A stretch of DNA of 64,000 nucleotides from Crossiella cryophila. GTDB lineage: Bacteria; Actinomycetota; Actinomycetes; Mycobacteriales; Pseudonocardiaceae. The notes beneath the pieces are model-generated. The model did not search any database. It saw nothing but the letters and a program-made list of their open reading frames with translations, and was not told the origin of the DNA. Both the position numbers and the translations under genes were made by a program. The stretch spans positions 1,984,001 through 2,048,000 of the forward strand of contig NZ_JACHMH010000001.1 in assembly GCF_014204915.1 (NCBI RefSeq). Reading direction: 5' to 3'. This document shows, one piece after another, positions 1 to 64,000 of this stretch (position 1 is the stretch's first letter; every line of letters starts with the position of its first letter).

Positions 1-750
1 AAGGTGCTGGCCACGCCGTTGACCAATGACGACATCGAGGGTGTGTACGCGGGCCTGCGGCCGCTGCTGTCCGGGGAGAGCGAGGACACCTCCAAGCTCT
101 CCAGGGAACACGCGGTGGCCAGGGTCGCGCCCGGCCTGGTGGCGATCGCGGGCGGGAAGTACACCACCTACCGGGTGATGGCGGCGGACGCGATCGACGC
201 GGCCAGCCCCGACCTGCCCGGCCGGATCATGTCCTCGATCACCGACAAGGTGCCGCTGCTGGGCGCGGACGGGTACCACGCGCTGGTGAACCAGGCCGAC
301 CAGCTCGGCGCCAAGCACGGCCTGCACCCCTACCGGGTGCGGCACCTGCTGGACCGCTACGGCTCGCTGGTGCACCAGGTGCTGGCCACCGCCGACGGCA
401 ACCCGGAGCTGCTCCGCCCGCTGGCAGGCGCGCCGGACTACCTCCAGGTCGAGATCGTCTACGCGGCCGCCTGCGAGGGCGCGCTGCACCTGGAGGACGC
501 GCTGACCCGGCGCACCCGGATCTCCATCGAGTACCCGCACCGCGGTGTGGAGAGCGCGGAGGCCGCGGCGAAGCTGATGGCAGGCGTGCACGGCTGGGAC
601 GACAAGCGGGTCGCGCACGAGATCGAGGTCTACACCGCCAGGGTCGAGGCCGAACGGGACTCGCAGACCCAGCCGGACGACCAGGCCGCCGACGCCCGGC
701 GCTCGGCCGCCCCGGAAGCCCGCCCCGAGGTCATCGAACCAGTCAGCTAA
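1..750 (+). CDS. glpD: Glycerol-3-phosphate dehydrogenase, C-terminal part (5' end outside window)
   Basis: This is the C-terminal 249 codons of an aerobic glycerol-3-phosphate dehydrogenase, the membrane-associated flavoenzyme that oxidises sn-glycerol 3-phosphate to dihydroxyacetone phosphate and passes electrons to quinone. The reading frame is already open at base 1, so the N-terminal FAD-binding part lies upstream. The segment VAIAGGKYTTYR matches the conserved 'GGK.TTYR' strand near the end of the FAD domain, and the remaining ~180 residues fit the helical C-terminal cap of the GlpD family. The last ~30 residues are a polar, Ala/Pro-rich tail. The gene converges on espG, with a phased repeat array between the two stop codons. 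Family assignment is firm; substrate specificity is by homology. Confidence 0.85.
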   Translation, partial: KVLATPLTNDDIEGVYAGLRPLLSGESEDTSKLSREHAVARVAPGLVAIAGGKYTTYRVMAADAIDAASPDLPGRIMSSITDKVPLLGADGYHALVNQADQLGAKHGLHPYRVRHLLDRYGSLVHQVLATADGNPELLRPLAGAPDYLQVEIVYAAACEGALHLEDALTRRTRISIEYPHRGVESAEAAAKLMAGVHGWDDKRVAHEIEVYTARVEAERDSQTQPDDQAADARRSAAPEARPEVIEPVS

Positions 751-756
751 CGCCCA

Positions 757-917
757 CAACGGCCAACCCGCCGTACGACAACGGCCAAACCGGCGTACAA
801 GAACGGCCAACACACGGTACGACAACGGCCAACACGCGCGGAGGGGTTCATACCCGCCGCGCGTGTTGGCCGTTCTGGGACGGTGTGTTGGCCGTTTTCG
901 TACGGTGTGTTGGCTGG
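757..917. repeat. Dyad-symmetric array of 22-bp repeats (4 forward, 3 inverted)
   Basis: The core ACGGCCAA starts at 759, 781, 803 and 825, exactly 22 bp apart. Its complement TTGGCCGT (last copy TTGGCTGG) occurs at 866, 888 and 910, again 22 bp apart. The copies mirror one another about position 849, where a short stem (CACGCGCGG/CCGCGCGTG) closes the centre. The unit consensus is ACGGCCAACACNCCGTACNA plus two bases. The array fills the gap between the convergent stop codons of glpD and espG. It could act as a bidirectional terminator through a long hairpin, or as a protein-binding array phased on two helical turns. The same 4+3 layout recurs at 13757-13922. Confidence 0.85.
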
Positions 918-923
918 TTTGGG

Positions 924-1718
924 TTAGGGGGTGAGGAGGTCGGTTAGGACCTCTTCCAGGTGTTGGGTGAGGCGGCGGGTGTCGACGGGGGCGATGGTGC
1001 TCCAGGCCGCGCCGCCGTCCTGGCTGCGGCGGGTTTGCAGGTAGCGGCCCGCCGGGGTGTCGAAGAAGCCGATCACCCGGTCGGCGCGGCGGCGGCGGGA
1101 CCACTGTTCCTTGGCGGCAACGCCGAACTGGCCGAGGTCGCCGGCGTCCTTGGTCATCTCGCTGATGACCTGGGCGTCCTCCGGGCGGATGCCGCGTTCG
1201 ATCAGTTCCGGGCCGAGGCGGTCCGCTGAGTTGCCCGCGGCCGCGGCGGCGGCGTCCAGGTCGGCGCTGGGCAGGGTGACCGAGCGGCCGGGCCCCGCGG
1301 CCAGCGGACGCAGCACGGCGATGGCCTCGCGGGGCAGGCTCAGGCCGGAGACGGCCTTGACGGTGAGCTGACCGGAGTCCAGCACGGCCAGCGCGCCCTC
1401 CTCCTCGCGCGCGGCGGCCAGCACCCGCACGCTGCGGCCCAGCCACAGCCTGCCGTCCACCTCACGCGCCGGATCGGCGAGCAGGTGCAGCAGTTCGGAG
1501 AGTTCGGCGTCCACCGCGACCGGGCGGCCCAGCCCTCGGGACTCCAGCGCGTCCCAGGCCTGCCGTTCCAGCCCGGCCCGCTCGGTGTGCGTGCGGCCGG
1601 GCGAGGGCACCTTGATCACCAGTGGCGGCTGGCCGAGGCCGAGGTGCTGCCACAGCACGTCGAACTCCAGCGCGGTCAGCGCGAACGGCTCCCGCAGCCC
1701 CTGCTCGAACAGGGTCAC
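924..1718 (-). CDS. espG: ESX secretion-associated protein EspG
   Basis: This 264-residue protein fits the EspG family, cytosolic chaperones that bind PE/PPE-type substrates and deliver them to type VII (ESX) secretion systems. The N-terminus (FALTALEFDVLWQHLGLG) and the late segment (GRYLQTRR, then SQDGGAAWSTIAPVD) resemble EspG proteins of Pseudonocardiales and mycobacteria, and the length is typical. The GTG start at 1718 overlaps the TGA of the upstream PPE-like gene by 4 nt, indicating translational coupling and a chaperone-substrate pairing. A longer upstream frame exists but is a shadow of the PPE-like gene. No EccB/C/D core gene is in the window, so the secretion machine must be elsewhere. 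Confidence 0.85.
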   Translation of the reverse strand: MTLFEQGLREPFALTALEFDVLWQHLGLGQPPLVIKVPSPGRTHTERAGLERQAWDALESRGLGRPVAVDAELSELLHLLADPAREVDGRLWLGRSVRVLAAAREEEGALAVLDSGQLTVKAVSGLSLPREAIAVLRPLAAGPGRSVTLPSADLDAAAAAAGNSADRLGPELIERGIRPEDAQVISEMTKDAGDLGQFGVAAKEQWSRRRRADRVIGFFDTPAGRYLQTRRSQDGGAAWSTIAPVDTRRLTQHLEEVLTDLLTP

Positions 1719-2860
1719 TCGCCGATCACCGGTGGCGCGTACTGGCGGGCGTCGCCGAAGACGTCGTCGTCCTCGACCAGGAAGCTCTGGTGTTCCCCGT
1801 CCTCCTCGCGCCGGGCCCGGCCCACCGGGGCCGCGGCGGCGGATCGGGCCGCCGGAGCCGGTTCTGGGTCGAGGCCGAGCACGCCGCCGGGGACATCGCC
1901 GCCGCGGCGGGACTCGGCGAGGTGGGTGGCCTCGGCCGCGTCCCAGGCCGGTCGGTGCTGCGGGCCGGGGCGGGTGGTCGCGGCCGAGGACGTCGTGCCC
2001 TCCACGCGGGGGTGCGGCAGGCCGCGGGCCGGTGCTGGGCTGGTGTTGCCGCCGGAGGGCGCGGTGGCGCTGGTTCCGGTGCTGGGCGCGGGGGTGGCCG
2101 CGGGCGGGGTGACGCCGCTGAGCCGAGTGCCGGGCCCGACCGGGGTGGTGCTGCCGCCGGTGGACATGGGCGTGCCGGCGCGCGGTGGGGCGGGCACCGG
2201 CGCGGAACCCGACCGGCCGCTGACCGGGCTGGGCGCGCTGCGGGCCGGTGGGACCAGGCGGGGCCGGGCCGGGGGTGGCGCGGTGGTGCCGATCGGGCCG
2301 CTGCCCTGCGGGCTGCCGTGGCCGGTGTCCAGGTGCAGTTCCGGCGGCTTGCTGAACTGGCCCAGCGTGGACACGTTGGCCGCGGTGCTGGTCTGGTAGA
2401 CCTCCATCACCTCGAAGGCCCGCTGCTCGGCCGCGCTCTGCGCCGCCTCCTGGATCTCGTAGTCGGTCTGCCCGCCGAAGAGGTGCACGATGCCGGTGAC
2501 CACCGGGTTCGGCTTCTCCGCGCTCACTTCCTTCGGCGCTGGCATGTCGGCGCGGGCCTTGCCAACGTACTCGGCCTGGAGTTCCGCGGACACCCGCATC
2601 ACCTCGGCGCCTGCCTGCGCGTCCCGGGCCCACTGGGCCAGCGGGTGCAGCGCGGCGTCGGCGGCGTCGGCGGCCTTGCCGGTCCAGTCCGCCCTGGAGT
2701 TGCCGAGGGCCTGCTTGATGTCGGCGTCGATGTCGGCCAGCGCCGCGGACATGTCCGACCAGCGGGTGATCGAGGCGGCCGAGGCGGCGGGTCCAGGTCC
2801 GTTGTGCAGCTGTCCGTACAGCTCCGCGTGCGAGTAGCCCTGCCAGCGGTGGTCACTCAT
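1715..2860 (-). CDS. PPE-like/WXG-fold ESX substrate with Pro-rich C-terminus
   Basis: The protein has 381 residues. The first ~150 form a helical, PPE-like domain with the turn motif DWTGKAADAAD (a W-x-G motif) and the segment QSAAEQRAFEVMEVYQ. This is followed by ~200 residues of low-complexity Pro/Ser/Thr/Gly sequence and an acidic C-terminal tail. The layout resembles ESX-exported PPE-family substrates. It starts at ATG 2860, 14 bp after the small WXG-like gene, and its stop overlaps the espG start, so the three genes form one operon. I infer export or surface exposure. The low-complexity region hides any C-terminal effector domain, and I see no recognisable toxin fold. Confidence 0.7.
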   Translation of the reverse strand: MSDHRWQGYSHAELYGQLHNGPGPAASAASITRWSDMSAALADIDADIKQALGNSRADWTGKAADAADAALHPLAQWARDAQAGAEVMRVSAELQAEYVGKARADMPAPKEVSAEKPNPVVTGIVHLFGGQTDYEIQEAAQSAAEQRAFEVMEVYQTSTAANVSTLGQFSKPPELHLDTGHGSPQGSGPIGTTAPPPARPRLVPPARSAPSPVSGRSGSAPVPAPPRAGTPMSTGGSTTPVGPGTRLSGVTPPAATPAPSTGTSATAPSGGNTSPAPARGLPHPRVEGTTSSAATTRPGPQHRPAWDAAEATHLAESRRGGDVPGGVLGLDPEPAPAARSAAAAPVGRARREEDGEHQSFLVEDDDVFGDARQYAPPVIGE

Positions 2861-2874
2861 CGTCGCCCCCTAGA

Positions 2875-3261
2875 TCAGCAGCCGCTGGTGCGCACCGAGT
2901 CGGCGTTCCCGCGCTCGGTGGCGCGGTACTCGTACTCGACCTCCTGCAGCGCCCGGACCGCGGTCTGCAGCTGCTGCTGGTAACCCTCCAGCGCGCTCAG
3001 CGCGGCGTCCCCGCCGTCCATGGAGCGGTCGTTGAACTTCTGCGCGGCCTCATCGCTGACCGGATCACCGGCCCATGGCCGCATCCGCAGGTCGGTGCGG
3101 GCGTGCCCGATCTGCGGGGTCAGCTTGTCCAGCGCCTTCTGGAACGCCTTGCGCATGGTCGGGATGGCGGCCTGCTCGACCCGGACCCGCGATCCGCCGC
3201 CGTTGACGGCGTCGAGACCGGACTGCACTGCGTCGCCACTGGCGGAGTTGGTGCGCGGCAC
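2875..3261 (-). CDS. Small WXG100-like helical protein of the ESX operon
   Basis: This 128-residue protein starts at GTG 3261 and is the first gene of the operon continuing into the PPE-like gene and espG. It is predicted to be mostly helical, with a central PWAGDPVSDEAAQKF turn that resembles the W-x-G turn of WXG100 or PE-type partners, and a long second helix (SALEGYQQQLQTAVRALQEV) ending in a charged tail. Position and size suggest the heterodimer partner of the PPE-like protein. I do not recognise a named family with certainty, and there is no signal peptide, as expected for type VII substrates. Confidence 0.6.
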   Translation of the reverse strand: MPRTNSASGDAVQSGLDAVNGGGSRVRVEQAAIPTMRKAFQKALDKLTPQIGHARTDLRMRPWAGDPVSDEAAQKFNDRSMDGGDAALSALEGYQQQLQTAVRALQEVEYEYRATERGNADSVRTSGC

Positions 3262-3361
3262 GGTGTCTCCCCGAACTGGACAATCCTTGCGCGGCCACTG
3301 TAGCGACCGTCAGTGATCACTTGGGGTGGTCTCCGTAACGATCCCACCTACCGGTGAACTG

Positions 3362-3940
3362 TCAACGGGCCATCAGGGTGGTCATGGCCGCGGTCGCCAC
3401 CTCCTGTGCGGAAGCGCACATCGCGTCCAGACCCGGCGGCGCCGCGTTGCCCGCGTCGCCGAACTGGATGTCCAGGAACTGGCCCTGCGCCACGTCCACC
3501 TCGACGTTGCAGAAGCGGGTCTGCTCGGCGGTGCGCACGATCACCGCGGGGAACTCGGCCACGGTGGCGGCCTTGACGTCGGCCTGCGCGGTCTCCTCCA
3601 GCCACACCCCGACGCCCTGCACCAGCACCAGCCCGATGCGCACGGTGAGCGCCCTGGTGGAGTCGCGGAAGTCGCACACCCTGGCGTTGCCCATGGTCGG
3701 GTAGCGGGTGGCCAGCGGCGGGCGATCCATGCCGAGTGCCTTGCGCTGGCGGGTGGTCAGCAGCGCGCACGGATCCACCCGATCGAGTTTGATCTCGCGC
3801 GGGCGCGGCGGCAGCGAGATCGACGGGGTGGTGATCGCCACCGGCGGCGGATTGGGCGCGGGCTTCTGCGGCGGGGGCGTGCACGCGGCGAGGGCGAGGC
3901 AGCCGAGCAGCAGCACTGGGAGCCGGGGCGGTCTCGACAT
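3362..3940 (-). CDS. DUF3558-type lipoprotein
   Basis: This 192-residue secreted lipoprotein has a short signal peptide ending in a lipobox (LALAAC), lipid-anchored at Cys20, followed by a Pro-rich linker. The rest matches the DUF3558 pattern common in Pseudonocardiales and mycobacteria: VDPCALLTTRQRKALG, a conserved internal cysteine in ARVCDFRD, and C-terminal cysteines. The start is ATG 3940, because the longer frame upstream is a shadow of the acetyltransferase gene. It lies between an ESX operon and a GNAT gene without obvious coupling. Function is unknown; location on the outer face of the membrane is inferred from the lipobox. Confidence 0.8.
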   Translation of the reverse strand: MSRPPRLPVLLLGCLALAACTPPPQKPAPNPPPVAITTPSISLPPRPREIKLDRVDPCALLTTRQRKALGMDRPPLATRYPTMGNARVCDFRDSTRALTVRIGLVLVQGVGVWLEETAQADVKAATVAEFPAVIVRTAEQTRFCNVEVDVAQGQFLDIQFGDAGNAAPPGLDAMCASAQEVATAAMTTLMAR

Positions 3941-3960
3941 GCCGGGCAGGCTAGCCGACC

Positions 3961-4500
3961 TCAGACCACCAGCGACCAGGCGAGCACGTCGTGCAGTTCG
4001 CCGTCGACGGTGGTGGCCTGGTGCAGGGTGGCCTCCAGGGTGAAGCCGCACTTCTCCGCGACCCGGCGGGAGGACTCGTTGGCCGCGGCGTGCCGGTAGC
4101 CGATCCGGCGCAGGCCGAGGCCGTCGATGCCGAAGCGCAGCGCGGTCTGCAGGGCCTGGGTCATCACGCCGCGGCCGCGGTGCTCCGGATGGGTCCAGCA
4201 GGCCGCGGAACCGATGCCGCGCACCAGGTCCAGGTCCTTGAGACCGACCTCGGCGAGCAGTTCGCCGGTGGTCGGCTCGGCCACCGCCCAGGAACAGCGC
4301 AGGTCGTCCTGCCACTCCCGGTCGCGCAGCGCGATGTAGCGGCCCGCGCTGTCCAGGTCCTCGACCTGGTAGCCGGTGACCCAGCGCCGCAGCTCCGGGT
4401 CGACGAAGGCGGCCAGCACCGCGGGCCGGTCGTCCAGCAGCCGGTCCGCCCGCAGCTGCCGCAGGTAGTACGCGCCCGCGTTGATCTCCACCGGCTCCAT
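3961..4500 (-). CDS. GNAT family N-acetyltransferase (RimJ/RimL type)
   Basis: This 179-residue protein resembles RimJ/RimL-like acetyltransferases, which transfer acetyl from acetyl-CoA to N-terminal or small amines. The acetyl-CoA pyrophosphate loop is visible as HPEHRGRGVMTQAL (residues ~100-114, Q/RxxGxG/A type), followed by the family segment ANESSRRVAEKCGFTLEATL. Length is typical. Its stop is 20 bp from the lipoprotein start codon on the same strand, so co-transcription is possible. The substrate cannot be read from the sequence. Confidence 0.85.
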   Translation of the reverse strand: MEPVEINAGAYYLRQLRADRLLDDRPAVLAAFVDPELRRWVTGYQVEDLDSAGRYIALRDREWQDDLRCSWAVAEPTTGELLAEVGLKDLDLVRGIGSAACWTHPEHRGRGVMTQALQTALRFGIDGLGLRRIGYRHAAANESSRRVAEKCGFTLEATLHQATTVDGELHDVLAWSLVV

Positions 4501-4510
4501 GCCGCTGAAC

Positions 4511-4975
4511 CTACTTGCGCTTCTTCTTGCGCTTGTTCCTGCCCTGCCCGCCGTTCCAGTCCTCGCCCCACAGCGAGCCGTACACCGCGCCGACGCCCAT
4601 CAGCACGAAGATCCACCACCACCAGCCCAGGAAGATCAGCAGTGGGATCCAGGCCGCGCCGAGCACCACCAGGCTCACCGCGGCGGCCCGCTGGGCCGGT
4701 GTGCGCGGGTCGGTGGGGACCGCGACCTCGCCACCGCCCTCGACCTTGGCCACCGCGGTGGTGGCAGGCAGGCCGTCGAAGCGCGGGTGCGGTTCGGGCA
4801 GGTCTGCGAAGAGTCCGCGCAGCTCGCCGCGGGTCATCGAGGCGGCCACCTTCGCCGCCCGCTGGTCGTACTCGGTGAGTTGCAGCCTGCCCACGGCGAA
4901 GTGCTCGCCGAGCGCGCTCAGCGCCGCGGACCGTTCGGTATCGCTGATCCGCAGTTCAGGCTCGTTGTCCGGCAC
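4511..4975 (-). CDS. DUF1707 (SHOCT-like) membrane protein
   Basis: The protein has 154 residues. The N-terminal ~55 residues match DUF1707 (RISDTERSAALSALGEHFAVGRL, then EYDQRAAKVAASMTRGELRGLFADL). Two hydrophobic segments follow around residues 95-135, and the C-terminus is a very basic Lys/Arg tail. DUF1707 domains are small helical modules usually attached to membrane regions in actinobacteria; their role is not established. A paralogue lies immediately upstream, with 9 bp between stop and start, so the pair is probably one transcript that arose by tandem duplication. Confidence 0.8.
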   Translation of the reverse strand: MPDNEPELRISDTERSAALSALGEHFAVGRLQLTEYDQRAAKVAASMTRGELRGLFADLPEPHPRFDGLPATTAVAKVEGGGEVAVPTDPRTPAQRAAAVSLVVLGAAWIPLLIFLGWWWWIFVLMGVGAVYGSLWGEDWNGGQGRNKRKKKRK

Positions 4976-4984
4976 AACCCGATG

Positions 4985-5479
4985 CTACTTCGGCTTGAAC
5001 CGCTGCACTCCGACCACGATCCCGGCCAGCACCAGCACGCCGATGGCGGCCGCGGTCAGCATGGCGAGCGAATGCGGCAGCCGGTCCACGATGGCCAGGG
5101 TGAAACCGCCACCGGCCAACAGGGTCAGCCCGGCCACCGGGATGCCGATCAGCACCGCCAGCACCTTGGCCACGGTGTGCGCGGCGTCAGTGGACTGCGA
5201 CCGCATCGGCACCATCCCGACCGGCATCGCCACCGGCTCGGTCAGCGGCTGGTACTGCAGCGGCGCGGGCAGCTCGAAGGTCGGGTGCGGTGCCGGCAGG
5301 TCCTCGAAGAGCATGGACAGCTCCCGGCGGGTGCGGGCCGAGACCGCGATGTTGGCCCGCTCGCCGAATTCCTCCGCGGTCAGCCGACCGACCCTGAGGT
5401 GCTCGCCGAGCAAGCGCTCGGCCTCGGTCCGCTCGGTGTCCCCGATCCGCAGCTCGACGTGATCCCCATGTGTGCTCAC
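4985..5479 (-). CDS. DUF1707 (SHOCT-like) membrane protein, paralogue
   Basis: This 164-residue paralogue of the next gene downstream has the same N-terminal DUF1707 module (RIGDTERTEAERLLGEHLRVGRL, ending ELSMLFEDLPAPHP) and two predicted membrane helices near residues 100-155, but a different linker. It starts at ATG 5479 and is the first gene of the pair. Upstream on the minus strand lie two 10-bp direct repeats (TAGCCAAAAG) 21 bp apart, a possible regulator site. Function is unknown. Confidence 0.8.
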   Translation of the reverse strand: MSTHGDHVELRIGDTERTEAERLLGEHLRVGRLTAEEFGERANIAVSARTRRELSMLFEDLPAPHPTFELPAPLQYQPLTEPVAMPVGMVPMRSQSTDAAHTVAKVLAVLIGIPVAGLTLLAGGGFTLAIVDRLPHSLAMLTAAAIGVLVLAGIVVGVQRFKPK

Positions 5480-5519
5480 ACCGTCGACGTTAGGGATCGG
5501 GGACGGGTGCGCCCTCGGC

Positions 5520-5550
5520 CTTTTGGCTATCGGTCGCCGACTTTTGGCTA
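5520..5550 (-). promoter_or_regulatory. Pair of 10-bp direct repeats upstream of the DUF1707 pair
   Basis: CTTTTGGCTA occurs at 5520-5529 and again at 5541-5550, start to start 21 bp, about two helical turns. On the minus strand this reads TAGCCAAAAG twice, about 40-70 bp upstream of the first DUF1707 start codon. Spacing and position suit a dimeric regulator or sigma-factor site. The distal copy includes the stop codon of the small acidic protein gene. Confidence 0.4.
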
Positions 5551-5817
5551 AGGCTGGCTGACGAAGCCGTCGTGCGCCTCGGCCAGCTCCTCCAGCCGGT
5601 CCTGCCAGCAGGTGGCCGCCAGGCCGTCGGGGGCGGTCTCCAGGACCACCACCCAGTCCACGTCCTCGGCGTCGTCCTCGCCTGCCAGCATCTCGCGGTG
5701 CACGCCGCCGACCACCCAGCCGTCGGCGCGCAACTCCGCCGCGAGGTCCTCCGCCTCCTGGCGGTCGTGCAGGACCAGTAGGAGACTCTGGTTCTCAGTC
5801 TGGATTGGACTGTCCAC
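5548..5817 (-). CDS. Small acidic protein downstream of the carboxylase alpha subunit
   Basis: This 89-residue protein starts at GTG 5817, 5 nt after the stop codon of the acyl-CoA carboxylase alpha subunit gene, and is almost certainly co-transcribed with it. It is strongly acidic (for example LAGEDDAEDVDWVVVLE) with a ferredoxin-like alternation of strands and helices (LLLVLHDRQEAEDLAAEL, then GWVVGG). I do not recognise a named family. Coupling to the biotin carboxylase suggests an accessory or regulatory role, which is inference from position only. Confidence 0.65.
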   Translation of the reverse strand: MDSPIQTENQSLLLVLHDRQEAEDLAAELRADGWVVGGVHREMLAGEDDAEDVDWVVVLETAPDGLAATCWQDRLEELAEAHDGFVSQP

Positions 5818-5822
5818 TGTGG

Positions 5823-7580
5823 TCAGTCTTTCAGCTCGCAGAGCACGCTGCCCTGGGTCACCGTCTCCCCGGCCTTGGCTGACAGGCCGGTGACGACGCC
5901 GTCCTTGTGCGCGGTGACCGGGTTCTCCATCTTCATCGCCTCCAGCACCACGAGCAGCTCGCCCGCGCTGACCCGCTGGCCGTCCTCGACCGCGACCTTG
6001 ACGATGGTGCCCTGCATGGGCGCGGCCACCGCGTCGCCGGAGACCGCGGCCCCGGCCTTGCCACCGGCCCGCTTGCGCGGCTTGGCCTTGGCCGCGGGCG
6101 CGCCACCGCCGCCGATGGCCAGGTCGCCGGGCAGCGAGACCTCCAGCCGACGGCCGCCGACCTCGACCACCACGGTCTGCCGGGGGCTGTCCTCCTCGGC
6201 CTCCGCACCGGCGCCGAAGGGCGGGATGGTGTTGTCGAACTCGGTCTCGATCCACCGGGTGTGCACGGTGAAGCCGTCCTCGGCGGTGAACGCCGGATCG
6301 CGCACCACGGCCTGGTGGAACGGGATCACGGTGGCCATGCCCTCCACCACCAGCTCCTCCAGCGCGCGCCGGGAGCGTTCCAGGGCCTGCTCGCGGGTCT
6401 CGCCGGTGACGATCAGCTTGGCCAGCAGCGAGTCGAACTGGCCGCCGATCACGCTGCCGCTCTCCACACCCGCGTCCACCCGCACGCCGGGGCCGGTGGG
6501 CGGCAGGAACCGGGTGACCGTGCCGGGTGCGGGCAGGAAGTTGCGGCCCGCGTCCTCGCCGTTGATGCGGAACTCGATGGAGTGGCCGCGTGGTTCCGGG
6601 TCGGTGTCGAAGCGCAGCTTCTCCCCGGCGGCGATGCGGAACTGCTCGCGCACCAGGTCGATCCCTGCGGTCTCCTCGCTGACCGGGTGCTCGACCTGGA
6701 GCCGGGTGTTGACCTCCAGGAAGGAGATGGTGCCGTCCTGGCCGACCAGGAACTCCACCGTGCCCGCGCCGTGGTACCCGGCCTCGGCGCAGATCGCGCG
6801 GGCCGCGGTGTGGATGGTGGCGCGCTGCTCGGCGGAGAGGAACGGCGCGGGGGCCTCCTCGACCAGCTTCTGGTGCCGGCGCTGCAGTGAGCAGTCACGG
6901 GTGCCGACCACGATCACGTTGCCGTGTGTGTCCGCCAGCACCTGGGCCTCGACGTGCCGCGGCTTGTCCAGGTAACGCTCCACGAAGCACTCGCCGCGGC
7001 CGAAGGCGGTGACCGCCTCGCGCACCGCGCTGTCGAACAGCTCCGGGATCTCCTCCAGCGTCCTGGCCACCTTCAGCCCGCGCCCGCCGCCGCCGAACGC
7101 GGCCTTGATCGCCACCGGCAGACCGTGTTCCTGCGCGAAGGCGATGATCTCCGCCGGTCCGTTCACCGGGTCCTTGGTGCCGGGCACCAGCGGGGCGCCC
7201 GCGCGCAGCGCGATGTGCCGGGCGGTCACCTTGTCGCCGAGGTCGCGGATGGCCTGCGGGGTGGGGCCGATCCAGGTCAGGCCCGCGTCCAGCACCGACT
7301 GGGCGAATTCGGCGTTCTCGGAGAGGAAGCCGTAGCCGGGGTGCACCGCGTCCGCGCCCGCGCGCTTGGCCACGTCGATCAGCTTGTCCGCGACCAGGTA
7401 GGACTCGGCCGCGGTGGCGCCGCCCAGCGCGAACGCCTCATCGGCCAGGCGCGCGAACGGCGCGTCCCGGTCCGGGTCGGCGTAGACCGCGACGCTGGTC
7501 AGCCCGGCGTCCCGGCAGGCCCTGATGACTCGGACGGCGATCTCACCGCGGTTGGCGATGAGCACCTTGCGCAGTGGCAC
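5823..7580 (-). CDS. accA3: Acyl-CoA carboxylase alpha subunit (biotin carboxylase/BCCP)
   Basis: This 585-residue fusion comprises biotin carboxylase (residues ~1-450: [11 protein letters not shown] near the start, ATP-grasp glycine loop FGGGGRGLK at ~162-170, [11 protein letters not shown], and [14 protein letters not shown]) and a C-terminal biotin carboxyl carrier domain with EAMKMENP, whose Lys550 is the expected biotinylation site. It uses ATP and bicarbonate to carboxylate biotin. The carboxyl group is then passed to CoA substrates by the AccD-type beta subunit encoded at 20247-21896. The GTG start at 7580 has a GGAGG ribosome binding site. BirA, encoded at 25377, should biotinylate it. 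Symbol by synteny and similarity to mycobacterial accA3. Confidence 0.93.
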
Positions 7581-7608
7581 GGCACCTCCATGTGCTGGCG
7601 ACCCCGGA

Positions 7609-7635
7609 ACGACACGTTCATACGAGACGACACGT
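7609..7635 (-). promoter_or_regulatory. Direct repeat upstream of the carboxylase alpha subunit
   Basis: ACGACACGT occurs at 7609-7617 and 7627-7635, 18 bp apart, within 55 bp of the carboxylase GTG start and in the divergent gap shared with the secreted protein gene at 7762. It may be an operator or part of a promoter; no clear -10/-35 pair is visible to me. Confidence 0.25.
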
Positions 7636-7761
7636 CATCGAAAAGGGTGGTGTTCGGCGAGTCTAGGGTCCAGGGGTGATGCACTGGGCGAGAGCAACCT
7701 CACGTGGTGTGTCCGCGTCGGTGGTATGAGCGCGTTGGGTGAAAGGCGGAGGTGAGCTGCG

Positions 7762-8514
7762 GTGGCCGAGCAAACGGCCAGGGTGCCACGGGCGGTGAAG
7801 GTCGCGATGTGGTTGTCCGCGGTGCTGACGGTCGCGGCGTTGCTGGGTTCGGCGATGCTGCGGGAGGCGCCCTCGGCCTCGGGCGGTGTGTCGGGTTCGG
7901 CGCTGCCCAGCACCGAGCTGCGCGCCCCGGCCAGCAGCGCGCCAGCCGGGCCCGCGTTGCGGTGCGGCTCCGGTCCCTGCGTCGAGGTGGACAGCGCCAC
8001 CCTGGACGGGGTGAAGGTGGAGCTGCTCGCCGACTCGGCAGGCGCGTTCAGCCGGGTGCGGTTCAACGAGGGCGGCGACTCGCCGATCAACGTGCACGAG
8101 ACGCTGGCCATCTCACTGGGCGGCCGGGTGCAGAAGGGCTCGCTGACCTGCGTGGCCGCCAGCAAGTACCAGGCCTGCCTGGTCACCTTCGCCCAGTCCG
8201 ACGACGGCTCCAGGATGGGCACGCTGTATGAGAAGCCGCCGGGCAGGCCATGGGTGCGGGTGGAGGCCTCCTACCCGTCCGACCTGGGTGTGCTGCAACT
8301 GCGGGATGTGAACAACGACGGCATCCCCGAGGTGCTCAGCGTGGAGACCGCCTGCGACGGCAACGGCAACTTCCAGGGCTGCAAGCGGTTCGTGCTCCGG
8401 GCGTTCAACCACGACGGCAGTTTCCTCGGCTGCACCGCGGTGGTGAACCGCAAGGAGCTGCTGCCCGGCTGGCCCAATCTGGCGCCGACCAAGCAGCAGC
8501 TCCGGGAGTGCTGA
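7762..8514 (+). CDS. Membrane-anchored or secreted protein of unknown function
   Basis: This 250-residue protein begins at GTG 7762 after a GGAGG site. An uncleaved or cleavable N-terminal membrane segment (residues ~12-32) is followed by a Ser/Ala/Pro-rich linker and a ~180-residue extracytoplasmic domain with several cysteines likely to pair as disulfides (CGSGPC, then LTCV...ACLV, and a Cys-terminated C-terminus). The segment RDVNNDGIPEVLSVE resembles FG-GAP/EF-hand-like calcium loops found in integrin-type repeats. I cannot assign a family. It is divergent from the carboxylase and converges on the symporter gene 7 bp away. Confidence 0.65.
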   Translation: MAEQTARVPRAVKVAMWLSAVLTVAALLGSAMLREAPSASGGVSGSALPSTELRAPASSAPAGPALRCGSGPCVEVDSATLDGVKVELLADSAGAFSRVRFNEGGDSPINVHETLAISLGGRVQKGSLTCVAASKYQACLVTFAQSDDGSRMGTLYEKPPGRPWVRVEASYPSDLGVLQLRDVNNDGIPEVLSVETACDGNGNFQGCKRFVLRAFNHDGSFLGCTAVVNRKELLPGWPNLAPTKQQLREC

Positions 8515-8521
8515 GCGGGGA

Positions 8522-9844
8522 TCAGACCGTCGCGGGCACCCGCTGCTCGTCCTTGCTCTCCTCGGTCGCGTCCTGGGCCAGCGGGTCGCCGGTGGCCGGG
8601 GCGTTGAACACCTCGTCGTCCAGGGTGCCCTCGCTGCGCGCGACCAGCACCGGAACCACCATCTGACCGGCCACGTTGGTGGCGGTGCGGATCATGTCCA
8701 GGATCGCGTCGATGGCGATGATCAGGCCGACCCCGGCCAGCGGCAGGCCAACCGTGGACAGGGTGAGGGTGAGCATCACGATCGCGCCGGTGAGCCCGGC
8801 GGTCGCGGCCGAGCCGAACACCGACACCGCGGCGATGAGCACGTAGTCGGTGAAGGAGAGCTGCACGCCGTAGACCTGGGCCACGAAGATCGCGGCGATG
8901 GCCGGGTAGACCGCGGCGCAGCCGTCCATCTTGGTGGTCGCGCCGAAGGGCACCGCGAAGCTGGCGTACTGCTCGGGCACGCCGAGGCGGCGGATGGTGG
9001 TCTGCTGGGTCAGCGGCAGGGTGCCGATGGAGGAGCGGGAGACGAAGGCCAGCTGGATCGGCGCCCACGCCTTGGCGAAGAAGCGGACCGGGTTGACCTT
9101 GCCGACCAGGGCCAGCAGCAGCGGGTAGACCACGAACAGCACGATCGCGCAGCCCGCGTAGACCGCGATGGCGAAGGTGGCCAGTGGGCGCAGCAGGTCG
9201 AAGCCGTACTGCGCGGTGGCCCGGCCGATCAGGCCGAGGGTGCCCAGCGGGGCGAGCCGGATGACCCACCACAGCGCCTTCTGGGTGATCTCCAGCAGGG
9301 ACCGGTTGAAGTTCACGAACGGCTCGGCCTTGCTGCCGACCTTGTACGCGGCGATGCCGATCACCACGGCCAGGAACACGATCTGCAGCACCCGGCCCTC
9401 GGTGAAGGCCAGCACCGGGTTGGTCGGCAGCAGGCCCTTGAGGAAGTCCAGCCAGCCGCCCTGGCTCTTCGGCTTGTAGCCCGGGTCCACCGGCAGGGTG
9501 ACCCCCTGACCGGGGTTGGTCAGCAGGCCGACGCCAATGCCGACGAGCACCGCGATCAGCGAGGTGATGCCGAACCAGAGCAGGGTCTTGCCGGCCAGCC
9601 TGGCCACCGTGCCGGGCCCGCCGTTGACGTTGCGCAGGTTGGCGATGCTCACCACGATCGCGGTGAACACCAGCGGCACCACGGCCAGCGTGAGCAGCTG
9701 CACGAAGGTGCTGCCGACGGTGGCCAGTGTGGTGGAAAGCCAGGTCAGATCGTTTGCCCTGGCGAGAACACCGAGTAGGACGCCGAGTACGAGACCGGTG
9801 ACGGTCTGCGCCCAGAACGGAAACTTCTTGAGTGCGGACAGCAC
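8522..9844 (-). CDS. dctA: Dicarboxylate/amino acid:cation symporter (DAACS/SDF family)
   Basis: This 440-residue polytopic membrane protein of the sodium:dicarboxylate symporter family carries out secondary uptake of C4-dicarboxylates or acidic amino acids. Diagnostic features are the serine-rich re-entrant hairpin (SRSSIGTLPLT), the motif ATTKMDG in helix 7 and the late segment DAILDMIRTATNVAGQ, which carries the substrate-binding Asp/Arg/Thr/Asn residues. Length is normal. It starts at GTG 9844. A 5+4+5 bp inverted repeat lies 130 bp upstream. The substrate could be dicarboxylate or glutamate/aspartate; the symbol is tentative. Confidence 0.88.
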   Translation of the reverse strand: MLSALKKFPFWAQTVTGLVLGVLLGVLARANDLTWLSTTLATVGSTFVQLLTLAVVPLVFTAIVVSIANLRNVNGGPGTVARLAGKTLLWFGITSLIAVLVGIGVGLLTNPGQGVTLPVDPGYKPKSQGGWLDFLKGLLPTNPVLAFTEGRVLQIVFLAVVIGIAAYKVGSKAEPFVNFNRSLLEITQKALWWVIRLAPLGTLGLIGRATAQYGFDLLRPLATFAIAVYAGCAIVLFVVYPLLLALVGKVNPVRFFAKAWAPIQLAFVSRSSIGTLPLTQQTTIRRLGVPEQYASFAVPFGATTKMDGCAAVYPAIAAIFVAQVYGVQLSFTDYVLIAAVSVFGSAATAGLTGAIVMLTLTLSTVGLPLAGVGLIIAIDAILDMIRTATNVAGQMVVPVLVARSEGTLDDEVFNAPATGDPLAQDATEESKDEQRVPATV

Positions 9845-9973
9845 GAATTCCCCCAGGGAATCATGGGTTGGGACGGTTCAGGGCTGAGCGGGGGCGAAGC
9901 TCAGGCCGGACAGAGCGAACTCGCCAGACGTCCCAGATCGACGTGGCGGCGCTCGGTGAAGAACCATCGGATG

Positions 9974-9987
9974 CCCATGACTATGGG
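9974..9987 (-). promoter_or_regulatory. Short inverted repeat upstream of the symporter gene
   Basis: CCCAT-GACT-ATGGG is a perfect 5-bp inverted repeat in the 211-bp gap between the symporter start and the maf stop. It may be an operator for the symporter. The rest of this gap shows no open frame or strong structure. Confidence 0.3.
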
Positions 9988-10055
9988 TAGAACTGTAAAT
10001 CCTGTTCACGTCTTCCCCGACCCCCTAACGGGTGAGGACAGTCACGTTGAGCAGG

Positions 10056-10688
10056 CTATTTAACCCAAAGATCAACTACCGAGACGCCGACCGCGCTGAG
10101 TAGCCGGCGGGTCAGCGGCAGGCTGATCCCGATCACGCTGCCGTGGTCGCCGTCGATGCCCTCGACGAACCAGCCGCCCAGTCCGTCCAGGGTGAACCCG
10201 CCAGCCACGTGCAGGGGTTCGCCGCTGGCCAGATACGCCTCCAGCTCGGCCTCGCTGGGCGCGGACCAGCGCACCGTGGTGCTCATGGTCTCCTGCGCGC
10301 GGGCCACCACCTGGCCGCCGCTGATCCGGACCACGGCGTGCCCGGTGAGCAGTTCGCCGGTGCGGCCGGCCATCAGCAGCCAGCGCTGCCGGGCGATCTC
10401 GGTGTTCGCGGGCTTGCCGACGATCTCCGGGCCGTCCGGGGTGTCCATCAGCAGCATCGAGTCGCAGCCGACCACCACGGCCTCGGTCAGTTCGGCGGTC
10501 ACCACCGGCAGCACGGCCTCGGCCTTGGCCGCCGCGAGGGCCACCACCACCTCGGCGGGCTTGGGGTCGGGCAGCGCGGCGGCGACCGCGTCCTCGTCAA
10601 CGCCGGAGACGTGCACCACGGGGTCGATGCCCGCGGTGCGGAGCACGTTGAGCCGGGCGGGGGACTGGGAAGCCAGAACAAAGCGCAC
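10056..10688 (-). CDS. maf: Maf-like nucleoside triphosphate pyrophosphatase
   Basis: This 210-residue protein belongs to the Maf/HAM1-like pyrophosphatases, which hydrolyse non-canonical or selected NTPs to NMP and PPi. The N-terminal phosphate loop ASQSPARL (residues 6-13), the GCDSMLL segment, KPANTEIARQ and the GG-F motif followed by EGIDGDHGSVIG are all present. The GTG start at 10688 lies inside a strong hairpin (10684-10718), which is unusual. In M. tuberculosis a Maf gene also sits beside the accE-accD genes; here an alpha-galactosidase block has been inserted between them. Confidence 0.9.
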   Translation of the reverse strand: MRFVLASQSPARLNVLRTAGIDPVVHVSGVDEDAVAAALPDPKPAEVVVALAAAKAEAVLPVVTAELTEAVVVGCDSMLLMDTPDGPEIVGKPANTEIARQRWLLMAGRTGELLTGHAVVRISGGQVVARAQETMSTTVRWSAPSEAELEAYLASGEPLHVAGGFTLDGLGGWFVEGIDGDHGSVIGISLPLTRRLLSAVGVSVVDLWVK

Positions 10689-10718
10689 GGCCGGGCAGCT
10701 TAGTTGCCCGGCCGTGCG
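10684..10718 (-). terminator. 14-bp perfect hairpin between the alpha-galactosidase gene and maf
   Basis: CGCACGGCCGGGCA (10684-10697) and its exact complement (10705-10718) enclose a 7-nt loop. On the minus strand the hairpin follows the alpha-galactosidase stop codon by 13 bp and is followed only by a weak TTTGTT tract, so it may be an imperfect intrinsic terminator. Its 3' arm contains the GTG start codon of maf, so the same RNA structure could hold maf translation low on read-through transcripts. Confidence 0.55.
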
Positions 10719-10731
10719 CGTTGATCCGGCT

Positions 10732-12534
10732 CTACTTCACGACCTCGACGCGGTCCAGGTCCGGGGCGTAGTTGCCCGGGTTGCTGAACTTCAGCGAGTT
10801 CGCGCCTGCCTTGAGCTTGACCACGATCTCGGCCACGCCGGGGGTGCCCCAGCCGCCGGTGGGCGGCAGGTCGAAGTTGATGTTCGCGGCCCCGTTCACG
10901 CCGACCGCGAACGACCGCTGGTCGCCCGAGACGTAGCCCACCCGCACGGTGTAGTCGCCCGCCCTCGGCACCGTGATGCCGTTGAGGGTGACCGAGCCGT
11001 TGCCCAGGTCGCCGACCTTGCGGCCGCCCGAGCAGCCGGCGCAGTCGGCCAGCTTGGCGCCACCGGCCAGCACGCTCTCGGTCGCCTCGGCCTCGACCCC
11101 GGTGGGCTGGCCGCCCGGGGTGATCTTGAGCAGCCGGGTGCCGTGCGTGGGCACCTCGGCGGTGAAACCGTGCTGGTAGGTGCCCAGCGCGGCGCCCGCC
11201 CAGACGTCGCGGACCTGGGCCGGGCCGGTGATGCCCAGCTCGGCGAAGACCGCGTCCACCGGGGCCTTGGCCGCGCCCAGGTTGAACAGGGCAACGGTGT
11301 GGCTGCCGTCGGCGTTCTTGACCGACCAGACCTGCTGGTCAACCCCGGTGCGCACCGGCTTGGCAGGCATGCCGTTCTGGTTGATCGCCAGCACCTCGCG
11401 GTTGGTCAGCAGCGATTTGCCGTAGCTGTCCAGCTGGGTGAGGTCGTCGCCGATGTAGAGCGGGGCGTTGGTGACCGCCCACAGGGTCATGTAGCTGCGC
11501 CGCTCGTCCGGGGTCAGGCCGTCCATCACGCCGTTGCCCACGTTGAGCGTGTCCAGGTCGTTCCACTGGCCCGGCTTGGCGTGCTGGAGCCACTGCGGCA
11601 GGTCGGCGAACCGGTCGTCCACGGAGTTCTGCCAGGTCACCAGGGTCGGGCAGTAGCACTCGACGTCGGTGTTGATCCGCCAGCCGGTGGCGTGTTCCTT
11701 CCAGAAGTCGATCGCCTTGATGTCGATCGACCAGGAGAGTTCGAGGATGATCTTGCGGCCGGTCTTGTCCAGGCCCTTGCGCCAGGCCGCCACGTCCGGG
11801 CGGTTGTCGTAGTTGGGGCCTTCCTTCCACGAGCCGGGGCCGACGCCGTCCAGCTTGAAGAAGTCGACCTGCCAGTCACCGAACATCCGGGTGATCGAGT
11901 CGATGTACTTCTGCGCGCAGGGCTTGTCGAAGTCGATCTTGTAGGCGTTGTCCCAGCCGTTGGTGGTGCGCCAGTCCGGGTAGACGATGTCGTTGCCGGT
12001 GCAGCCGGGCGCGCCCTGGATGGGGAAGTTGCGCCGGTTGGCCTGGTCCAGGCCGAATGCCTCTTTCTGCAGGCCGACGGGCTGGTAGATGCCGAACTTC
12101 AGCCCCTTGCGGTGCAGCTGCTCGGAGAGCCACTTGATGCCGTGCGGGAACTTCTCCTGGTCGGCCTTGGGGCGGCCGTACTCGTCGAACTGGGGCACCC
12201 AGCCCCAGGTGTGCCACCAGCCGGCGTCGATGTTGATGTAGTTGTAGCCGTACTGCTTGAGGTCGCGGGCCAGCACCTCGGCCTGCTTGAGCACGTTGGC
12301 CTCGGTGAGGAAGCTGGCGCGCCCCTTCGGGTTCACCCCCGGGTAGGAGGTGGTCTGCAGGCTCCAGCTGCTCCAGCCCATGTAGGGGCGCACCGCGGGC
12401 GCGGCCTGGGCGTCGGCGGACTGGGTTTCCTGCTGGCTGGCCGGCGCCTGGGCAGCGGGTGCGGCCTGCGCGGCGGCGCCCAGTCCGCTGGCCACGAGGC
12501 CGAGCGCGAGCAGGATTCGGGGTAAGGACCGCAT
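10732..12534 (-). CDS. Secreted GH27 alpha-galactosidase with C-terminal carbohydrate-binding module
   Basis: This 600-residue secreted protein has a Sec signal peptide of ~25 residues and an Ala/Gln-rich linker. A GH27 (alpha-galactosidase/N-acetylgalactosaminidase-like) barrel from residue ~50 includes YMGWSSW, NIDAGWW, and FFKLDG with Asp229 as probable nucleophile. RINTD carries the probable acid/base residue, and GQWNDLDTLNVGNG is a family signature. An antiparallel domain follows, then from ~residue 478 a CBM35/CBM6-like module (VEAEATESVLAGG, ending LKFSNPGNYAPDLDRVEVV). It should release terminal alpha-linked galactose-type sugars outside the cell. It is divergent from a ROK regulator with an operator-like palindrome between them. 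Confidence 0.9.
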   Translation of the reverse strand: MRSLPRILLALGLVASGLGAAAQAAPAAQAPASQQETQSADAQAAPAVRPYMGWSSWSLQTTSYPGVNPKGRASFLTEANVLKQAEVLARDLKQYGYNYINIDAGWWHTWGWVPQFDEYGRPKADQEKFPHGIKWLSEQLHRKGLKFGIYQPVGLQKEAFGLDQANRRNFPIQGAPGCTGNDIVYPDWRTTNGWDNAYKIDFDKPCAQKYIDSITRMFGDWQVDFFKLDGVGPGSWKEGPNYDNRPDVAAWRKGLDKTGRKIILELSWSIDIKAIDFWKEHATGWRINTDVECYCPTLVTWQNSVDDRFADLPQWLQHAKPGQWNDLDTLNVGNGVMDGLTPDERRSYMTLWAVTNAPLYIGDDLTQLDSYGKSLLTNREVLAINQNGMPAKPVRTGVDQQVWSVKNADGSHTVALFNLGAAKAPVDAVFAELGITGPAQVRDVWAGAALGTYQHGFTAEVPTHGTRLLKITPGGQPTGVEAEATESVLAGGAKLADCAGCSGGRKVGDLGNGSVTLNGITVPRAGDYTVRVGYVSGDQRSFAVGVNGAANINFDLPPTGGWGTPGVAEIVVKLKAGANSLKFSNPGNYAPDLDRVEVVK

Positions 12535-12570
12535 CGTTGCTGACCCTTCACTGGCGGGGACCGGGTTTTC

Positions 12571-12587
12571 TTTCCTTGGGAAGGAAA
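12571..12587. promoter_or_regulatory. Probable ROK operator between the alpha-galactosidase and regulator genes
   Basis: TTTCCTT-GGG-AAGGAAA is a perfect 7-bp inverted repeat 37 bp upstream of the alpha-galactosidase ATG and 15 bp before the ROK GTG. It is the only strong symmetry in the 67-bp divergent gap. ROK repressors bind A/T-flanked palindromes of this size, so this is the likely site for repression of both genes, relieved by the released sugar. Confidence 0.6.
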
Positions 12588-12601
12588 ATTAGCATCGTGG
12601 T

Positions 12602-13747
12602 GTGCACTACAACAGCCCCCAGCCCACACCGGCCGGTGCGCTGGTCTTCACCACGGTCCTGACCAGGGGTCCGCTGTCCAGGGTGGAGATCGGCGAGCTG
12701 ACCGGGCTGTCCTCGGCCACGGTCACCAAGGCCACCCGGCCGTTCCTGGACAACGGCTACCTGGTGGAGGAACCGGCCGAGGACCCATCCGGCAGGGGCA
12801 GACCGCGCAGCCCACTGGCCATCCGCGCGGACCGCGAGTTCTTCCTGGGCGTCAAGGTCACCGCGGCCGAACTGATCGCGGTGGTCACCGACCTGCGCGC
12901 GGGCGTCCGCGCCACCACCCGCCGCCCCCTGCCCGAGTGCACCCCCGAGGCGGTGGTCCCCGCCATCGCCACCCTGGTCGAGGAACTCCTGACCGAACCC
13001 GGCCGCAGAGCCCGCGTCCGCACCCTGGGCGTGGCCGTCTCCGGCGACATCGACCGAGCCACCGGCGTGGTGCGCTCCTCCCCCTTCCTGGGTTGGACCC
13101 AGGTGGACCTGGCCGCCCAACTGCACGCCGCCACCGGCCTGTCCGTCCTGGTGGAGAACGACGTCAAGGCCCTCACCGCCGCCGAACGCTGGTTCGGCAG
13201 CGGCCTGGGCGCCAGCTCCTTCGCCCTGGTCACCCTGGGCACCGGCGTCGGCTGCGGCCTGGTGGTCAACGGTGCGCTGGTGGCAGGCGCACACGGGGTC
13301 GCCGGGGAGTTGGGCCACGTCCCGGTCGTCCCCGACGGCCCCCGCTGCCCCTGCGGCCGAACCGGCTGCGTCGAAGCGGTCGCCGCCGAACGCGCGATCG
13401 TGGCCAGAGCCAGCGAGGTGGCAGGCACCCCCCTGACCCTGGCCGAAGCGGTAGCCAAGGCCCGCTCCGGCAACGAACCCCTCCGCGAGGTCTTCGCCCA
13501 AGCAGGCCACGCCATCGGCCTCGGCCTGGCCGCCCTGGCCAACCTGGTCGGCCCAGAACGCATCGTCGTCTCCGGCGAGGGCCTGGCCGCCTACGACCTC
13601 ATCGGCGAAAACCTCCGCCAAACCTTCACCGCCCACGCCTTCGGCGCCGCATCCCGCTGCACCCTGGAACTACGCCCCCTCTCCTTCGAGGACTGGGCCC
13701 GAGGCGCGGCAGTAGTAGGCATCGAAGCCCTACTCAGCCCCACCTGA
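12602..13747 (+). CDS. ROK family transcriptional regulator/sugar kinase-like protein
   Basis: The 381-residue protein has an N-terminal winged helix (residues ~8-70: LSRVEIGELTGLSSATVTKA, LDNGYLVEE) followed by a ROK domain with DxGxT-like start, LGTGVGCGLV, AGELGHVPV and the zinc motif CPCGRTGCVE. Such proteins are mostly sugar-responsive repressors of adjacent glycoside hydrolase genes. The GTG start at 12602 has a poor ribosome binding site and may be nearly leaderless. It is divergent from the GH27 gene. It is followed by the phased repeat array. I infer that it controls the alpha-galactosidase; retained kinase activity cannot be judged. Confidence 0.88.
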   Translation: MHYNSPQPTPAGALVFTTVLTRGPLSRVEIGELTGLSSATVTKATRPFLDNGYLVEEPAEDPSGRGRPRSPLAIRADREFFLGVKVTAAELIAVVTDLRAGVRATTRRPLPECTPEAVVPAIATLVEELLTEPGRRARVRTLGVAVSGDIDRATGVVRSSPFLGWTQVDLAAQLHAATGLSVLVENDVKALTAAERWFGSGLGASSFALVTLGTGVGCGLVVNGALVAGAHGVAGELGHVPVVPDGPRCPCGRTGCVEAVAAERAIVARASEVAGTPLTLAEAVAKARSGNEPLREVFAQAGHAIGLGLAALANLVGPERIVVSGEGLAAYDLIGENLRQTFTAHAFGAASRCTLELRPLSFEDWARGAAVVGIEALLSPT

Positions 13748-13756
13748 CGTACAACA

Positions 13757-13922
13757 ACGGCCAACGTGCCGTACAAGAACGGCCAACACACCGTCCCAGA
13801 ACGGCCAACACACCGTCCCAGAACGGCCAACACGCCGACGAGGGTTTCAACCCTCAACCCTCCGCGCGTGTTGGCCGTTCTTGTACCCAGTGTTGGCCGT
13901 TGTGGGACACCGTGTTGGCCGT
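13757..13922. repeat. Second dyad-symmetric array of 22-bp repeats (4 forward, 3 inverted)
   Basis: ACGGCCAA starts at 13757, 13779, 13801 and 13823. TTGGCCGT starts at 13871, 13893 and 13915. All spacings are exactly 22 bp and the units mirror each other about 13850.5. Unit sequences are more uniform than in the first array (for example ACGGCCAACACACCGTCCCA). The array begins 9 bp after the ROK stop codon. Like the first copy, it sits downstream of a plus-strand gene that converges on a minus-strand gene. Confidence 0.85.
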
Positions 13923-14000
13923 TCTTGTACGCCTTAGGCGATTGCGTGCGGGCGAAGCCCGAACACCAGCGGCCGGGGTGGCTTTTCAACACTCCCCGAG

Positions 14001-14150
14001 CGGTTCCCCCATCCCCGTCAGCCTGGAGAGGACACACCACATCCCGGGCAAGCAGACCGCAACCTGCCGCCGCCCTAGCCACCCAACCGCACGGTCTGCT
14101 TGTTCGGGATGTGGTTTGGTATCGGAAGGCTGACGGGGATGGGGGAACCG
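14001..14150. repeat. Long palindrome 1 (about 150 bp)
   Basis: Outer arms of 24 bp (14001-14024 and 14127-14150) are perfectly complementary; they begin CGGTTCCCCCATCCCC. Inner arms of 24 bp (14036-14059 and 14092-14115, beginning ACCACATCCCG) differ at two positions only. The 32-nt centre (14060-14091) is unpaired and, with the flanking base, contains a 28-nt sequence (14059-14086) that reappears inverted in the loop of palindrome 3. No open frame with coding character covers the region. It is part of the 961-bp gene-free interval 13748-14708. Confidence 0.85.
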
Positions 14151-14167
14151 TACGAGCACTGCTCTTT

Positions 14168-14319
14168 GCTCTTGTCTTTGACTTTCCCCCCCATCCTTTG
14201 ATTTCTGCCCGTCCGGCGAGGACGCCCTTGATCTTGACTTTGGGTTTTAGGTCAAGATCAAAAAAGGATGGCCTCGCCGGCCGGGCAGACCACCGGAGGG
14301 GGGAGGGCAGATCAAGAGC
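14168..14319. repeat. Long palindrome 2 (about 150 bp)
   Basis: The innermost arms TTGATCTTGAC (14229-14239) and GTCAAGATCAA (14251-14261) are exact. Moving outward, further complementary blocks pair: GGCGAGG (from 14215) with CCTCGCC (14272-14278), TGCCCG (from 14206) with CGGGCA (to 14287), and GCTCTTG (14168) with CAAGAGC (to 14319), with bulges between them. The centre is A/T-rich, unlike the surroundings, and an A-run follows the right arm. Read on the minus strand, T-rich sequence precedes the stem, so it is not a simple intrinsic terminator. Confidence 0.7.
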
Positions 14320-14381
14320 CGGGTAAGCAGGTTGCGGGGCATGGGTTTGGGTTGCCGACTCGAGAACCAGCGTGGCTCCGA

Positions 14382-14540
14382 GGGCTCGCGTGTTCTCCGC
14401 ACGGCCTTCCGCAAGCCAACCACACCCCGAGGAGCGGCCCCCGTCACGCTTGGGTGGCTAGGGCGGCGGCAGGTTGCAGGGGCCGCTCCTCGGGGCGCGG
14501 TCAGCAAGCTCCAGGCCGTACGGAGAACACGCGAGAACCC
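14382..14540. repeat. Long palindrome 3 (about 160 bp)
   Basis: The outer arm CTCGCGTGTTCTCCGCACGG (within 14385-14406) pairs with 14514-14535 with one mismatch. The inner arm CCCCGAGGAGCGGCCCC (14425-14441) pairs exactly with 14479-14495. The loop 14442-14478 carries the same 28-nt sequence as the loop of palindrome 1 in the opposite orientation (14450-14477, TTGGGTGGCTAGGGCGGCGG and onward). Shared loop with unrelated arms suggests a defined element rather than chance. Confidence 0.8.
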
Positions 14541-14586
14541 TCGTCGTGGGGTTTCACCCCAAACCCCCAACCCGCCCCGTCCCATA

Positions 14587-14645
14587 ACGGCCAACGACCC
14601 GTACAAGAACGGCCAACACTCCGTACAAGAACGGCCAACACGCGT
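14587..14645 (+). repeat. Half array: three 22-bp repeat units
   Basis: ACGGCCAA starts at 14587, 14609 and 14631, 22 bp apart, with the unit form ACGGCCAACACTCCGTACAA. It ends in CACGCGTG, the same sequence that closes the stem of the full arrays, but the inverted half is missing. The terminator of the peptidase gene follows directly. It may be a truncated copy. Confidence 0.8.
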
Positions 14646-14653
14646 GAAAAAGA

Positions 14654-14691
14654 AAGGCGGGGCAGCCCCTGGGGGAGGGGTGCCCCGCCTT
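14654..14691 (-). terminator. Intrinsic terminator of the peptidase gene
   Basis: AAGGCGGGGCA (14654-14664) and TGCCCCGCCTT (14681-14691) form a perfect 11-bp stem, extended by C/G pairing inside. On the minus strand it lies 17 bp after the stop codon at 14709 and is followed by TTTCTTTTT. This is a good Rho-independent terminator. Confidence 0.85.
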
Positions 14692-14708
14692 GGGATTCGT
14701 GTGGAGTG

Positions 14709-16679
14709 TCAGCGCCGCACGAAGTCTCCGTTGGTCTGCTCGGCCGGGTCGAGTTGCGGGAGGTGGCCGGGCAGGTCAGGGGTCAGGGTGTCCTGGGCCG
14801 CGGGGGGCACTGTGGCCGCGCCGCCCACGATGGGGAGGGTGACGAAGGAGCGGGCCAGGTCGATGGTGACCGTGGGGCGGTTGGCTGGGGCCACGATGCG
14901 GCCTGAGTCGGTGCCGGCGATGATCACCGCGAGGCGGTGGCCCGCTGGGATCACGTGGTCGGTGCTGGCCAGGCGGAAGGTCATGGTTCTGGCCTGGCCG
15001 GGCACGATGGGGGTCTGGCTGGTCAGGGATTCCGAGTTGGCCAGGTCGGCCCAGCCGCGGGAGAAGACCTCCAGGCCCACGTTCGCGGTGGTGGTGGCGG
15101 TGTTCTTGTAGCAACCGTTGTCGCTGGGGGTGGCATCGCCCCAGCAGGACTCGGTGGCCAGGGTGCTGATGCCCTCGCCGGAGCCCGCGTAGTTGCGGAT
15201 GGTGGTCGGGCCGTAGTGCACCAGGACCGCGCTGAGGTGGGCGGTGCTGGTGTTCGGGGTGACCCGGACGGTCACCGAGCCGGTGCCGGAGATGCGCAGG
15301 TCCTTGGCCAGTGGGCCGGTGCTGAACAGGGTCCGGGCGTTCGACGCCGTGTTGGGGTTGGCTGCCCAGTTCGCCGAGCCCTGGCCCGCGGTGTCGGTGA
15401 ACTTCTCGGTGCTGCCGGGGGTGGCCTGGGTGGTGCCCAGCTGGCCGAGGCCCGCGGTCTGGCCCTTGCGGATGCGCAGGTTCACCCGCTCAGTACCGGC
15501 CAGCGGCCAGGTCGGTTCGTTCACCCAGGTGTCGGGGGCGCGTTCGATGGTGGCCCTTGGCTCGTTCTCGATGCCGTTGTTCACGCCCAGCAGCCAGCGG
15601 TCGAACCAGCGGTGCAGGGTGTCCACCCACACCGAGCGGCGGAAGTCGAACGGGTCCACGTGTCCGGCCTGGGTCAGCCAGATCTTGCGGGTCACCCCGG
15701 CCGCGCCGAGCTTGTCCCACCACTGCCCGTAGTGCAGCGCCTTGACGTTGAGGTCGCCCTGGCCGTGCACGACGAACACGCTGGCCTTGACCTTGCTCGC
15801 GTTCGGCAGGTAGTCCCGCTCGGCCCAGAAGGCGTTGTAGTCACCATTGCCGGTGGCGCCGTTGGTGAGCTTGGTCTTCTGCGCGCCGCAGTCCGGGCGG
15901 CCGCCCTTCTCCACCGTGTTGGCCAGGCCGACCGGGTTGAAGCCGAAGGACACGCCGTCACTGCGGTAGTAGTCGTACCAGGAGCTGATCGCGCCGATCG
16001 GCACGATCGTCTTCAGGCCGGGCACGCCGGTGGCGGCCACCCCGTTGGCGATGGTGCCGTCATAGGACTTGCCGATCATGCCGGTGGCGCCGGTGCTCCA
16101 CGAGGAGGACGCCTTGACGTTGCCCGCCTTGGTGGTGAACCCGTCCGCGTTGCCGTTGAGCCAGTCGATGACCACCTTGGCCGAGGCCACGTCCGACTTG
16201 CCGCCGATGTCGCTGCAACCCTCCGACCGGGTGGTCCCGGCCAGGTCCACCAGCACCACGGCGTAACCGCGCGGCACGAAGTAGTTGTCGTAGAACAGCG
16301 GGAAGCCCTGCGGCCGCTGCTGGCCGTCGTAGGTCTTCTTCTCGCTCTCGTTGCCCCGGCCCAGATTGTCGTAGTACGGGCTCGCGTCCATGATCACCGG
16401 GACCTTCTTGCCCTGCTGGGCGGCTTCCGAAGGCCGGACGATGTCCGCGGCGACCCGGTCGACCACGTTGTCCCCGTCCAGGTCGAACCCGGTGGGCACG
16501 TACACGGTCTCGCGGATCGCGTTCGCGTAGGAGTAGATGGGGTCGCTGACCCCGGCCCGCGGCTGGGGCGCCTGCTCTGGTGCGGCGCCTGCCATGGGGA
16601 CGAGGGTCAGCGCGCCGATGCTGCTGGCCACGGTGGCCAGCAGCGCGGTCAACGCGCGCACGGGTCGGCGGTGGGTCAC
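14709..16679 (-). CDS. Secreted Xaa-Pro dipeptidyl-peptidase (CocE/NonD, S15 family)
   Basis: This secreted ~656-residue hydrolase of the S15/CocE family cleaves dipeptides with proline at position 2. After a signal peptide (residues ~1-35) come an alpha/beta-hydrolase domain with the nucleophile in GKSYDG (Ser205), the acidic residue in HGQGDLNVK and the histidine in QAGHVDP. A C-terminal jelly-roll domain of the X-Pro peptidase type follows (from ~residue 370, ending in VTIDLARSFVTLP). I chose GTG 16679 because AGGAGG sits 5 nt before it; GTG 16685 overlaps that site. It ends at a clear intrinsic terminator. The gene upstream, divergent, is a TetR regulator. Confidence 0.88.
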   Translation of the reverse strand: MTHRRPVRALTALLATVASSIGALTLVPMAGAAPEQAPQPRAGVSDPIYSYANAIRETVYVPTGFDLDGDNVVDRVAADIVRPSEAAQQGKKVPVIMDASPYYDNLGRGNESEKKTYDGQQRPQGFPLFYDNYFVPRGYAVVLVDLAGTTRSEGCSDIGGKSDVASAKVVIDWLNGNADGFTTKAGNVKASSSWSTGATGMIGKSYDGTIANGVAATGVPGLKTIVPIGAISSWYDYYRSDGVSFGFNPVGLANTVEKGGRPDCGAQKTKLTNGATGNGDYNAFWAERDYLPNASKVKASVFVVHGQGDLNVKALHYGQWWDKLGAAGVTRKIWLTQAGHVDPFDFRRSVWVDTLHRWFDRWLLGVNNGIENEPRATIERAPDTWVNEPTWPLAGTERVNLRIRKGQTAGLGQLGTTQATPGSTEKFTDTAGQGSANWAANPNTASNARTLFSTGPLAKDLRISGTGSVTVRVTPNTSTAHLSAVLVHYGPTTIRNYAGSGEGISTLATESCWGDATPSDNGCYKNTATTTANVGLEVFSRGWADLANSESLTSQTPIVPGQARTMTFRLASTDHVIPAGHRLAVIIAGTDSGRIVAPANRPTVTIDLARSFVTLPIVGGAATVPPAAQDTLTPDLPGHLPQLDPAEQTNGDFVRR

Positions 16680-16768
16680 GAACACCTCCTGTGATCTGGC
16701 TTGGACGCTAGGCCCACTCCTTTTCAGTTGCCAGGTCCGACTGTCCGGACTATTGGGCGTGTCCTTGG

Positions 16769-16810
16769 TTTTGCTCGGCTGTGCTACTTTTTGCTCAGAT
16801 GAGCAAAAAG
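16769..16810. promoter_or_regulatory. TetR-type operator overlapping its own start codon
   Basis: CTTTTTGCTCA (16787-16797) and TGAGCAAAAAG (16800-16810) are perfect 11-bp inverted arms around a 2-nt spacer. The ATG of the TetR gene (16799-16801) lies in the middle. A further half-site TTTTGCTC is at 16769-16776, exactly 20 bp upstream of the same motif in the left arm. This is a typical geometry for a homodimeric TetR autorepressor, possibly binding as two dimers. The divergent peptidase start lies 90-120 bp away. Confidence 0.7.
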
Positions 16811-17416
16811 ACCTTCACCGAGACCGCGCGGCGGGCGCAGATCGTGGCCGCCGCGATCGAGACGCTGGCCGAGCTGGGCCACGCGCGGACCTCGTTCGCC
16901 CGGATCGCCAGGCGGGCCGGGCTGAGCAGCACCGGGTTGATCAGCTACCACTTCGCAGGCAAGGAGGAGCTGATCACCGAGGTGGCGGCCACCGTGCTGA
17001 CGGAGTTCCGGGAGCACGTGCTGCCCAGGATGGCCGGGCTGGACTCGGCAGGCGCCCAGCTGCGCGCGTTCCTGCTGGCCAACTTCGACTTCATGGCCAC
17101 GCACCGGCCGAAGTTGCTGGCCCTGCTGGAGATCGGCCCGGCACTGCGTTCTGGCGCGGGGGATCCGGGCCTGCTGGAAAGCGATCTGGCCGGGCTGGCG
17201 GAGTTGCTCCGGGATGGCCAGCGGCGCGGGGAGTTCCGCGAGTTCGACCCGAGGGTGCTGGCGCTGGCGATCCGCTCGGTGCGGGACGGGGTGCTGCGCA
17301 GGCTGGCGGTCGAGCCGGAACTCGACCTGGCCGCCTGCGCGGTGGAGGTGGTGCGGATGTTCGAGTTGGCCACGTGTGAACCGGGGGAGACATGGGCGGG
17401 AGAACAGCGGGACTAG
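16799..17416 (+). CDS. TetR/AcrR family transcriptional regulator
   Basis: This 205-residue regulator has an N-terminal TetR helix-turn-helix (residues ~12-58: IVAAAIETLAELGHARTSFARIA, GLISYHFAGKEELI) and a helical ligand domain. I start it at ATG 16799 (MSKKTF) because the operator palindrome covers this codon; GTG 16781 would place the operator inside the gene. The carboxylesterase gene begins inside its 3' end (25-bp overlap), so regulator and esterase are one operon. The likely effector is an ester or its product. Confidence 0.88.
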   Translation: MSKKTFTETARRAQIVAAAIETLAELGHARTSFARIARRAGLSSTGLISYHFAGKEELITEVAATVLTEFREHVLPRMAGLDSAGAQLRAFLLANFDFMATHRPKLLALLEIGPALRSGAGDPGLLESDLAGLAELLRDGQRRGEFREFDPRVLALAIRSVRDGVLRRLAVEPELDLAACAVEVVRMFELATCEPGETWAGEQRD

Positions 17417-18933
17417 TGCTGGCGGCATTGCTGCTGGCCGGATGCACGAGCGCGCCGCCGACGGCGGACGGGCTGGTGCGGATCGACACGGGTGAGCTGC
17501 GCGGCACGGTGGCGGCCAATCACCTGAGCTACCAAGGGATTCCGTACGCCGCGCCGCCGGTGGGCGCGGATCGCTGGCAGCCGCCGAAGCCGGTGGCGGC
17601 CTGGACCGGCGTCCGCGAGGCGACCAAACCGGGCAACGCGTGCCCGCAGGAGGGCACCCAGTACGCGAAGACCAGCAGCACCACCGAGGACTGCCTGTAC
17701 CTCAACGTGACCACGCCGGGACTGGGCGGCAGGCGGCCGGTGCTGGTGTGGATCCACGGTGACGGCGTGGTCGGCTCCGGGGCGTTGTTCGACGGGGCGC
17801 CGCTGGCCACCGCCGGGGACGCGGTGGTGGTGACCATCAACTACCGGCTCGGCGTGTTCGGCGGGTTCGGCTACCCGGGGCTGGCCGGGTCGGGCACGTT
17901 CGGACTGGCCGATCAGCAGGCGGCCCTGCGCTGGGTCCAGCGCAACATCGGCGCCTTCGGCGGGGATCCGGGCAACGTCACCGCGATCGGCTCCTCCTAC
18001 GGCGCCTCCTCGATCAGCGCGCACCTGGTTTCACCTGGGGCACAAGGACTTTTCCAGCGGGCGTCCCTCCACAGTGGAGAGGCGTTGATGCCGCTGCCCG
18101 CCGGCGCGTTGCTGCCGGGGATCCCGGCGGTGGACTGGTTCATCTGGCGTTCGCTGGCCGAGACCGAGCAGCTGGGCGCGGCCGTGGCCGGGGAACTGGG
18201 CTGCGCGGACCTGGACTGCCTGCGCAAGCTCCCGGTGGACAAGCTGTTCCCGCTGATGCGGATGTTCCAGAGCTACGCCTTCGGCGGCGAGGTGCTGCCC
18301 GAGCTGCCCGCGAAAGCGTTGCGGGACGGGCGATCCCAGGCGATGCCGGTGATGACCGGGATGACCAGGGACGAGCACCGGACCTTCGTCGGCGTGTTCC
18401 GGGAGAAGGTGACGGCGGCGGAGTACCCGGGCCTGGTGACCGAGGCATTCGGCGGGCGGGCGGCGGCGATCCTGCGCGAGTACCCGCTGAGCCGGTTCGA
18501 CTCACCGGCGCTGGCCTGGTCCACCGTGCTCACCGACGGCCTCTGGGCCACCGCGACCTTCGAGCAGGCGGAATTGGCCGCCCGCAAGGGAAAGACCTTC
18601 GCCTACTCCTTCGCTGACCGGGACGCGCCGGTGTACCTGCCGTTCCCGGAATCCTTGCCGCCGGGCGCATTCCACGCCGCGGACACGCCATACCTGTTCC
18701 CGGACCAGGGTTTCCGGGACAAGGCCAAACCGGAACAACGCGAACTGTCCGAGCGGATGCTGAAGTACTGGGCCAATTTCGCCCGCACCGGCGATCCGAA
18801 CGGCCCGGGGTTGCCGCGCTGGGCGGAGTTCGGCGGCGAGAAGTACGTGCAGGCGCTGGCGCCCGGCGCCGGGACGCGACAGGTCGACTTCGCGGCCCAG
18901 CACCGGCTGGAGTTCTGGCGGAACCCGCGCTGA
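17392..18933 (+). CDS. Carboxylesterase type B, lipoprotein
   Basis: This 513-residue esterase has a lipoprotein signal (LLLAGC, lipidated Cys19), so it is probably anchored outside the membrane. It follows the type B fold: GIPYAAPPVG, EDCLYLNV, GTFGLADQQAALRWVQRNI, and nucleophile motif GSSYG. Two usual motifs deviate: the oxyanion HGGGF is HGDGV, and the elbow GESAG is GSSYG, so substrate preference or catalytic rate may differ from standard members. It starts at ATG 17392 within the TetR gene, with GGGGGAG just ahead. It probably hydrolyses an ester sensed by the TetR protein. Confidence 0.87.
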   Translation: MGGRTAGLVLAALLLAGCTSAPPTADGLVRIDTGELRGTVAANHLSYQGIPYAAPPVGADRWQPPKPVAAWTGVREATKPGNACPQEGTQYAKTSSTTEDCLYLNVTTPGLGGRRPVLVWIHGDGVVGSGALFDGAPLATAGDAVVVTINYRLGVFGGFGYPGLAGSGTFGLADQQAALRWVQRNIGAFGGDPGNVTAIGSSYGASSISAHLVSPGAQGLFQRASLHSGEALMPLPAGALLPGIPAVDWFIWRSLAETEQLGAAVAGELGCADLDCLRKLPVDKLFPLMRMFQSYAFGGEVLPELPAKALRDGRSQAMPVMTGMTRDEHRTFVGVFREKVTAAEYPGLVTEAFGGRAAAILREYPLSRFDSPALAWSTVLTDGLWATATFEQAELAARKGKTFAYSFADRDAPVYLPFPESLPPGAFHAADTPYLFPDQGFRDKAKPEQRELSERMLKYWANFARTGDPNGPGLPRWAEFGGEKYVQALAPGAGTRQVDFAAQHRLEFWRNPR

Positions 18934-18934
18934 T

Positions 18935-19147
18935 TCAGCGCGGCAGCCCCGAGGCACGCCAGGCGCCAGGACCGGGGCGCAGTTCCGGGCGGTGCAGACG
19001 GGCCCGGTCACCCCAGGCCGAGCGGGGCTCCGGCTCCGGCTCGGGCTGGGGTGCGCTGGCCAGTCCGGCCACCACCGCGGTCAGCGCGGCCAGTTCGAGG
19101 TCGTCCGGGGTGCCCCGGACGACCCTGAGCAGGGGACGTTCGCTCAT
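18935..19147 (-). CDS. accE: Acyl-CoA carboxylase epsilon subunit
   Basis: This 70-residue protein resembles the small epsilon subunits that tune actinobacterial acetyl/propionyl-CoA carboxylases. The N-terminal helix LRVVRGTPDDLELAALTAVV and the C-terminal SAWGDRARLHRP...GAWRASGLPR are typical, with a short acidic/Pro repeat (PEPEPEP) between. Its ATG overlaps the TGA of the secreted protein gene by 4 nt, and that gene overlaps accD the same way. This insertion between accD and accE is unusual, since the two are normally adjacent. Confidence 0.85.
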   Translation of the reverse strand: MSERPLLRVVRGTPDDLELAALTAVVAGLASAPQPEPEPEPRSAWGDRARLHRPELRPGPGAWRASGLPR

Positions 19148-20250
19148 GGCTTCAACTCCCGCAGTTTGTCCAGGGTGCGCAGCACCAGTTCCCGGTCACC
19201 GACCGCGGCGAACACCTCGGCGTTGAGGCCGCGGAACTCGTGCGTGTAGTTGGTGATCTCCATGGTGTAGGCCCCGCCCCAGGCGTTGTAGGCGCGCGGC
19301 GCCTCACTGTGCGCCCAGAAGTAGGTCCCGGAGGCGGGGAACCGGGACCGCTGCAGGTAGAAGGCCAGGCAGTGCGAACCGGTCGGCGTGCAGCGCAGCA
19401 CCGGCTGGTCCTGACCGCCCTCGTCGTGGCCGAACTCGGCCAGCGCCTTGGTGTCCGGGTTGTACTTGTACTGCGCGCTGAAGTCCCGGTGGGTGTAGGC
19501 GACCAGGGTGCCGGCCACCGTGCGCGGGACGTCCTCGGTGCTGATGTCACCGCGGATGCGGAACACGTTGGGCAGCGGCAGCTCGTGGTCCGGCGCCAGC
19601 GCGATCTGGCTCCACAGCACGTAAGGGGACAGGCCGTCGCTGAACGGGGACTTGAACTCCTGGTAGTCGGTGGCCTTGCAGTTCGGTGTCTCGCCAGGGT
19701 TGGGGTGGCCTTCCTGGCCGTACGGCACGTAGTTGGCCATCCGGTTGACCGAGCTGATGGTGGCCCCGGTCAGCTTCGGGTCGTAGAGCGCGCTGGTGCT
19801 GTCGCCGTGGAAGGGCGGCTTCGTACCGCGGTCATCGTCCTGGCTGCCGGCCTGGGTCGGGTTGAAGCACTCGGTCGGCCCCGGCTTGCCGCCCGGGTTG
19901 TCCAGCCGGTTCACCAGCGGGCGCAGTGCCCACTGGAAGGCCGCGCCGTGCCCGCCGCTGCCGATGATCTCCCTGCCGCCCCAGCGCACCGAGGCGATCG
20001 ACCCGGCCAGCGCGGTGGAGGTGGTCACCGACACCGTGCCGTTGTCCGCGGTCAGGTCAGCGAACTCGCGGTTCCAGTTCCTGGTCACGGCGCAGCGCGA
20101 CTTGTAGATCATCGTGAAGTCGTAGTGCGCCTGCTTGCGCAGGTCCAGGTTCGCCGGTGCGACACACAGATCCGGGGGCGCCGCCGCGGCGGCCGGCGCG
20201 GGGACCGCGACGGCCATGGCGGCGGCCAGCAGCAGCAAACCGGTTCTCAC
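19144..20250 (-). CDS. Secreted protein of unknown function embedded in the accD-accE operon
   Basis: This 368-residue protein starts at GTG 20250, overlapping the accD stop by 4 nt, and its own stop overlaps the accE start by 4 nt. A clear Sec signal (residues 1-23, ending AAAAAP) precedes a large extracellular domain with several cysteines ([34 protein letters not shown]). Segments such as [21 protein letters not shown] and [29 protein letters not shown] suggest a beta-rich fold, possibly sugar-related. I do not recognise the family. A cytosolic carboxylase operon with an exported product in the middle is odd, and may reflect a late insertion that kept translational coupling. Confidence 0.75.
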
Positions 20251-21896
20251 AGCGGGATGTTCCCATGCTTCTTCGGCGGCAGGGTCTCCCTCTTGTCCTT
20301 CAGCAGATTCAGCGCGCGGGCCACGTAACCCCGGGTGTAGGAGGGCGGGATCACCGAGTCCACGTAACCGCGTTCGGCGGCCACGTACGGGTTGCACAGC
20401 GCGTCCTCGTACTCCTGCTGCAGCTTGGCGCGCAACGCGTCCACGTCCTCGCCGCGCTCAGCGGCCTGGGCCAATGTCTTGCGGTGCACGATGTTGGCCG
20501 CACCCTGTGCGCCCATCACCGCGATCTGCGCGGTGGGCCAGGCCAGGTTCACATCGGCGCCAAGGTGTTTGGAGCCCATCACGTCGTAGGCGCCGCCGTA
20601 GGCCTTGCGGGTGATCACGGTGACCAGCGGCACGGTGGCCTCGGCGTAGGCGTAGATCAGCTTCGCGCCGCGCCGGATGATGCCGTTCCACTCCTGGTCG
20701 GTGCCCGGCAGGAAGCCCGGCACGTCCACGAAGGTCAGCACCGGCACGTTGAACGCGTCGCAGGTGCGCACGAACCTGGCCGCCTTCTCACTGGCGTCGA
20801 TGTCCAGGCAGCCGGCGAACTGGGTGGGCTGGTTGGCCACCACGCCCACGCTGCGCCCGTCCACCCGGCCGAAGCCGATCAGGATGTTCGGCGCGAACAA
20901 CGGCTGCACCTCGAGGAACTCGCCGTCGTCGAGGACCCTGGTGAGCACCTCGTGCATGTCGTAGGGCTGGTTCGCCGAGTCCGGGATCAGCGTGTCCAGC
21001 TCGCGGTCCTCATCGGTGAGCGAGTCCGCGATGGAGGACTCGGTCAGCGCCGGACCCGGGTAGGCGGGCGGTTCGGTGAGGTTGTTCGAGGGCAGGTAGG
21101 ACAGCAGCGCCTTGACGTAGGAGATCGCGTCTTCCTCGTCCGAGCCGAGGTAGTGCGCGTTGCCGGACTTGGTGTTGTGCGTGCGCCCGCCGCCCAGCTC
21201 CTCGAAGCCGACCTCCTCACCGGTGACGGTCTTGATCACGTCCGGGCCGGTGATGAACATGTGCGAGGTCTTGTCCACCATCACGGTGAAGTCGGTCAGC
21301 GCGGGGGAGTACACGTGCCCGCCCGCGGCCGCGCCCATGATCAGCGAGATCTGCGGGATGACCCCGGATGCCTGCGTGTTGCGCCGGAAGATCTCGCCGT
21401 AGAGGCCGAGGGAGACCACGCCCTCCTGGATGCGCGCGCCACCGCCCTCGTTGATGCCCACCAGCGGCCGCCCGGTCTTGAGCGCCAGGTCCATCACCTT
21501 GACGATCTTCTCGCCGTAGACCTCGCCCAGTGAGCCGCCGAAGACGGTCACGTCCTGGCTGAACACGCAGATCGGCCGCCCGTCCACGGTGCCGTAGCCG
21601 GTGACCACGCCATCGCCGTAGGGCCGGTTCTTCTCCTGGCCGAAGTTGGTGGAGCGGTGCCGGGACAGCTCGTCCAGCTCCACGAACGAACCCGGGTCCA
21701 GCAGCAGGTCGAGCCGCTCGCGGGCGGTCATCTTGCCCTTGGCGTGCTGGCGTTCCACCGCCCGCGCCGACCCGGCGTGCACCGCCTCGTCGTTGCGCCG
21801 GTACAGGTCGGCCAGCTTGCCTGCCGTGGTGTGGATGTCCGGTTCGGCCGGGGCTGACTCCAGCGGCTGCCCCATCGGCGCGGTGGCACTGCTCAT
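20247..21896 (-). CDS. accD5: Acyl-CoA carboxylase beta (carboxyltransferase) subunit
   Basis: This 549-residue carboxyltransferase has two crotonase-like halves. It transfers CO2 from biotin on the alpha subunit (5823-7580) to propionyl-CoA and/or acetyl-CoA. Conserved segments are [43 protein letters not shown], the acyl-CoA oxyanion region [29 protein letters not shown] and [19 protein letters not shown]. It starts at ATG 21896 and leads the operon accD - secreted protein - accE. Similarity and synteny suggest the AccD5/PccB class, implying methylmalonyl-CoA production; exact acyl preference depends on one active-site residue I cannot assign confidently. Confidence 0.92.
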
Positions 21897-22004
21897 GACC
21901 AGGCAGCGTAACCAGCATCACGGCGGAAGCTACCGGCCCGTAGCCCATGTCACGTCGACGTCACCCCTTGACCTCCACCGCGCTGGAGGTCACACCGTGG
22001 ACCC

Positions 22005-23051
22005 ATGCGTGATGACCTGGACAAACTCCTCGCCAGCCTGGAGGTCTTGGCCGGCACCGGGGCCGAGCGGCGCGGCTACCTGGCCAACCACGGCCCGATG
22101 GCGGCCGAGGCGCTGGTGACCCTCGGCCAGTCCGCGGCCGCCCCGGACTGGGCCCTGCGGTACCGGCCGATCCTGGAACCAGAGCCCGCCGAACGGTTCC
22201 GGCTGGACCCGGCGGACTGGCCCGAACACCTCGGCGAGATCGACCGGCTCGGCGACTGGACCGGGCTGTTCCGCCGCGAACTCGCCGAGCGGCCCTGGCC
22301 GGAGGTGCTGCGTTCCTGGTGGCCGCGGCTGCTGCCCGGCCTGGCCGCCAGCGCCACGCACGGGGTGATCCGGACCGCGCACGGCGTGCGCGCGCTGGAG
22401 CTGGCCGGGCCGGATCCGGACCCGCTGCTGGTGGACGAACTGGCCAAGGGCCTGGGTTTCTGGGCCGCCCGCTACCAGGAGCTGCCCGGCTCGCCCGCGC
22501 TGCGCGGCCCGGACCCGCTGGGCGTCGCCCTGGCCCGGCTGCCCCGGCTCACCCCGGACAAGATCGGGCTGGGCGGCGGGATCAGCGGCGATCTCGCGCA
22601 CCTGGACGAGCTGCCCGGCTTCGCCGAGGGCCTGGACGGCTACGGCGCCCCTGCCGATCCCTCGGCCGTGCTGGACGAGTTGATCAGCGCCGCGGCCAGG
22701 GTGTTCCTGGCCAGGCCGGAGGCGCCGATCGAGTTCTGCCACGCGGTCACCGCACCAGCCGCGGTCCGGCTGGTGCTGCCGCACCTGCCTGCCGAGTTCG
22801 CCGCACCCGCGGTGGCCGCCTCCTGGCAGGTGGTCGGCGGGATCGTGGCCGCGTTCTCCCCGGACCGGCTCGACGGCCTGGACGTGGTGCCGGCGGAACC
22901 GCCGGCCGCCGAGGAGCTGGTGGCGCGGGCGGTGGCCTCCGGCGACGCGCACGTGATCAAGCTGACCGAGGCCGCCTTCCGGGAGCACGCGCGCACCGGC
23001 GACGCGGCGCTGCTACACGCCGCGCACGCCATGGCCGACCGGTGGCCCTAG
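22005..23051 (+). CDS. Questin oxidase-like (DUF4243) protein
   Basis: This 348-residue all-helical protein resembles questin oxidase-type enzymes, known from fungal anthraquinone cleavage and widespread in actinobacteria with unknown substrates. The pattern NHGPMAAEAL near the N-terminus, THGVIRTAHGVRAL in the middle, and late EFCHAVTAPAAVRLVLPHL and HVIKLTEAAFREH carry the conserved histidines of the family. It starts at ATG 22005 and its stop codon overlaps the stop of the convergent sigma-CAP gene (shared CTAG). No polyketide genes are nearby, so the substrate is open. Confidence 0.75.
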   Translation: MRDDLDKLLASLEVLAGTGAERRGYLANHGPMAAEALVTLGQSAAAPDWALRYRPILEPEPAERFRLDPADWPEHLGEIDRLGDWTGLFRRELAERPWPEVLRSWWPRLLPGLAASATHGVIRTAHGVRALELAGPDPDPLLVDELAKGLGFWAARYQELPGSPALRGPDPLGVALARLPRLTPDKIGLGGGISGDLAHLDELPGFAEGLDGYGAPADPSAVLDELISAAARVFLARPEAPIEFCHAVTAPAAVRLVLPHLPAEFAAPAVAASWQVVGGIVAAFSPDRLDGLDVVPAEPPAAEELVARAVASGDAHVIKLTEAAFREHARTGDAALLHAAHAMADRWP

Positions 23052-24427
23052 GCCCGGCCGTAGATCACCGTCCAGTAGTAGTGGCATTCGCCGCCGACGG
23101 CCCGGCTGATGCCCACCGAGCGCACATCGCAGCGCAGCGCGGGTGAGCCGTCGTCGGCGACCGTGGGCGCCATGTCCTTGGCCGATTCCCGGTAGGCGGC
23201 CACGTAGGCGCCCGCGGTCTGCTGGTAGCCGGCCGCGCGGGCCCGGTCGTCGATGGAGGTGCCGTCCGGGCTGGACATGCCGACGTAGCTGTTCTTCATC
23301 ATGTCCGCGCTGTGCTGGCGGGCCGCGGTGTTCAGCCGAGGGTCCTGGCGCAGCGGCTGGCAGCCCGCGGCCGAGCGGCGGTCGTTGATCAGCACCGTGA
23401 GCGCCTCGCCGGGGCCGGCCGGGGCGGTGGTCGGCGGGGTGCTGCTCGGGCGCGGGCGGGTGGTCGAGGTCAGCGGTGTGGAGCTGCTCGGCGGTGGCGG
23501 GGTGGTCGTGCTGGGTTCCGCGGTGGTGGTCGAGGTGCTGGTGGCCGGGGGCGGTGGGGCGGCCTGCGGCTGCTCGACCGGGTGCGGCAGCAGGTAGTAA
23601 CCCACGGCCAGCGTGGCGGCCAGTGCGACCGGCACGGAAGCCTTGAACACCAGGGAGTTCCCGGCGTTCACCGGCAGCAGCGCCGGGTGGTCGGCGGCCA
23701 CCGAGGCGCCCGCGAACAGCACGCCCAGCACGGTCAGCGGCGTGGTCAGGCGGCCGGCCAGGTCCCGGCACTGCGGGCAGCGGCGCAGGTGCCGGTCCAC
23801 GCTCATCCGCTGCGGCAATGACAGCGATTGCGGCCGGCCGGGCACCAGCTCGGCCAGTCGCGGGCAGCGGCGTGGGTTGCGCGCCACCAGCAGCATGCGC
23901 ACCGCGTTGCCCAGCGCGGAACGGGCCCGGTGCGCGAGCACCGCGGCGTGGTTGGCCCGCACGTCCAGGGCCTGTGCCAGCTCCGGACCGGACAGGCCCT
24001 CGCGCACGGTCAGCTCCAGCACCGCGAGCTGCCGCGGCTCCAGGCTGGCCGCGGCGTCCCAGACCAGCCGGGCCGCCTCGTGCGCGGCGGCGGCCTCGGC
24101 GGGGGACGCCTCGCCGTCGACGAGTTCGGGCAGCTCCGGCAGCAGCGCCGGACCTGGTTTGCGCAGGTGATCCAGTGCGGCCCGGTGCGCGATGCTGACC
24201 AGCCAAGGCCGGAAGCGTTCGGGTTCGCGCAGGTCGGTCAGGTTGCGCAGGGCGCTGACGAAGGCTTCCTGGCTGATGTCCTCGGCCAGATGCGGATCGC
24301 GGACCAGCCTGCGGACGAAACCGGCGACCGCTGGCCGGTGCCGGGCGTAGAGGGTCGCGAACGCCTGCGACGAACCGGCGGCCGCGGCGCGGACGAGATC
24401 CGCGTCAGTGGGTTCCTGGGTCTGCAC
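23048..24427 (-). CDS. ECF sigma factor fused to zinc finger, membrane helix and extracytoplasmic CAP domain
   Basis: The 459-residue product has four parts. Residues ~8-175 are an ECF sigma factor: region 2 with DPHLAEDISQEAFVSAL, region 4 with LEPRQLAVLELTVREGLSG and LAHRARSALGNAV. A zinc-binding anti-sigma-like motif follows (H213xxxC217xxC220), then a membrane helix at ~262-281 and a Thr/Pro/Ser linker at ~288-338. The C-terminal CAP/SCP (cysteine-rich secretory protein-type) domain covers ~340-459. I chose GTG 24427 because GGAGG lies 8 nt before it. The protein would hold its sigma domain at the membrane with a sensor outside. It is divergent from a secreted CAP protein, a likely target or partner. 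Confidence 0.82.
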   Translation of the reverse strand: MQTQEPTDADLVRAAAAGSSQAFATLYARHRPAVAGFVRRLVRDPHLAEDISQEAFVSALRNLTDLREPERFRPWLVSIAHRAALDHLRKPGPALLPELPELVDGEASPAEAAAAHEAARLVWDAAASLEPRQLAVLELTVREGLSGPELAQALDVRANHAAVLAHRARSALGNAVRMLLVARNPRRCPRLAELVPGRPQSLSLPQRMSVDRHLRRCPQCRDLAGRLTTPLTVLGVLFAGASVAADHPALLPVNAGNSLVFKASVPVALAATLAVGYYLLPHPVEQPQAAPPPPATSTSTTTAEPSTTTPPPPSSSTPLTSTTRPRPSSTPPTTAPAGPGEALTVLINDRRSAAGCQPLRQDPRLNTAARQHSADMMKNSYVGMSSPDGTSIDDRARAAGYQQTAGAYVAAYRESAKDMAPTVADDGSPALRCDVRSVGISRAVGGECHYYWTVIYGRA

Positions 24428-24520
24428 GAGCGGGGCCTCCGGACGCGAGTGCCAAACCTTTCCCGGACTTTTTCGACTCAGACCGTAATCCCTCCGGGCG
24501 AGTTTCCGTCCTCCAGACGA

Positions 24521-24556
24521 GTGGCTGGGCCCGCACCCCTGCTCGGGCCCAGCCAC
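24521..24556. promoter_or_regulatory. 13-bp perfect hairpin in the divergent sigma-CAP/CAP gap
   Basis: GTGGCTGGGCCCG (24521-24533) and its exact complement (24544-24556) enclose a 10-nt loop. It lies 38 bp before the secreted CAP gene start and ~95 bp upstream of the sigma-CAP start, in a 167-bp gap. It could be an operator or a 5'-leader RNA hairpin of the CAP gene; there is no U-tract to make it a terminator. Confidence 0.5.
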
Positions 24557-24594
24557 TACCCGTGTCCGGCACCCCGGAAAGGAACCCCTGACAA

Positions 24595-25341
24595 GTGACC
24601 GCACTCGAGAGGAGCAGACGATGGCGGCGGAACCGGACGATCATCGCCGTGCTGGCCGCGGCGACGGTGGGAGTGGGTGTGGCGGTATGGCTGACCACGC
24701 CGGCGCCGCAGCCGCTGCCGGTGGCGGCATTGACGACGCTGCCGCCAGGGATCGTCGACCCAGGTTCCGGCGTGGGTGGCCCTGCCCCGTCCGCATCCGC
24801 CGACCCGAGTGAGACCAGCACGACCACCAGCACCACCTCGGTGAAACCCAGCCCCACCAGCGCGAACCCGACCAGCAGCGCGAAGCCGAGCCCGAAGCCC
24901 AGCCCGAAGCCGACGCCCAGCGGCCAGGCGCCCAGCCGCACCCCGAACCCGCCGTCCGGGGACGCGGCCGAGCAGTCCGTGCGCGCGCTGGTCGACGCCG
25001 AACGCGGCAAGGCCGGCTGCACCGCGCTGCGCTGGGACGACCGGCTGGCCAGGGCCGCGGACAAGCACAGCGCGGACATGGCGAACCAGGACTACTTCTC
25101 GCACACCTCCCAGGACGGGCGATCCCCGTCCGACCGGGTCAAGGCCGAGGGCTACAACAGCGGCGCCGGCGAGAACATCGCCGCAGGCCAGGAGACTCCC
25201 GAATCGGTCATGAAGACCTGGATGAACAGCCCTGGGCACCGGGCCAACATCCTCAACTGCGATTACAAGTCGCTCGGGGTCGGCCTGCACCGCGGTGGCA
25301 GCTACCGCTTCTACTGGACGCAGAACTTCGGGCTGTCCTGA
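24595..25341 (+). CDS. Secreted CAP-domain protein
   Basis: This 248-residue protein has an N-terminal membrane/signal segment (residues ~15-34), a ~90-residue Ser/Thr/Pro/Lys-rich linker and a C-terminal CAP (SCP/PR1-type) domain (~residue 122 on). The CAP hallmarks are clear: HSADMANQDYFSHTS, AGENIAAG, MNSPGHRANILN and the final YWTQNFG. The active-type His/Glu set (HSADM, GEN, GHR) is intact, unlike in the fused CAP domain opposite. Bacterial CAP proteins are surface or secreted; their activity is mostly unknown. It starts at GTG 24595 with AAAGGA upstream. Confidence 0.88.
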   Translation: MTALERSRRWRRNRTIIAVLAAATVGVGVAVWLTTPAPQPLPVAALTTLPPGIVDPGSGVGGPAPSASADPSETSTTTSTTSVKPSPTSANPTSSAKPSPKPSPKPTPSGQAPSRTPNPPSGDAAEQSVRALVDAERGKAGCTALRWDDRLARAADKHSADMANQDYFSHTSQDGRSPSDRVKAEGYNSGAGENIAAGQETPESVMKTWMNSPGHRANILNCDYKSLGVGLHRGGSYRFYWTQNFGLS

Positions 25342-25376
25342 CCGGCTGCTCACCCGGGTTTTCGTACACTGGCCCG

Positions 25377-26258
25377 GTGCGTGATTGGGACGATCAGGCG
25401 CCCGCGGAACGGCCCCCGCTGGACGCCGAGGGGCTGCGCGAGAAGCTCGTGCGGCCAGGTGGGCCGTACGCGGCGCTGGAGGTCGTCTCCTGCACCGGAT
25501 CCACCAACTCCGACCTGGTCGCCGCCGCGCAGTCCGGCGCGGCCGACCGGACGGTGCTGATCGCCGAGACCCAGACCGCCGGTCGTGGCCGCAACCACGA
25601 CCGGCAGTGGTTCTCCCCGCCGAGGGCCGGGCTCTACCTGAGCGTGCTGCTGCGCCCCGGCGGGGTGCCGTTCCCGCGGCTGGGCTGGCTGGTGATGCTG
25701 GCCGGGGTCGCGGTGGTCAACGCGGTCGGCGAGCTGTGCGAGGTGCAGGCCCGGCTGAAGTGGCCGAACGACCTGCTGGTCGGCCCGGACCTGGCCAAGT
25801 GCGGCGGCATCCTGGCCGAGGTGGTCGCCGGGCAGCTCGAACCCGCGGTGGTGCTGGGCATCGGCGTCAACGTGCACCACACCAGGGACGAGCTGCCGGT
25901 GGGCCCCGGTGGGCTGCGGCCGACCTCGCTCGCGCTGCAACAGGCCGCCAGCCTGGACCGCCAGCTCATCGCGGTCCGGCTGCTGGAGGAGCTGGCCAAG
26001 GCCGAGGCGCACTGGCGGGACGCCGAGGGCGATCCCGGCCGGTGCGGACTGGTCGGGGACTACCGCTCGGCCTGCGCGACCCTGGGCAAACAGGTCAGGG
26101 TGGAACTGCCCGGCGGTGCGGACCTGACCGGCTTCGCCGCCGACGTGGACCTGGACGGCCGCCTGGTGATCCGCACCACCACCGGCGAACTCAAACCTGT
26201 TTCCGCAGGTGACGTGGTGCACCTGCGGCCGGTCACGCCGACCGGCGTGCCTGGTTAG
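25377..26258 (+). CDS. birA: Biotin-[acetyl-CoA-carboxylase] ligase
   Basis: This 293-residue monofunctional biotin protein ligase, lacking the DNA-binding domain, activates biotin to biotinyl-AMP and transfers it to the carrier lysine of the carboxylase alpha subunit (Lys550 of the 5823-7580 product). Motifs: STNSDL, AETQTAGRGRNHDRQW (the GRGR biotinyl-AMP loop), KWPNDLL, KCGGILAEV and GIGVNVHH. A C-terminal SH3-like domain follows. It starts at GTG 25377. Its place after accE-accD is as in mycobacteria, with a CAP block inserted. Confidence 0.93.
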   Translation: MRDWDDQAPAERPPLDAEGLREKLVRPGGPYAALEVVSCTGSTNSDLVAAAQSGAADRTVLIAETQTAGRGRNHDRQWFSPPRAGLYLSVLLRPGGVPFPRLGWLVMLAGVAVVNAVGELCEVQARLKWPNDLLVGPDLAKCGGILAEVVAGQLEPAVVLGIGVNVHHTRDELPVGPGGLRPTSLALQQAASLDRQLIAVRLLEELAKAEAHWRDAEGDPGRCGLVGDYRSACATLGKQVRVELPGGADLTGFAADVDLDGRLVIRTTTGELKPVSAGDVVHLRPVTPTGVPG

Positions 26259-26341
26259 GGCCTGTCGCCGGGGTGCGCGGTCAGTGCGCGCCGGTACCGT
26301 GATCGTCGACCGAACGGTGTGCCATTCCTGGAGGAAGAGCC

Positions 26342-26872
26342 GTGGCCTATCCGGACGACCTGCTCGCCGACAACGAGCACGTCGTGGTCCATCGACATCC
26401 GCACTGGAAGATGCTGCTCATCCCGGTGCTGGTGCTGCTGGTCACCATCGGGCTCGGCCTCTACCTCGCCGCGCTCATCCAGGACCTGAGCTGGGCAGGC
26501 ATCGGCTGGATCGTGCTCGGCGCGCTCGGCGTGCTGGTGGTGGTGGTCTTCGTGCTGGTGCCGCTGGTGCGCTGGCGGTCAACGCACTTCGTGGTCACCA
26601 CCCAGCGGATCATGGTCCGGGAGGGCGTGGTCACCCGCACCGGCATCGACATCCCGCTGTCCCGGATCAACAGCGTCCGGTTCAAGCACGGCCTGCTGGA
26701 CCGGGTGCTCGGCTGCGGCACCCTGATCGTGGAGTCCGCCTCGGACGAACCACTGGAGTTCGACGACATCCCCGGCGTGGAACGCGTGCACACCCTGCTC
26801 TACCGAGAGGTCAACGATGACCCTGACGACGACTTCGTCCGCAATCGTCAACCGCGTGAGGACGGCCGCTGA
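26342..26872 (+). CDS. PH-domain (bPH2/YdbT-like) membrane protein
   Basis: This 176-residue protein has an N-terminal cytosolic stretch, two membrane helices (~residues 24-45 and 52-75) and a bacterial PH domain (WRSTHFVVTTQRIMVREGVVTR, IPLSRINSVRF, GCGTLIVESA). A homologue follows birA in M. tuberculosis. The GTG start at 26342 follows GGAGG. Its stop overlaps the next start by one base (TGATG), so it is coupled to the HMG-CoA lyase gene. Function of these proteins is not established. Confidence 0.85.
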   Translation: MAYPDDLLADNEHVVVHRHPHWKMLLIPVLVLLVTIGLGLYLAALIQDLSWAGIGWIVLGALGVLVVVVFVLVPLVRWRSTHFVVTTQRIMVREGVVTRTGIDIPLSRINSVRFKHGLLDRVLGCGTLIVESASDEPLEFDDIPGVERVHTLLYREVNDDPDDDFVRNRQPREDGR

Positions 26873-27822
26873 TGGGCGCGCGTGAGGTGGGGCTGCCGAG
26901 CACGGTGCTGCCGGTCAACACCGAGGACCTGCCCGGCCGGGTGACCATCTGGGAGGTCGGCGCCCGCGACGGGCTGCAGAACGAGCAGAGCGCGGTGCCG
27001 GTCGAGGTGAAGCTGGAGTTCCTGGACCGGCTGGCCGACAGCGGCCTGTCCGTGCTGGAGGCGACCAGTTTCGTGCACCCCAAGTGGGTGCCGCAGCTGG
27101 CCGACGCCGAGGACCTGCTGGCCGGGCTGACCCGCCGCCCGGACGTGATCTACCCGGTGCTGGTGCCCAACGAACGCGGCCTTGACCGCGCGCTGGCCGC
27201 CGGGGTGGACCACATCGCGATCTTCGGCAGCGCCACCGAGACCTTCGCCCAGCGCAACCTCAACAGCAGCCTGGACGTGCAGTTCGCCATGTTCGACCCG
27301 GTGGTCACCAGGGCGCTGGAAGCGGACATGTCGGTGCGCGGCTACGTCTCGATGTGCTTCGGCGACCCGTGGGAGGGCCCGGTCCCGGTGCAGCAGGTGG
27401 TCGAGGTCGGCCGCCGGATGCTGGAGATGGGCTGCTGGCAGCTCTCCCTCGGCGACACCATCGGGGTGGCCACGCCGGGGCATGTGGAGGCGGTGCTCGG
27501 CGGCTTCATCGAGGCCGGGGTCGACCCGTCCATGCTCGCGGTGCACTTCCACGACACCTACGGGCAGGCGCTGGCGAACTCGTTGAGCGCGCTCTACTGC
27601 GGAGTGTCCACAATAGACTCATCAGCCGGTGGGCTTGGTGGTTGCCCGTACGCGGAGTCGGCCACCGGCAACCTGGCCACCGAGGACCTGGTGTGGATGC
27701 TGGACGGCATGGGCATCGAGCACGGGGTCGACCTGGACAAGCTGGTCGCCACCAGCGTGTGGATGGCCGAGCGGCTTGGCCGGCCGAGTCCGTCCCGGGT
27801 GGTGCAGGCACTGGCCAAGTGA
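26872..27822 (+). CDS. mvaB: Hydroxymethylglutaryl-CoA lyase
   Basis: This 316-residue HMGL-like TIM-barrel protein cleaves HMG-CoA to acetyl-CoA and acetoacetate, the last step of leucine catabolism. Motifs: WEVGARDGLQNE (metal and substrate binding), LEATSFVHPKWVPQ, VHFHDTYGQALAN (metal histidines) and the catalytic cysteine loop GGLGGCPYAESATGNLATED. It overlaps the PH gene by 1 nt and the next gene by 4 nt (GTGA). An acyl-CoA dehydrogenase and carboxylase genes elsewhere in the window would fit branched-chain acyl-CoA degradation. Confidence 0.9.
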   Translation: MGAREVGLPSTVLPVNTEDLPGRVTIWEVGARDGLQNEQSAVPVEVKLEFLDRLADSGLSVLEATSFVHPKWVPQLADAEDLLAGLTRRPDVIYPVLVPNERGLDRALAAGVDHIAIFGSATETFAQRNLNSSLDVQFAMFDPVVTRALEADMSVRGYVSMCFGDPWEGPVPVQQVVEVGRRMLEMGCWQLSLGDTIGVATPGHVEAVLGGFIEAGVDPSMLAVHFHDTYGQALANSLSALYCGVSTIDSSAGGLGGCPYAESATGNLATEDLVWMLDGMGIEHGVDLDKLVATSVWMAERLGRPSPSRVVQALAK

Positions 27823-28457
27823 CGCCGGAAACCGAGTGGCTGGACGGGTTTCCGGTGCTGGCCTGGCAACTCGACCGGCCCTGGCTGGCCATCTCCTCCG
27901 CGGTACTCGGCGGTGGCCTCGGCGAGCGGGACTGGGTGCTCAACGCGACCGTGCCCACCGGCTACGACCGCACCGACCCGGAAGTCCACTGTGCACAGAT
28001 GGCGGAGCGGATCGGCTTGTCCGGCAACGGAACCGCGTTGCTGACCGCGGTGGACGTGCGGCACGCGGTGCTCAGCGAGGGCGCGGGGGTCAGCGTCACC
28101 GCGACCACCGGGGTCGGTCAGCCGCTGTGGGCGGCCTCGGCCGAACCGCCGGTGTGGTTGCCGCCGCCGGGCACCATCAACGTGGTGGGCTGGCTGCCGG
28201 TGCGGCTGACCGAGGGCGCGCTGGTGAACGCGGTGGCCACGGTGGCAGAGGCCAAGGCGCAGGCGCTGGTGCAGGCCGGTATCGAGGGCACCGGGACCTG
28301 TACGGACGCCACGGTGCTGCTGTGCCCGGCGGATGGCCACGCGGAACGGTACGGCGGGCCGCGTTCGCTGATCGGGTCGGCGCTGGCGCAGGCCGTGCAC
28401 ACCGCGATCAGCACCGGGCTGCGGCTCACGGCGGGGGAAGCTCGGTTCGGCTCGTGA
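27819..28457 (+). CDS. cbiZ: Adenosylcobinamide amidohydrolase (CbiZ-type)
   Basis: The 212-residue product fits the CbiZ family, which removes the aminopropanol side chain of adenosylcobinamide to salvage corrinoids as cobyric acid. Visible features: AISSAVLGGGLG, VLNATVPTGYDRTDPE, LTAVDVRHAVLSEGAGVSVTATTGVG, and the Asn/Thr-rich INVVGWLPVRLTEGALVNAVATVAEAKAQAL and TGTCTDATVLLCP. The GTG start overlaps the HMG-CoA lyase stop by 4 nt. Its last 32 bp overlap the convergent LuxR gene. B12 salvage next to carboxylase genes could serve methylmalonyl-CoA mutase, an inference. Confidence 0.85.
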   Translation: MTPETEWLDGFPVLAWQLDRPWLAISSAVLGGGLGERDWVLNATVPTGYDRTDPEVHCAQMAERIGLSGNGTALLTAVDVRHAVLSEGAGVSVTATTGVGQPLWAASAEPPVWLPPPGTINVVGWLPVRLTEGALVNAVATVAEAKAQALVQAGIEGTGTCTDATVLLCPADGHAERYGGPRSLIGSALAQAVHTAISTGLRLTAGEARFGS

Positions 28458-31161
28458 TGCCGAGCTTGCGGTAGGCGCTGCTCAGGTGCAGTTCCACGGT
28501 CCGGCGCACCACGAACAGCCGGGCCGCGATCTCCCGGTTGCTCAGCCCGTGCGCGGCCAGGTTGGCCACCCGCAACTCCGTCGGTGTCAACGCTTCCAGG
28601 CCGCTGTGCGCCTGCCGCCGGGGCCGGGCGCCGGAGACCCGGAGTTCGGCCCTGATCCGCCGGTCCACCACGGTCGCCCCGCACTGCTGGGCCAGCGCGC
28701 CTGCCAGCCGGAGCTGGTCGCGGGCCTCGGCGAGCTGGTTGGTCTTGCGCAACGCGGTGCCCAGGTCGGCCAGTGCGCGAGCGTGTTCGAGGGGGGCCTC
28801 GGCCTCGGCGAGCACCCTGGCCGCCTCGCGCAGCAGCTCCACCGCCGCGCTGCCGCGGGCCAGCACGCCGGAGACGCGCAGCGCGCCGCCGATGGCCTGC
28901 GGGCTGCCCCAGGCGCGGGCCAGTTCCAGCTCCTCCATGGCCAGCGCCTTGGCGGTGCCGAGCCTGCCCAGGGTGGCCAGGCCGATGGCGGCGGCCGAGC
29001 GCCAGGGCACCACCGCGGGGTTGGGCATCCGCCAGGCATCCAGCCGACGGCCCGCGCAGAGCAGGTCCTCCACGCCCTCGGCCGCGGCGCCGGTGGCGAT
29101 CCGCAGCCTGCCGCGACCGGCCAGCAGCCAGGCCCCGGCCAGGCCGCCGGGTAGCTGGTCGGCGGCCAGGATCTCCTCGTAGAGCCGGTGCGCGCCTTCC
29201 ACATCGCCGGTCTCCGACAGCGTGTCGGCCAGCCTGGTCGCTGCGGTCACGGCCAGGCCGTGCGCGTACCGGGGGCCGAAGCGGACCAGCGCGTTCAGGC
29301 AGGCGCGGGCGTCGTCGCGGCACTGGGTGAGCCTGCCCAGCCGGTAGCCGACCTCGGTGCGCACGGCCAGTGCGAAGGCCAGGTCCGCCGGTGAGCTGGC
29401 GGCGTCGAAGAGCCGGTCGGTCTCCTCGGCGGCGGCCGCGTTGGCCCCGGCGATGGTGAGTGCGAGCGCGGTGGCCGGACCGGCCAGCAGCGCGGTGTCC
29501 GCCTCGGCACTGGCCCAGGTCAGCACCTGGTCGCGTTCGGACCCGGCCAGGATGGCACGCACGCTCCACAGCACCGGCGGCAGTTCGGCGCCGGCCTCGG
29601 GGGTGAGCCGGGCCGCGGCGGTGGAGGAGTGCAGCAGGGCCAGCAGGGCCTCGCCGACCAGCAGCGCCTCGGTGACCTCGGGGTCGGCGCACTGCTCGCG
29701 CACCTCGGTCAGTACCCGCAGCCCGTCCTCGTGCCGACGGCTCAGGCAGAGCAGTCCGGCCAGCTGGCGGGCGATCTCCGCGCGTTGCGCCGGGTCGGTG
29801 CTCACGGTCAGCGCGCGGCGCAGTGCGGCCACCGCGCCCGCCACGTCCAGGTGGCTGAGCACCGAGCCGAGCCGGACCAGGATCCCGGCCCGCTGCCGGT
29901 TGCCGAGCTGTTCGCGCAGCGCGGCCCGCAGGTAGCGCACGGCGTGCCCGGTGCGGCCGGCGGTGACCGCCTCGACCGCGGCCAGTTCCAGCACCTGCGC
30001 GGCCCAGGTCTCGCCGAGTGGTCCGGCGCGCAGCAGTTCGGCGCCGACCTGTTCCGCGCCCGCGCCCCTGGCGTGCAGCAGCCGGGCCGCGCCGCCGTGC
30101 ACGTGCTGCCGGGCCTCCTGGCTCAGATCGGCCGCCGCGGCCGCCCGGACCAGTGGCTGGCGCAGCGACACCTGGTCCCGCCGCCAGTTCAGCAGCCCGG
30201 CCTCGGTGAGCGCGTCGGCCAGCCGGGCGGCCCGCTCCGGGGACAGCCCGCGGATGGCGCCTGCCAGGTCCAGCTCGACCTCGTCGCCCAGTGCGGCCAG
30301 GGTGCCCGCGAGTTCGGCGGCGCCCGGTCCGAGTTCGGCCAGCACCAGCCGCAGCCAGCTCACGATCTCCGCCGGCGGCCGCTCCAGCAGCGCGCGCACC
30401 GTGCTCACCGTTGGCGGCACGCCGCCCTGGCGCAGTCCGCGCAACAGGGCGTGCACCAGGAACGGGTTGCCCGCGGTGGCCGCGTGACAGGCCGCGCCGA
30501 CACCCTCGGCCACCGGCACCCCGAGCAGCGCGCCCGCGATCGTGGTGACGTCCGGGATGGACAGTCCGTCCAGGACGATGTGGTGCGCGAACCGGTCGGC
30601 CAGATCGGCCGGCCACACCTCGGCCGGCGCGGTGGTGCCCAGCACCAGCACGCGTTCGCCGCCGATCCGGCGCAGCAGGTAGGCCAGCCAGCGGGCCGAG
30701 GCGGTGTCCGCCCAGTGCAGGTCGTCGATGGCGATGACCAGCGGGCGTTTCTCGCTGAGCCCCACCGCGACCCGGTACAGCTCGTCCACTGCGTCATAGC
30801 CCAGGTACCGGGTCTCGTGCCGCCCCAGTGAGCGCACTGCGGCGGCGGGCACGCCGGGGGCGCGGCCGCCCGCGCTGACCGAGGTCAGTTCCCGGCCGCG
30901 GTCGATCTCCTGGCCGAGCAAACGTTCGGAGAACAGTTGGCGCAGCAGGCAGAGCGGGAAATCCGCCTCCCACCGATCCGCGCCCGCGGCCAGCACCAGA
31001 TCGCCCGCGGCCCGCGCGCGGGCCAGCACGGCGCGCAGCAGCGCGCTCTTACCGGCTCCGGCCGGGCCGCGCAGCAGCGCGCTGGTCCCGTGGCCCGCGT
31101 GCGCCAGGGAGAGCAGCTCGTCGACCGCGTTCAGCTCGACCGCACGTCCGACGAGATCCAC
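28426..31161 (-). CDS. LuxR family regulator, LAL type (large ATP-binding)
   Basis: This 911-residue regulator has an N-terminal AAA/STAND ATPase (Walker A GPAGAGKSALL at ~32-42; Walker B region LVIAIDDLHWAD), a long helical TPR-like middle and a C-terminal LuxR helix-turn-helix (~845-905: LTPTELRVANLAAHGLSNREIAARLFVV). LAL proteins are usually pathway-specific activators. It starts at GTG 31161 after GAGGGAG. It is divergent from the operon at 31381-33807, its most likely target. Its 3' end overlaps cbiZ on the opposite strand by 32 bp. Confidence 0.9.
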   Translation of the reverse strand: MDLVGRAVELNAVDELLSLAHAGHGTSALLRGPAGAGKSALLRAVLARARAAGDLVLAAGADRWEADFPLCLLRQLFSERLLGQEIDRGRELTSVSAGGRAPGVPAAAVRSLGRHETRYLGYDAVDELYRVAVGLSEKRPLVIAIDDLHWADTASARWLAYLLRRIGGERVLVLGTTAPAEVWPADLADRFAHHIVLDGLSIPDVTTIAGALLGVPVAEGVGAACHAATAGNPFLVHALLRGLRQGGVPPTVSTVRALLERPPAEIVSWLRLVLAELGPGAAELAGTLAALGDEVELDLAGAIRGLSPERAARLADALTEAGLLNWRRDQVSLRQPLVRAAAAADLSQEARQHVHGGAARLLHARGAGAEQVGAELLRAGPLGETWAAQVLELAAVEAVTAGRTGHAVRYLRAALREQLGNRQRAGILVRLGSVLSHLDVAGAVAALRRALTVSTDPAQRAEIARQLAGLLCLSRRHEDGLRVLTEVREQCADPEVTEALLVGEALLALLHSSTAAARLTPEAGAELPPVLWSVRAILAGSERDQVLTWASAEADTALLAGPATALALTIAGANAAAAEETDRLFDAASSPADLAFALAVRTEVGYRLGRLTQCRDDARACLNALVRFGPRYAHGLAVTAATRLADTLSETGDVEGAHRLYEEILAADQLPGGLAGAWLLAGRGRLRIATGAAAEGVEDLLCAGRRLDAWRMPNPAVVPWRSAAAIGLATLGRLGTAKALAMEELELARAWGSPQAIGGALRVSGVLARGSAAVELLREAARVLAEAEAPLEHARALADLGTALRKTNQLAEARDQLRLAGALAQQCGATVVDRRIRAELRVSGARPRRQAHSGLEALTPTELRVANLAAHGLSNREIAARLFVVRRTVELHLSSAYRKLGITSRTELPPP

Positions 31162-31380
31162 CCACTCCCTCTTTCTCTTCGCGGGCCGCCTTCAGCATGG
31201 ACGCCTGATCCTCACTCAGGTTGACCCGATTGAGCGATACCTCTCGTGATCTGTCCTACCGGGAGCAGTGCAAACCCGAAACCTTTCGGACCCTGCCGAG
31301 AGGCCGCGACTTTCGCTGATGAGCAGGCTCAAAGGTGCACACGAACGAATGACCACGGATGAGTGAACGGGAGGTCCGAA

Positions 31381-32079
31381 GTGGCCGGTTCCACACTGCG
31401 CCTGCGCGGTCCGAGTGGCCGGGAGGTGACCGTCGGGCTGCCGGATCAGGCCCGGGTGACCGCGGTCGCGGCAGAGGTGCGGTTCGCCGGCGGCGTCTAC
31501 AGCCGGGGCTTCCAGATCGGCCCACGCGGCTACCACGAGTTCGCCTGCCGGGAGGTGCTGCCTGCCACGCCGGTGGACCGGTTCCTCGGCGCCGGGCGGG
31601 AGATCGTGGTCGCGGCCACCGCCGACCGGGACACCACGGTGGTGAGCTGGCTGGGTCCCTTCCACGAGCTGCTCACCGTGTTCAGCGGTCCGGCGCCGGA
31701 CCGGGAGACCCTGGTCGCGCTCTTCGCCGGACTCGACCTGGACGATCAGCCCGCTGGCCTGCGGGTGCGGGCGGTGGTCGAGCAGGTCCTGGAACGGATC
31801 ACGCTCACCGTGCACGGCCGCGGCACCGTGACCATCCCCGGCCCGGAGACCGCCCGCCAGGTGCTGCCCAAGCATCGCGGCGCGGCCACCCCCGGCGGCG
31901 AGCTGTGGCGGCTGGCGCTGCCCGGCCGCACCGGCTCGGCGGACGCGCGGGATTACCTGTTCGTGCTGGCCGGACCGCGCGGTGCGGCCGAGGTGCAGCT
32001 CAGCCGGGACACCGTGGCCTCCACCGAGGAGCTGCTGGACTGGGTCGGCGGCCTGAACGTGGCCTGGGCGGGCCGTTGA
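31381..32079 (+). CDS. Unknown protein, first gene of the Tat/thioredoxin operon
   Basis: This 232-residue protein has no signal peptide or membrane helix. I chose GTG 31381 because GGGAGG lies 6 nt before it. The sequence looks beta-rich at the N-terminus (STLRLRGPSGREVTVGL) with a middle segment ATADRDTTVVSWLGPFHELL and a C-terminal helix (STEELLDWVGGLNVAW). I do not recognise a family. Its stop overlaps the next start (TGATG), tying it to the thioredoxin-like gene, so a cytosolic accessory role in the same pathway is the simplest reading. Confidence 0.6.
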   Translation: MAGSTLRLRGPSGREVTVGLPDQARVTAVAAEVRFAGGVYSRGFQIGPRGYHEFACREVLPATPVDRFLGAGREIVVAATADRDTTVVSWLGPFHELLTVFSGPAPDRETLVALFAGLDLDDQPAGLRVRAVVEQVLERITLTVHGRGTVTIPGPETARQVLPKHRGAATPGGELWRLALPGRTGSADARDYLFVLAGPRGAAEVQLSRDTVASTEELLDWVGGLNVAWAGR

Positions 32080-32561
32080 TGGATCCCGTGCTCGCCCTGC
32101 TGATCCTGGCCTGGGCCGCGATCGTGCTGCTGTACCTGGCGCTGGCCGCGGTGCTGCGCGAGGTGCGGCTGCTGCGCAAACAACTCACCGCGGGCCAGGC
32201 CACCGGACTCGGCGTGACCGACCTGCGGTTGCCGGACTCGGTCACCGCGAAGCTCGGCGGCCCGCGCACCGTGCTGGTCGCCGACTCCGGCTGCCCGCTG
32301 TGCCAGTTCACCGCCGCCGAACTGGCCCGGCACGCCGACCGCCCGGCCCTGCTCACCTACGAGGACCGCGCCGCCTGGCCCGAACTGCCCGAGTCGGTCG
32401 AGTTGATCACCGACCGGGACGCCTGGCAGGGCCTGGCCCACCTCAACCCGCCGATGCTGCTGTCGGTGGCCGCCGACGGCCGGATCGACTCCCTGGTCCT
32501 GCCCACCTCCGCCGCGGACGTGCTCCGCGCGCTGCGTGCCCCGGAAAGGCAGCCCTCGTGA
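32079..32561 (+). CDS. Membrane-anchored thioredoxin-like protein (MauD/TlpA type)
   Basis: This 160-residue protein has an N-terminal membrane helix (residues ~3-27) and an extracytoplasmic thioredoxin-like domain with a CPLC active-site pair (Cys72/Cys75) in VLVADSGCPLCQFTA, and a later cis-Pro region (NPPMLLSV). MauD-like proteins assist disulfide formation or isomerisation in cysteine-rich exported proteins such as the methylamine dehydrogenase small subunit. The next gene encodes such a cysteine-rich exported protein, with a 4-nt overlap, so it is the probable client. Confidence 0.75.
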   Translation: MDPVLALLILAWAAIVLLYLALAAVLREVRLLRKQLTAGQATGLGVTDLRLPDSVTAKLGGPRTVLVADSGCPLCQFTAAELARHADRPALLTYEDRAAWPELPESVELITDRDAWQGLAHLNPPMLLSVAADGRIDSLVLPTSAADVLRALRAPERQPS

Positions 32562-33094
32562 CCCTCCGCCTCGACCTCATCCCGCACGCCGACGTCGTCC
32601 CCGAGGGCGGCTACTCCTCCACCGGCGGCCTGCGCGCGCTGCGCACCCCGGCCAGCCGCCGGGGCGTGCTGCGCGGGATGGCCCTGTCCGCGCTGACCCT
32701 GGGCACCCTGTCGCTGACCTGGGGCGACCGCAAGGCGCACGCCGAGACCGGGCCGGGTGGCCTGGAGGGCTGGGACCGCAACGACTGCAAGGACGCCTAC
32801 CCGCAGGGCTACGAGGAGGACAAGGACACCGGCGGCCAGTTCCGCACCGCCGCCGGCGCCTGCTTCGGCGGCGAGTTCCGCTCCAGCGAGTACTGCGCCA
32901 ACGGCTGGCACCGCTCCGGCACCTTCGGCGCGGAGGTCTACGCCACCGTGAGCAGCTCGTGCAGCGGCAAGAACGCGTGGAAGTGGCGGACCCCGGACGG
33001 CCGGGTGTACCGCTGCTCCGACGGCAACCTCACGGTCACCAAGAACGGCACCACGAACACCTACTTCACCATCTGCCGAGCCCTGGTGCGATGA
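32558..33094 (+). CDS. Tat-exported six-cysteine protein, possibly methylamine dehydrogenase small-subunit-like
   Basis: The 178-residue product has an unusually long N-region and a twin-arginine motif (Arg34-Arg35 in ASRRGVLRGM), a hydrophobic core and a probable cleavage after AHA (residue 62). The mature ~115 residues contain six cysteines (77, 102, 113, 135, 153, 173) and four tryptophans (72, 117, 141, 143). The C-terminal half (spacing of Trp117, the SSSCSGK turn, YRC and the final Cys) loosely recalls MauA, which carries a Trp-derived quinone. The similarity is weak and the large MauB subunit is absent. Start GTG 32558 overlaps the thioredoxin-like gene by 4 nt. Confidence 0.6.
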   Translation: MTLRLDLIPHADVVPEGGYSSTGGLRALRTPASRRGVLRGMALSALTLGTLSLTWGDRKAHAETGPGGLEGWDRNDCKDAYPQGYEEDKDTGGQFRTAAGACFGGEFRSSEYCANGWHRSGTFGAEVYATVSSSCSGKNAWKWRTPDGRVYRCSDGNLTVTKNGTTNTYFTICRALVR

Positions 33095-33240
33095 GCAGGC
33101 TGCTCTGGCATCCGCTCACCTCGGCGGTCCTGCTCGCGCTGGTGGCGCTGGCCGGATTCGCGCTCGACCGCGGTGGCGCCGGCTGGTCCTGGCTGGTGGT
33201 CGGCGCCGCCGCGGGCTTCGCGGTCAGCGGCTCCACCTGA
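33091..33240 (+). CDS. Small two-helix membrane protein (49 residues)
   Basis: ATG 33091 overlaps the stop of the Tat-exported protein by 4 nt (ATGA), and the frame runs 49 codons to TGA at 33238. Two hydrophobic segments (residues ~9-24 and ~31-45) are separated by a charged turn (LDRGGAG). The overlap and position make it a credible coding gene despite its size. It could be a subunit or holder for the membrane protein that follows. No family recognised. Confidence 0.55.
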   Translation: MSRLLWHPLTSAVLLALVALAGFALDRGGAGWSWLVVGAAAGFAVSGST

Positions 33241-33258
33241 AGTAAGAACTCAGCCTCG

Positions 33259-33807
33259 GTGCTGGCCTCGCCGGTCTGGCGGGGAGTCGCGCCCTTCGCG
33301 TTCGCGGGGGGATTGTTGCTCGGTGGGGTGCTCAGCGCCTTCGGGCTGCTGGTCCTCGGTTCGGTGCTGCGGCCGTTGCTGCCAACGGTGGTGCTCGCCG
33401 GGCTGGTCACCGGGTGGCTGATCACGTTGGTGCTGCGGGAGTTCGGGTTGCTCCGGTTCCCGTTGCCGCAGAACGCCCGGCTGGTGCCGGAGACGGTGTT
33501 CCGGCACGGCCCGGTGTTCGGCCCGCTGCAGTTCGGGCTGGAGATGGGCACCGGCATGCGCACCTACGTGACCAGCGGCCTGCCGTACGCCGCACTGGTG
33601 TTGCTGGCCCTGTTCGCCAGTCCGCTGACCGCGGTGCTCACCGGACTGGCGTTCGGGGCCGGGCGGGCCGTGATGACCTTCGGGGTCCGCCGGCACGGCC
33701 CGCCCGGCGCCTGGGACGCGGCCTGGCTCCGGCACTCCCGGTCGCTGGCCGCCTTGCTGTGCCTGGCTTTCGTGCTGGCTCAGACCAGCGTGATCGTCGG
33801 GCCCTGA
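33259..33807 (+). CDS. Polytopic membrane protein of unknown function, last gene of the operon
   Basis: The protein has 182 residues with about four or five membrane helices (SFAGGLLLGGVLSAFGLLVLG-like start, then VVLAGLVTGWLITLV, YAALVLLALFASPL and a final hydrophobic segment). The loop GPLQFGLEMGTGMRTYVTSGLPY recalls the conserved loops of CcdA/DsbD-type electron carriers, but no paired cysteines are present, so I leave it unassigned. The only in-frame start after the previous stop is GTG 33259, with a weak ribosome site. Its end overlaps the convergent selD gene by 28 bp. A MauE-like helper role is possible. Confidence 0.6.
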   Translation: MLASPVWRGVAPFAFAGGLLLGGVLSAFGLLVLGSVLRPLLPTVVLAGLVTGWLITLVLREFGLLRFPLPQNARLVPETVFRHGPVFGPLQFGLEMGTGMRTYVTSGLPYAALVLLALFASPLTAVLTGLAFGAGRAVMTFGVRRHGPPGAWDAAWLRHSRSLAALLCLAFVLAQTSVIVGP

Positions 33808-34751
33808 GCCGCCACCAGCTCGCCGATCACCGGTGCGCCCGGCACCTCGCCCGCCACCAGCAGGCCGCCGGAGGTCTGCGCGTCGGCCAGCAGCAGGGCG
33901 TCCACTTCGGACAGTCCGGCCAGCTCGGCGTGCGGGCGCACCCAGTCCAGGTTGCGCCGGGTGCCGCCGCTGACGTACCCGGCCTCGGCGGCCGCGCGGG
34001 CTCCGTCCAGGTAGGGCACCGCGGCCGGGTCGAGCACCGCGGTGACCCCGCTGGCCCTGGCCAGCTTGTGCAGGTGGCCGAGCAGGCCGAAGCCGGTCAC
34101 GTCGGTGGCACAGCGCGCGCCACCGGCCACCGCGGCCTCGGCGGCTTTGTCGTTCAACGCGATCATGGTGGCGATGGCCTGCGGGAAGACCTCGCCGGTC
34201 TGCTTGTGCCGGGTGTTGAGCACGCCGGTGCCCAGCGGTTTGGTCAGCGACAGCGGCAGGCCGGCGCGCCCGGCGTCGTTGCGCAGCATCCTGGCCAGCT
34301 CGACCAGCCCGGTCACCGCCAGCCCGTACTTGGGGTCGGCGTCGTCGATGCTGTGCCCGCCGCCGATCGGGCAGCCTGCCTTGGCCGCGATCTCCGCGCC
34401 GCCGCGCAGCACCTCGGCTGCCAGCTCCATCGGCAGCACCTCACGCGGCCAGGCCAGCAGGTTCACCGCCAGCACCGGCCGCCCGCCCATCGCGTAGACG
34501 TCGGAGAGCGCGTTGGCCGCGGCGATCCGGCCCCAGTCCGCCGCGTCGTCGACCACCGGGGTGAAGAAGTCGGTGGTGAGCACCAGGCCGCGGGTCTCGT
34601 CCAGCCGGCGCACGGCCGCGTCGTCGCCGTTCTCCGCGCCCACCACCAGATCCGGGTGCGGGGCGGCCAGGCCGGAGAGCACCGATTCCAGCTCACCTGG
34701 CGGGATCTTGCAGGCGCAGCCACCGCCGCGCGCGTACTGAGTGAGTCTCAC
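33780..34751 (-). CDS. selD: Selenide, water dikinase
   Basis: This 323-residue selenophosphate synthetase makes selenophosphate from selenide and ATP. It carries the N-terminal catalytic motif GGGCACKIPP (Cys12 in place of selenocysteine, Lys15), the glycine/aspartate metal sites (GAENGDDAAV, TTDFFTPVVDD, NALSDVYAMGG), GGHSIDD and the late TDVTGFGLLGHL and ADAQTSGGLL. Its presence implies selenoprotein or selenouridine synthesis in this organism, but no selA, selB, tRNA-Sec or selenoprotein is in the window. It ends inside the convergent membrane protein gene (28 bp). Confidence 0.93.
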   Translation of the reverse strand: MRLTQYARGGGCACKIPPGELESVLSGLAAPHPDLVVGAENGDDAAVRRLDETRGLVLTTDFFTPVVDDAADWGRIAAANALSDVYAMGGRPVLAVNLLAWPREVLPMELAAEVLRGGAEIAAKAGCPIGGGHSIDDADPKYGLAVTGLVELARMLRNDAGRAGLPLSLTKPLGTGVLNTRHKQTGEVFPQAIATMIALNDKAAEAAVAGGARCATDVTGFGLLGHLHKLARASGVTAVLDPAAVPYLDGARAAAEAGYVSGGTRRNLDWVRPHAELAGLSEVDALLLADAQTSGGLLVAGEVPGAPVIGELVAAQGPTITLV

Positions 34752-34759
34752 TCACCCGA

Positions 34760-35206
34760 TCATGGCTCGCGGGTGCCGAACATGCCGACAAAGGTGGTCC
34801 GCATGACAACCTCGGCACCCCGGTAGGCGCGTCCGGTGATCTCCACCAGCCCGAGCCGCTCCCGGCTCTTGGACCGGCGCGCGGAGATCACCTCCAGCTC
34901 GCTGCGCAGCACGTCGCCGGGGAAGACCGGCTTGGGCCACAGCAGTTCGGAGCAGCCCGGCGAGCCCTGCGAGGTGGAACCGGCCAGCACGTGGTCCACA
35001 TAGGACCGCATCCACAGCGAGCTGGTGTACCAGCCGGAAGCGCACAACCCGCCCAGCACCGAGGCCGCGCCCGCGGCCTCGTCCAGGTGGAAGGGCTGCG
35101 GGTCGAAGCGCTCGGCGAAATCGAGCATCTCGTCCTTGTCGATCACGATCTCGCCGAGCTGGATGATCAGCCCTGGAGTGAGGTCCTCGAACGCGATGGC
35201 TGGCAT
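34760..35206 (-). CDS. MaoC-like hot-dog dehydratase
   Basis: This 148-residue MaoC/hydratase-type protein, probably an enoyl-CoA hydratase or (R)-specific dehydratase, is recognised by FAERFDPQPFHLDEAAG, where the Asp/His are the catalytic pair, and by LLWPKPVFPGDVLRSELEV. I start at ATG 35206 (MPAIAFEDLTPG) because the frame upstream lacks conservation-like sequence. It is 8 bp from the selD start, so the two may be co-transcribed, though no functional link is obvious. Confidence 0.82.
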   Translation of the reverse strand: MPAIAFEDLTPGLIIQLGEIVIDKDEMLDFAERFDPQPFHLDEAAGAASVLGGLCASGWYTSSLWMRSYVDHVLAGSTSQGSPGCSELLWPKPVFPGDVLRSELEVISARRSKSRERLGLVEITGRAYRGAEVVMRTTFVGMFGTREP

Positions 35207-35305
35207 GCCAACGATCGTGCCAGGAGAAAAACCTCGAACGAGAGGGAACCGGGAGGGGTGTTCGGCCGTCAAAGGGGTGACCTGCGTCCCACCCCTGGAG
35301 GTCTC

Positions 35306-35737
35306 GTGCCGACCGACCACAAGGCCCAGGTGGCCGAACTGATCGCCGACTACCGGCGCAGCCGTGACCAGCTGGGCACCGTGCAGCGCGCCTTCCGCGA
35401 GGTCAGGGAGACGGCCAGCAGTGAGGACGGCCTGGTCACGGCCACGGTCGGCCCGCGCGGCACGCTGGTCGATCTCCGGATCACCGAGAACGCCTACCAG
35501 CGCTACCGGGCGGCCGAACTGGCCCAGGTGGTGCTGCGGGTGACCGAGGCCGCCGCCGCGCTGGCCGCGGTCAGCGCCGAGCGCGCGCTGGCCCCGCTGC
35601 TGCCGGTCGACGCGGATCCGCGGGCGGTGCTCGACGGCAGCGGCGATCTCACCGAGGCGGAGCTGAACCTGCGGCCGCCGCGGGCCGATGAGGACTTCGA
35701 ACAGCAGAACTGGCTGCGTGCGGGAGGAGAGCGGTGA
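35306..35737 (+). CDS. YbaB/EbfC-family protein of the ESX toxin operon
   Basis: This 143-residue protein resembles the YbaB/EbfC DNA-binding family (N-terminal helix, then VTATVGPRGTLVDLRIT and a C-terminal helix), the form often found in actinobacterial ESX and polymorphic toxin operons. The GTG start at 35306 is preceded by GGAGG. Its stop overlaps the WXG100-like start by 4 nt. Here it may act as a chaperone or export partner rather than a nucleoid protein; that is inference from context. Confidence 0.75.
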   Translation: MPTDHKAQVAELIADYRRSRDQLGTVQRAFREVRETASSEDGLVTATVGPRGTLVDLRITENAYQRYRAAELAQVVLRVTEAAAALAAVSAERALAPLLPVDADPRAVLDGSGDLTEAELNLRPPRADEDFEQQNWLRAGGER

Positions 35738-36042
35738 GCGGGTTCCGGGTAGAACACGAGCGGCTCAGCCGGGCCGCCGGGGACTTCGACGACTACGGCG
35801 ACCGGGCCGGGACCATCGCCACCGAACTGGAGCGGGCCCTGACCGAACAGGGCGAGTGCTGGGGTTCGGACGCGGTGGGCCGCAACTTCGCCCGGACCTA
35901 CCTGCCGGACGCGGAGGCGACCTTGAAGGCCCTCGGCGACCTGCCGGAGGCACTGGTGGCGGTCAGCGGCAAGCTCGCGGACACCGCCGAGGAGTACCGG
36001 AGCAGCGAACGGGACGCCGAGCAGAAGCTGAAACTCACCTGA
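35734..36042 (+). CDS. WXG100-family-like protein
   Basis: This 102-residue helical hairpin protein begins SGFRVEHERLSRAAGDFDDY, has the turn ECWGSDAVGRNFARTY (a W-G-x-D turn in the place of WXG) and ends in a charged helix. It fits the WXG100/ESAT-6-like family used as type VII secretion partners. The GTG start overlaps the YbaB-like gene by 4 nt. The toxin gene begins 37 bp later. It probably escorts the toxin to the ESX system. Confidence 0.8.
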   Translation: MSGFRVEHERLSRAAGDFDDYGDRAGTIATELERALTEQGECWGSDAVGRNFARTYLPDAEATLKALGDLPEALVAVSGKLADTAEEYRSSERDAEQKLKLT

Positions 36043-36079
36043 GTCCAGGTGGGCGCCGGGAAGTCGGGGAGAGGACGGT

Positions 36080-38239
36080 ATGGGGATCGAGCTACCGCCG
36101 GAGGTGGCCCAGGTCGCCAAGGCGCTGCGGGTGCAGTGGCCCAAGGGCGATGAGGACAAGATGCGGCTGGCCGCCAAGGCCTGGCGCGCGGCCGGTGACG
36201 GGGTCACCCGGCTGTCCACCGAGACCGACGCGGTCGCCCAGCATGCCTTGCAGGCGGCCAAGGGGGACGCGGCCGAGTCGGCCAGGAAGCACTGGAACGG
36301 CTTTGTCGCCGCGGACACCGGCCGGATGCCCGCCATCGCCAAGGGCTGCCTGCGGGCCGCCCAGCGCCTGGAGCACGCGGCCACCGAGATCGCGGCCACC
36401 AAGACCAAGATCATCGCAGAGCTGCTGAAGCTGGTCCGGCAGAGCGAGGTCGCCCAGCTGCTGGCCTCCGAGGGCGGCCTGGAGGCACTCGCCTCGGGCA
36501 ACTCCCAGGCCAGCAGCGCACTGGCCAACCTGACCAGCCTGACCGACAAGCTCGCGGGCACCGTGGTGCTCGGCGGCGACGGCTCGGTGGAGTCCGACGC
36601 CTACCCGGTCACCGGCCCCGGCGCCAGGGACGGGAAGACCGGCTACCAGGTCGACCCGGCCACCGGCTGGCTGCTGGACCCGAAGAGCGGTCGACTGATC
36701 CACCCGGAAAGCGGCAACCTGCTGGGCATGCCAGGTGAGTACGTGCGTGACGGCGAGGGCAACCTCGTCTACCAGAACTCCGGCCAGCCGGTGGACCTGG
36801 CCAAGGTGCTCCAGCCACGGGACGGCGAGTTCCCGCTCCCCGGCGGGGCAGCGGGCGCGCCCCCGGCCGCCGCACCCGGCACCCTGCCCGGCCTGCCGAC
36901 GGATCCGCGTCAGCCGGACCCCGGCCGCGCTGGCGACCACGAGCAGCCCTCCTTCGGCCCGCAGCCGGGCAAGGGCGCGCCGCCGCCCTACTACGACCCG
37001 AGCCCACGGACCGGCCCGATCGAGCTGCCCAGACAGCCCCAGCCCGGCCCGCCGGCTCCGCCGCCGGTCTACTACGACCCCACGCCGACCCCGGTGCACA
37101 ACGCACCGGCCAAACCGGCCCCGAACCAGGTCCAGCTCTCCTGGGCGGGTTCGCCGGAACCAGTCGCCGCACCGCCCGCCGCGCCGGCCCCGGTGACCGC
37201 GGCCCCCGGGCCGCCCCCGCCACAGCCGCCACCCAACTTCCAGCAGTTCGGACCGGGTGCGCCCGCCGCACCGCTGGCGCCGCCCCCGGCCGCGCCGCCC
37301 GCCGCCCAGCCGATCGCCGGACCAGGTCACTCCGCCGTCGGCGCCCCGCACGCGGGCGCCGGTGCTGGTGCCGCCGCCGGTGTCGCGCCGGTGCCGGTGC
37401 ACGGCGGGCGTGGTGGCGTCGGGATGGACGGCGGGTTCGGCCCGAACAAGGACTGGCGCGGGGTCCGCCCCGGCGCCGGGTACCTGGACATGGCTCCCGG
37501 CGTGCAGCCGATCGTCGAACCGGACCGCCCGGTGGCCGCCAAGGTCCCGCTCCCGGCCCGCAAGGACGACGAGCTGGCCCTGTTCCTGGTGCACCTGTTC
37601 CCGTTGGGACACCTGCCACGGCCGGCCAACCGCCCGGACCGCCAGCTGCCGAGGCCGCGCGCCGAACTGGACTACGCCGCCGGTCTGCGCTTCGCCCCGC
37701 ACGACCATCCCCAGTCCGGGCTGATCACCGGCTACCCGGTCGCGCCGGTGCCGCGCACCCCCGGCCTGGCCGCCGACCACCCGGCCGTGCTGGCGCTGAT
37801 CCCGGACTACGACCCGCTCGGCGGCCAGCACGAACGCGACTGGGACCGCCGCTTCCTGGCCCGCGCGGCCAGTGCTGACCGGCCTGCCGAGTACGCCTGG
37901 CCGCCTGCCGAGCTGTGCCCGGAGGGCGGGGTCGACCCGGACGGGGCTGAGCCGATCGTGCTCTCGGTCGGCTCCGTCGTGGACCGCTTCGGCCCCCGGG
38001 ACGGCCGGGTCTTCGCCGTGGACGGCACCCCGTTCACCGAACGCGGCCTGCCGCCGGAGCTGATCGGCCTCGGCTACCACCGGTTCCAGGTGGCCCGCGA
38101 GCTGCCGGTGTGGCGCACGGTGGCCGCGCCGTGGTTCGGTCAGGCCGGCGGCGGGGTCCGGTTCCGGGCCACCCACTCCGTCGCCGAACTGCTCGCCCTG
38201 GGATTCCTGGTCGAACTGGGAGAGGAAGTCAACGCGTGA
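36080..38239 (+). CDS. ESX-type toxin with C-terminal TNT (NAD-glycohydrolase) domain
   Basis: The protein has 719 residues. An N-terminal helical region (~1-150, WXG/LXG-like, KALRVQWPKGDEDKMRLAAKAW) is followed by a repeat-like segment with YQVDPATGWLLDPKSGRL and a long Pro/Gly/Ala linker (~250-450). The C-terminal TNT domain spans ~605-715. This domain shows YAWPP, DRFGPRDGRVF, DGTPFTERGLPPE, YHRFQV and APWFGQAGGG (Gln688), as in tuberculosis necrotizing toxin, which hydrolyses NAD+. The protein is probably exported by an ESX system. The following gene overlaps by 4 nt and probably encodes immunity. Confidence 0.87.
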   Translation: MGIELPPEVAQVAKALRVQWPKGDEDKMRLAAKAWRAAGDGVTRLSTETDAVAQHALQAAKGDAAESARKHWNGFVAADTGRMPAIAKGCLRAAQRLEHAATEIAATKTKIIAELLKLVRQSEVAQLLASEGGLEALASGNSQASSALANLTSLTDKLAGTVVLGGDGSVESDAYPVTGPGARDGKTGYQVDPATGWLLDPKSGRLIHPESGNLLGMPGEYVRDGEGNLVYQNSGQPVDLAKVLQPRDGEFPLPGGAAGAPPAAAPGTLPGLPTDPRQPDPGRAGDHEQPSFGPQPGKGAPPPYYDPSPRTGPIELPRQPQPGPPAPPPVYYDPTPTPVHNAPAKPAPNQVQLSWAGSPEPVAAPPAAPAPVTAAPGPPPPQPPPNFQQFGPGAPAAPLAPPPAAPPAAQPIAGPGHSAVGAPHAGAGAGAAAGVAPVPVHGGRGGVGMDGGFGPNKDWRGVRPGAGYLDMAPGVQPIVEPDRPVAAKVPLPARKDDELALFLVHLFPLGHLPRPANRPDRQLPRPRAELDYAAGLRFAPHDHPQSGLITGYPVAPVPRTPGLAADHPAVLALIPDYDPLGGQHERDWDRRFLARAASADRPAEYAWPPAELCPEGGVDPDGAEPIVLSVGSVVDRFGPRDGRVFAVDGTPFTERGLPPELIGLGYHRFQVARELPVWRTVAAPWFGQAGGGVRFRATHSVAELLALGFLVELGEEVNA

Positions 38240-38517
38240 ACGCCGAGTCGATCGGGGAATGGCTGCGTGCGCTGGGGGTGCCGCCGCAGGTGGTGTCCAT
38301 CGGCGCGGAGGCCGACAACGCCTGGTGCCTGCTGCGCGACGAGGTCGCCGACGAGGAGGGCCAGTTCGGCTGGGAGGTCTTCTGGCGTGAACAGGGCAAC
38401 CGCTACGACTGGGCCCGCTTCTCCAACGAGCAGGTGGCCTGCTTCTACCTGTTCGGCAGGCTGACCTGGGCGCAGGTGTCCCGAGGGGCATTGGGAGTCG
38501 TGCAGCAGGTGCCGTGA
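38236..38517 (+). CDS. Putative immunity protein for the TNT toxin
   Basis: This 93-residue acidic protein starts at GTG 38236, overlapping the toxin stop codon by 4 nt. Sequence such as VSIGAEADNAWCLLRDE, GQFGWEVFWREQGNRYDWARF and CFYLFGRLTWAQV is compact and aromatic, with no signal peptide. Size, charge and coupling match immunity factors that bind TNT domains in the cytosol (the mycobacterial antitoxin Rv3902c/IFT is the known example). Assignment is by position and character, not by a recognised motif. Confidence 0.72.
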   Translation: MNAESIGEWLRALGVPPQVVSIGAEADNAWCLLRDEVADEEGQFGWEVFWREQGNRYDWARFSNEQVACFYLFGRLTWAQVSRGALGVVQQVP

Positions 38518-38625
38518 CATCGGCGTGCCCCGCGCGGGTGTTCTCGCCATGGGGAGCCGGTGGCAGCGGGTGCGAACCGGCGCGGCTCTCCGCCGCACCG
38601 GCCGCTCCGGCGGCGCTGACCGGTC

Positions 38626-39465
38626 TCAGCGGAACGCGGCGATATTGCGGGCGGCCCAGTCGGCGAAGGAACGCGGGTCGCGGCCGAGGACCTGTCGCAC
38701 GTCCGGACTGACCCGAAGCTCGGCCGGGTTCGGGGAGCTGAGGATGTCCAGGGTGTCATCGGCGAGTTCGGCAGGCATGCTCTGGGTCATGGTGGCCTTG
38801 GCCTGCTCGCGGGTGAGTTCGTGAAACCGCACTGGCGAGCCCAGCGCGGCGGCGATGACCTCCGTCTGCCGGCGCGGCGTGATCACCTCCGGTCCGGTCA
38901 GCTCGTACACGCCGCGGGTGTGCCGGTCATCCAACAGGCAGGCCGCGGCGACCTCGGCGATGTCCGCCGGGTCGATGATCGGCACCCCGGTGTCGCCGAA
39001 GGGCGCGGCGACGACCTGTCGCGCGCGGATGGACTCGGCCCACCACAGGGCGTTGGAGGCGAAGCCGCCCGGCCGCAGGATGGCCCAGTCCAGGCCGGAC
39101 TCCCGCAGCACGTCCTCCAGCGCGCTCAGCGCGATCCGCGTCGTGCCGAAAGGCCTGGTCGCCACGCCCAGTGAGGAGAGCAGGACGACCCGGCGGACCC
39201 CGCTCGCCGCGGCCTGGCCGATGATGTCGGCCGGGCTGGCCCCGGCCGCGTGCAGGTCGCCGGACAGCAGCAGGAACAACGCCTTCGCCCCGGCCAGCGC
39301 GGGCTCGAGGCCTGCCGGGTCGGCCAGGTCGGCCACCACATGGCGGACGCCGTCGGGCACCGCCGCGGCGTGCCGCGACACCGCCGTCACCTGCCGGCCG
39401 GCCTCGGCCAGCGCCCGCGTCAACGGCTGGCCCACATTCCCGGTAGCCCCGGTTACCACGATCAT
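38626..39465 (-). CDS. NmrA-like NAD(P)-binding reductase
   Basis: This 279-residue atypical short-chain dehydrogenase of the NmrA/NAD(P)H azoreductase-like group has the Rossmann motif TGATGNVGQPL at residues 5-15, LLSSLGVATRPFGTTR and LDWAILRPGGFASN, with the active Tyr/Lys pair missing as is usual for the group. It could be an oxidoreductase or a redox sensor. It is divergent from an HxlR regulator across a 92-bp gap with dyad symmetry, a very common arrangement in which HxlR represses the reductase gene. Confidence 0.85.
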   Translation of the reverse strand: MIVVTGATGNVGQPLTRALAEAGRQVTAVSRHAAAVPDGVRHVVADLADPAGLEPALAGAKALFLLLSGDLHAAGASPADIIGQAAASGVRRVVLLSSLGVATRPFGTTRIALSALEDVLRESGLDWAILRPGGFASNALWWAESIRARQVVAAPFGDTGVPIIDPADIAEVAAACLLDDRHTRGVYELTGPEVITPRRQTEVIAAALGSPVRFHELTREQAKATMTQSMPAELADDTLDILSSPNPAELRVSPDVRQVLGRDPRSFADWAARNIAAFR

Positions 39466-39511
39466 GAACAGCTCCTTCGTCCGATGTCCGCTGTGGGCAC
39501 GACGCTAGGAG

Positions 39512-39554
39512 CTGAGCTAACTCTCGGTAAGGACATACCTTGAGGTAAGCTCAG
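39512..39554. promoter_or_regulatory. Dyad in the NmrA-like/HxlR divergent gap
   Basis: CTGAGCT (39512-39518) pairs with AGCTCAG (39548-39554). Inside it AAGG-ACATA-CCTT and GGTA-N6-TACC add further symmetry around 39533. The dyad lies just upstream of the HxlR ATG (39558) and about 50 bp from the reductase start. It is a good candidate binding site for the HxlR protein on both promoters. Confidence 0.5.
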
Positions 39555-39557
39555 TAC

Positions 39558-39929
39558 ATGACGGGAGGCGCGCAGCTCACACCGGCCGAGGCGGGTACGC
39601 GGTATGAGGTGTTTCACACCGACTGCCCCGCACGCGAGGTGGTCGACCACGTGACCAGCAGGTGGGGCATCTGGGTGCTGATCTCCTTGCGGAGCGGCGA
39701 CCTCCGGTTCTACGAGCTGCGCGAGAGCATCCAGGGCATCAGCGAGAAGATGCTCGCCCAGACCCTGCGCGCGCTGGTCAAGGACGGCCTGGTCTGGCGA
39801 GAGGTCGAGCCGACGACACCGCCCCAGGTCACCTACGGGCTGACCGAGTTCGGCCGGGACCTCGGCGAGCCGCTGGCGGAGCTGTTCGACCGGATCACCC
39901 GGCGGCTGCCGCCGCGCGAGTTGGGATAG
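39558..39929 (+). CDS. HxlR family transcriptional regulator
   Basis: This 123-residue winged-helix regulator has CPAREVVDHVTSRWGIWVLISL, with the redox-responsive type cysteine before the first helix, then GDLRFYELRESIQGISEKMLAQTLRALVKDGLV and TYGLTEFGRDL. The single N-terminal cysteine suggests sensing of electrophiles or oxidants such as aldehydes or quinones. It is divergent from the NmrA-like reductase and probably autoregulated through the dyad between them. Confidence 0.88.
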   Translation: MTGGAQLTPAEAGTRYEVFHTDCPAREVVDHVTSRWGIWVLISLRSGDLRFYELRESIQGISEKMLAQTLRALVKDGLVWREVEPTTPPQVTYGLTEFGRDLGEPLAELFDRITRRLPPRELG

Positions 39930-39993
39930 CGCGGCGAGGGCCTGGTGCGACTGGTCCGTATCCGCCGCCCGTGGCGGGAAAGGCTCGCCGCGA

Positions 39994-40779
39994 TCACCTG
40001 GCGAGCTGGTCCAGCGCCGGCTGGTGCAGCAGCCCGTTGCTGGTCAGCACGCTGCCGCCGGTGTAGTCGGGCTTGCCGGACAGGTCGGTGAACCGGCCGC
40101 CCGCCTCCTCCACCAGCACCTGCGCCGCGGCCACGTCCCACGGGTTCACGATGGCCTCCGCGGCCAGGTCGATGACACCCTCGGCCACCAGGCAGTGCTG
40201 CCAGAAGTCGCCGAAGGCCCGGTTCTCCCAGCAGGCGTCCACCAGCCGCAGGTAGGCCTCCCGCGAGTGGTACTCCACCCAGGAACCCAGGTGCGTGGTG
40301 GACAGGTAGGCATCCGCCAGCTCGCGCACGCCGGAGACGGCCAGCCGCTGCGGCTCGCCACCGGTGGGCGCGGCCCAGGCCCCGGCGCCGCGGGCCGCCC
40401 ACCAGCGGCGGTGCAAGGCGGGGGCGCTGATCACGCCGAGGACCGGGCGGCCGTCCTCGACCAGGGCGATCAGGGTGGCGTAGGCGGGCACGCCGCGCAG
40501 GAAGTTCTTGGTGCCGTCGATCGGGTCCAGCACCCAGACCCGGCCCGCGCCGGTGTCGGTGCCGCCGCGTTCCTCCCCTGCCACCTCGTCGCCGGGGCGT
40601 TCGGCGGTCAGCACGGCCCGGATGGCGTCCTCGACGGCCAGGTCGGCGTCGGTGACGGGGGTCCGGTCCGGTTTGCGCTCGACCACCAGGTCGCGGGCGC
40701 GGAAGCGGTCCAGGGTGATCGAGTCGGCGGTGTCGGCCAGGCGCAGCGCGAGATCAAGATCCGCGGAATACGTGGTCAC
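39994..40779 (-). CDS. hisN: Histidinol-phosphatase / inositol monophosphatase family
   Basis: This 261-residue lithium-sensitive-type phosphatase has the three metal/phosphate motifs: GEERGG, DPIDGTKNFLRG and NPWDVAAAQVLVEEAGG. In actinobacteria this subfamily (HisN) dephosphorylates histidinol phosphate in histidine synthesis; a generic inositol phosphatase role is the alternative. It starts at GTG 40779, 23 bp from the divergent response regulator. Confidence 0.85.
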   Translation of the reverse strand: MTTYSADLDLALRLADTADSITLDRFRARDLVVERKPDRTPVTDADLAVEDAIRAVLTAERPGDEVAGEERGGTDTGAGRVWVLDPIDGTKNFLRGVPAYATLIALVEDGRPVLGVISAPALHRRWWAARGAGAWAAPTGGEPQRLAVSGVRELADAYLSTTHLGSWVEYHSREAYLRLVDACWENRAFGDFWQHCLVAEGVIDLAAEAIVNPWDVAAAQVLVEEAGGRFTDLSGKPDYTGGSVLTSNGLLHQPALDQLAR

Positions 40780-40802
40780 GCCGATGAGCCTAGGCTGGTG
40801 CC

Positions 40803-41477
40803 GTGAGTGTGGTGCTGCTGGCTGAGGACGACCCCGCGATCGCCGACCCGTTGTCCCGCGCGTTACAGCGTGAGGGCTACGCGGTGCACGTGGTCGCGGA
40901 CGGGGTCAGCGCGCTGGAGGCGGCCAGCAACGGCGAGGTCGACCTGCTGGTGCTGGACCTCGGCCTGCCCCGGCTGGACGGCCTGGAGGTCTGCCGCAGG
41001 CTGCGCGCGAACGGGCGGGGCATCCCGGTGCTCATGCTCACCGCGCGTGCCGACGAGGTGGACTTCGTGGTCGGCCTGGACGCCGGCGCCGACGACTACG
41101 TGGCCAAACCGTTCCGGCTGGCCGAGCTGATGGCCCGGATCCGGGCCCTGCTGCGCCGCCGTTCGCCGGGCACGCTGGAGGCCAGCGGCGTCCGGCTGGA
41201 CCTGGCCGCGCGCCGGGTGCTGGTGGACGGGCACGAGGTCACCCTGGCCAACAAGGAGTTCGAGCTGCTGCGGGTGCTGATGCAGCGGGCAGGCCAGGTG
41301 GTCAGCAGGGACGAGATCCTGGAAGAGGTCTGGAACGACCCCGAACTGCGCGGCAGCAAGACCCTGGACATGCACATCTCCTGGCTGCGCCGCAAGATCG
41401 GGGACACCCAGGGCGGCAACACCGAACGCCGGATCGCCACCGTGCGCGGCGTCGGCTTCCGGTTCAACAGCGACTAG
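40803..41477 (+). CDS. OmpR-family response regulator
   Basis: The 224-residue regulator has a receiver domain (acidic pocket AEDDPAI, phospho-acceptor Asp in LLVLDLGLP, and K in YVAKPF) and an OmpR/PhoB winged helix (LANKEFELLRVLMQRAGQVVSRDEILEEVW; KTLDMHISWLRRKIG; VRGVGFRF). It is paired with the histidine kinase that begins 10 bp after its stop. The GTG start is at 40803. The regulon cannot be told from the sequence. Confidence 0.92.
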   Translation: MSVVLLAEDDPAIADPLSRALQREGYAVHVVADGVSALEAASNGEVDLLVLDLGLPRLDGLEVCRRLRANGRGIPVLMLTARADEVDFVVGLDAGADDYVAKPFRLAELMARIRALLRRRSPGTLEASGVRLDLAARRVLVDGHEVTLANKEFELLRVLMQRAGQVVSRDEILEEVWNDPELRGSKTLDMHISWLRRKIGDTQGGNTERRIATVRGVGFRFNSD

Positions 41478-41487
41478 GAGCGGAGGG

Positions 41488-42771
41488 GTGCCGGTGCGTC
41501 GCCGAATCCTCCAGTCCACCCTGCTGGCGGTGGCGGTGACCGGGGTCGCCCTCGGGCTGCCGCTGGGGTACACGGCGCTGACCGTGGTGCACGACGTGAC
41601 CCACCGGGACCTGGCCAACCGGGCCCGGCAGATCGCCGCGGTGCTGGACAGCCAGCTCGCCGAGCGCAGGCAGATCGACATGGCCGCGGTGGACGTGCTG
41701 CGGCCGGAGGGCGGGCAGGTCAGGGTCACCGGGCTGTCCTCAGGCGACCGGACGCTGGGCACCAGCCCTGGGCCGGACGAGATGAGCGAGTCGGTGCCGA
41801 TGGCCCAGCACGGCCAGGTGACGGTGGCCGCCAGCGCCGCGCCGCTGCGCACCGACCAGCTGGAGGTCGCCGGGGTGGTGACCCTGCTGGTGGTGCTCTC
41901 GGTCGGCATCGGCGCGACGGTGGCCACGGTGACCGCGCGCCGGCTGGCCGAGCCGCTGCGGCACGTCGCCGACCGGGCCGCCCGGCTGGGCGCCGGTGAC
42001 TTCCGGCCCGATCCGCGGCGCTACCGGATAAACGAACTGGACAAGCTGGCCGAGGCGCTGGACACCTCGGCCTCGGCACTGGCCCAGCTGCTGCAACGGG
42101 AGCGGGAGCTGATCGGTGACGTCTCGCACCAGCTGCGCAGCAGGCTGACCGCGATGCAGCTGCGGCTGGAATCGCTGGCCATGCACGCCGAGGAGGCCAC
42201 CGCCGAGGACGCCAACGCCGCCCTTGAGCAGTCCGAACGCCTCTCCACGGTGCTGGACGAGCTGCTGGCCGCCGCGCACGCGGCCCGCGCGGTGGACGCC
42301 GAACCGGTGGACCTCGCCTCGCAGTTGCCGATCATGGTCCAGGAGTGGCGGGCCTCGCTGCGCCAGCACGGCCGCGCGTTGCGGCTGCGCGCGCCCAACG
42401 GGCTGCTGGCCAGGGCCACCCCGTCCCGGCTGCGCGAGACCCTTGGCGTGCTGCTGGACAACGCGTTGCGGCACGGCGGCGGCACCGTGCACGTGAGCGC
42501 CCGGCGCGGCGACGCGATGATCGTGGTGGAGGTCACCGACGGCGGTGGCGGGGTGCCGGAGGACCTGGCCGCGCACATCTTCGAGCGTGGCGTCTCCGGC
42601 GGCGGCTCGACCGGCGTTGGCCTGGCGCTGGCCAGGGCGCTGGTGGAGGCCGACGGCGGGCGGCTGGAACTGTCCGTGCCGCGCACGGCCACCTTCAGCA
42701 TCTTCCTGCCGGTGCCGCGCGCCGACGACGTGCCCGACCTGCGCTGGCCGACCGAGGCCAGCCCGCGCTGA
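41488..42771 (+). CDS. Sensor histidine kinase of the OmpR-type pair
   Basis: This 427-residue membrane kinase has two membrane helices (~residues 8-35 and ~130-155) flanking an extracytoplasmic loop of ~95 residues, a HAMP segment, a HisKA phospho-acceptor in VSHQLRSRLTAMQLRLESL, and a HATPase domain (LLDNALRHGGGTVHV, DGGGGVPED, STGVGLALARALVEADGG). It probably phosphorylates the regulator encoded just upstream. The start is GTG 41488 or GTG 41494, since both follow GGAGG. Confidence 0.9.
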   Translation: MPVRRRILQSTLLAVAVTGVALGLPLGYTALTVVHDVTHRDLANRARQIAAVLDSQLAERRQIDMAAVDVLRPEGGQVRVTGLSSGDRTLGTSPGPDEMSESVPMAQHGQVTVAASAAPLRTDQLEVAGVVTLLVVLSVGIGATVATVTARRLAEPLRHVADRAARLGAGDFRPDPRRYRINELDKLAEALDTSASALAQLLQRERELIGDVSHQLRSRLTAMQLRLESLAMHAEEATAEDANAALEQSERLSTVLDELLAAAHAARAVDAEPVDLASQLPIMVQEWRASLRQHGRALRLRAPNGLLARATPSRLRETLGVLLDNALRHGGGTVHVSARRGDAMIVVEVTDGGGGVPEDLAAHIFERGVSGGGSTGVGLALARALVEADGGRLELSVPRTATFSIFLPVPRADDVPDLRWPTEASPR

Positions 42772-42774
42772 GCC

Positions 42775-43410
42775 TCAGGAGTGGCCGAGCTGCTCTTCGT
42801 CCTCATCGGTGCGCTTGGGCGCGCTCCGCCGGACCTTGCCACTGCCGTTGCCGTTGGTCGCGGTCCCGTTGGCCGCGAGGTCGGTGACCACCGGCTCGCC
42901 GACCTGGTAGGTCTTGTGCGGGCGCACGCCCTCCTCCGGGAAGACGAACTTCCGGAAGGCCCACCAGCGGAACAGCATGCCGATCAGCACGCCGCCGATC
43001 TGGCCGATGAAGAAGTCGCCCAGCTCCTGGGAGAGCAGGCTCACGTCCGGGTAGCGCAGGTCCAGCACGTACCGGGAGAAGGCCAGCGGGGCCGTGTAGA
43101 TGCCCACCGCGATGCCGCTGACCAGGAAGTACAGCGCGGCCTCGTGCTGCTTCTCGCGGCCGCCTCGGGTGCGGAAGGACCACTCCCGGTTGAGCACGTA
43201 GGAGACGATGGTCGCCATCAGCACCGCGATGCCCTTGGCGATCAACGGCTTGGTCTCCAGCACCGTCAGCTTGAGGCCGTAGAAGATGCCGCTGTCGATG
43301 AGGAAGGTCGTTCCGCCCACCAGGGCGAACTTCAGCAGCTCACGGTGCTTGAGCAGGTGCCGCCGCAAGCCCTGCGGCAGCATTCCGAGCACGGTCTCCA
43401 CTACGGCCAC
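42775..43410 (-). CDS. GtrA family membrane protein
   Basis: This 211-residue GtrA-like protein has four membrane helices. The family is thought to move polyprenyl-linked sugars across the membrane in cell-envelope glycosylation. Motifs: FALVGGTTFLIDSGIFY, SYVLNREWSFRTRGG and GMLFRWWAFRKFVFP. The C-terminal ~45 residues are charged and cytosolic (NGNGSGK, KRTDEDEE). A paralogue lies 36 bp upstream on the same strand. A GtrA gene occupies the same relative place in the mycobacterial locus near purK. Confidence 0.88.
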   Translation of the reverse strand: MAVVETVLGMLPQGLRRHLLKHRELLKFALVGGTTFLIDSGIFYGLKLTVLETKPLIAKGIAVLMATIVSYVLNREWSFRTRGGREKQHEAALYFLVSGIAVGIYTAPLAFSRYVLDLRYPDVSLLSQELGDFFIGQIGGVLIGMLFRWWAFRKFVFPEEGVRPHKTYQVGEPVVTDLAANGTATNGNGSGKVRRSAPKRTDEDEEQLGHS

Positions 43411-43446
43411 TCCGGCAGTCTACGGATCCCGTTCACCCGGTTGGCC

Positions 43447-44031
43447 TCAGCGCAGCGGAACGGACCGCTCCTCCGCACTGGCGAGGCGCTTCTCCGCGCG
43501 GACGGTGCGGATGATGGTGTGCACCTCGGGCTTGCTCGGCGTGGCGGCCTTGGGCGCGGGGAAGACGAACTTCCGGAAGGCCCAGTAGCGGAACACCATC
43601 GCCAGCAGGGTGCCCAGGATCAGGCCGCTGAGGAAGTCCGACATCTCCTGCACGGCCCAGCTGACGTGCGGCTCCTCCAGGAACAGCGCGTACCTGGCCA
43701 CCCACATCGGCGCCGAGCTGATCACCACGCCGACGCCGCTGATCAGGAAGTACAGCGCGGCCTCGTGGTGCCGCTCGCGGCCGCCGCGGGTGCGGAAGGA
43801 CCACTCCCGGTTGAGCACGTAGCCGACCACGGTGGCCACGATCACGCCGATCGCCCGCGCGGTCACCGGCTTGGTGTCCAGGATCGTCCACTTGAGGCTG
43901 TACATCACCACGGTGTCGACCAGGAAGGTCGCGCTGCCGACCACGGCGAAGCGGAACATCTCCCGGTTCTGCCGAATCCAGTCGCGGTATCGCGGGGGCA
44001 ATTTGGCGAACACGGCTTCGGCTGCGAACAC
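43447..44031 (-). CDS. GtrA family membrane protein, paralogue
   Basis: The 194-residue GtrA-like protein has the same four-helix plan as its neighbour (FAVVGSATFLVDTVVMYSLKW, GYVLNREWSFRTRGG, MVFRYWAFRKFVFP). Near-identical blocks around the central loop show the pair arose by tandem duplication, while helix 1 and the tails have diverged. It may serve a different lipid-linked sugar or form a heteromer. It is transcribed with the copy downstream. Confidence 0.88.
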   Translation of the reverse strand: MFAAEAVFAKLPPRYRDWIRQNREMFRFAVVGSATFLVDTVVMYSLKWTILDTKPVTARAIGVIVATVVGYVLNREWSFRTRGGRERHHEAALYFLISGVGVVISSAPMWVARYALFLEEPHVSWAVQEMSDFLSGLILGTLLAMVFRYWAFRKFVFPAPKAATPSKPEVHTIIRTVRAEKRLASAEERSVPLR

Positions 44032-44145
44032 CCGGGGGAGTTTAGAGATCGACGATCACACCCCCCGATCGGCCCGTGCCTTATTCACCAACTAACGGCC
44101 GGGTTTGCCGGGTTTGTCAGTGACACTCCCGGCCGACACGCCAGA

Positions 44146-46365
44146 TCAACACTCCGGCAGCAGCCAGGACAGCCACGGCGGCAGCGTCGGCTTGCACGTC
44201 GGCGGTGGCGGCGCGGAGGTCGTGGTGCGGGCCGGGGAGGTCGGTTTGGGTGGCTGCACCGGCTTGGTCGACGGCGGAGCGGCGGGCGGTGGCTGGGTGC
44301 TCGGCTGCTCGGAGTTGCCCGGCTCCCGGCCGCTCGTGGTCGGCTTCCGGCTGCTCGGCGTGGTCGGTTTCACCGGAGTCGTGGTGGTCGTGGTCGGCGT
44401 GGTGGTGCCGGGCACCGGCGGGTTCGGCGGGCGGTCCGGGTCGACCGGGCCGGGGTGCTCGCGGATGTGGATGGGCACCGTGATCTCGGCCTTGGCCTCG
44501 CCGAGGGTGCCGCTGACCCGCGCCTCGTCCTTGATCACGCCGAGCGAGGTGAGCCAGGTGCGGAACACCACCCGCTCGCCGGGCTTGAGCCTGCCGGTGC
44601 AGGTCACCACGTTGCCGAAGCCCTTGCAGTGCTTGGTCCAGGCGAAGGACACGGTTCGCTCGGGCAGCGTGATGGTCACCGTCAGCGGCGCCTCCCTGGT
44701 GCCCCGGTTGATCGCGGTGACATCCATCCTGATCGGCCACCACCAGCCGTGGTGCCAGGTCTCCGCGCGCAGTTCGAGGGCGTCGTTCTGCTTGACCCGC
44801 ACGGTCACCTCGGACAGCGACAGGCTGATGCTCGCGCCCGCGTTCACGTTGCCGGTGATCCGCCCCGGCTGCACGTCCGGCCCGGCGCTGAGCCGGAACC
44901 CGAAGGTCACCGACTCACCCGGCTCCAGCCCGCGGCCGGTGACACAGGAGATCTTGCCGGTGCCGCCCTGGCAGCTGATGCCGATGGCCTTGGCGCCCTG
45001 GGCGAGCACGCCGGTGCGGGCGAAGCGCTGCCCGGCGCCGGGCACCTCGGCCAGCACACCCGGCGGCAGGTTCAGCGCCGCGGTGACCGGCTCGGACACC
45101 CCGGTGCCGCTGTTGCGCACGGTCACCGGCAGGTCGACCGGGGCGCCCCCGGGGGTGAGCTGCACCGGCTCGCTGGGCGCGGAGGCGGACAGCGCGGGGG
45201 TCGGCGCGGGCGGCGGCGGGGTGGTCGTCGGCGGCGGGGGCGGCGGTGGGGGCTGGCTCGGCTGGGAGCTGGGCGGCGGCTGCGAGGGTGGCGGCGGCTG
45301 CGGGCTGGGCGGCGGCGGAGGCTTGGGGGTTGGCTGGGCCGGGCTGGGCACCACCACCGAACTGCTCGACGGCGGTGCGGCCACCGGCGGGCTCTGCGGG
45401 GACTCGCCGGCGGCCAGCGCGACCGCGACCGCGGCCACCACGGCCGCCGCCGAGGCCCCGGTGGCCAGGAACTGCCGGGGAACCGAACTGGCCGCCCCGG
45501 CCATGCCACCCGCGCCACCGGCCGCGGCGCCCGCGGTGACCGCGACCGCGGCCACGCCAGCCGCCTTGGCCGCGGTGGCCGAGAGCGCCAGGTAGGCCAT
45601 GACCGCGCCACCGAGCACCAGCGGGGCGATGAACACCCGCATGGCCCCGTTCACATCGTGCAGCTCAGCGGCCAGCGCCCGGCAGTTCGCGCAGGTGTCC
45701 AGGTGCGCCTCGACCTGCGCGGTCTCCCGCTTGGACAGGCCGTCGCGGGTCCACGCGCCGAGCCGGTCCACGGTGGCCCGGCACTGCTCCTCGGCCACCG
45801 AGTCCAGGTGCACCTGCAGGTAGGCCTGGCGCAGGCCCTCGCGGGCCCGGTAGGCCAGCGCGGAGACGCCGTTGGCGGTCAGTCCCAGGATCGGCGCGAT
45901 CTCGGCCGGGGACTGCTGCTCGACCTCGGTGTGCCAGAGCACGGCCTGCCAGCGCTCGGGCAGCCGGGCGAAGGCCTTGGCGGCCAGGGTCTTCTCCAGC
46001 CCGGCGACCGCGGTGTCGGTGAAGGGCACCCCGGAGTCGAAGGCGGCCACGTCGTCGGAGACCTGGACCTTCTTCTCCCGGCGGGACCGGTCGTAGGCGT
46101 TGTGCCGCAACGCGGTCAGCAGGTAGGCGCGGAAGGCCGCGTCCGGGCCCTTGCCCGCCCGCAGCGTGTCCAGGACCTTGGCGAAGGCGTCCGACACCAG
46201 GTCGTCGGCCTCGCCGGGGGAGCGCGACATCTGCCGGGCCAGGTTGTAGGCGGCCGACACGTGCCGCTCGTACAGCAGGGCGTAGGAGTCCATCGAACCC
46301 GAGCGCACCGAGTCGATCAGCTCCGCGTCACTGGGACCCTGTACCTCGTCCTGAACTGTTGCCAC
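44146..46365 (-). CDS. Sigma factor fused to zinc finger, two membrane helices and large extracellular region
   Basis: The 739-residue product begins with an ECF-type sigma factor (region 2 ~20-95: NLARQMSRSPGEADDLVSDAFAKVL; region 4 ~125-185: LPERWQAVLWHTEVEQQSPAEIA, GVSALAYRAREGLRQA). A zinc-finger motif (H221xxxC225xxC228) follows, then membrane helices near 243-262 and 302-320. A Pro/Ser-rich stretch (~325-390) leads to beta-sandwich-like repeats (PVTVRNSGTGVSEPVTAAL; MDVTAINRGTREAPLTVTI) and a final Pro/Thr-rich tail ending in Cys. I chose GTG 46365 because GGAGGA precedes it. It is the second such fusion in the window. Confidence 0.82.
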   Translation of the reverse strand: MATVQDEVQGPSDAELIDSVRSGSMDSYALLYERHVSAAYNLARQMSRSPGEADDLVSDAFAKVLDTLRAGKGPDAAFRAYLLTALRHNAYDRSRREKKVQVSDDVAAFDSGVPFTDTAVAGLEKTLAAKAFARLPERWQAVLWHTEVEQQSPAEIAPILGLTANGVSALAYRAREGLRQAYLQVHLDSVAEEQCRATVDRLGAWTRDGLSKRETAQVEAHLDTCANCRALAAELHDVNGAMRVFIAPLVLGGAVMAYLALSATAAKAAGVAAVAVTAGAAAGGAGGMAGAASSVPRQFLATGASAAAVVAAVAVALAAGESPQSPPVAAPPSSSSVVVPSPAQPTPKPPPPPSPQPPPPSQPPPSSQPSQPPPPPPPPTTTPPPPAPTPALSASAPSEPVQLTPGGAPVDLPVTVRNSGTGVSEPVTAALNLPPGVLAEVPGAGQRFARTGVLAQGAKAIGISCQGGTGKISCVTGRGLEPGESVTFGFRLSAGPDVQPGRITGNVNAGASISLSLSEVTVRVKQNDALELRAETWHHGWWWPIRMDVTAINRGTREAPLTVTITLPERTVSFAWTKHCKGFGNVVTCTGRLKPGERVVFRTWLTSLGVIKDEARVSGTLGEAKAEITVPIHIREHPGPVDPDRPPNPPVPGTTTPTTTTTTPVKPTTPSSRKPTTSGREPGNSEQPSTQPPPAAPPSTKPVQPPKPTSPARTTTSAPPPPTCKPTLPPWLSWLLPEC

Positions 46366-46551
46366 GCCCGTCCTCCATGTGTGGCGCACGACATCGCACC
46401 GGCTGCTCCGATGTCGCCCACCTGGTGTGCTCGCTCAGTGTGACGGAACGGTTTGTGCTTCGTCACCTCGAACGGCGTCACGAAGAGGTGTCTGGCGCGT
46501 CACCGCATCGGAGCAGAACCAGGGGCCTTTCGAGAAGGAGACCGATCGAGC

Positions 46552-47379
46552 GTGAGTGTGCGTGAGGTGGCGCCCCGGCCCAGCCGCGGTGGCAGCGACG
46601 CGGACCTGCGTGCACTGCGCTCGCGGTGGCGGACCGCGAGCCTGGCCGCCGGCTGGCCGTTCCCCGCTGACTGGACCCTGCCCGAGGTGGACGCGGTCTG
46701 CCGGGCCGTGGTCGAACACGGGGATGTGGCATCCGCGCTGATCAGACTGGGGCACCGGCGGGCAGAGGCCGGGGCCAGCCTGGCCGAGACACTGCAGGAT
46801 CTGGCCGCGCTGCACGCGGTGCTGGAGGCCCCCGACGGCCGGGACGGCATCGTCTCCGCCGACCCGGACGCGGTGCCGGCGCGGCTGCTGCGGGTGGTCG
46901 CGCTCGGCTGGGCCGAGGAGATGTCCGGCCGGGTCACCACGGCCGAGGCCACCGACGGGCTCACCGGCCTCGCCACCGCCTCCTACCTGCGCACACGGCT
47001 GCGCGAGGTCTACCACGAGGCCACCGCGGCAGGGGAGCGGACCGAGGACCGGCACGTGCTGGCCATGGTCGGCATCGACCTGAGCCAGGCCACCGGCTGG
47101 TCCCGGGTGGTGGCCATGGTGCTGGTCGCCGACGTGCTACGCCTGGTGTTCAACCGGGGCGAGACTCTGGCGGTCGTGGGTCCCTCGGTTGGAGCAGTAC
47201 TCACTCGGCGTGATCAAAGATTGCCTTTGCGACTGGCCACCGCCCGCTGGTTGGTGGAGCAACGGTTGGCGGCCGACCCGGATCTGGAGGGCAGCGTGCC
47301 GTTGCGGGTGTGGCTGGAGGCGCTGCCACCCACCCATCAGGCGGCCTGCGACCTCGTCAACGACCTCGGTCGCGGCTGA
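46552..47379 (+). CDS. GGDEF-like protein with degenerate active site
   Basis: This 275-residue protein has an N-terminal helical region (~1-120) followed by a segment that starts like a diguanylate cyclase domain (TDGLTGLATASYLRTRLREVYHEA, the D-LTGL-N-R motif). The signature GG[D/E]EF is missing; the corresponding place reads NRGETLAVVGPSVGAVL. So it is unlikely to make c-di-GMP and may be a regulatory or scaffolding relic. I chose GTG 46552, 11 nt after AAGGAG. It is divergent from the sigma-membrane fusion gene and could act with it. Confidence 0.6.
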   Translation: MSVREVAPRPSRGGSDADLRALRSRWRTASLAAGWPFPADWTLPEVDAVCRAVVEHGDVASALIRLGHRRAEAGASLAETLQDLAALHAVLEAPDGRDGIVSADPDAVPARLLRVVALGWAEEMSGRVTTAEATDGLTGLATASYLRTRLREVYHEATAAGERTEDRHVLAMVGIDLSQATGWSRVVAMVLVADVLRLVFNRGETLAVVGPSVGAVLTRRDQRLPLRLATARWLVEQRLAADPDLEGSVPLRVWLEALPPTHQAACDLVNDLGRG

Positions 47380-47409
47380 CCTGCCCCGCTGCACTAGGCT
47401 GACCTGCCC

Positions 47410-48603
47410 GTGGACCCCCGAACCGGCACCCCAGTAGTTGGCATGGTCGGCGGCGGACAGCTCGCGCGGATGACTCACCAGGCGGCGATCGCCCTCGGTC
47501 AGTCGTTGCGGGTGCTCGCCGTCTCCGAGGCCGATCCCGCCGCGCTTGTCGCGCGGGACGTGCAGATCGGCACGCACACCGATCTTGAGGCCCTGCGCAG
47601 TTTCGCCAAGGGCTGCGAGGTGCTGACCTTCGACCACGAGCACGTGCCTGCCGAGCACCTGCACGCGCTGGTCGCCGAGGACGTCACCGTGCACCCCGGC
47701 CCTGACGCGCTGATCTACGCCCAGGACAAGCTCAGGATGCGGGTCAAACTGCGTGAGCTGGACGTCCCGGTGCCGCCGTTCACCGAGGTCACCGAGGTGG
47801 CCGAGGTGCTGCGCTTCGGCGCCGAACACGGCTGGCCGTGCGTGCTCAAGGCCGTCCGCGGCGGCTACGACGGGCGTGGCGTGTGGATGCTCAACACCCC
47901 GCAGAGCGCCGAGCGCACCGTGCCCGAGCTGCTGGCCGCGGGCACCCCGCTGATGGTCGAGCAGTGCGTGCCGATGCGTCGCGAGCTGGCCGCGCTGATC
48001 GCCCGCTCGCCGTTCGGGCAGGGCGCGGCCTGGCCGGTGGTGCAGACCGTGCAGTCCGACGGCATCTGCGTCGAGGTGCTCGCGCCGGCCCCCGACCTGT
48101 CCGAGGCACTGGCCCAGCAGGCCCAGGAGCTGGCACTGCGGATCGCGGCCGAGCTGGGCGTGGTCGGCGTGCTCGCGGTGGAGCTGTTCGAGACCGCGGA
48201 CGGCGTGCTGGTCAACGAGCTGGCCATGCGCCCGCACAACTCCGGCCACTGGACCATGGACGGGGCAGGCACCTCCCAGTTCGAGCAGCACGTGCGCGCC
48301 GTGCTGGACTACCCGCTGGGCCTGACCGACCTCAAGGCCCCCGCGGTGGTGATGGCCAACGTGCTGGGCGCCCCCGCGCCGCCGAAGATGGGCGTTGACG
48401 AGCGGATCCACCACCTGTTCGCCCGGTTCCCGGAAGCGCGGGTGCACCTCTACGGCAAGGCGGAGCGGCCCGGTCGCAAGGTCGGGCACGTCAACGTGCT
48501 CGGCCAGGACCTGGCCGAGACGCGCAGGCGGGCCACGCTGGCCGCGCACTGGCTCTCGCACGGCGAGTGGACCGACGGATACGACGTGCACGGAGGGAAC
48601 TGA
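47410..48603 (+). CDS. purK: 5-(carboxyamino)imidazole ribonucleotide synthase
   Basis: This 397-residue ATP-grasp enzyme converts AIR, ATP and bicarbonate to N5-CAIR in purine synthesis. Motifs: [20 protein letters not shown] at the start, [43 protein letters not shown] and [17 protein letters not shown]. It starts at GTG 47410. The stop is 1 bp before the purE start codon, so the two are one operon. The order purK-purE is as in mycobacteria. Confidence 0.95.
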
Positions 48604-48604
48604 C

Positions 48605-49108
48605 GTGGCACCGCAGGTTGGCGTGATCATGGGAAGCGATTCGGACTGGCCGGTCATGCAGGCCGCCGCCGAGGCGCTCACCGAGTTCGAGGTGGCCCAC
48701 GAGATCAGCGTCGTCTCGGCGCACCGCACCCCGCAGCGCATGCTCGACTACGCCCGCGAGGCGGCTGGCCGCGGCCTCAAGGTGATCATCGCCGGCGCGG
48801 GCGGCGCGGCGCACCTGCCCGGCATGGTCGCCTCGGCCACCGCACTGCCGGTGATCGGCGTGCCGGTGCCGCTGAAGTACCTGGACGGGATGGACTCGCT
48901 GCTCTCCATCGTGCAGATGCCCGCGGGCATCCCGGTGGCCACCGTGTCGGTGGCGGGCGCGCGCAACGCGGGCCTGCTCGCGGTGCGCATCCTGGCCTCG
49001 CACGACGAGTCGCTGCGGGTCAGGGTGGAGAAGTTCCAGGCCGACCTGGAGGCCATGGTGCTGGACAAGGACGCGAAGCTGCGGGAACGCATCGCTCAGG
49101 GTTCGTAG
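48605..49108 (+). CDS. purE: N5-carboxyaminoimidazole ribonucleotide mutase
   Basis: This 167-residue class I PurE interconverts N5-CAIR and CAIR, the step after PurK. Motifs: [13 protein letters not shown] near the start, [23 protein letters not shown] and [20 protein letters not shown]. It starts at GTG 48605 directly after purK and ends 13 bp inside the convergent RpiR gene. Confidence 0.95.
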
Positions 49109-49935
49109 GTGGCGAACTCCGTCAGCAGGGCCTCCTGCTGACGGAGTGCCGTCGAGGCGGCCTCCCCGCGTTCCACCGCGACCGCGGTGGCCAGCGCCTG
49201 CACCAGGCTGGTCAGCGCGGTCACCGAGCGCAGCAGCCCCGCCCCGGCCATATCGGCCAGGAACACCGCGTCGGCCAGTCCGGCCAGTGGTGAGGCGGCG
49301 GTGTCGGTGAAGGCCACCGTGGTGGCGCCGACGGCCTTGGCGTGCCGCACCGCGCGCACCGTGTCCGCGGCGTAGCGGCGCAGCGAGACCGCGATGAACA
49401 CATCCCGAGGGTCCAGCCGCCGCAGCTTGTCGGTGAGCGTGCCCGGCCCAGGGGTGACCAGCGTGACGTCCTGGCACACCAGATCCAGCTGATAGCCAAG
49501 CAAATAGGCCACGGTGTGCGACTTCCGCAGCCCCATCACGTGCACCCGCCGCGCCCGCGCGATCGAGGCCACCGCCAGCCGCCACGCCGCCGGATCAACC
49601 TGGGCGAAGGTACGGGCCAGGTTCTGCCGGTCCAGTTCGGCGGCCCGCTCCAGCACGCTGTCCCCGTCCAGCGCGTCGAACCGCCGGACCAGTTGCGCCT
49701 GCCCCGACAGGTGCGCCCGGCACAGCTTCACCAGCGCCGGATACCCGGAAAGCCCACACCGCTGGGCGAACCGCACCACGGTCCCCTCGGTCACCCCCAC
49801 CGCCCCGGCCAGCTCCGCGGCGGTCTGGAAGGCCACGCCCTCGGGGTCGGCGAGCACCCGCTCGGCCAGCGTGCGCTGGGCCGGGCTCAGCTCGGCGGTG
49901 CGCAGCAGGGCGGTCAGTTCAGCGAAGGTCTCCAT
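49096..49935 (-). CDS. MurR/RpiR family transcriptional regulator
   Basis: This 279-residue regulator has an N-terminal HTH_6 domain ([55 protein letters not shown]) and a SIS sugar-isomerase-like domain ([44 protein letters not shown]). Such proteins sense phosphosugars or other small ligands. It overlaps the aminotransferase gene by 17 bp on the same strand and is probably co-expressed, so it may regulate that enzyme. Its 3' end overlaps purE by 13 bp. Confidence 0.88.
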
Positions 49936-51205
49936 GGCCCTTTCCGGTCAGTTCCGCGACGGCCGTGCCCAGCCGCGCCAGTGCTTCGGCGATCCAGGGC
50001 AGCCGCGCCGGATCGGTGCTGCGCAACGCGGTCCAGCGCTGCTCGTCGGTGTCGCCGTAGAGCAGGCTGGTGGCCAGCCGGAACCGCAGCCCCCGCGGAT
50101 CATCACCGAAGGCCGAGCCCGGCAGCACGCCGATCCGGTAGCGCTCCAGCAGCAACTCGGCGAGATCCGCCGCGCCGCCCAGCCCGGCCCCGCTGCCCGC
50201 CGCGTCCCGGTCCGCCCTGCTGCTCGCATTTCCTCGTGCCGCTTCCAGATCCGGGTACAGGTAGAAACCCCCGCCCGGCGCGGGACAGCCGGCCCCCGCC
50301 GCGAGCACCGTCTCGTAGGCCGCCCGCACCACCGCCCGGTGCAGCCCCAGCCCGGCCGCGACAAAGGCCCGCACCGGTTCCGGCTCGGCCAGCACGTAGG
50401 CCGCCGCGACCTGCACCGGCGTGGTCGGGTTCGACCAGATCTCACTGGCCACCCCGATCAGCCGCGCGGTCAGCTCCGCCTCCGGCAACCGGCAGACCCC
50501 GAGCCGCCAGCCGCCCAGCGCGGTCGCCTTGCTCAGCCCGGTGGTCACCACGGTCCGCTCCGGGATGATCTCCGCCGGACTGAGCACCGAACCCGGCTCG
50601 TGCGCGAGATCCCGGTAGATCTCATCGGAGATCACCATCAGCCCGTGCTCGGCCGCGATCTCGCACACCGCCCGGACCGTCGAGGCCCCGGCCAGCGCCC
50701 CGGTCGGGTTGTCCGGCAACGTCAGCACCAGGATCCCCGGCCGCAGCCCACGTGCCCGCGCCGCCACCAGCGCCGGTCCGAGCAACGCCGGATCCGGCAC
50801 CCCGCCCGAGCCCTCGGGCACCGGCACCCACACGACCTCCTTGCCCAGCAACGAAGCCTGCGCCGCGTAGCTCACCCAGCTCGGCCGCGGCAGCACCACG
50901 TCGCCGGGCAGCACCGACAGCAACGCGTGCAGCAGCGGTTTGCTGCCCGGCCCGGCCACGATCTGGCCGGGCGCGGTGGGCAGGCCGCGGCGGTCGAAGT
51001 ACCCGGCCGCGGCGGCGCGGAGTTCGGGGATGCCCGCGGTGGGGCCGTAGGAGTTGCGCCCGGCGGCCGCGGCGAGGGCGGCGGCGATCTCCGGCGCGAC
51101 CGGCAACCCGGCCTCCCCGAAGGCCAGGTGGGTCACTGGCACGCCATTGGCGCGCAGGGCCTGGATGCGTTCGTTGGTGGCGAGCGTCGCGGACTGGGTC
51201 AGCAT
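49919..51205 (-). CDS. PLP-dependent aminotransferase (class I/II)
   Basis: This fold-type I aminotransferase of ~428 residues has THLAFGEAGLPVAPEIA near the start, NSYGPTAGIPELRAA, GPGSKPLLHALL, LPDNPTGALAG, SDEIYRDLAHEPG and the PLP lysine in TTGLSKATALGGWRLG. A 20-residue insertion around SSRADRDAAGSGAGLGG may be a surface loop. The start is ATG 51205 or GTG 51214; neither has a clear ribosome site, so it may be leaderless. The amino acid substrate is unknown. It is coupled to the RpiR regulator downstream. Confidence 0.87.
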   Translation of the reverse strand: MLTQSATLATNERIQALRANGVPVTHLAFGEAGLPVAPEIAAALAAAAGRNSYGPTAGIPELRAAAAGYFDRRGLPTAPGQIVAGPGSKPLLHALLSVLPGDVVLPRPSWVSYAAQASLLGKEVVWVPVPEGSGGVPDPALLGPALVAARARGLRPGILVLTLPDNPTGALAGASTVRAVCEIAAEHGLMVISDEIYRDLAHEPGSVLSPAEIIPERTVVTTGLSKATALGGWRLGVCRLPEAELTARLIGVASEIWSNPTTPVQVAAAYVLAEPEPVRAFVAAGLGLHRAVVRAAYETVLAAGAGCPAPGGGFYLYPDLEAARGNASSRADRDAAGSGAGLGGAADLAELLLERYRIGVLPGSAFGDDPRGLRFRLATSLLYGDTDEQRWTALRSTDPARLPWIAEALARLGTAVAELTGKGHGDLR

Positions 51206-51246
51206 GGCCAGCACGCTACAAAGATTGCTGAGGATTCAGTGGATCC

Positions 51247-51262
51247 TGCAAGTTCTCTTGCA
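51247..51262. promoter_or_regulatory. Inverted repeat between the aminotransferase and acyl-CoA dehydrogenase genes
   Basis: TGCAAG-TTCT-CTTGCA is a perfect 6-bp inverted repeat in the 144-bp divergent gap, 42 bp upstream of the aminotransferase start and ~90 bp from the dehydrogenase start. It is a candidate operator, for example for the adjacent RpiR-type regulator. Confidence 0.4.
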
Positions 51263-51349
51263 TCCGGGGTGGGCGAGGGCACAGGGCGCACTGGGTGAAC
51301 GGGGGTTAACATGCTCGACAGCGACGCTGCTACTCGGAGGTAACATACC

Positions 51350-52507
51350 GTGGACTCGAGCTTCGGCACCTACCAGCTGGCCGAGGAGCATGACGCGCTC
51401 CGCGAAGCGGTGCGGGCCTTGGCGGACAAGGAGATCGCGCCCTACGCGGCCGCGGTCGACGAGGACGAGCGCTACCCGATCGAGGCGCACGAAGCCCTGG
51501 TGAAGGCCGGCTTCGCCGCCGTGCACGTGCCCGATGCCTACGACGGCCAGGGCGCCGACTCGGTCGCCACCTGCATCGTGATCGAAGAGGTCGCCCGTGC
51601 CTGCGCCTCCTCCTCGCTGATCCCCGCGGTGAACAAGCTCGGCACCATGCCGATCCTGCTGTCGGCGTCGGAGGAATTGAAGAAGCAGGTCATGCCCAGC
51701 ATCGCCAGCGGCGAGGCGAGCGCCAGCTACGCGCTGAGCGAGCGCGAGGCCGGTTCGGACGCGGCAGGCATGCGCACCCGCGCCCGCCTGGACGGCGACA
51801 ACTGGGTCATCAACGGCACCAAGTGCTGGATCACCAACGCGGCCAAGTCCACCTGGTTCACCGTCATGGCGGTCACCGAACCAGGCAAGGGCGCCAACGG
51901 CATCTCCGCCTTCGTGGTGCACAAGGACGACCCCGGCTTCGAGGTCGGCCCGAAGGAGCGCAAGCTCGGCATCAAGGGCTCGCCCACCAACGAGATCTAC
52001 TTCACCGACTGCACCATCCCCGCCGACCGCATCATCGGCGACCCCGGCACCGGCTTCAAGACCGCCCTGCGCACCCTGGACCACACCCGCCCGACCATCG
52101 GCGCCCAGGCCGTCGGCATCGCCCAGGGCGCGTTGGACGCGGCACTGGGTTATGTCAAGGAGCGCAAGCAGTTCGGCAAGTCGATCAGTGACTTCCAGGG
52201 CGTCCAGTTCATGCTCGCCGACATGGCCATGAAGGTCGAAGCCGCCCGCCACATGGTCTATGTCGCCGCCGCCCGAGCCGAACGCGGCGAACCCAACCTC
52301 GGCTTCATCTCCGCCGCCGCCAAGTGCTTCGCCAGCGACGTCGCCATGGAGGTCACCACCGACGCGGTGCAGCTCTTCGGCGGCGCCGGCTACACCAGGG
52401 ACTTCCCGGTGGAACGGATGATGCGCGACGCCAAGATCACCCAGATCTACGAGGGCACCAACCAGATCCAGCGGGTCGTGATGAGCCGGGCCCTGCTCAA
52501 GGGCTGA
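51350..52507 (+). CDS. fadE25: Acyl-CoA dehydrogenase (FadE25-like)
   Basis: This 385-residue FAD enzyme introduces a double bond into acyl-CoA during beta-oxidation or branched-chain degradation. Motifs: YALSEREAGSDAAGMRTRA (FAD/substrate signature), KCWITNAA, ERKLGIKGSPTNEIYF, RKQFGKSISDFQGVQFMLADMA and the C-terminal QIYEGTNQIQRVVMSRALLKG containing the expected catalytic glutamate (YEG). It starts at GTG 51350 after GGAGG. The gene next to purK-purE in M. tuberculosis is fadE25, so synteny supports the symbol. Confidence 0.92.
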   Translation: MDSSFGTYQLAEEHDALREAVRALADKEIAPYAAAVDEDERYPIEAHEALVKAGFAAVHVPDAYDGQGADSVATCIVIEEVARACASSSLIPAVNKLGTMPILLSASEELKKQVMPSIASGEASASYALSEREAGSDAAGMRTRARLDGDNWVINGTKCWITNAAKSTWFTVMAVTEPGKGANGISAFVVHKDDPGFEVGPKERKLGIKGSPTNEIYFTDCTIPADRIIGDPGTGFKTALRTLDHTRPTIGAQAVGIAQGALDAALGYVKERKQFGKSISDFQGVQFMLADMAMKVEAARHMVYVAAARAERGEPNLGFISAAAKCFASDVAMEVTTDAVQLFGGAGYTRDFPVERMMRDAKITQIYEGTNQIQRVVMSRALLKG

Positions 52508-52527
52508 GTGGTTCGGCGGCTGACCGG

Positions 52528-53106
52528 TCATAGGCCGCCTGGGTGTTTCGACAGCCAGGCGGCGTGCCGGTCGCGTAGGGCGTCGCGGTCGGCGGTGCTG
52601 GGCAGGAAGATGTCCTGGCCGCCGTCGTAAGGGTGGTGCAGGCGGGTCAGGTCCAGGCTCATGATCAGTGCCCCGGCGTGCTGGTCGTCGGCCGCCGCGC
52701 GCAGTAGTTCGTCCAGGCAGCCTGGCCGCCAGGACACCCGGCTCAGGTAGAGGTGGGTGTAGGCGCGGTACTCGGGGTCGTTGTCGGTGCAGACCGAGGT
52801 CCAGTGTTCGGCGCCCGGGTGCCAGGCGGCGTGGTCGGCGGGGCGGGGGTCCGGGGCGGGGCGGTCGTTCCAGTCCGGGGTGAGCAGGTAGACGTCCTCG
52901 CCGGCGAACAGTTCGTCGAGCACGGTGTTGTAGCGGTGCAACAGGATCTCGTACTCGGCCGGGGTTTCGGCGTAGCGCTGGGACTTGGGCAGGCTGTGGA
53001 AGCGGACCCAGCGTTCGCGGTGCGGGCCGCGCAGTTCGTGGCCGATCGGGTCGCAGGGGTGCCACTGCTCGTGCCAGCAGCGGAGTAGGTCCTCGGGGAT
53101 GGTCAC
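52528..53106 (-). CDS. DUF3885-like protein, probable immunity protein
   Basis: This 192-residue cytosolic protein matches the DUF3885 pattern: RWVRFHSLPKSQRYAETPAEYEILLHRYNTVLDELF, then VYLLTPDWND and PYDGGQDIFLPSTADRDALRDRHAAWLSKHPGGL. DUF3885 proteins are often found with polymorphic toxin systems. Its GTG start overlaps the stop of the SUKH gene upstream by 4 nt, so three immunity-type genes form one operon. No cognate toxin gene is adjacent. Confidence 0.75.
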   Translation of the reverse strand: MTIPEDLLRCWHEQWHPCDPIGHELRGPHRERWVRFHSLPKSQRYAETPAEYEILLHRYNTVLDELFAGEDVYLLTPDWNDRPAPDPRPADHAAWHPGAEHWTSVCTDNDPEYRAYTHLYLSRVSWRPGCLDELLRAAADDQHAGALIMSLDLTRLHHPYDGGQDIFLPSTADRDALRDRHAAWLSKHPGGL

Positions 53107-53498
53107 AGCGCCGCCAGCCAGGTCAGGTACCAGTCGTGGAAGTTCGCGGCGGAGCCAGCGCCGGAGTTCGGGTCGAGCCAGATCCGGCCGCGGGACGGGC
53201 CGGTGAGCACCAGATGGTGGTAGTGGTCGCAGCCGATCTCGGCGATTTCCAGGGTGCCGCCGGGGCTGGGTTCGGTCTCGCCAAGGGGATGCACGCCGTA
53301 GTCGGGGCCCGCGCCGCCGTTGCCGACCTGGAGCAGGAAGGTCCGGTAGTCCTCGGGCAGGGTGATCCCGTGCTGGGCCTCGAATCCGGCCACGGCGGCT
53401 TCGGACAGGACCGGGTGCAGTGTGTAGTCGCCTGCCGGGTCCTTGGCGGCCGCGGCGGTGAGGGTGGCGCGGATGTGATCGGCGTTCCAGGTGGTCAT
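53103..53498 (-). CDS. SMI1/KNR4 (SUKH) family immunity protein
   Basis: This 131-residue SUKH-fold protein has LSEAAVAGFEAQHGITLPEDYRTFLLQVGNGGAGPDYGVHPL, EIAEIGCDHYHHLVLTGP, RGRIWLDPNSG and the final FHDWYLTWL. The family neutralises diverse nuclease and other polymorphic toxins. It is coupled by 4-nt overlaps to a paralogue upstream and a DUF3885 gene downstream. Confidence 0.88.
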   Translation of the reverse strand: MTTWNADHIRATLTAAAAKDPAGDYTLHPVLSEAAVAGFEAQHGITLPEDYRTFLLQVGNGGAGPDYGVHPLGETEPSPGGTLEIAEIGCDHYHHLVLTGPSRGRIWLDPNSGAGSAANFHDWYLTWLAAL

Positions 53499-54046
53499 GA
53501 GCGGGCCAGCCAGGTCAGGTACCAGTCGCGGAAGTCGCCGTTCGGGGTCAGGCCACCGTCACTGCCCAGGTCGTCGAACCAGACCTGGCCGCGGGCGGGG
53601 CCGGAGACGATCAGGCGGTGGTAGGCGCCGCAGCCGAATTCGCCGATGACCAGGGAGCCGGTGACCCAGGCGTCGTCGTAGTCCTGCTCCGGGGGCAGTG
53701 GCTCGGGCACGGCCGGGTTGTAGTGCTCGGTGTGCGGGAACGGGGTGGCCAGGAAGCCGCGGGTGTTGTGCTGCTCGACGACGTAGCCGGGCAGCAGGGG
53801 GTCCTCCAGGCGGAACAGGCCGTGGTGCGGACCCGCGCCGCCGTGGCCGACCTGGCACAGGAAGTCGCGGTAGTTCGCGGGCAGGCGGATGCCGTGGCGG
53901 TGCTCGAAGTCCTGGATCCCGGACTCGGACAGCGGTGGGCCGAGGCGGTGCCGGTGGCGGGCGGCGCCGAGGGCGGTGTTGCCCGGGTCGGCGGTGGCCG
54001 CGGCGGCCAGGGCCGAGTGGATCTCTTCGGCGTTCCAGGTGGTCAT
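53495..54046 (-). CDS. SMI1/KNR4 (SUKH) family immunity protein, longer paralogue
   Basis: This 183-residue SUKH protein is similar to the 131-residue neighbour in its start (TTWNAEEIHSALAAAATADPG) and core (HRHGIRLPANYRDFLCQVGHGGAGPHHGLFRLEDP; GEFGCGAYHRLIVSGPARGQVWFDDLG; DFRDWYLTWLARS), with a ~40-residue insertion in the middle. I start it at ATG 54046, matching the neighbour; the frame upstream is decayed copy sequence. It is first in the three-gene operon. Confidence 0.85.
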   Translation of the reverse strand: MTTWNAEEIHSALAAAATADPGNTALGAARHRHRLGPPLSESGIQDFEHRHGIRLPANYRDFLCQVGHGGAGPHHGLFRLEDPLLPGYVVEQHNTRGFLATPFPHTEHYNPAVPEPLPPEQDYDDAWVTGSLVIGEFGCGAYHRLIVSGPARGQVWFDDLGSDGGLTPNGDFRDWYLTWLARS

Positions 54047-54059
54047 GAGCGGGCCTGTC

Positions 54060-54550
54060 GGTTGTCGGTGGTGTGGTTGGCCGGGCAGGCCGGGTGTAGG
54101 TCGTGGAAGTCGCCGGGCGGGGGAGCGGTGGCCGCGGGGTTGTTGGGCGCGGTGTGTGGGAGCGGGGTGGCCGGGAAGCCGGAGTGCGGTGCTGGTCGGC
54201 GGCGTGGCCGGGCAAGTGGGGACTGGGGATCTGGGGGCTGGTCGACGGTGCGGGCGGGCGGTTGGGGTGCGGTGCTGATTGATCACCTTGTGGGGCGGGC
54301 GGGGCTGCCAAGCGGGGCAGCCGTGGTGTGGGATCGCGTTGCCGTGGCCAGCCTGGCGGAGGAAAGTCGAGGCCGGCCGTGGCTGGCCTGGTACGGGAGG
54401 TCGGGGTAGTTCGCGGGCGGCCTGGTGTGGGAGGTCGTGGTGGGCCGTGGGCGGGCGGGTGGCGTGGCTGTGCTCGCAGTTCTGGGTCTCCGGTTTGGGC
54501 CGTGGCGGGCCTAGGTGGTGTCGAAGCCTGGGTGGCCGGGGTGGTCGTGA
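54060..54550 (-). pseudogene. Decayed SUKH immunity gene copies
   Basis: The 519-bp gap 54047-54565 has no intact gene but carries sequence clearly related to the adjacent SUKH gene. Examples are TCGTGGAAGTCGCCG near 54094 (intact gene: TCGCGGAAGTCGCCG), GAGCGGGGTGGCCGGGAAGC near 54160 (intact: GAACGGGGTGGCCAGGAAGC), and TCGGGGTAGTTCGCGGGC near 54402 (intact: TCGCGGTAGTTCGCGGGC). The CCGTGGCC...CTGG...AGG block appears twice (near 54340 and 54375), so one copy with an internal duplication or two partial copies are present. Frames are broken by indels. Confidence 0.7.
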
Positions 54551-54565
54551 GTGGGGTGGTGGGGG

Positions 54566-55240
54566 TTAGGGGTTGGCTCGTACCAGGCCGTTCTCGTAGG
54601 CGATGATCACCAGCTGGGCCCGGTCGCGGGCGTGCAGCTTGGCCAGCAGGCGGCCGACGTAAGTCTTCACCGTGGCCAGGCTCAGGTGCAGCTCAATTGC
54701 GATCTCGTCGTTGGCGCGGCCGCGGGCGATCAGGGTCAGGACCTGCTGTTCGCGGTCGGTGACGCCGGTGAGCGGGCGGACCGGACCTGGGGTGAGGGTG
54801 GGGGTGGGGTCGGGGCCTCGGGTGAACTCCTCGATCAGGCGGCGGGTGACGGTGGGGGCGAGCAGGGACTCGCCCGCGGCGATGACGGTGATGGCGCGCA
54901 ACAGGTCCGCGGGTGGGGTGTCCTTGAGCAGGAAGCCCGCCGCGCCCGCGCGCAGGGCGGTGAACACGGCCGAGTCGTCGTCGAACATGGTCAGGACCAG
55001 GACGCGGACCTCCGGGGCCTCGGCGCGCAGGCGGCGGGTGGCCTCGATGCCGTCCAGGACGGGCATGCGCACGTCCATCAGCACCACGTCGGGGCGCAGC
55101 TCGACCGCCAGCCGGACCGCCTCCGCGCCGTCGGCCGCCTCGCCGACCACGGACAGGCCGGGCGCGGTCTCCAGCAGCACCCGGAAACTGCCGCGGAGCA
55201 GCGCCTGGTCGTCGGCGACCAGCACTCGGATGCCGGTCAC
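54566..55240 (-). CDS. NarL/FixJ-family response regulator
   Basis: This 224-residue regulator has a receiver domain (VLVADDQALL, phospho-acceptor in VVLMDVRMPVLDG, and LLKDTPPADLLRAI) and a LuxR-type HTH (LTGVTDREQQVLTLIARGRANDEIAIELHLSLATVKTYV). The GTG start overlaps the kinase stop by 4 nt. The C-terminal HTH is followed by only ~25 residues. Targets are unknown; the membrane protein gene divergent from the kinase is a candidate. Confidence 0.92.
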   Translation of the reverse strand: MTGIRVLVADDQALLRGSFRVLLETAPGLSVVGEAADGAEAVRLAVELRPDVVLMDVRMPVLDGIEATRRLRAEAPEVRVLVLTMFDDDSAVFTALRAGAAGFLLKDTPPADLLRAITVIAAGESLLAPTVTRRLIEEFTRGPDPTPTLTPGPVRPLTGVTDREQQVLTLIARGRANDEIAIELHLSLATVKTYVGRLLAKLHARDRAQLVIIAYENGLVRANP

Positions 55241-56310
55241 GGGTGCCGCCGGTGCGGCAGGGTGGCGTGCACCCGGAAGCCGCCGTCCGGGCCGGGGCCC
55301 GCGCTGAACTCGCCCTCGTGCAGGGCAACCCGCTCGCGCATGCCGGTCAGGCCGTGGCCACCGGGACGGGGTTCGCCGCCAGGACCGTTGTCGGTCACCT
55401 CGATCGTCACCGCCTCGCCAGTGTTGATGACGCTGACCCGGCAGTCCGCCGGGGCCGCGTGCCGGATCACATTGGTCACCGCCTCCTGCACGATCCGCAG
55501 CACGGCAGGCCGCACCGCCTCGGGTAACTCCGCCATCGGCACCGCGGCCTCGATCCGCACCCCGGCACCACCGGCCTGCTCGAACAACTCGTCCAGGTCC
55601 GGCGGATCCGGGTCCTCGGCGCGCAGCACGCCGAGCAGCCGCCGGGTCTGGGCGAGGGCCTCCTTGCTGGTCGCCTCGATCACCCGCAGCGCGTCCCTGG
55701 TCTCCTCCGGCCGGGTCTCGGCCACGAAGTTGGCCACCGCGGCCTTCACCGCGATCAGCCCCATCCCGTGCGCCACCACGTCGTGCAACTCCCTGGCGAT
55801 CCGTAATCGCTCGTCCAGCCGGATCTGCCGGGCCTGCTGGGCGGCCAGCAGGCCCGCCTGCCGTCGCCGCTGCCGCACCGCGTCCCCGGCCAGCCAGGCC
55901 AGCACGCACAGTCCCGCCGCGACCGGCCCGAACACCCAGCCCAGCGGTAACCACAACGCGCCGAGCCCGGCCGCGACCAGGCACAGGGCCAGCACGCGCA
56001 GCGAGTCTCGCCGCGACCACCGGGTGCTGCCCACGTAGAGCACCAGTGCCACCGTGACGAACGGATCCCACAGCAGTCCGGTGAGCGCGATCGCCACCGC
56101 GATCCCCAGGCACGGCAACGGCCATCGCCTGCGCAGCGCCACCGCCGTGCCGGCGAGCAGCGCGGCCGCGGTGGCCAGCAGCATGGTCGGCACCTGGTTC
56201 GCCTTGGCCAGCCACAGGTTCCCGGCCACGCCGAAGTTGGCGGCGGCCAGCAGCAACCCGGCGAGCACGTCCAGCAGGACCAGGTGACGGCGTGGGGTGG
56301 GTGGGGGCAT
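55237..56310 (-). CDS. NarL-type sensor histidine kinase (HisKA_3)
   Basis: This 357-residue kinase has about five membrane helices in its first ~145 residues, then a HisKA_3 dimerisation domain (IARELHDVVAHGMGLIAVKAAV, phospho-acceptor His) and a HATPase domain (IVQEAVTNVIRHA, VTDNGPGGEPRPGGHGLTGMRERV). It starts at ATG 56310 (MPPPTPRR); GTG 56319 is an alternative. It is paired by a 4-nt overlap with the response regulator. The sensed signal may be membrane-borne, since no large extracellular loop is visible. Confidence 0.9.
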   Translation of the reverse strand: MPPPTPRRHLVLLDVLAGLLLAAANFGVAGNLWLAKANQVPTMLLATAAALLAGTAVALRRRWPLPCLGIAVAIALTGLLWDPFVTVALVLYVGSTRWSRRDSLRVLALCLVAAGLGALWLPLGWVFGPVAAGLCVLAWLAGDAVRQRRRQAGLLAAQQARQIRLDERLRIARELHDVVAHGMGLIAVKAAVANFVAETRPEETRDALRVIEATSKEALAQTRRLLGVLRAEDPDPPDLDELFEQAGGAGVRIEAAVPMAELPEAVRPAVLRIVQEAVTNVIRHAAPADCRVSVINTGEAVTIEVTDNGPGGEPRPGGHGLTGMRERVALHEGEFSAGPGPDGGFRVHATLPHRRHP

Positions 56311-56442
56311 GGGGAGCACGCTAATCCGCGGACGGGGATCTGGGATCAGCCCAGGGTGGATCAGACCCAGGTATGACCTGGCGGTCAAAGGTGTCCATTG
56401 TGGTCCGATCCGCGGCGGCCGCCCGCACGGCACGGTGGTGCC

Positions 56443-57144
56443 ATGACCACGCAGCCCCAACAGTTTCCCGGCCGCTGGCTCGGCGGGATCAGCCTGGTAC
56501 TCGGCCCCGCGCTGCTGCTCGCCGGTGTGCTGACCCGCTTCGGCGTGTACTTCTTCTTCCCGGCCCAGCTCGCCGGTTACGCCGCCGAACCCCTCCGGCT
56601 GACCGTGTCCTACAGCCTGGTCGCGGCCGGGCTGGTGCTGCTGTGCCCGGCCGTGCTCGCGCTGTCCGCCCGGATCGGCAACGCCTGGGGCGCGTTCGGC
56701 ACCGCCTTCGTGCTGATCGGTTTGTTCGCCCGCGTCTTCCACGCCGGCGTCGACCACCTGGCCTTCCGACTGGTCGACTCGCGGCAGTCGGCCGTGGCCA
56801 CCGAGGTGGTCGCGGCCGGGTACGGCGTGCCGCACGTGTTCAGCGTCACCGCGGCCGCGGCGGTGTTCGGCTGGCCGCTGCTGGCCTTCGGCGCCTACCG
56901 GGCCGGGGTGTTCGGGCCATTAGGCGGGCTGGCGCTGGCGGCCATGGCCGCGTTACCGGTTGGCGTGCTCAAGGGCAGCACGATCTCCTCGGTGGTCGCG
57001 GCGGCGGCGCTGTGCCTGGCCCTGGTCCCGCTCGGGGTGCGGGTGCTGCGCACCGGCGGGCGGCCGGACCGCGCGGGCATGGTCAAGTTCGCCGCGGTGG
57101 TGGTAGGCGCGGCCGGCCTTGGCTGGCTCTCCACCATGGGCTGA
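56443..57144 (+). CDS. Polytopic membrane protein of unknown function
   Basis: The protein has 233 residues with about six or seven membrane helices (LGGISLVLGPALLLAGVLTRFG, SYSLVAAGLVLLCPAVLALSA, AFGTAFVLIGLFARVFHAGVDH and later segments). It starts at ATG 56443. No family is recognised with confidence; an uncharacterised actinobacterial membrane protein is the best description. It is divergent from the kinase-regulator pair across 132 bp and may be regulated by it. Confidence 0.7.
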   Translation: MTTQPQQFPGRWLGGISLVLGPALLLAGVLTRFGVYFFFPAQLAGYAAEPLRLTVSYSLVAAGLVLLCPAVLALSARIGNAWGAFGTAFVLIGLFARVFHAGVDHLAFRLVDSRQSAVATEVVAAGYGVPHVFSVTAAAAVFGWPLLAFGAYRAGVFGPLGGLALAAMAALPVGVLKGSTISSVVAAAALCLALVPLGVRVLRTGGRPDRAGMVKFAAVVVGAAGLGWLSTMG

Positions 57145-57308
57145 CCACCGTAATTCGCACGGATGTTTCGTCGCGCACCTATTCCGGTAACCTACGACTG
57201 CATTGACGCGCAAGTATTTCCCTGGACATGGGATGAGCTGACGGAATGACCCTTCTTTCGTAGGGGGTTTCCTGTCTGTTTCCTGTTGGAAAGCGCCATC
57301 CCGTAGGT

Positions 57309-57344
57309 GGTTCCAAGTTGAACCAGTACTTTCGGCGGTACTGG
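57309..57344 (+). promoter_or_regulatory. Two adjacent dyads upstream of the DoxX gene
   Basis: GGTTC-N6-GAACC (57309-57324) is followed directly by CCAGTAC-N8-GTACTGG (57323-57344). Both lie 50-85 bp upstream of the DoxX ATG at 57393, in a 248-bp gap that is A/T-richer than its surroundings. The first could be an operator and the second a leader hairpin. The remainder of the gap shows no open frame. Confidence 0.4.
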
Positions 57345-57392
57345 GGATCTCCGGCGCTGACGGCGGCGCCGGAACTGGAAGGAGTCAAGTCA

Positions 57393-57821
57393 ATGCAGCC
57401 ACTTCGGGATCTCACCCTGCTGCTGGGGCGGGTCGTCGTCGGCGTGGTGTTCATCTACCACGGCTGGCAGAAGCTCGTCACCGGCGGGATCGACGGGGTT
57501 GCGGCAGGTTTCGGGAAGATGGGCATTCCGCTGCCCACGGTGTCCGCGTGGTTCACCGCACTGGTCGAACTGGTCGGCGGCGCCGCCTTCATTGTCGGCA
57601 TCGGTTTGCCGCTGGTCGGCGTGCTGTTCGCGTTCGTGATGGCGGGCGCTGGATTCTTCGTGCACTTCAAGAACGGCTTTGGCCTGCCCGGCGGATTCGA
57701 GTACATCCTGACCCTGCTGGCGGCGGGTCTGGCCCTCGGTTTCAACGGCGGCCGGTACTCCCTGGACGCGGTCTTCGGCATCGGTCAGCCCAAGCGTGAG
57801 CGGCAGACCGTATCAGCCTGA
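57393..57821 (+). CDS. DoxX family membrane protein
   Basis: This 142-residue four-helix DoxX-family protein has the typical start LLLGRVVVGVVFIYHGWQKLV, then WFTALVELVGGAAFIVGIGLPLVG and a final helix. DoxX proteins associate with thiol/quinone redox systems at the membrane. I start at ATG 57393, 9 bp after AAGGAG. A paralogue follows 104 bp later. The preceding gap has two dyads. Confidence 0.88.
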   Translation: MQPLRDLTLLLGRVVVGVVFIYHGWQKLVTGGIDGVAAGFGKMGIPLPTVSAWFTALVELVGGAAFIVGIGLPLVGVLFAFVMAGAGFFVHFKNGFGLPGGFEYILTLLAAGLALGFNGGRYSLDAVFGIGQPKRERQTVSA

Positions 57822-57925
57822 TTGCACGCTCAACCGAAACCCGCTGACGCATCGACGTTCACTCGCTCGTGTGACGGGGAACTCCGGTACCCGGAACTCC
57901 CCTCAACGAGCGAAGGAGCCGCAAG

Positions 57926-58342
57926 ATGGTGCGCTCAGCGGGTTTCGCGTTGCTCATCGGCCGCATCGCGGTCGGTCTGGTGTTCATCCTGCACGGCTGG
58001 CGCAAGCTGATGACCGACGGGATGGACGTCACCACGGCCAACTTCGGCAAGCTGGGCTTCCCGGCCCCGGAGTTCATGGCCTGGTTCACCGCGCTGGTCG
58101 AGCTGCTCGGCGGCGCGTTGTTCATCCTCGGGGTGGCCCTGCCGCTGATCGGCGTGCTGCTCGCGATCGTCTCGGTGCTCGGCATCCTGTTCGTCACCGC
58201 CAAGAACGGCTTCTGGGCCGGGAACGGCGGCTACGAGTACGAGCTGGTACTGGCAGGCACCGCGCTGGCACTGGGCTTCGCCGGTGGCGAGGTCAGCGTC
58301 GGCGGCTACTACCGCCGACGCCGTCATCCCGTTGCCGCCTAA
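57926..58342 (+). CDS. DoxX family membrane protein, paralogue
   Basis: This 138-residue paralogue of the previous gene has FALLIGRIAVGLVFILHGWRKLM, NFGKLGFPAPEFMAWFTALVELLGGALFILGVALPLIGVLL and a basic C-terminal tail (RRRRHP). It starts at ATG 57926 after GAAGGAG. It converges with the TIGR03089 gene, sharing 4 bp at the stops. The pair is a tandem duplication; they may form a heteromeric redox complex. Confidence 0.88.
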   Translation: MVRSAGFALLIGRIAVGLVFILHGWRKLMTDGMDVTTANFGKLGFPAPEFMAWFTALVELLGGALFILGVALPLIGVLLAIVSVLGILFVTAKNGFWAGNGGYEYELVLAGTALALGFAGGEVSVGGYYRRRRHPVAA

Positions 58343-59043
58343 CGAAGTTCGCGGGTGATCTTCTCGGTTTCCTTGCGGGCGGCGAGTTTGCTCTCGTCCA
58401 GATTGACGCACTGGACCAGCGAGCCGCCGCCCGCGAGCACCGCGAGCAACCCGTCCAGCACGCCAGCGTCCGTGTTCCAGTCCACAGTGGACAGAATCCG
58501 GTCCTCGGCGCCGAAGCCGAGTTCGGCCGCCCGCTTGGCCGCCAGGTCCAGCAGTTCGTCCACAGTGGACGAACCAAGGGCCGGGGTGTCGCCGGGCACC
58601 GGCTCGTACGGCAGGAAGTCGTCGCCGTGCACCCTGGCCTCGGAGATGTAGTCCAGCACGCCCGGCGGGGTGCTGGTCAGTCCGCGGCCCATCGGGTCCA
58701 GCGAGGCCGCCGCGACCGTGCGCGCGCCCGGCGCGTCCCCGCCGGGCGCGGTGAAGCACACCTCGGTGCCTGCCGGGTCGAAGCGCACGCTCGCCCCGCA
58801 CCACCACGAGCCGAGCAGCACCCCGACGGTCTGCCAGTGCGTGGGCAGCAGCACTCCGACCGGGGTGCCTGCCTCCACGTCCAGCTCATCACGCAGCCAG
58901 TTGGCGGTCTTGCTCGCCCAGTTGGCCATGGTGGCCCTGGACAGCTCGATCCGGACGCCGGTCGCGTCGTCGTAGTAGGTGATCAGCGGCCGCGCCGGGT
59001 CGGCGCGCAGCAGCGGGCGGAACAGCTTCTCGGTGATGCTCAT
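58339..59043 (-). CDS. TIGR03089 family protein (AMP-ligase-like remnant)
   Basis: This 234-residue protein belongs to the actinobacterial TIGR03089 family, which resembles the N-terminal part of AMP-forming acyl/adenylating enzymes (ITYYDDATGVRIELSRATMANWASKTANWL; GVLLPTHWQTVGVLLGSWWCGA; DRILSTVDWNTDAGVLDGLLAVLAGGGSLV). The C-terminal catalytic subdomain is absent, as normal for the family. Function is unknown. Its homologue lies next to an LCP gene in mycobacteria as well. It starts at ATG 59043, 13 bp from the LCP stop. Confidence 0.87.
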   Translation of the reverse strand: MSITEKLFRPLLRADPARPLITYYDDATGVRIELSRATMANWASKTANWLRDELDVEAGTPVGVLLPTHWQTVGVLLGSWWCGASVRFDPAGTEVCFTAPGGDAPGARTVAAASLDPMGRGLTSTPPGVLDYISEARVHGDDFLPYEPVPGDTPALGSSTVDELLDLAAKRAAELGFGAEDRILSTVDWNTDAGVLDGLLAVLAGGGSLVQCVNLDESKLAARKETEKITRELR

Positions 59044-59056
59044 CTCGGCCCCAAAC

Positions 59057-60664
59057 TCAGTACACGCAGCGAACACCGTTGGCGGTGATCGGCTCGTCCA
59101 CCTCGACCGGCTGCTGCCGGGCGCCGGGCGGGCCGACCGCCCCATCCAAACGCACCGACCCGGCCGCACCCAACCGTGCTGGTGGCGAACTCGGCGGCGG
59201 CGCCGAGGACGACGGCGGTGGCTGCGGCGAGGCGGGCGGTGGTTCCGGCTTGGTCAGCCCGGCGACGAAGGACCGCACCTGGTCCCGGTTCACCGTGATG
59301 ATGCTCTGCCCGCGCTCGTTGCGAGCGCCGACGCCGGTGACCGGGATGGTGCGGAACTCCACGTTGCCGCCGGCCAGCCCCTGCATCTGCTGGGCGAACT
59401 GCAGCGGGTCCCAGCCCGAGTCCATCACGATCGACTTCTTCGCCGCGTCCATCAACGCGCCCAGCTTGCCGGGGTTGGTCAGCGTGCCGGAGGAAAGGAT
59501 CTTGCTCACCACCGCGGCCATGAACGTCTGCTGGCGCACGATCCGGTCCAGGTCGCTGCGGGGCAACCCGTTGCGCTGCCGGACGAAGGACAGCGCGTCG
59601 CCGCCGGAGATGGTCTGCGGCCCGGCCCGGAAGCTCGCGCCGGAGTCCGGATCGCTGGTGGAGCGGCGCAGGCACACCTCCACCCCGCCGACCGCCTCGG
59701 TCAGCAGGTAGAAGCCGTACAGGTTGACCTCGGCGTAGCGGTCGATGCGCAGCCCGGTCAGCTCCTGCACGGTCAGCGCCAGCGCCAGCCGCCCGGCCTG
59801 GTGACCTTCCTTGTCCAGCTTGGCGTGCTCGGTGACGCCCTCGGCCCGGAGCTGGTCGATCTTGCGGTTCTTGCCCCGGGTGTAGGCGGAGTTGATCTTC
59901 TCCTCGCCGATGCCGGGCACCGTCGTGTAGGTGTCCCTCGGGATGGAGAAGGCGGTGGCCTTGCGGCCGTCGTCGGGCACCCGCAGCACGATGATGGTGT
60001 CGGTGTTCACCCCGCCGTCGTTGGCCTCGGTGCGCAACTGCTTCAACACCTTGGCGGGCAATGGATTGCCCTCGGCGTCGGTGCGGCTGTCACTGCCCAC
60101 CAGCAGGATGTCCGTCGCACCGTCCTTGGCCTCCGGCGCGTTCGGCGCCTGGCCCAGTTCGTCGATCAGGTTGGTGGTGGTGACGTTGTCCTCGATGCGC
60201 GAGACCGTGGCCCAGCTGATCCCGGTCGCGGTGAGCACCGCCACCGAGAGCAACGCGGCCACGGTGCGCACCGAGACCAGGCCCGCGGTCTTCCACCGGC
60301 TGCGCCTGCGCGGCACTGGTGGTGACTCGGCGTCGTCCAGCGGCGCCCACTTCTGTTGCGGCCCAACGGCGACGGCCGCGGTCGCGGCGTCCGCGACCGG
60401 CTTGGCCGCCGGTTCCGCCGCGCCCTCCGCCGGTTCGGTCGCTCGCTGGTCAGCGGGCGTGACCGATTCGACCGCCGGCGCACCGGCAACGGCGGCCTGC
60501 CCGGCCCCCGCCCCCACACCCGCCGCGGTGGCCCGCCCGGCCACCTCGACGGCGTCGTTCCGCTCGTCCTGCTCGGCGACCCGCCCGGCCGCCGTGTCCG
60601 CATCCATGTCCCCGGCCGACGCCTGCGCGTCGTCCTGGTTCGGACGTGGTTTCTGCTCCTCCAC
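59057..60664 (-). CDS. LytR-CpsA-Psr (LCP) family glycopolymer transferase
   Basis: This 535-residue LCP protein has a ~120-residue Ala/Pro/Glu-rich cytosolic N-terminus, a membrane helix (~127-148) and an extracytoplasmic LCP domain (DILLVGSDSRTDAEGNPL, NTDTIIVLRVPDDGRKATAFSIPRDTYTTVPG, NSAYTRG, RQRNGLPRSDLDRIVRQQTFM). LCP enzymes attach secondary polymers such as arabinogalactan to peptidoglycan. The C-terminus is Pro/Ser-rich and ends with PITANGVRCVY, a tail shared with the upstream paralogue. It starts at GTG 60664. Confidence 0.9.
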   Translation of the reverse strand: MEEQKPRPNQDDAQASAGDMDADTAAGRVAEQDERNDAVEVAGRATAAGVGAGAGQAAVAGAPAVESVTPADQRATEPAEGAAEPAAKPVADAATAAVAVGPQQKWAPLDDAESPPVPRRRSRWKTAGLVSVRTVAALLSVAVLTATGISWATVSRIEDNVTTTNLIDELGQAPNAPEAKDGATDILLVGSDSRTDAEGNPLPAKVLKQLRTEANDGGVNTDTIIVLRVPDDGRKATAFSIPRDTYTTVPGIGEEKINSAYTRGKNRKIDQLRAEGVTEHAKLDKEGHQAGRLALALTVQELTGLRIDRYAEVNLYGFYLLTEAVGGVEVCLRRSTSDPDSGASFRAGPQTISGGDALSFVRQRNGLPRSDLDRIVRQQTFMAAVVSKILSSGTLTNPGKLGALMDAAKKSIVMDSGWDPLQFAQQMQGLAGGNVEFRTIPVTGVGARNERGQSIITVNRDQVRSFVAGLTKPEPPPASPQPPPSSSAPPPSSPPARLGAAGSVRLDGAVGPPGARQQPVEVDEPITANGVRCVY

Positions 60665-60711
60665 GTCCCTGCCTCCCTATTGAACGTGCTGGATTTCCCC
60701 CGGTCACCAGC

Positions 60712-62445
60712 CTAGTTCACGCAGGTGACACCGTCCGCCGTGATGGGTTGCTGGCCCGGTGCGGCGGCCGGGGCGACCGAGTCCACTCCATCGAGTGAAA
60801 CCGGGCCTCGGGCGGTGAACCCGCGGGCGCCGGGGCCCTTGTAGTCCTTGCCGAGGTAGACCTCGACGGTGCCCGCGACCACCTTGGCGTTCTCCTCGAC
60901 GGCCACGCCGCCCAGCGCCTCGGACACCTTGTCCGCCAGTGCCTTCTCGCCCTTGGCGTAGCGCACCACGGTCTTCGGCCTGGCCGGCGCGTTGTCGCTC
61001 TTGCCCTTGGCGAATCCCTTGGCCGCCAGCGCGTCCTGCACCTTGGTGGCCAGGCCGGTGGTGGTCGTGGTGTTGAACACGTCGACCTTGGCGGCCGCCG
61101 TGTCGTTGCCGCCGTTGCCGCCGTTGTTCCCGCTGCCTGCCTGGGTGCTGGTCGGTGCGGCGGGGCCGCCGGTGATGAGCTGCTTGGCGAAGTCCTTGAC
61201 CTTGGACGGGTTGACGCTGAACGCCTCCTGCCCGTCCGAGGTCTTGATCGGCTCACCCAGCGGCATGGTCTCGAAGCTGATCCGGCCGCCCGCCATGCCC
61301 TGCATCTGCTGGGCGAAGGCGATCACGTCCCATTCCTTGTCCAGCACGATCGACTTCTTCAGCGCCTCGAACAGGTTGCTCAGCTTGGTGGGGTCGGTCA
61401 GCGTGCCGCCGGAGAGGATCTTCTTGGCCAGCCCGGCCATGAACACCTGCTGGCGCACCACCCGGTCCAGGTCGCCGCGGGGCAGGCCGTAGCGCTGGCG
61501 CACGAAGGCCAGCGCGTCGCCGCCGGAGATGGTCTGCGGGCCCGCCTTGAAGTTCGCGCCGGACTTCTCCTCCTTGGCCGCCTTGGTCAGGCACACGTCC
61601 ACGCCGCCGACGGCCTTGGTGATCTCGTAGAAGCCGAGCAGGTTGACCTCGGCGTAGTGGTCGATCTCCACCCCCGACAGGTTCTCCAGGGTCTTGATCA
61701 GCACCTTGGAGCCCTCGGTGTTGGCGTCGCGCTCCTGCTCCGGCTTGCTCTTGCTGCTGTTGCGCAGCTGCCGGAGCGCGGCGTTGCGGCCGAAGGCGTA
61801 GGCCGAGTTGACCTTGTTCTTGCCGTGTCCCGGCACATCGACGTAGGAGTCGCGCGGGAAGGACATCGCGCTGGCCTTGCTGCCGTCGTTGGGGATCCGG
61901 ATCAGGATCAGCGAGTCGGTCAGGTGACCCTCGTTGTCGCCTGCCCGCAGCTCCTGCAGGATCTGCTTGGGCAGCGGGTTGCCCTGCGCGTCGACCCGGG
62001 AGTCGTTGCCCACCAGCAGGATGTCCGTTGCCCCGTCGGCCGCGATCTCGCCCTGCTGCTTCTTGCCGATCACGTCGTTCTTGGTGAGCCCGCTGTCCAG
62101 GTTGTCGAGCATGCCGTAGGCGACTCCGGAGGCCAGTAGCACGGTGGCCGAGCTGACCGCGAGCACGATCTTGGCCACCCGCAGCGCCTGCCGCCTGCCC
62201 TGTTCCTGGGCGGACAGCTTCGGCTGCTCGGGCGTGCGCGCCTTGGTGGTCACGGCGGCGGCGTTGGCACGGGTCCGCTCGCCGGGCCGGGCTCCGGCCT
62301 GCTCGCGCGGTGCCGGACGGCCGACTCCCCGGTTGGCCGCGCCTGAGTCCGGGGCGAGACGTCGCCGGTCGCCCTGGCCAGCCGGCGGTGCGGGGCGGCG
62401 CGGGCGACCCTGGGGGTCACCGGGCCGCGGGGGCCGCTCGTCCAA
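60712..62445 (-). CDS. LCP family glycopolymer transferase with LytR_C domain
   Basis: The 577-residue product has an Arg/Pro-rich cytosolic N-terminus (~90 residues), a membrane helix (~96-115) and an LCP domain (DILLVGNDSRVDAQGNPL, DSLILIRIPNDGSKASAMSFPRDSYVDVPG, NSAYAFGR, RQRYGLPRGDLDRVVRQQVFM). A C-terminal LytR_C domain (KVDVFNTTTTTGLATKV, TVEVYLGKDYKG) and a final PITADGVTCVN tail follow. It starts at TTG 62445, preceded by GGAGGAGA, an uncommon start. The gene is upstream of the other LCP gene in the same operon and divergent from rfbB. Confidence 0.9.
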   Translation of the reverse strand: MDERPPRPGDPQGRPRRPAPPAGQGDRRRLAPDSGAANRGVGRPAPREQAGARPGERTRANAAAVTTKARTPEQPKLSAQEQGRRQALRVAKIVLAVSSATVLLASGVAYGMLDNLDSGLTKNDVIGKKQQGEIAADGATDILLVGNDSRVDAQGNPLPKQILQELRAGDNEGHLTDSLILIRIPNDGSKASAMSFPRDSYVDVPGHGKNKVNSAYAFGRNAALRQLRNSSKSKPEQERDANTEGSKVLIKTLENLSGVEIDHYAEVNLLGFYEITKAVGGVDVCLTKAAKEEKSGANFKAGPQTISGGDALAFVRQRYGLPRGDLDRVVRQQVFMAGLAKKILSGGTLTDPTKLSNLFEALKKSIVLDKEWDVIAFAQQMQGMAGGRISFETMPLGEPIKTSDGQEAFSVNPSKVKDFAKQLITGGPAAPTSTQAGSGNNGGNGGNDTAAAKVDVFNTTTTTGLATKVQDALAAKGFAKGKSDNAPARPKTVVRYAKGEKALADKVSEALGGVAVEENAKVVAGTVEVYLGKDYKGPGARGFTARGPVSLDGVDSVAPAAAPGQQPITADGVTCVN

Positions 62446-62468
62446 CTCCGTTCTCCTCCCGGTCGATC

Positions 62469-62489
62469 GGACCAGATTATCTGGGGTCC
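62469..62489. promoter_or_regulatory. Dyad in the LCP/rfbB divergent gap
   Basis: GGACC (62469-62473) and GGTCC (62485-62489) flank CCAGA-TTA-TCTGG (62472-62484), a perfect 5-bp inverted repeat with 3-nt spacer. It lies 24 bp upstream of the LCP TTG start and ~125 bp from the rfbB ATG. It is the only strong symmetry in the 167-bp gap and a candidate operator for envelope-gene control. Confidence 0.45.
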
Positions 62490-62612
62490 GGCACCGCGTT
62501 CGCGGTTGCCGACATAACGTGGACGCATCAGAAGGTTTCCTGGTTGCTGCTCGTGACAGACTGCGACCGGATCAGCACGAGATCACGCGGCAGGGTTTCG
62601 GGGAGGATACGG

Positions 62613-63605
62613 ATGCGGGTACTGGTCACAGGCGGTGCCGGGTTCATCGGCTCGCACTACGTCCGTCAGTTGCTGGGTGGCGCTTACCCGGCCTTCGCCG
62701 AGGCGGAGGTGACGGTGCTGGACAAGCTCACCTACGCGGGCACCAGGACGAACCTCGAACCGGTGGCCGACAACCCCCGGCTGACCTTCGTCGAAGGCGA
62801 CATCTGCGATCCCGAGCTGGTGCGCAAGCTCATGTCCGGCCAGGACGTGGTGGTGCACTTCGCGGCCGAATCGCACGTGGACCGCTCCATCCTGGGCGCG
62901 GCCGACTTCGTGCTGACCAACGTGCTGGGCACGCAGACCCTGCTGCAGGGCGCGCTGGAGGCCAACGTCGGCCGGTTCGTGCACGTCAGCACCGATGAGG
63001 TGTACGGCTCCATCGAGTCCGGTTCGTGGACCGAGGAGCACATCCTGGAGCCCAACTCGCCGTACTCGGCCTCCAAGGCCAGCTCGGACCTGCTGGCCCG
63101 CTCCTACTTCCGCACCCACGGACTGCCGGTCTGCGTGACCCGTTGCTCGAACAACTACGGTCCGTACCAGTTCCCGGAGAAGGTCATCCCGCTGTTCGTG
63201 ACCAATCTCATCGACGGCAAGACCGTGCCGCTCTACGGCGACGGCCTCAACATCCGGGACTGGCTGCACGTGGACGACCACTGCCGGGGCATCCAGCTGG
63301 TCGCCGAGGGCGGCCGGGCGGGTGAGATCTACAACATCGGCGGCGGCACCGAGCTGACCAACAAGGAGCTGACCGGGCTGCTGCTGGAGGCCACCGGCAA
63401 GGACTGGGGCAGTGTGACTCCGGTCACCGACCGCAAGGGGCACGACCGCCGCTACTCGGTGGACATCACCAAGATCAGCACCGAGCTGGGTTACGCGCCG
63501 AGGGTGCCCTTCACCGAGGGCCTGGCCCAGACCGTGAAGTGGTACCGGGACAACCGCACCTGGTGGGAGGCGCTCAAGCAGCGCGCCGAGCTGGCCAAGG
63601 GCTGA
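62613..63605 (+). CDS. rfbB: dTDP-glucose 4,6-dehydratase
   Basis: This 330-residue extended short-chain dehydrogenase converts dTDP-glucose to dTDP-4-keto-6-deoxyglucose, the second step of dTDP-rhamnose synthesis. Motifs: Rossmann LVTGGAGFIGSHYV at the N-terminus, HFAAESHVDRSI, VSTDEVYGSIESGSW, the YxxxK pair in PYSASKASSDLL and the NNYGPYQFPEKVIPLF signature. It starts at ATG 62613 after GGGGAGG. It is followed 4 bp later by rfbD. The sugar is probably for the cell-wall linker or a surface polymer. Confidence 0.95.
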   Translation: MRVLVTGGAGFIGSHYVRQLLGGAYPAFAEAEVTVLDKLTYAGTRTNLEPVADNPRLTFVEGDICDPELVRKLMSGQDVVVHFAAESHVDRSILGAADFVLTNVLGTQTLLQGALEANVGRFVHVSTDEVYGSIESGSWTEEHILEPNSPYSASKASSDLLARSYFRTHGLPVCVTRCSNNYGPYQFPEKVIPLFVTNLIDGKTVPLYGDGLNIRDWLHVDDHCRGIQLVAEGGRAGEIYNIGGGTELTNKELTGLLLEATGKDWGSVTPVTDRKGHDRRYSVDITKISTELGYAPRVPFTEGLAQTVKWYRDNRTWWEALKQRAELAKG

Positions 63606-63609
63606 GCCG

Positions 63610-64000
63610 GTGCCTGGACTGGGACTGCTCGTCACCGGCGGCCGCGGTCAGCTCGGCACCGACCTGGCCGCACTCGCGTCCACAAAGGACGGTTGGCTGA
63701 CGCACGCGCCCGGCTCGGCCGAGCTGGATGTCAGTGAGGCGGACGCGGTCGAGGACGCGGTGCACGGGATCGCCTGCGCGGCCAGGGACGCGGGCCTGCG
63801 TCCGGTGGTGATCAGCGCGGGCGCCTACACCGCGGTGGACGCCGCCGAGACCGACGAGGACCGGGCGCTGGCGATCAACGGCACGGGTGCCGGGCTGCTC
63901 GCCAAGGCCTGTGCGGCAAGGGATGTGCCGCTGATCCACCTCTCCACCGACTACGTCTTCCCCGGCGACGGCACCCGGCCGTACGAGCCGAGTGACGCCA
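63610..64000 (+). CDS. rfbD: dTDP-4-dehydrorhamnose reductase, N-terminal part (3' end outside window)
   Basis: The first 130 codons of RfbD/RmlD, the NAD(P)H reductase making dTDP-L-rhamnose, run to the window end. The N-terminal Rossmann motif is LLVTGGRGQLGTDLAAL, followed by ELDVSEADAVEDAV, VISAGAYTAVDAAETDEDRALAINGTGAGLLAKA and the active-site strand LIHLSTDYVFPGDGTRPYEPSD. It starts at GTG 63610, 4 bp after the rfbB stop, so the genes are one operon. The catalytic Tyr/Lys segment lies beyond the window. Confidence 0.92.
   Translation, partial: MPGLGLLVTGGRGQLGTDLAALASTKDGWLTHAPGSAELDVSEADAVEDAVHGIACAARDAGLRPVVISAGAYTAVDAAETDEDRALAINGTGAGLLAKACAARDVPLIHLSTDYVFPGDGTRPYEPSDA

Follow-up and report, generated by a model that had tools for sequence, protein, structure and literature searches.

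Arrays of 22-bp repeats behind Crossiella genes and the altered spelling of the gene tails beside them

It has long been asked whether repeats of the REP/BIME type have a function at transcript ends or are mere passengers. REPs are located between convergent and co-directional genes (PMC3733652), and they have been stated to facilitate Rho-dependent termination (PMC2817692); rut sites are described as C-rich and G-poor (PMC9160355, PMC6407284). Neither an account of the Crossiella arrays analyzed here nor a counterpart of their tandem 22-bp phase inside the arms was found in the open-access literature. One study tabulates three other Actinomycetota, and its main text does not contain the word "Crossiella" (PMC12306157); another deals with short direct repeats that precede start codons and differ from these arrays (PMC4679880). 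The genus offers five congeners with loads from 618 down to 5 phased pairs, with differing unit sequences and with orthologous junctions that are filled, differently filled or empty. Function, turnover and effect on coding sequence can therefore be tested side by side.

The window, a stretch of 64,000 nucleotides, comes from the Crossiella cryophila genome (G000), a single contig of 10,058,141 bp. Its first array wholly occupies the 173-bp gap (751-923) between the convergent stop codons of a glpD-like and an espG gene (Table 1). Copies of the forward unit ACGGCCAA start at 759, 781, 803, and 825, and exact inverted copies, TTGGCCGT, start at 866 and 888. A further inverted unit at 910, TTGGCTGG, has two mismatches. 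The original prediction of four forward and three inverted copies thus holds for the four forward and two of the inverted units, the third inverted unit being degenerate. Every step across 759-917 is exactly 22 bp, and forward and inverted partners mirror each other about position 849, just as predicted. The arms of the inverted repeat (784-845 and 853-914) are 62 nt long and 82% complementary. The phasing is genuine, as had been claimed. Allowing up to three mismatches, the 18-mer ACGGCCAACACNCCGTAC is present at 13 places in the window versus 0.36 expected, and these matches form three arrays. A CRISPR reading was ruled out, in agreement with the original prediction, since the 22-bp units are contiguous, lack unique spacers and run in two polarities.

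Predicted RNA folds of the glpD/espG array were strong on both the plus strand (-121.4 kcal/mol, z -9.2) and the minus strand (-107.2 kcal/mol, z -7.5). On either strand the fold is mainly a single long stem with small side features, which, together with arms that do not covary across the family (see below), lends no support to the "multi-armed" structure initially proposed. A scan of this junction (600-1100) detected no hairpin followed by a T-run, the pattern of an intrinsic terminator. Rfam returned two matches at E <= 1 for window positions 1-15500, both of them weak miRNA-family matches below the gathering scores.

Table 1. Positions of the genes, arrays and dispersed modules in the window
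Feature	Position	Strand	Remarks
glpD-like gene, 3' part	1..750	+	Pfam DAO_C; stop TAA
Four forward (">") 22-bp units, last one entering the centre	758..835	+	
Central short hairpin GCGCGG...CCGCGC	836..862	.	among 29 listed inward centres
Three inverted ("<") units, outermost decayed	863..917	-	
EspG-family gene	924..1718	-	stop TAA
Second inward array (>>>><<<)	13757..13922	.	behind ROK gene (12602-13747 +)
Dispersed module m1, taken as non-coding	13949..14235	.	26 matches >=150 bp in 2.86-Mb sample, own copy counted
Dispersed module m2, taken as non-coding	14252..14573	.	12 matches >=150 bp in sample, own copy counted
Third array (>>>)	14587..14641	+	beside peptidase S15 gene (14709-16685 -)

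The repeat is abundant throughout the genome. The exact 11-mer ACGGCCAACAC occurs 816 times (411 + 405), compared with 11 occurrences (5 + 6) of a reversed-motif control. Phase and placement were analyzed in a sample made up of the window and 140 pieces of 20 kb, together 2.864 of 10.058 Mb (28%); the final piece was taken from the contig end and does not follow the grid, and a grid piece inside the window was skipped. Genes were called with a home-made codon-usage script instead of a standard caller, giving 2469 genes and 87.9% coding sequence in the sample. Among same-strand neighbours less than 130 bp apart, 117 of 140 spacings were 22 bp and 10 of 140 were 21 bp. For the looser core TTGGCC, 217 pairs were spaced by 22 bp and 50 by 21 bp, versus 0 and 2 for the reversed core. 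The 401 phased cores in the sample fell into 82 clusters, 73 of them intergenic: 46 were convergent, 25 co-directional and 2 divergent, with 6 inside called genes and 3 at sample edges. Counted by junction, arrays were present at 35 of 411 where genes converge, at 21 of 1501 where they are co-directional and at 2 of 416 where they diverge (Fisher, convergent versus divergent p 2e-9, versus co-directional p 2e-11). A 22-bp phase across the genome and enrichment in convergent intergenic regions, on which the original prediction had staked itself, are thus both found in this 28% sample. Since bacterial stem-loops in general favour convergent gaps (PMC1590033), placement by itself is not a specific sign. 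For 55 of 71 clusters at convergent or co-directional genes, the nearest 3' end was at most 62 bp away, and 20 of the 25 co-directional clusters lay closer to a 3' end. The sampled pieces from about 0.5 to 1.5 Mb of G000 contained no multi-copy cluster, and one copy lies in that region among the matches listed.

Arrays are built in two polarities, inward (>>>centre<<<) and outward (<<<spacer>>>). Inward arrays have a short central hairpin, often around GGGTTTCAACCC. Outward arrays consist of 21/22-bp units in varying number, the longest run being 11, and they start with TGT and finish with ACA. They are asymmetric: of 19 arrays, 12 had GGTG in the outermost segment of a single end, none had it at both ends and 7 had it at neither. 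An eleven-unit run of 21/22 bp is carried by the outward array at L146 10664-10926.

The two dispersed modules (Table 1) accompany the arrays. Leaving out matches shorter than 150 bp, their copies in the sample share 84-95% identity, the window's own copies aside, and lie mostly beside or between arrays, in several places between outward arrays. Both also occur in one sampled piece (L054) that nevertheless has no array. The region 13949-14573 is rich in inverted repeats, and a 28-nt stretch at 14059-14086 recurs inverted at 14450-14477. Among the best 40 of 138 candidates in G000, m1 copies are 89-100% identical to the query. Relatives of m1 with about 75% identity are found in two congeners, G002 and G004, although G004 is nearly devoid of 22-bp arrays.

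Within the taxonomic family examined, the arrays are present in numbers only in Crossiella. Phased GTTGGCC-N15-GTTGGCC pairs numbered 618, 289, 249, 166, and 5 in the five Crossiella genomes G000 to G004, and at most 5 per genome elsewhere (390 genomes from 46 genera of the family). The frame GTTGGCC-N6-GTAC-N5 is kept in 38 of 40 matches, the first ten listed for each of G000-G003, while its filling differs by species. G001 carries a second version, GTTGGCCCAAC, with at least 81 BLAST rows on both strands (best 40 of 286 candidates scored); among the matches listed, this version gave 12 weaker rows in G000 and none in G002-G004. Outside the genus, a short 22-bp tandem of GTTGGCCGCTGCCGCCCGGCGG without GTAC occurs in another genus of the same family (G351:C1:5304572-5304644). 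A slight excess of ACGGCCAACAC was seen in G059 and G046, from genera g19 and g43 (13 + 24 and 15 + 4, controls 4 + 1 and 0 + 0), and neither genome has a phased GTTGGCC pair. Searches of mobile-element collections, which may omit records close to the window's genome, returned no match in IMG/VR (one exact pattern), in plasmids (query 13740-14710) or in phages (query 745-930).

Ten orthologous junctions were compared between G000 and G001, nine chosen for their array and one (J5) met through an EspG paralogue. At five of them (glpD/espG, window 13748, L103a, L146b, and L109b), G001 has its own version of the array. At L103b, L146a, and L109a the alignment is continuous; from end to end, the two genomes differ in net length by 2, 43, and 8 bp, which makes a G001 array of similar length likely. 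At L146c, 624 bp in G001, including an m1 relative, correspond to 209 bp in G000. J5 is empty in G001, where the two stops overlap in CTAG, and in G000 CTAG flanks the array on both sides. Conversely, all three junctions with a G001 array that fall within the G000 sample carry G000 arrays; three further G001 loci lie outside it. The glpD/espG gap contains no array in G002, G003, G004 or Crossiella sp. SN42, and since G002-G004 manage without one, the array is dispensable there. SN42, whose EspG is 92% identical to that of the window, is the nearest of three named records found and the basis for assigning the five genomes to Crossiella. These comparisons indicate that arrays persist or recur at individual junctions while their unit is rewritten genome-wide. 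In the G001 orthologue of L146 10664-10926, a short array of the G001 version lies in an unaligned gap that is reduced by 216 bp. At L033/L186 and L055/L199, the sister species differ in the last codons and the stop at the very point where the array region starts, which looks as though these junctions had been replaced into the gene tail.

Genes ending beside arrays are spelled differently from other genes. TAA was used at 32 of 73 stops whose 3' end lies within 100 bp of an array, versus 129 of 2272 elsewhere (about 8-fold; p 1e-19). Third-position G dropped along the 34 array genes that are 900 bp or longer, from about 38% at a distance of 900-750 bp to 21% ahead of the stop, versus 41-44% throughout in 326 other convergent genes. 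Of the two-fold codons in the last 60 bp, 53% had A as last base in array genes versus 15%, and four-fold sites in the same interval had 67% C, 21.5% G, and 1.0% T versus 44.6, 45.7, and 4.9%. Mean third-position G rose with the distance between array and stop, from 0.246 below 20 bp to 0.269 at 20-40 bp and 0.304 at 40-100 bp; farther off it was 0.412 at 100-300 bp (n = 4) and 0.366 beyond (n = 43). A weak tail of the skew reaches about 1 kb.

The direction of change was followed at the nucleotide level for four gene ends at two junctions, with relatives lacking an array there as controls; in the codon comparison, the rows of J5 gene 1 for G002 and G004, which are out of frame, were left out. 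Of the 22 substitutions in array lineages within the last 150 bp, 18 removed a G and none created one, whereas in control lineages 3 of 12 removed a G and 7 created one (Fisher p 1e-4). The contrast fades farther upstream, where array lineages lost 7 and gained 3 of 13 at 150-300 bp and lost 14 and gained 9 of 30 at 300-600 bp. In 23 genes with an array facing their 5' end from no more than 330 bp away, bases 30-150 showed no comparable skew (third-position G 38.4 versus 42.2%, A 3.8 versus 4.0%, T 5.8 versus 3.8%). The signal therefore belongs to the 3' ends of transcripts rather than to array-flanking DNA, and the same genes rule out a mutational cause acting symmetrically around the DNA array, such as breakage or outward synthesis. 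Selection at the RNA level may have shaped this footprint, and a transcription-linked mutational bias is possible as well; that C and A were gained and T lost in the tails lends mild support to selection. On the whole, the arrays look like a species-specific gene-end marker that accompanies an altered spelling of the adjacent gene tails.

We propose that the Crossiella arrays are BIME-like interspersed mosaic repeats serving as bidirectional transcript-end elements, perhaps by combining C-rich Rho loading with a hairpin, and we give this reading a little less than an even chance. The arrays consist of 22-bp units, GTTGGCC-N6-GTAC-N5, in tandem and in inverted halves (inward or outward), mostly right after stop codons. 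The end of the coding sequence and the bases just behind the stop yield a C/A-rich, G/T-poor RNA, a form bound by Rho. The array would then fold into a long hairpin that could slow RNA polymerase, shield the 3' end, or both, and between convergent genes one array would serve both. An RNA with little G and U forms hardly any pairs and, when rich in C, is preferred by Rho (PMC9160355, PMC6407284).

The C-rich, G-poor RNA upstream of the end that is a trait of Rho-dependent terminators is present as a trend of the family. A 78-nt stretch with a C/G ratio of at least 2 was found at 43 of 67 array ends, versus 44 of the 686 other convergent ends and 126 of the 1357 that remain; the other 24 of the 67 array ends stay below this ratio. 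In the window, the best 78-nt values are 4.44 for espG, 3.42 for ROK, and 2.47 for S15, and glpD, at 1.85, falls below 2. Against shuffles, 25 of 26 array junctions folded with z < -3, versus 23 of 34 control gaps (convergent, 60-300 bp, picked for lacking TTGGCC); most of the 14 printed control folds resemble one compact hairpin by eye. The missing T-run is no objection to a terminator, because 353 of 535 highly structured transcript ends of Streptomyces clavuligerus are without a U-rich tract (PMC8269248).

Other observations fit less well. Identity at the 16 inter-unit positions was no higher within junctions than between them, either for inward arrays (11.88 versus 12.25, n = 25; 11.43 versus 11.84, n = 14) or for outward arrays (12.05 versus 12.78, n = 19), which indicates that pairing as such is not visibly maintained and counts against a pure RNA-stem view. 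The skew tail of about 1 kb exceeds the length of a rut site and T depletion is more than Rho demands, and both count against the Rho reading. The bidirectional terminator of the original prediction survives as a 3'-end element, backed by position and by the coding-strand footprint; termination or protection of the 3' end would be its function, perhaps with Rho involved.

A serious rival to the transcript-end reading is neutral spread, although we consider it rather unlikely. The arrays would be selfish or neutral MITE/REP-like repeats, spreading or gene-converted, that survive only behind genes since they are harmful elsewhere, and any effect on termination would be incidental. Hundreds of copies in species-specific versions speak for it, as do the modules m1 and m2, repeated at 84-95% identity in the sample. 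J5 fits as well, with its array in G000 only, CTAG on either side and overlapping stops in G001, and the convergent enrichment of the pneumococcal BOX, RUP, and SPRITE repeats has been read as possible parasitic mobility (PMC3049150). However, neither of the two transposase families checked, Y1 and rve, tracks copy number, and mere tolerance leaves the coding-strand footprint, specific to 3' ends, unexplained. A more particular form of mobility, in which the arrays would form the multi-site ends of a transposon like Tn7 or Mu, or of miniature elements derived from it, is very improbable. The ends of Mu and Tn7 carry tandem 22-bp sites, outward arrays have TGT and ACA at their tips, and m1 and m2 lie between outward arrays in several places. 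Yet rve, the only family checked for this purpose, numbers 1, 3, 0, 17, and 3 in G000-G004 versus 618, 289, 249, 166, and 5 phased pairs, out of proportion to the copies, and this candidate was rejected; no target duplication was seen by eye at the tips, and the viral, phage and plasmid searches gave no match (one exact pattern or one query each).

The arrays could instead act as DNA, with a protein on each 22-bp unit, much like the binding at every two helical turns that the original prediction suggested, and a role in chromosome topology or in insulation where transcription converges. The two blocks of the unit, GTTGGCC and GTAC, have centres 10 bp apart, and the frame is kept in 38 of the 40 listed matches from four species while the filling changes. 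Arms without covariation and asymmetric outward arrays also suit a DNA site, and BIME-2 of Escherichia coli is stated to bind gyrase (PMC2817692). We nevertheless regard such a role as decidedly unlikely: the binding protein is putative, 21 co-directional junctions have arrays as well, and the footprint lies on the sense strand of transcripts, at their 3' ends.

The transcript-end reading can be extended to a repeat population domesticated in one genus. Repeat-built bidirectional terminators would be rewritten in concert, species by species, and after their arrival would drive neighbouring tails to C/A-rich RNA (TGA to TAA, G-ending to C- or A-ending codons), giving a co-evolving coding and non-coding 3'-end signal. 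We hold this extension to be doubtful but with an appreciable chance. If true, a non-coding repeat that reshapes neighbouring synonymous codons and stop-codon choice would apparently be new.

Several known systems share features with the arrays. Rho-dependent terminators with a downstream hairpin likewise have C-rich, G-poor sense RNA ahead of the hairpin; the arrays differ in being repeat-built, bidirectional and genus-specific, and the role of Rho here is one that we infer. The pneumococcal BOX elements (boxA-boxBn-boxC) are similarly modular, with variable inner tandem units and convergent enrichment (PMC3049150), whereas the arrays have another sequence and frame and their 22-bp unit makes up both arms. 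REPIN-RAYT systems resemble them in having inverted doublets able to fold as hairpins and populations confined to a genome, but compensatory changes are common in REPINs (PMC3116915), unlike in the arms of the arrays. The RAYT-type Y1 transposase (PF01797) has no match in G002, G003 or G004, one match with an inner stop in G000, and three in G001, one in a 301-aa frame and two in neighbouring fragments. A RAYT origin was therefore rejected: Y1 does not track copy number, and the array-rich G002 and G003 are without a match.

By behaviour, the arrays are nearest to the BIME/REP (PU) repeats of enterobacteria and pseudomonads. The original prediction had set them apart from REP, a view that does not stand: in how their polarity alternates, in copy number and placement, and in being specific to a species they behave like REP/BIME, even if no Y1 transposase tracks them. 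REP units are 20-40 bp long and carry a GTAG or CGTC tag; in the 22-bp unit here, which has GTAC, no such tag was noticed by eye. A tandem 22/21-bp period inside each arm and skewed tails of the adjoining genes distinguish the arrays from BIME/REP. In common with it they have hundreds of extragenic palindromic units in species-specific versions, alternating polarity with two kinds of spacer (here the inward centre and the outward spacer), and a position at convergent and co-directional 3' ends.
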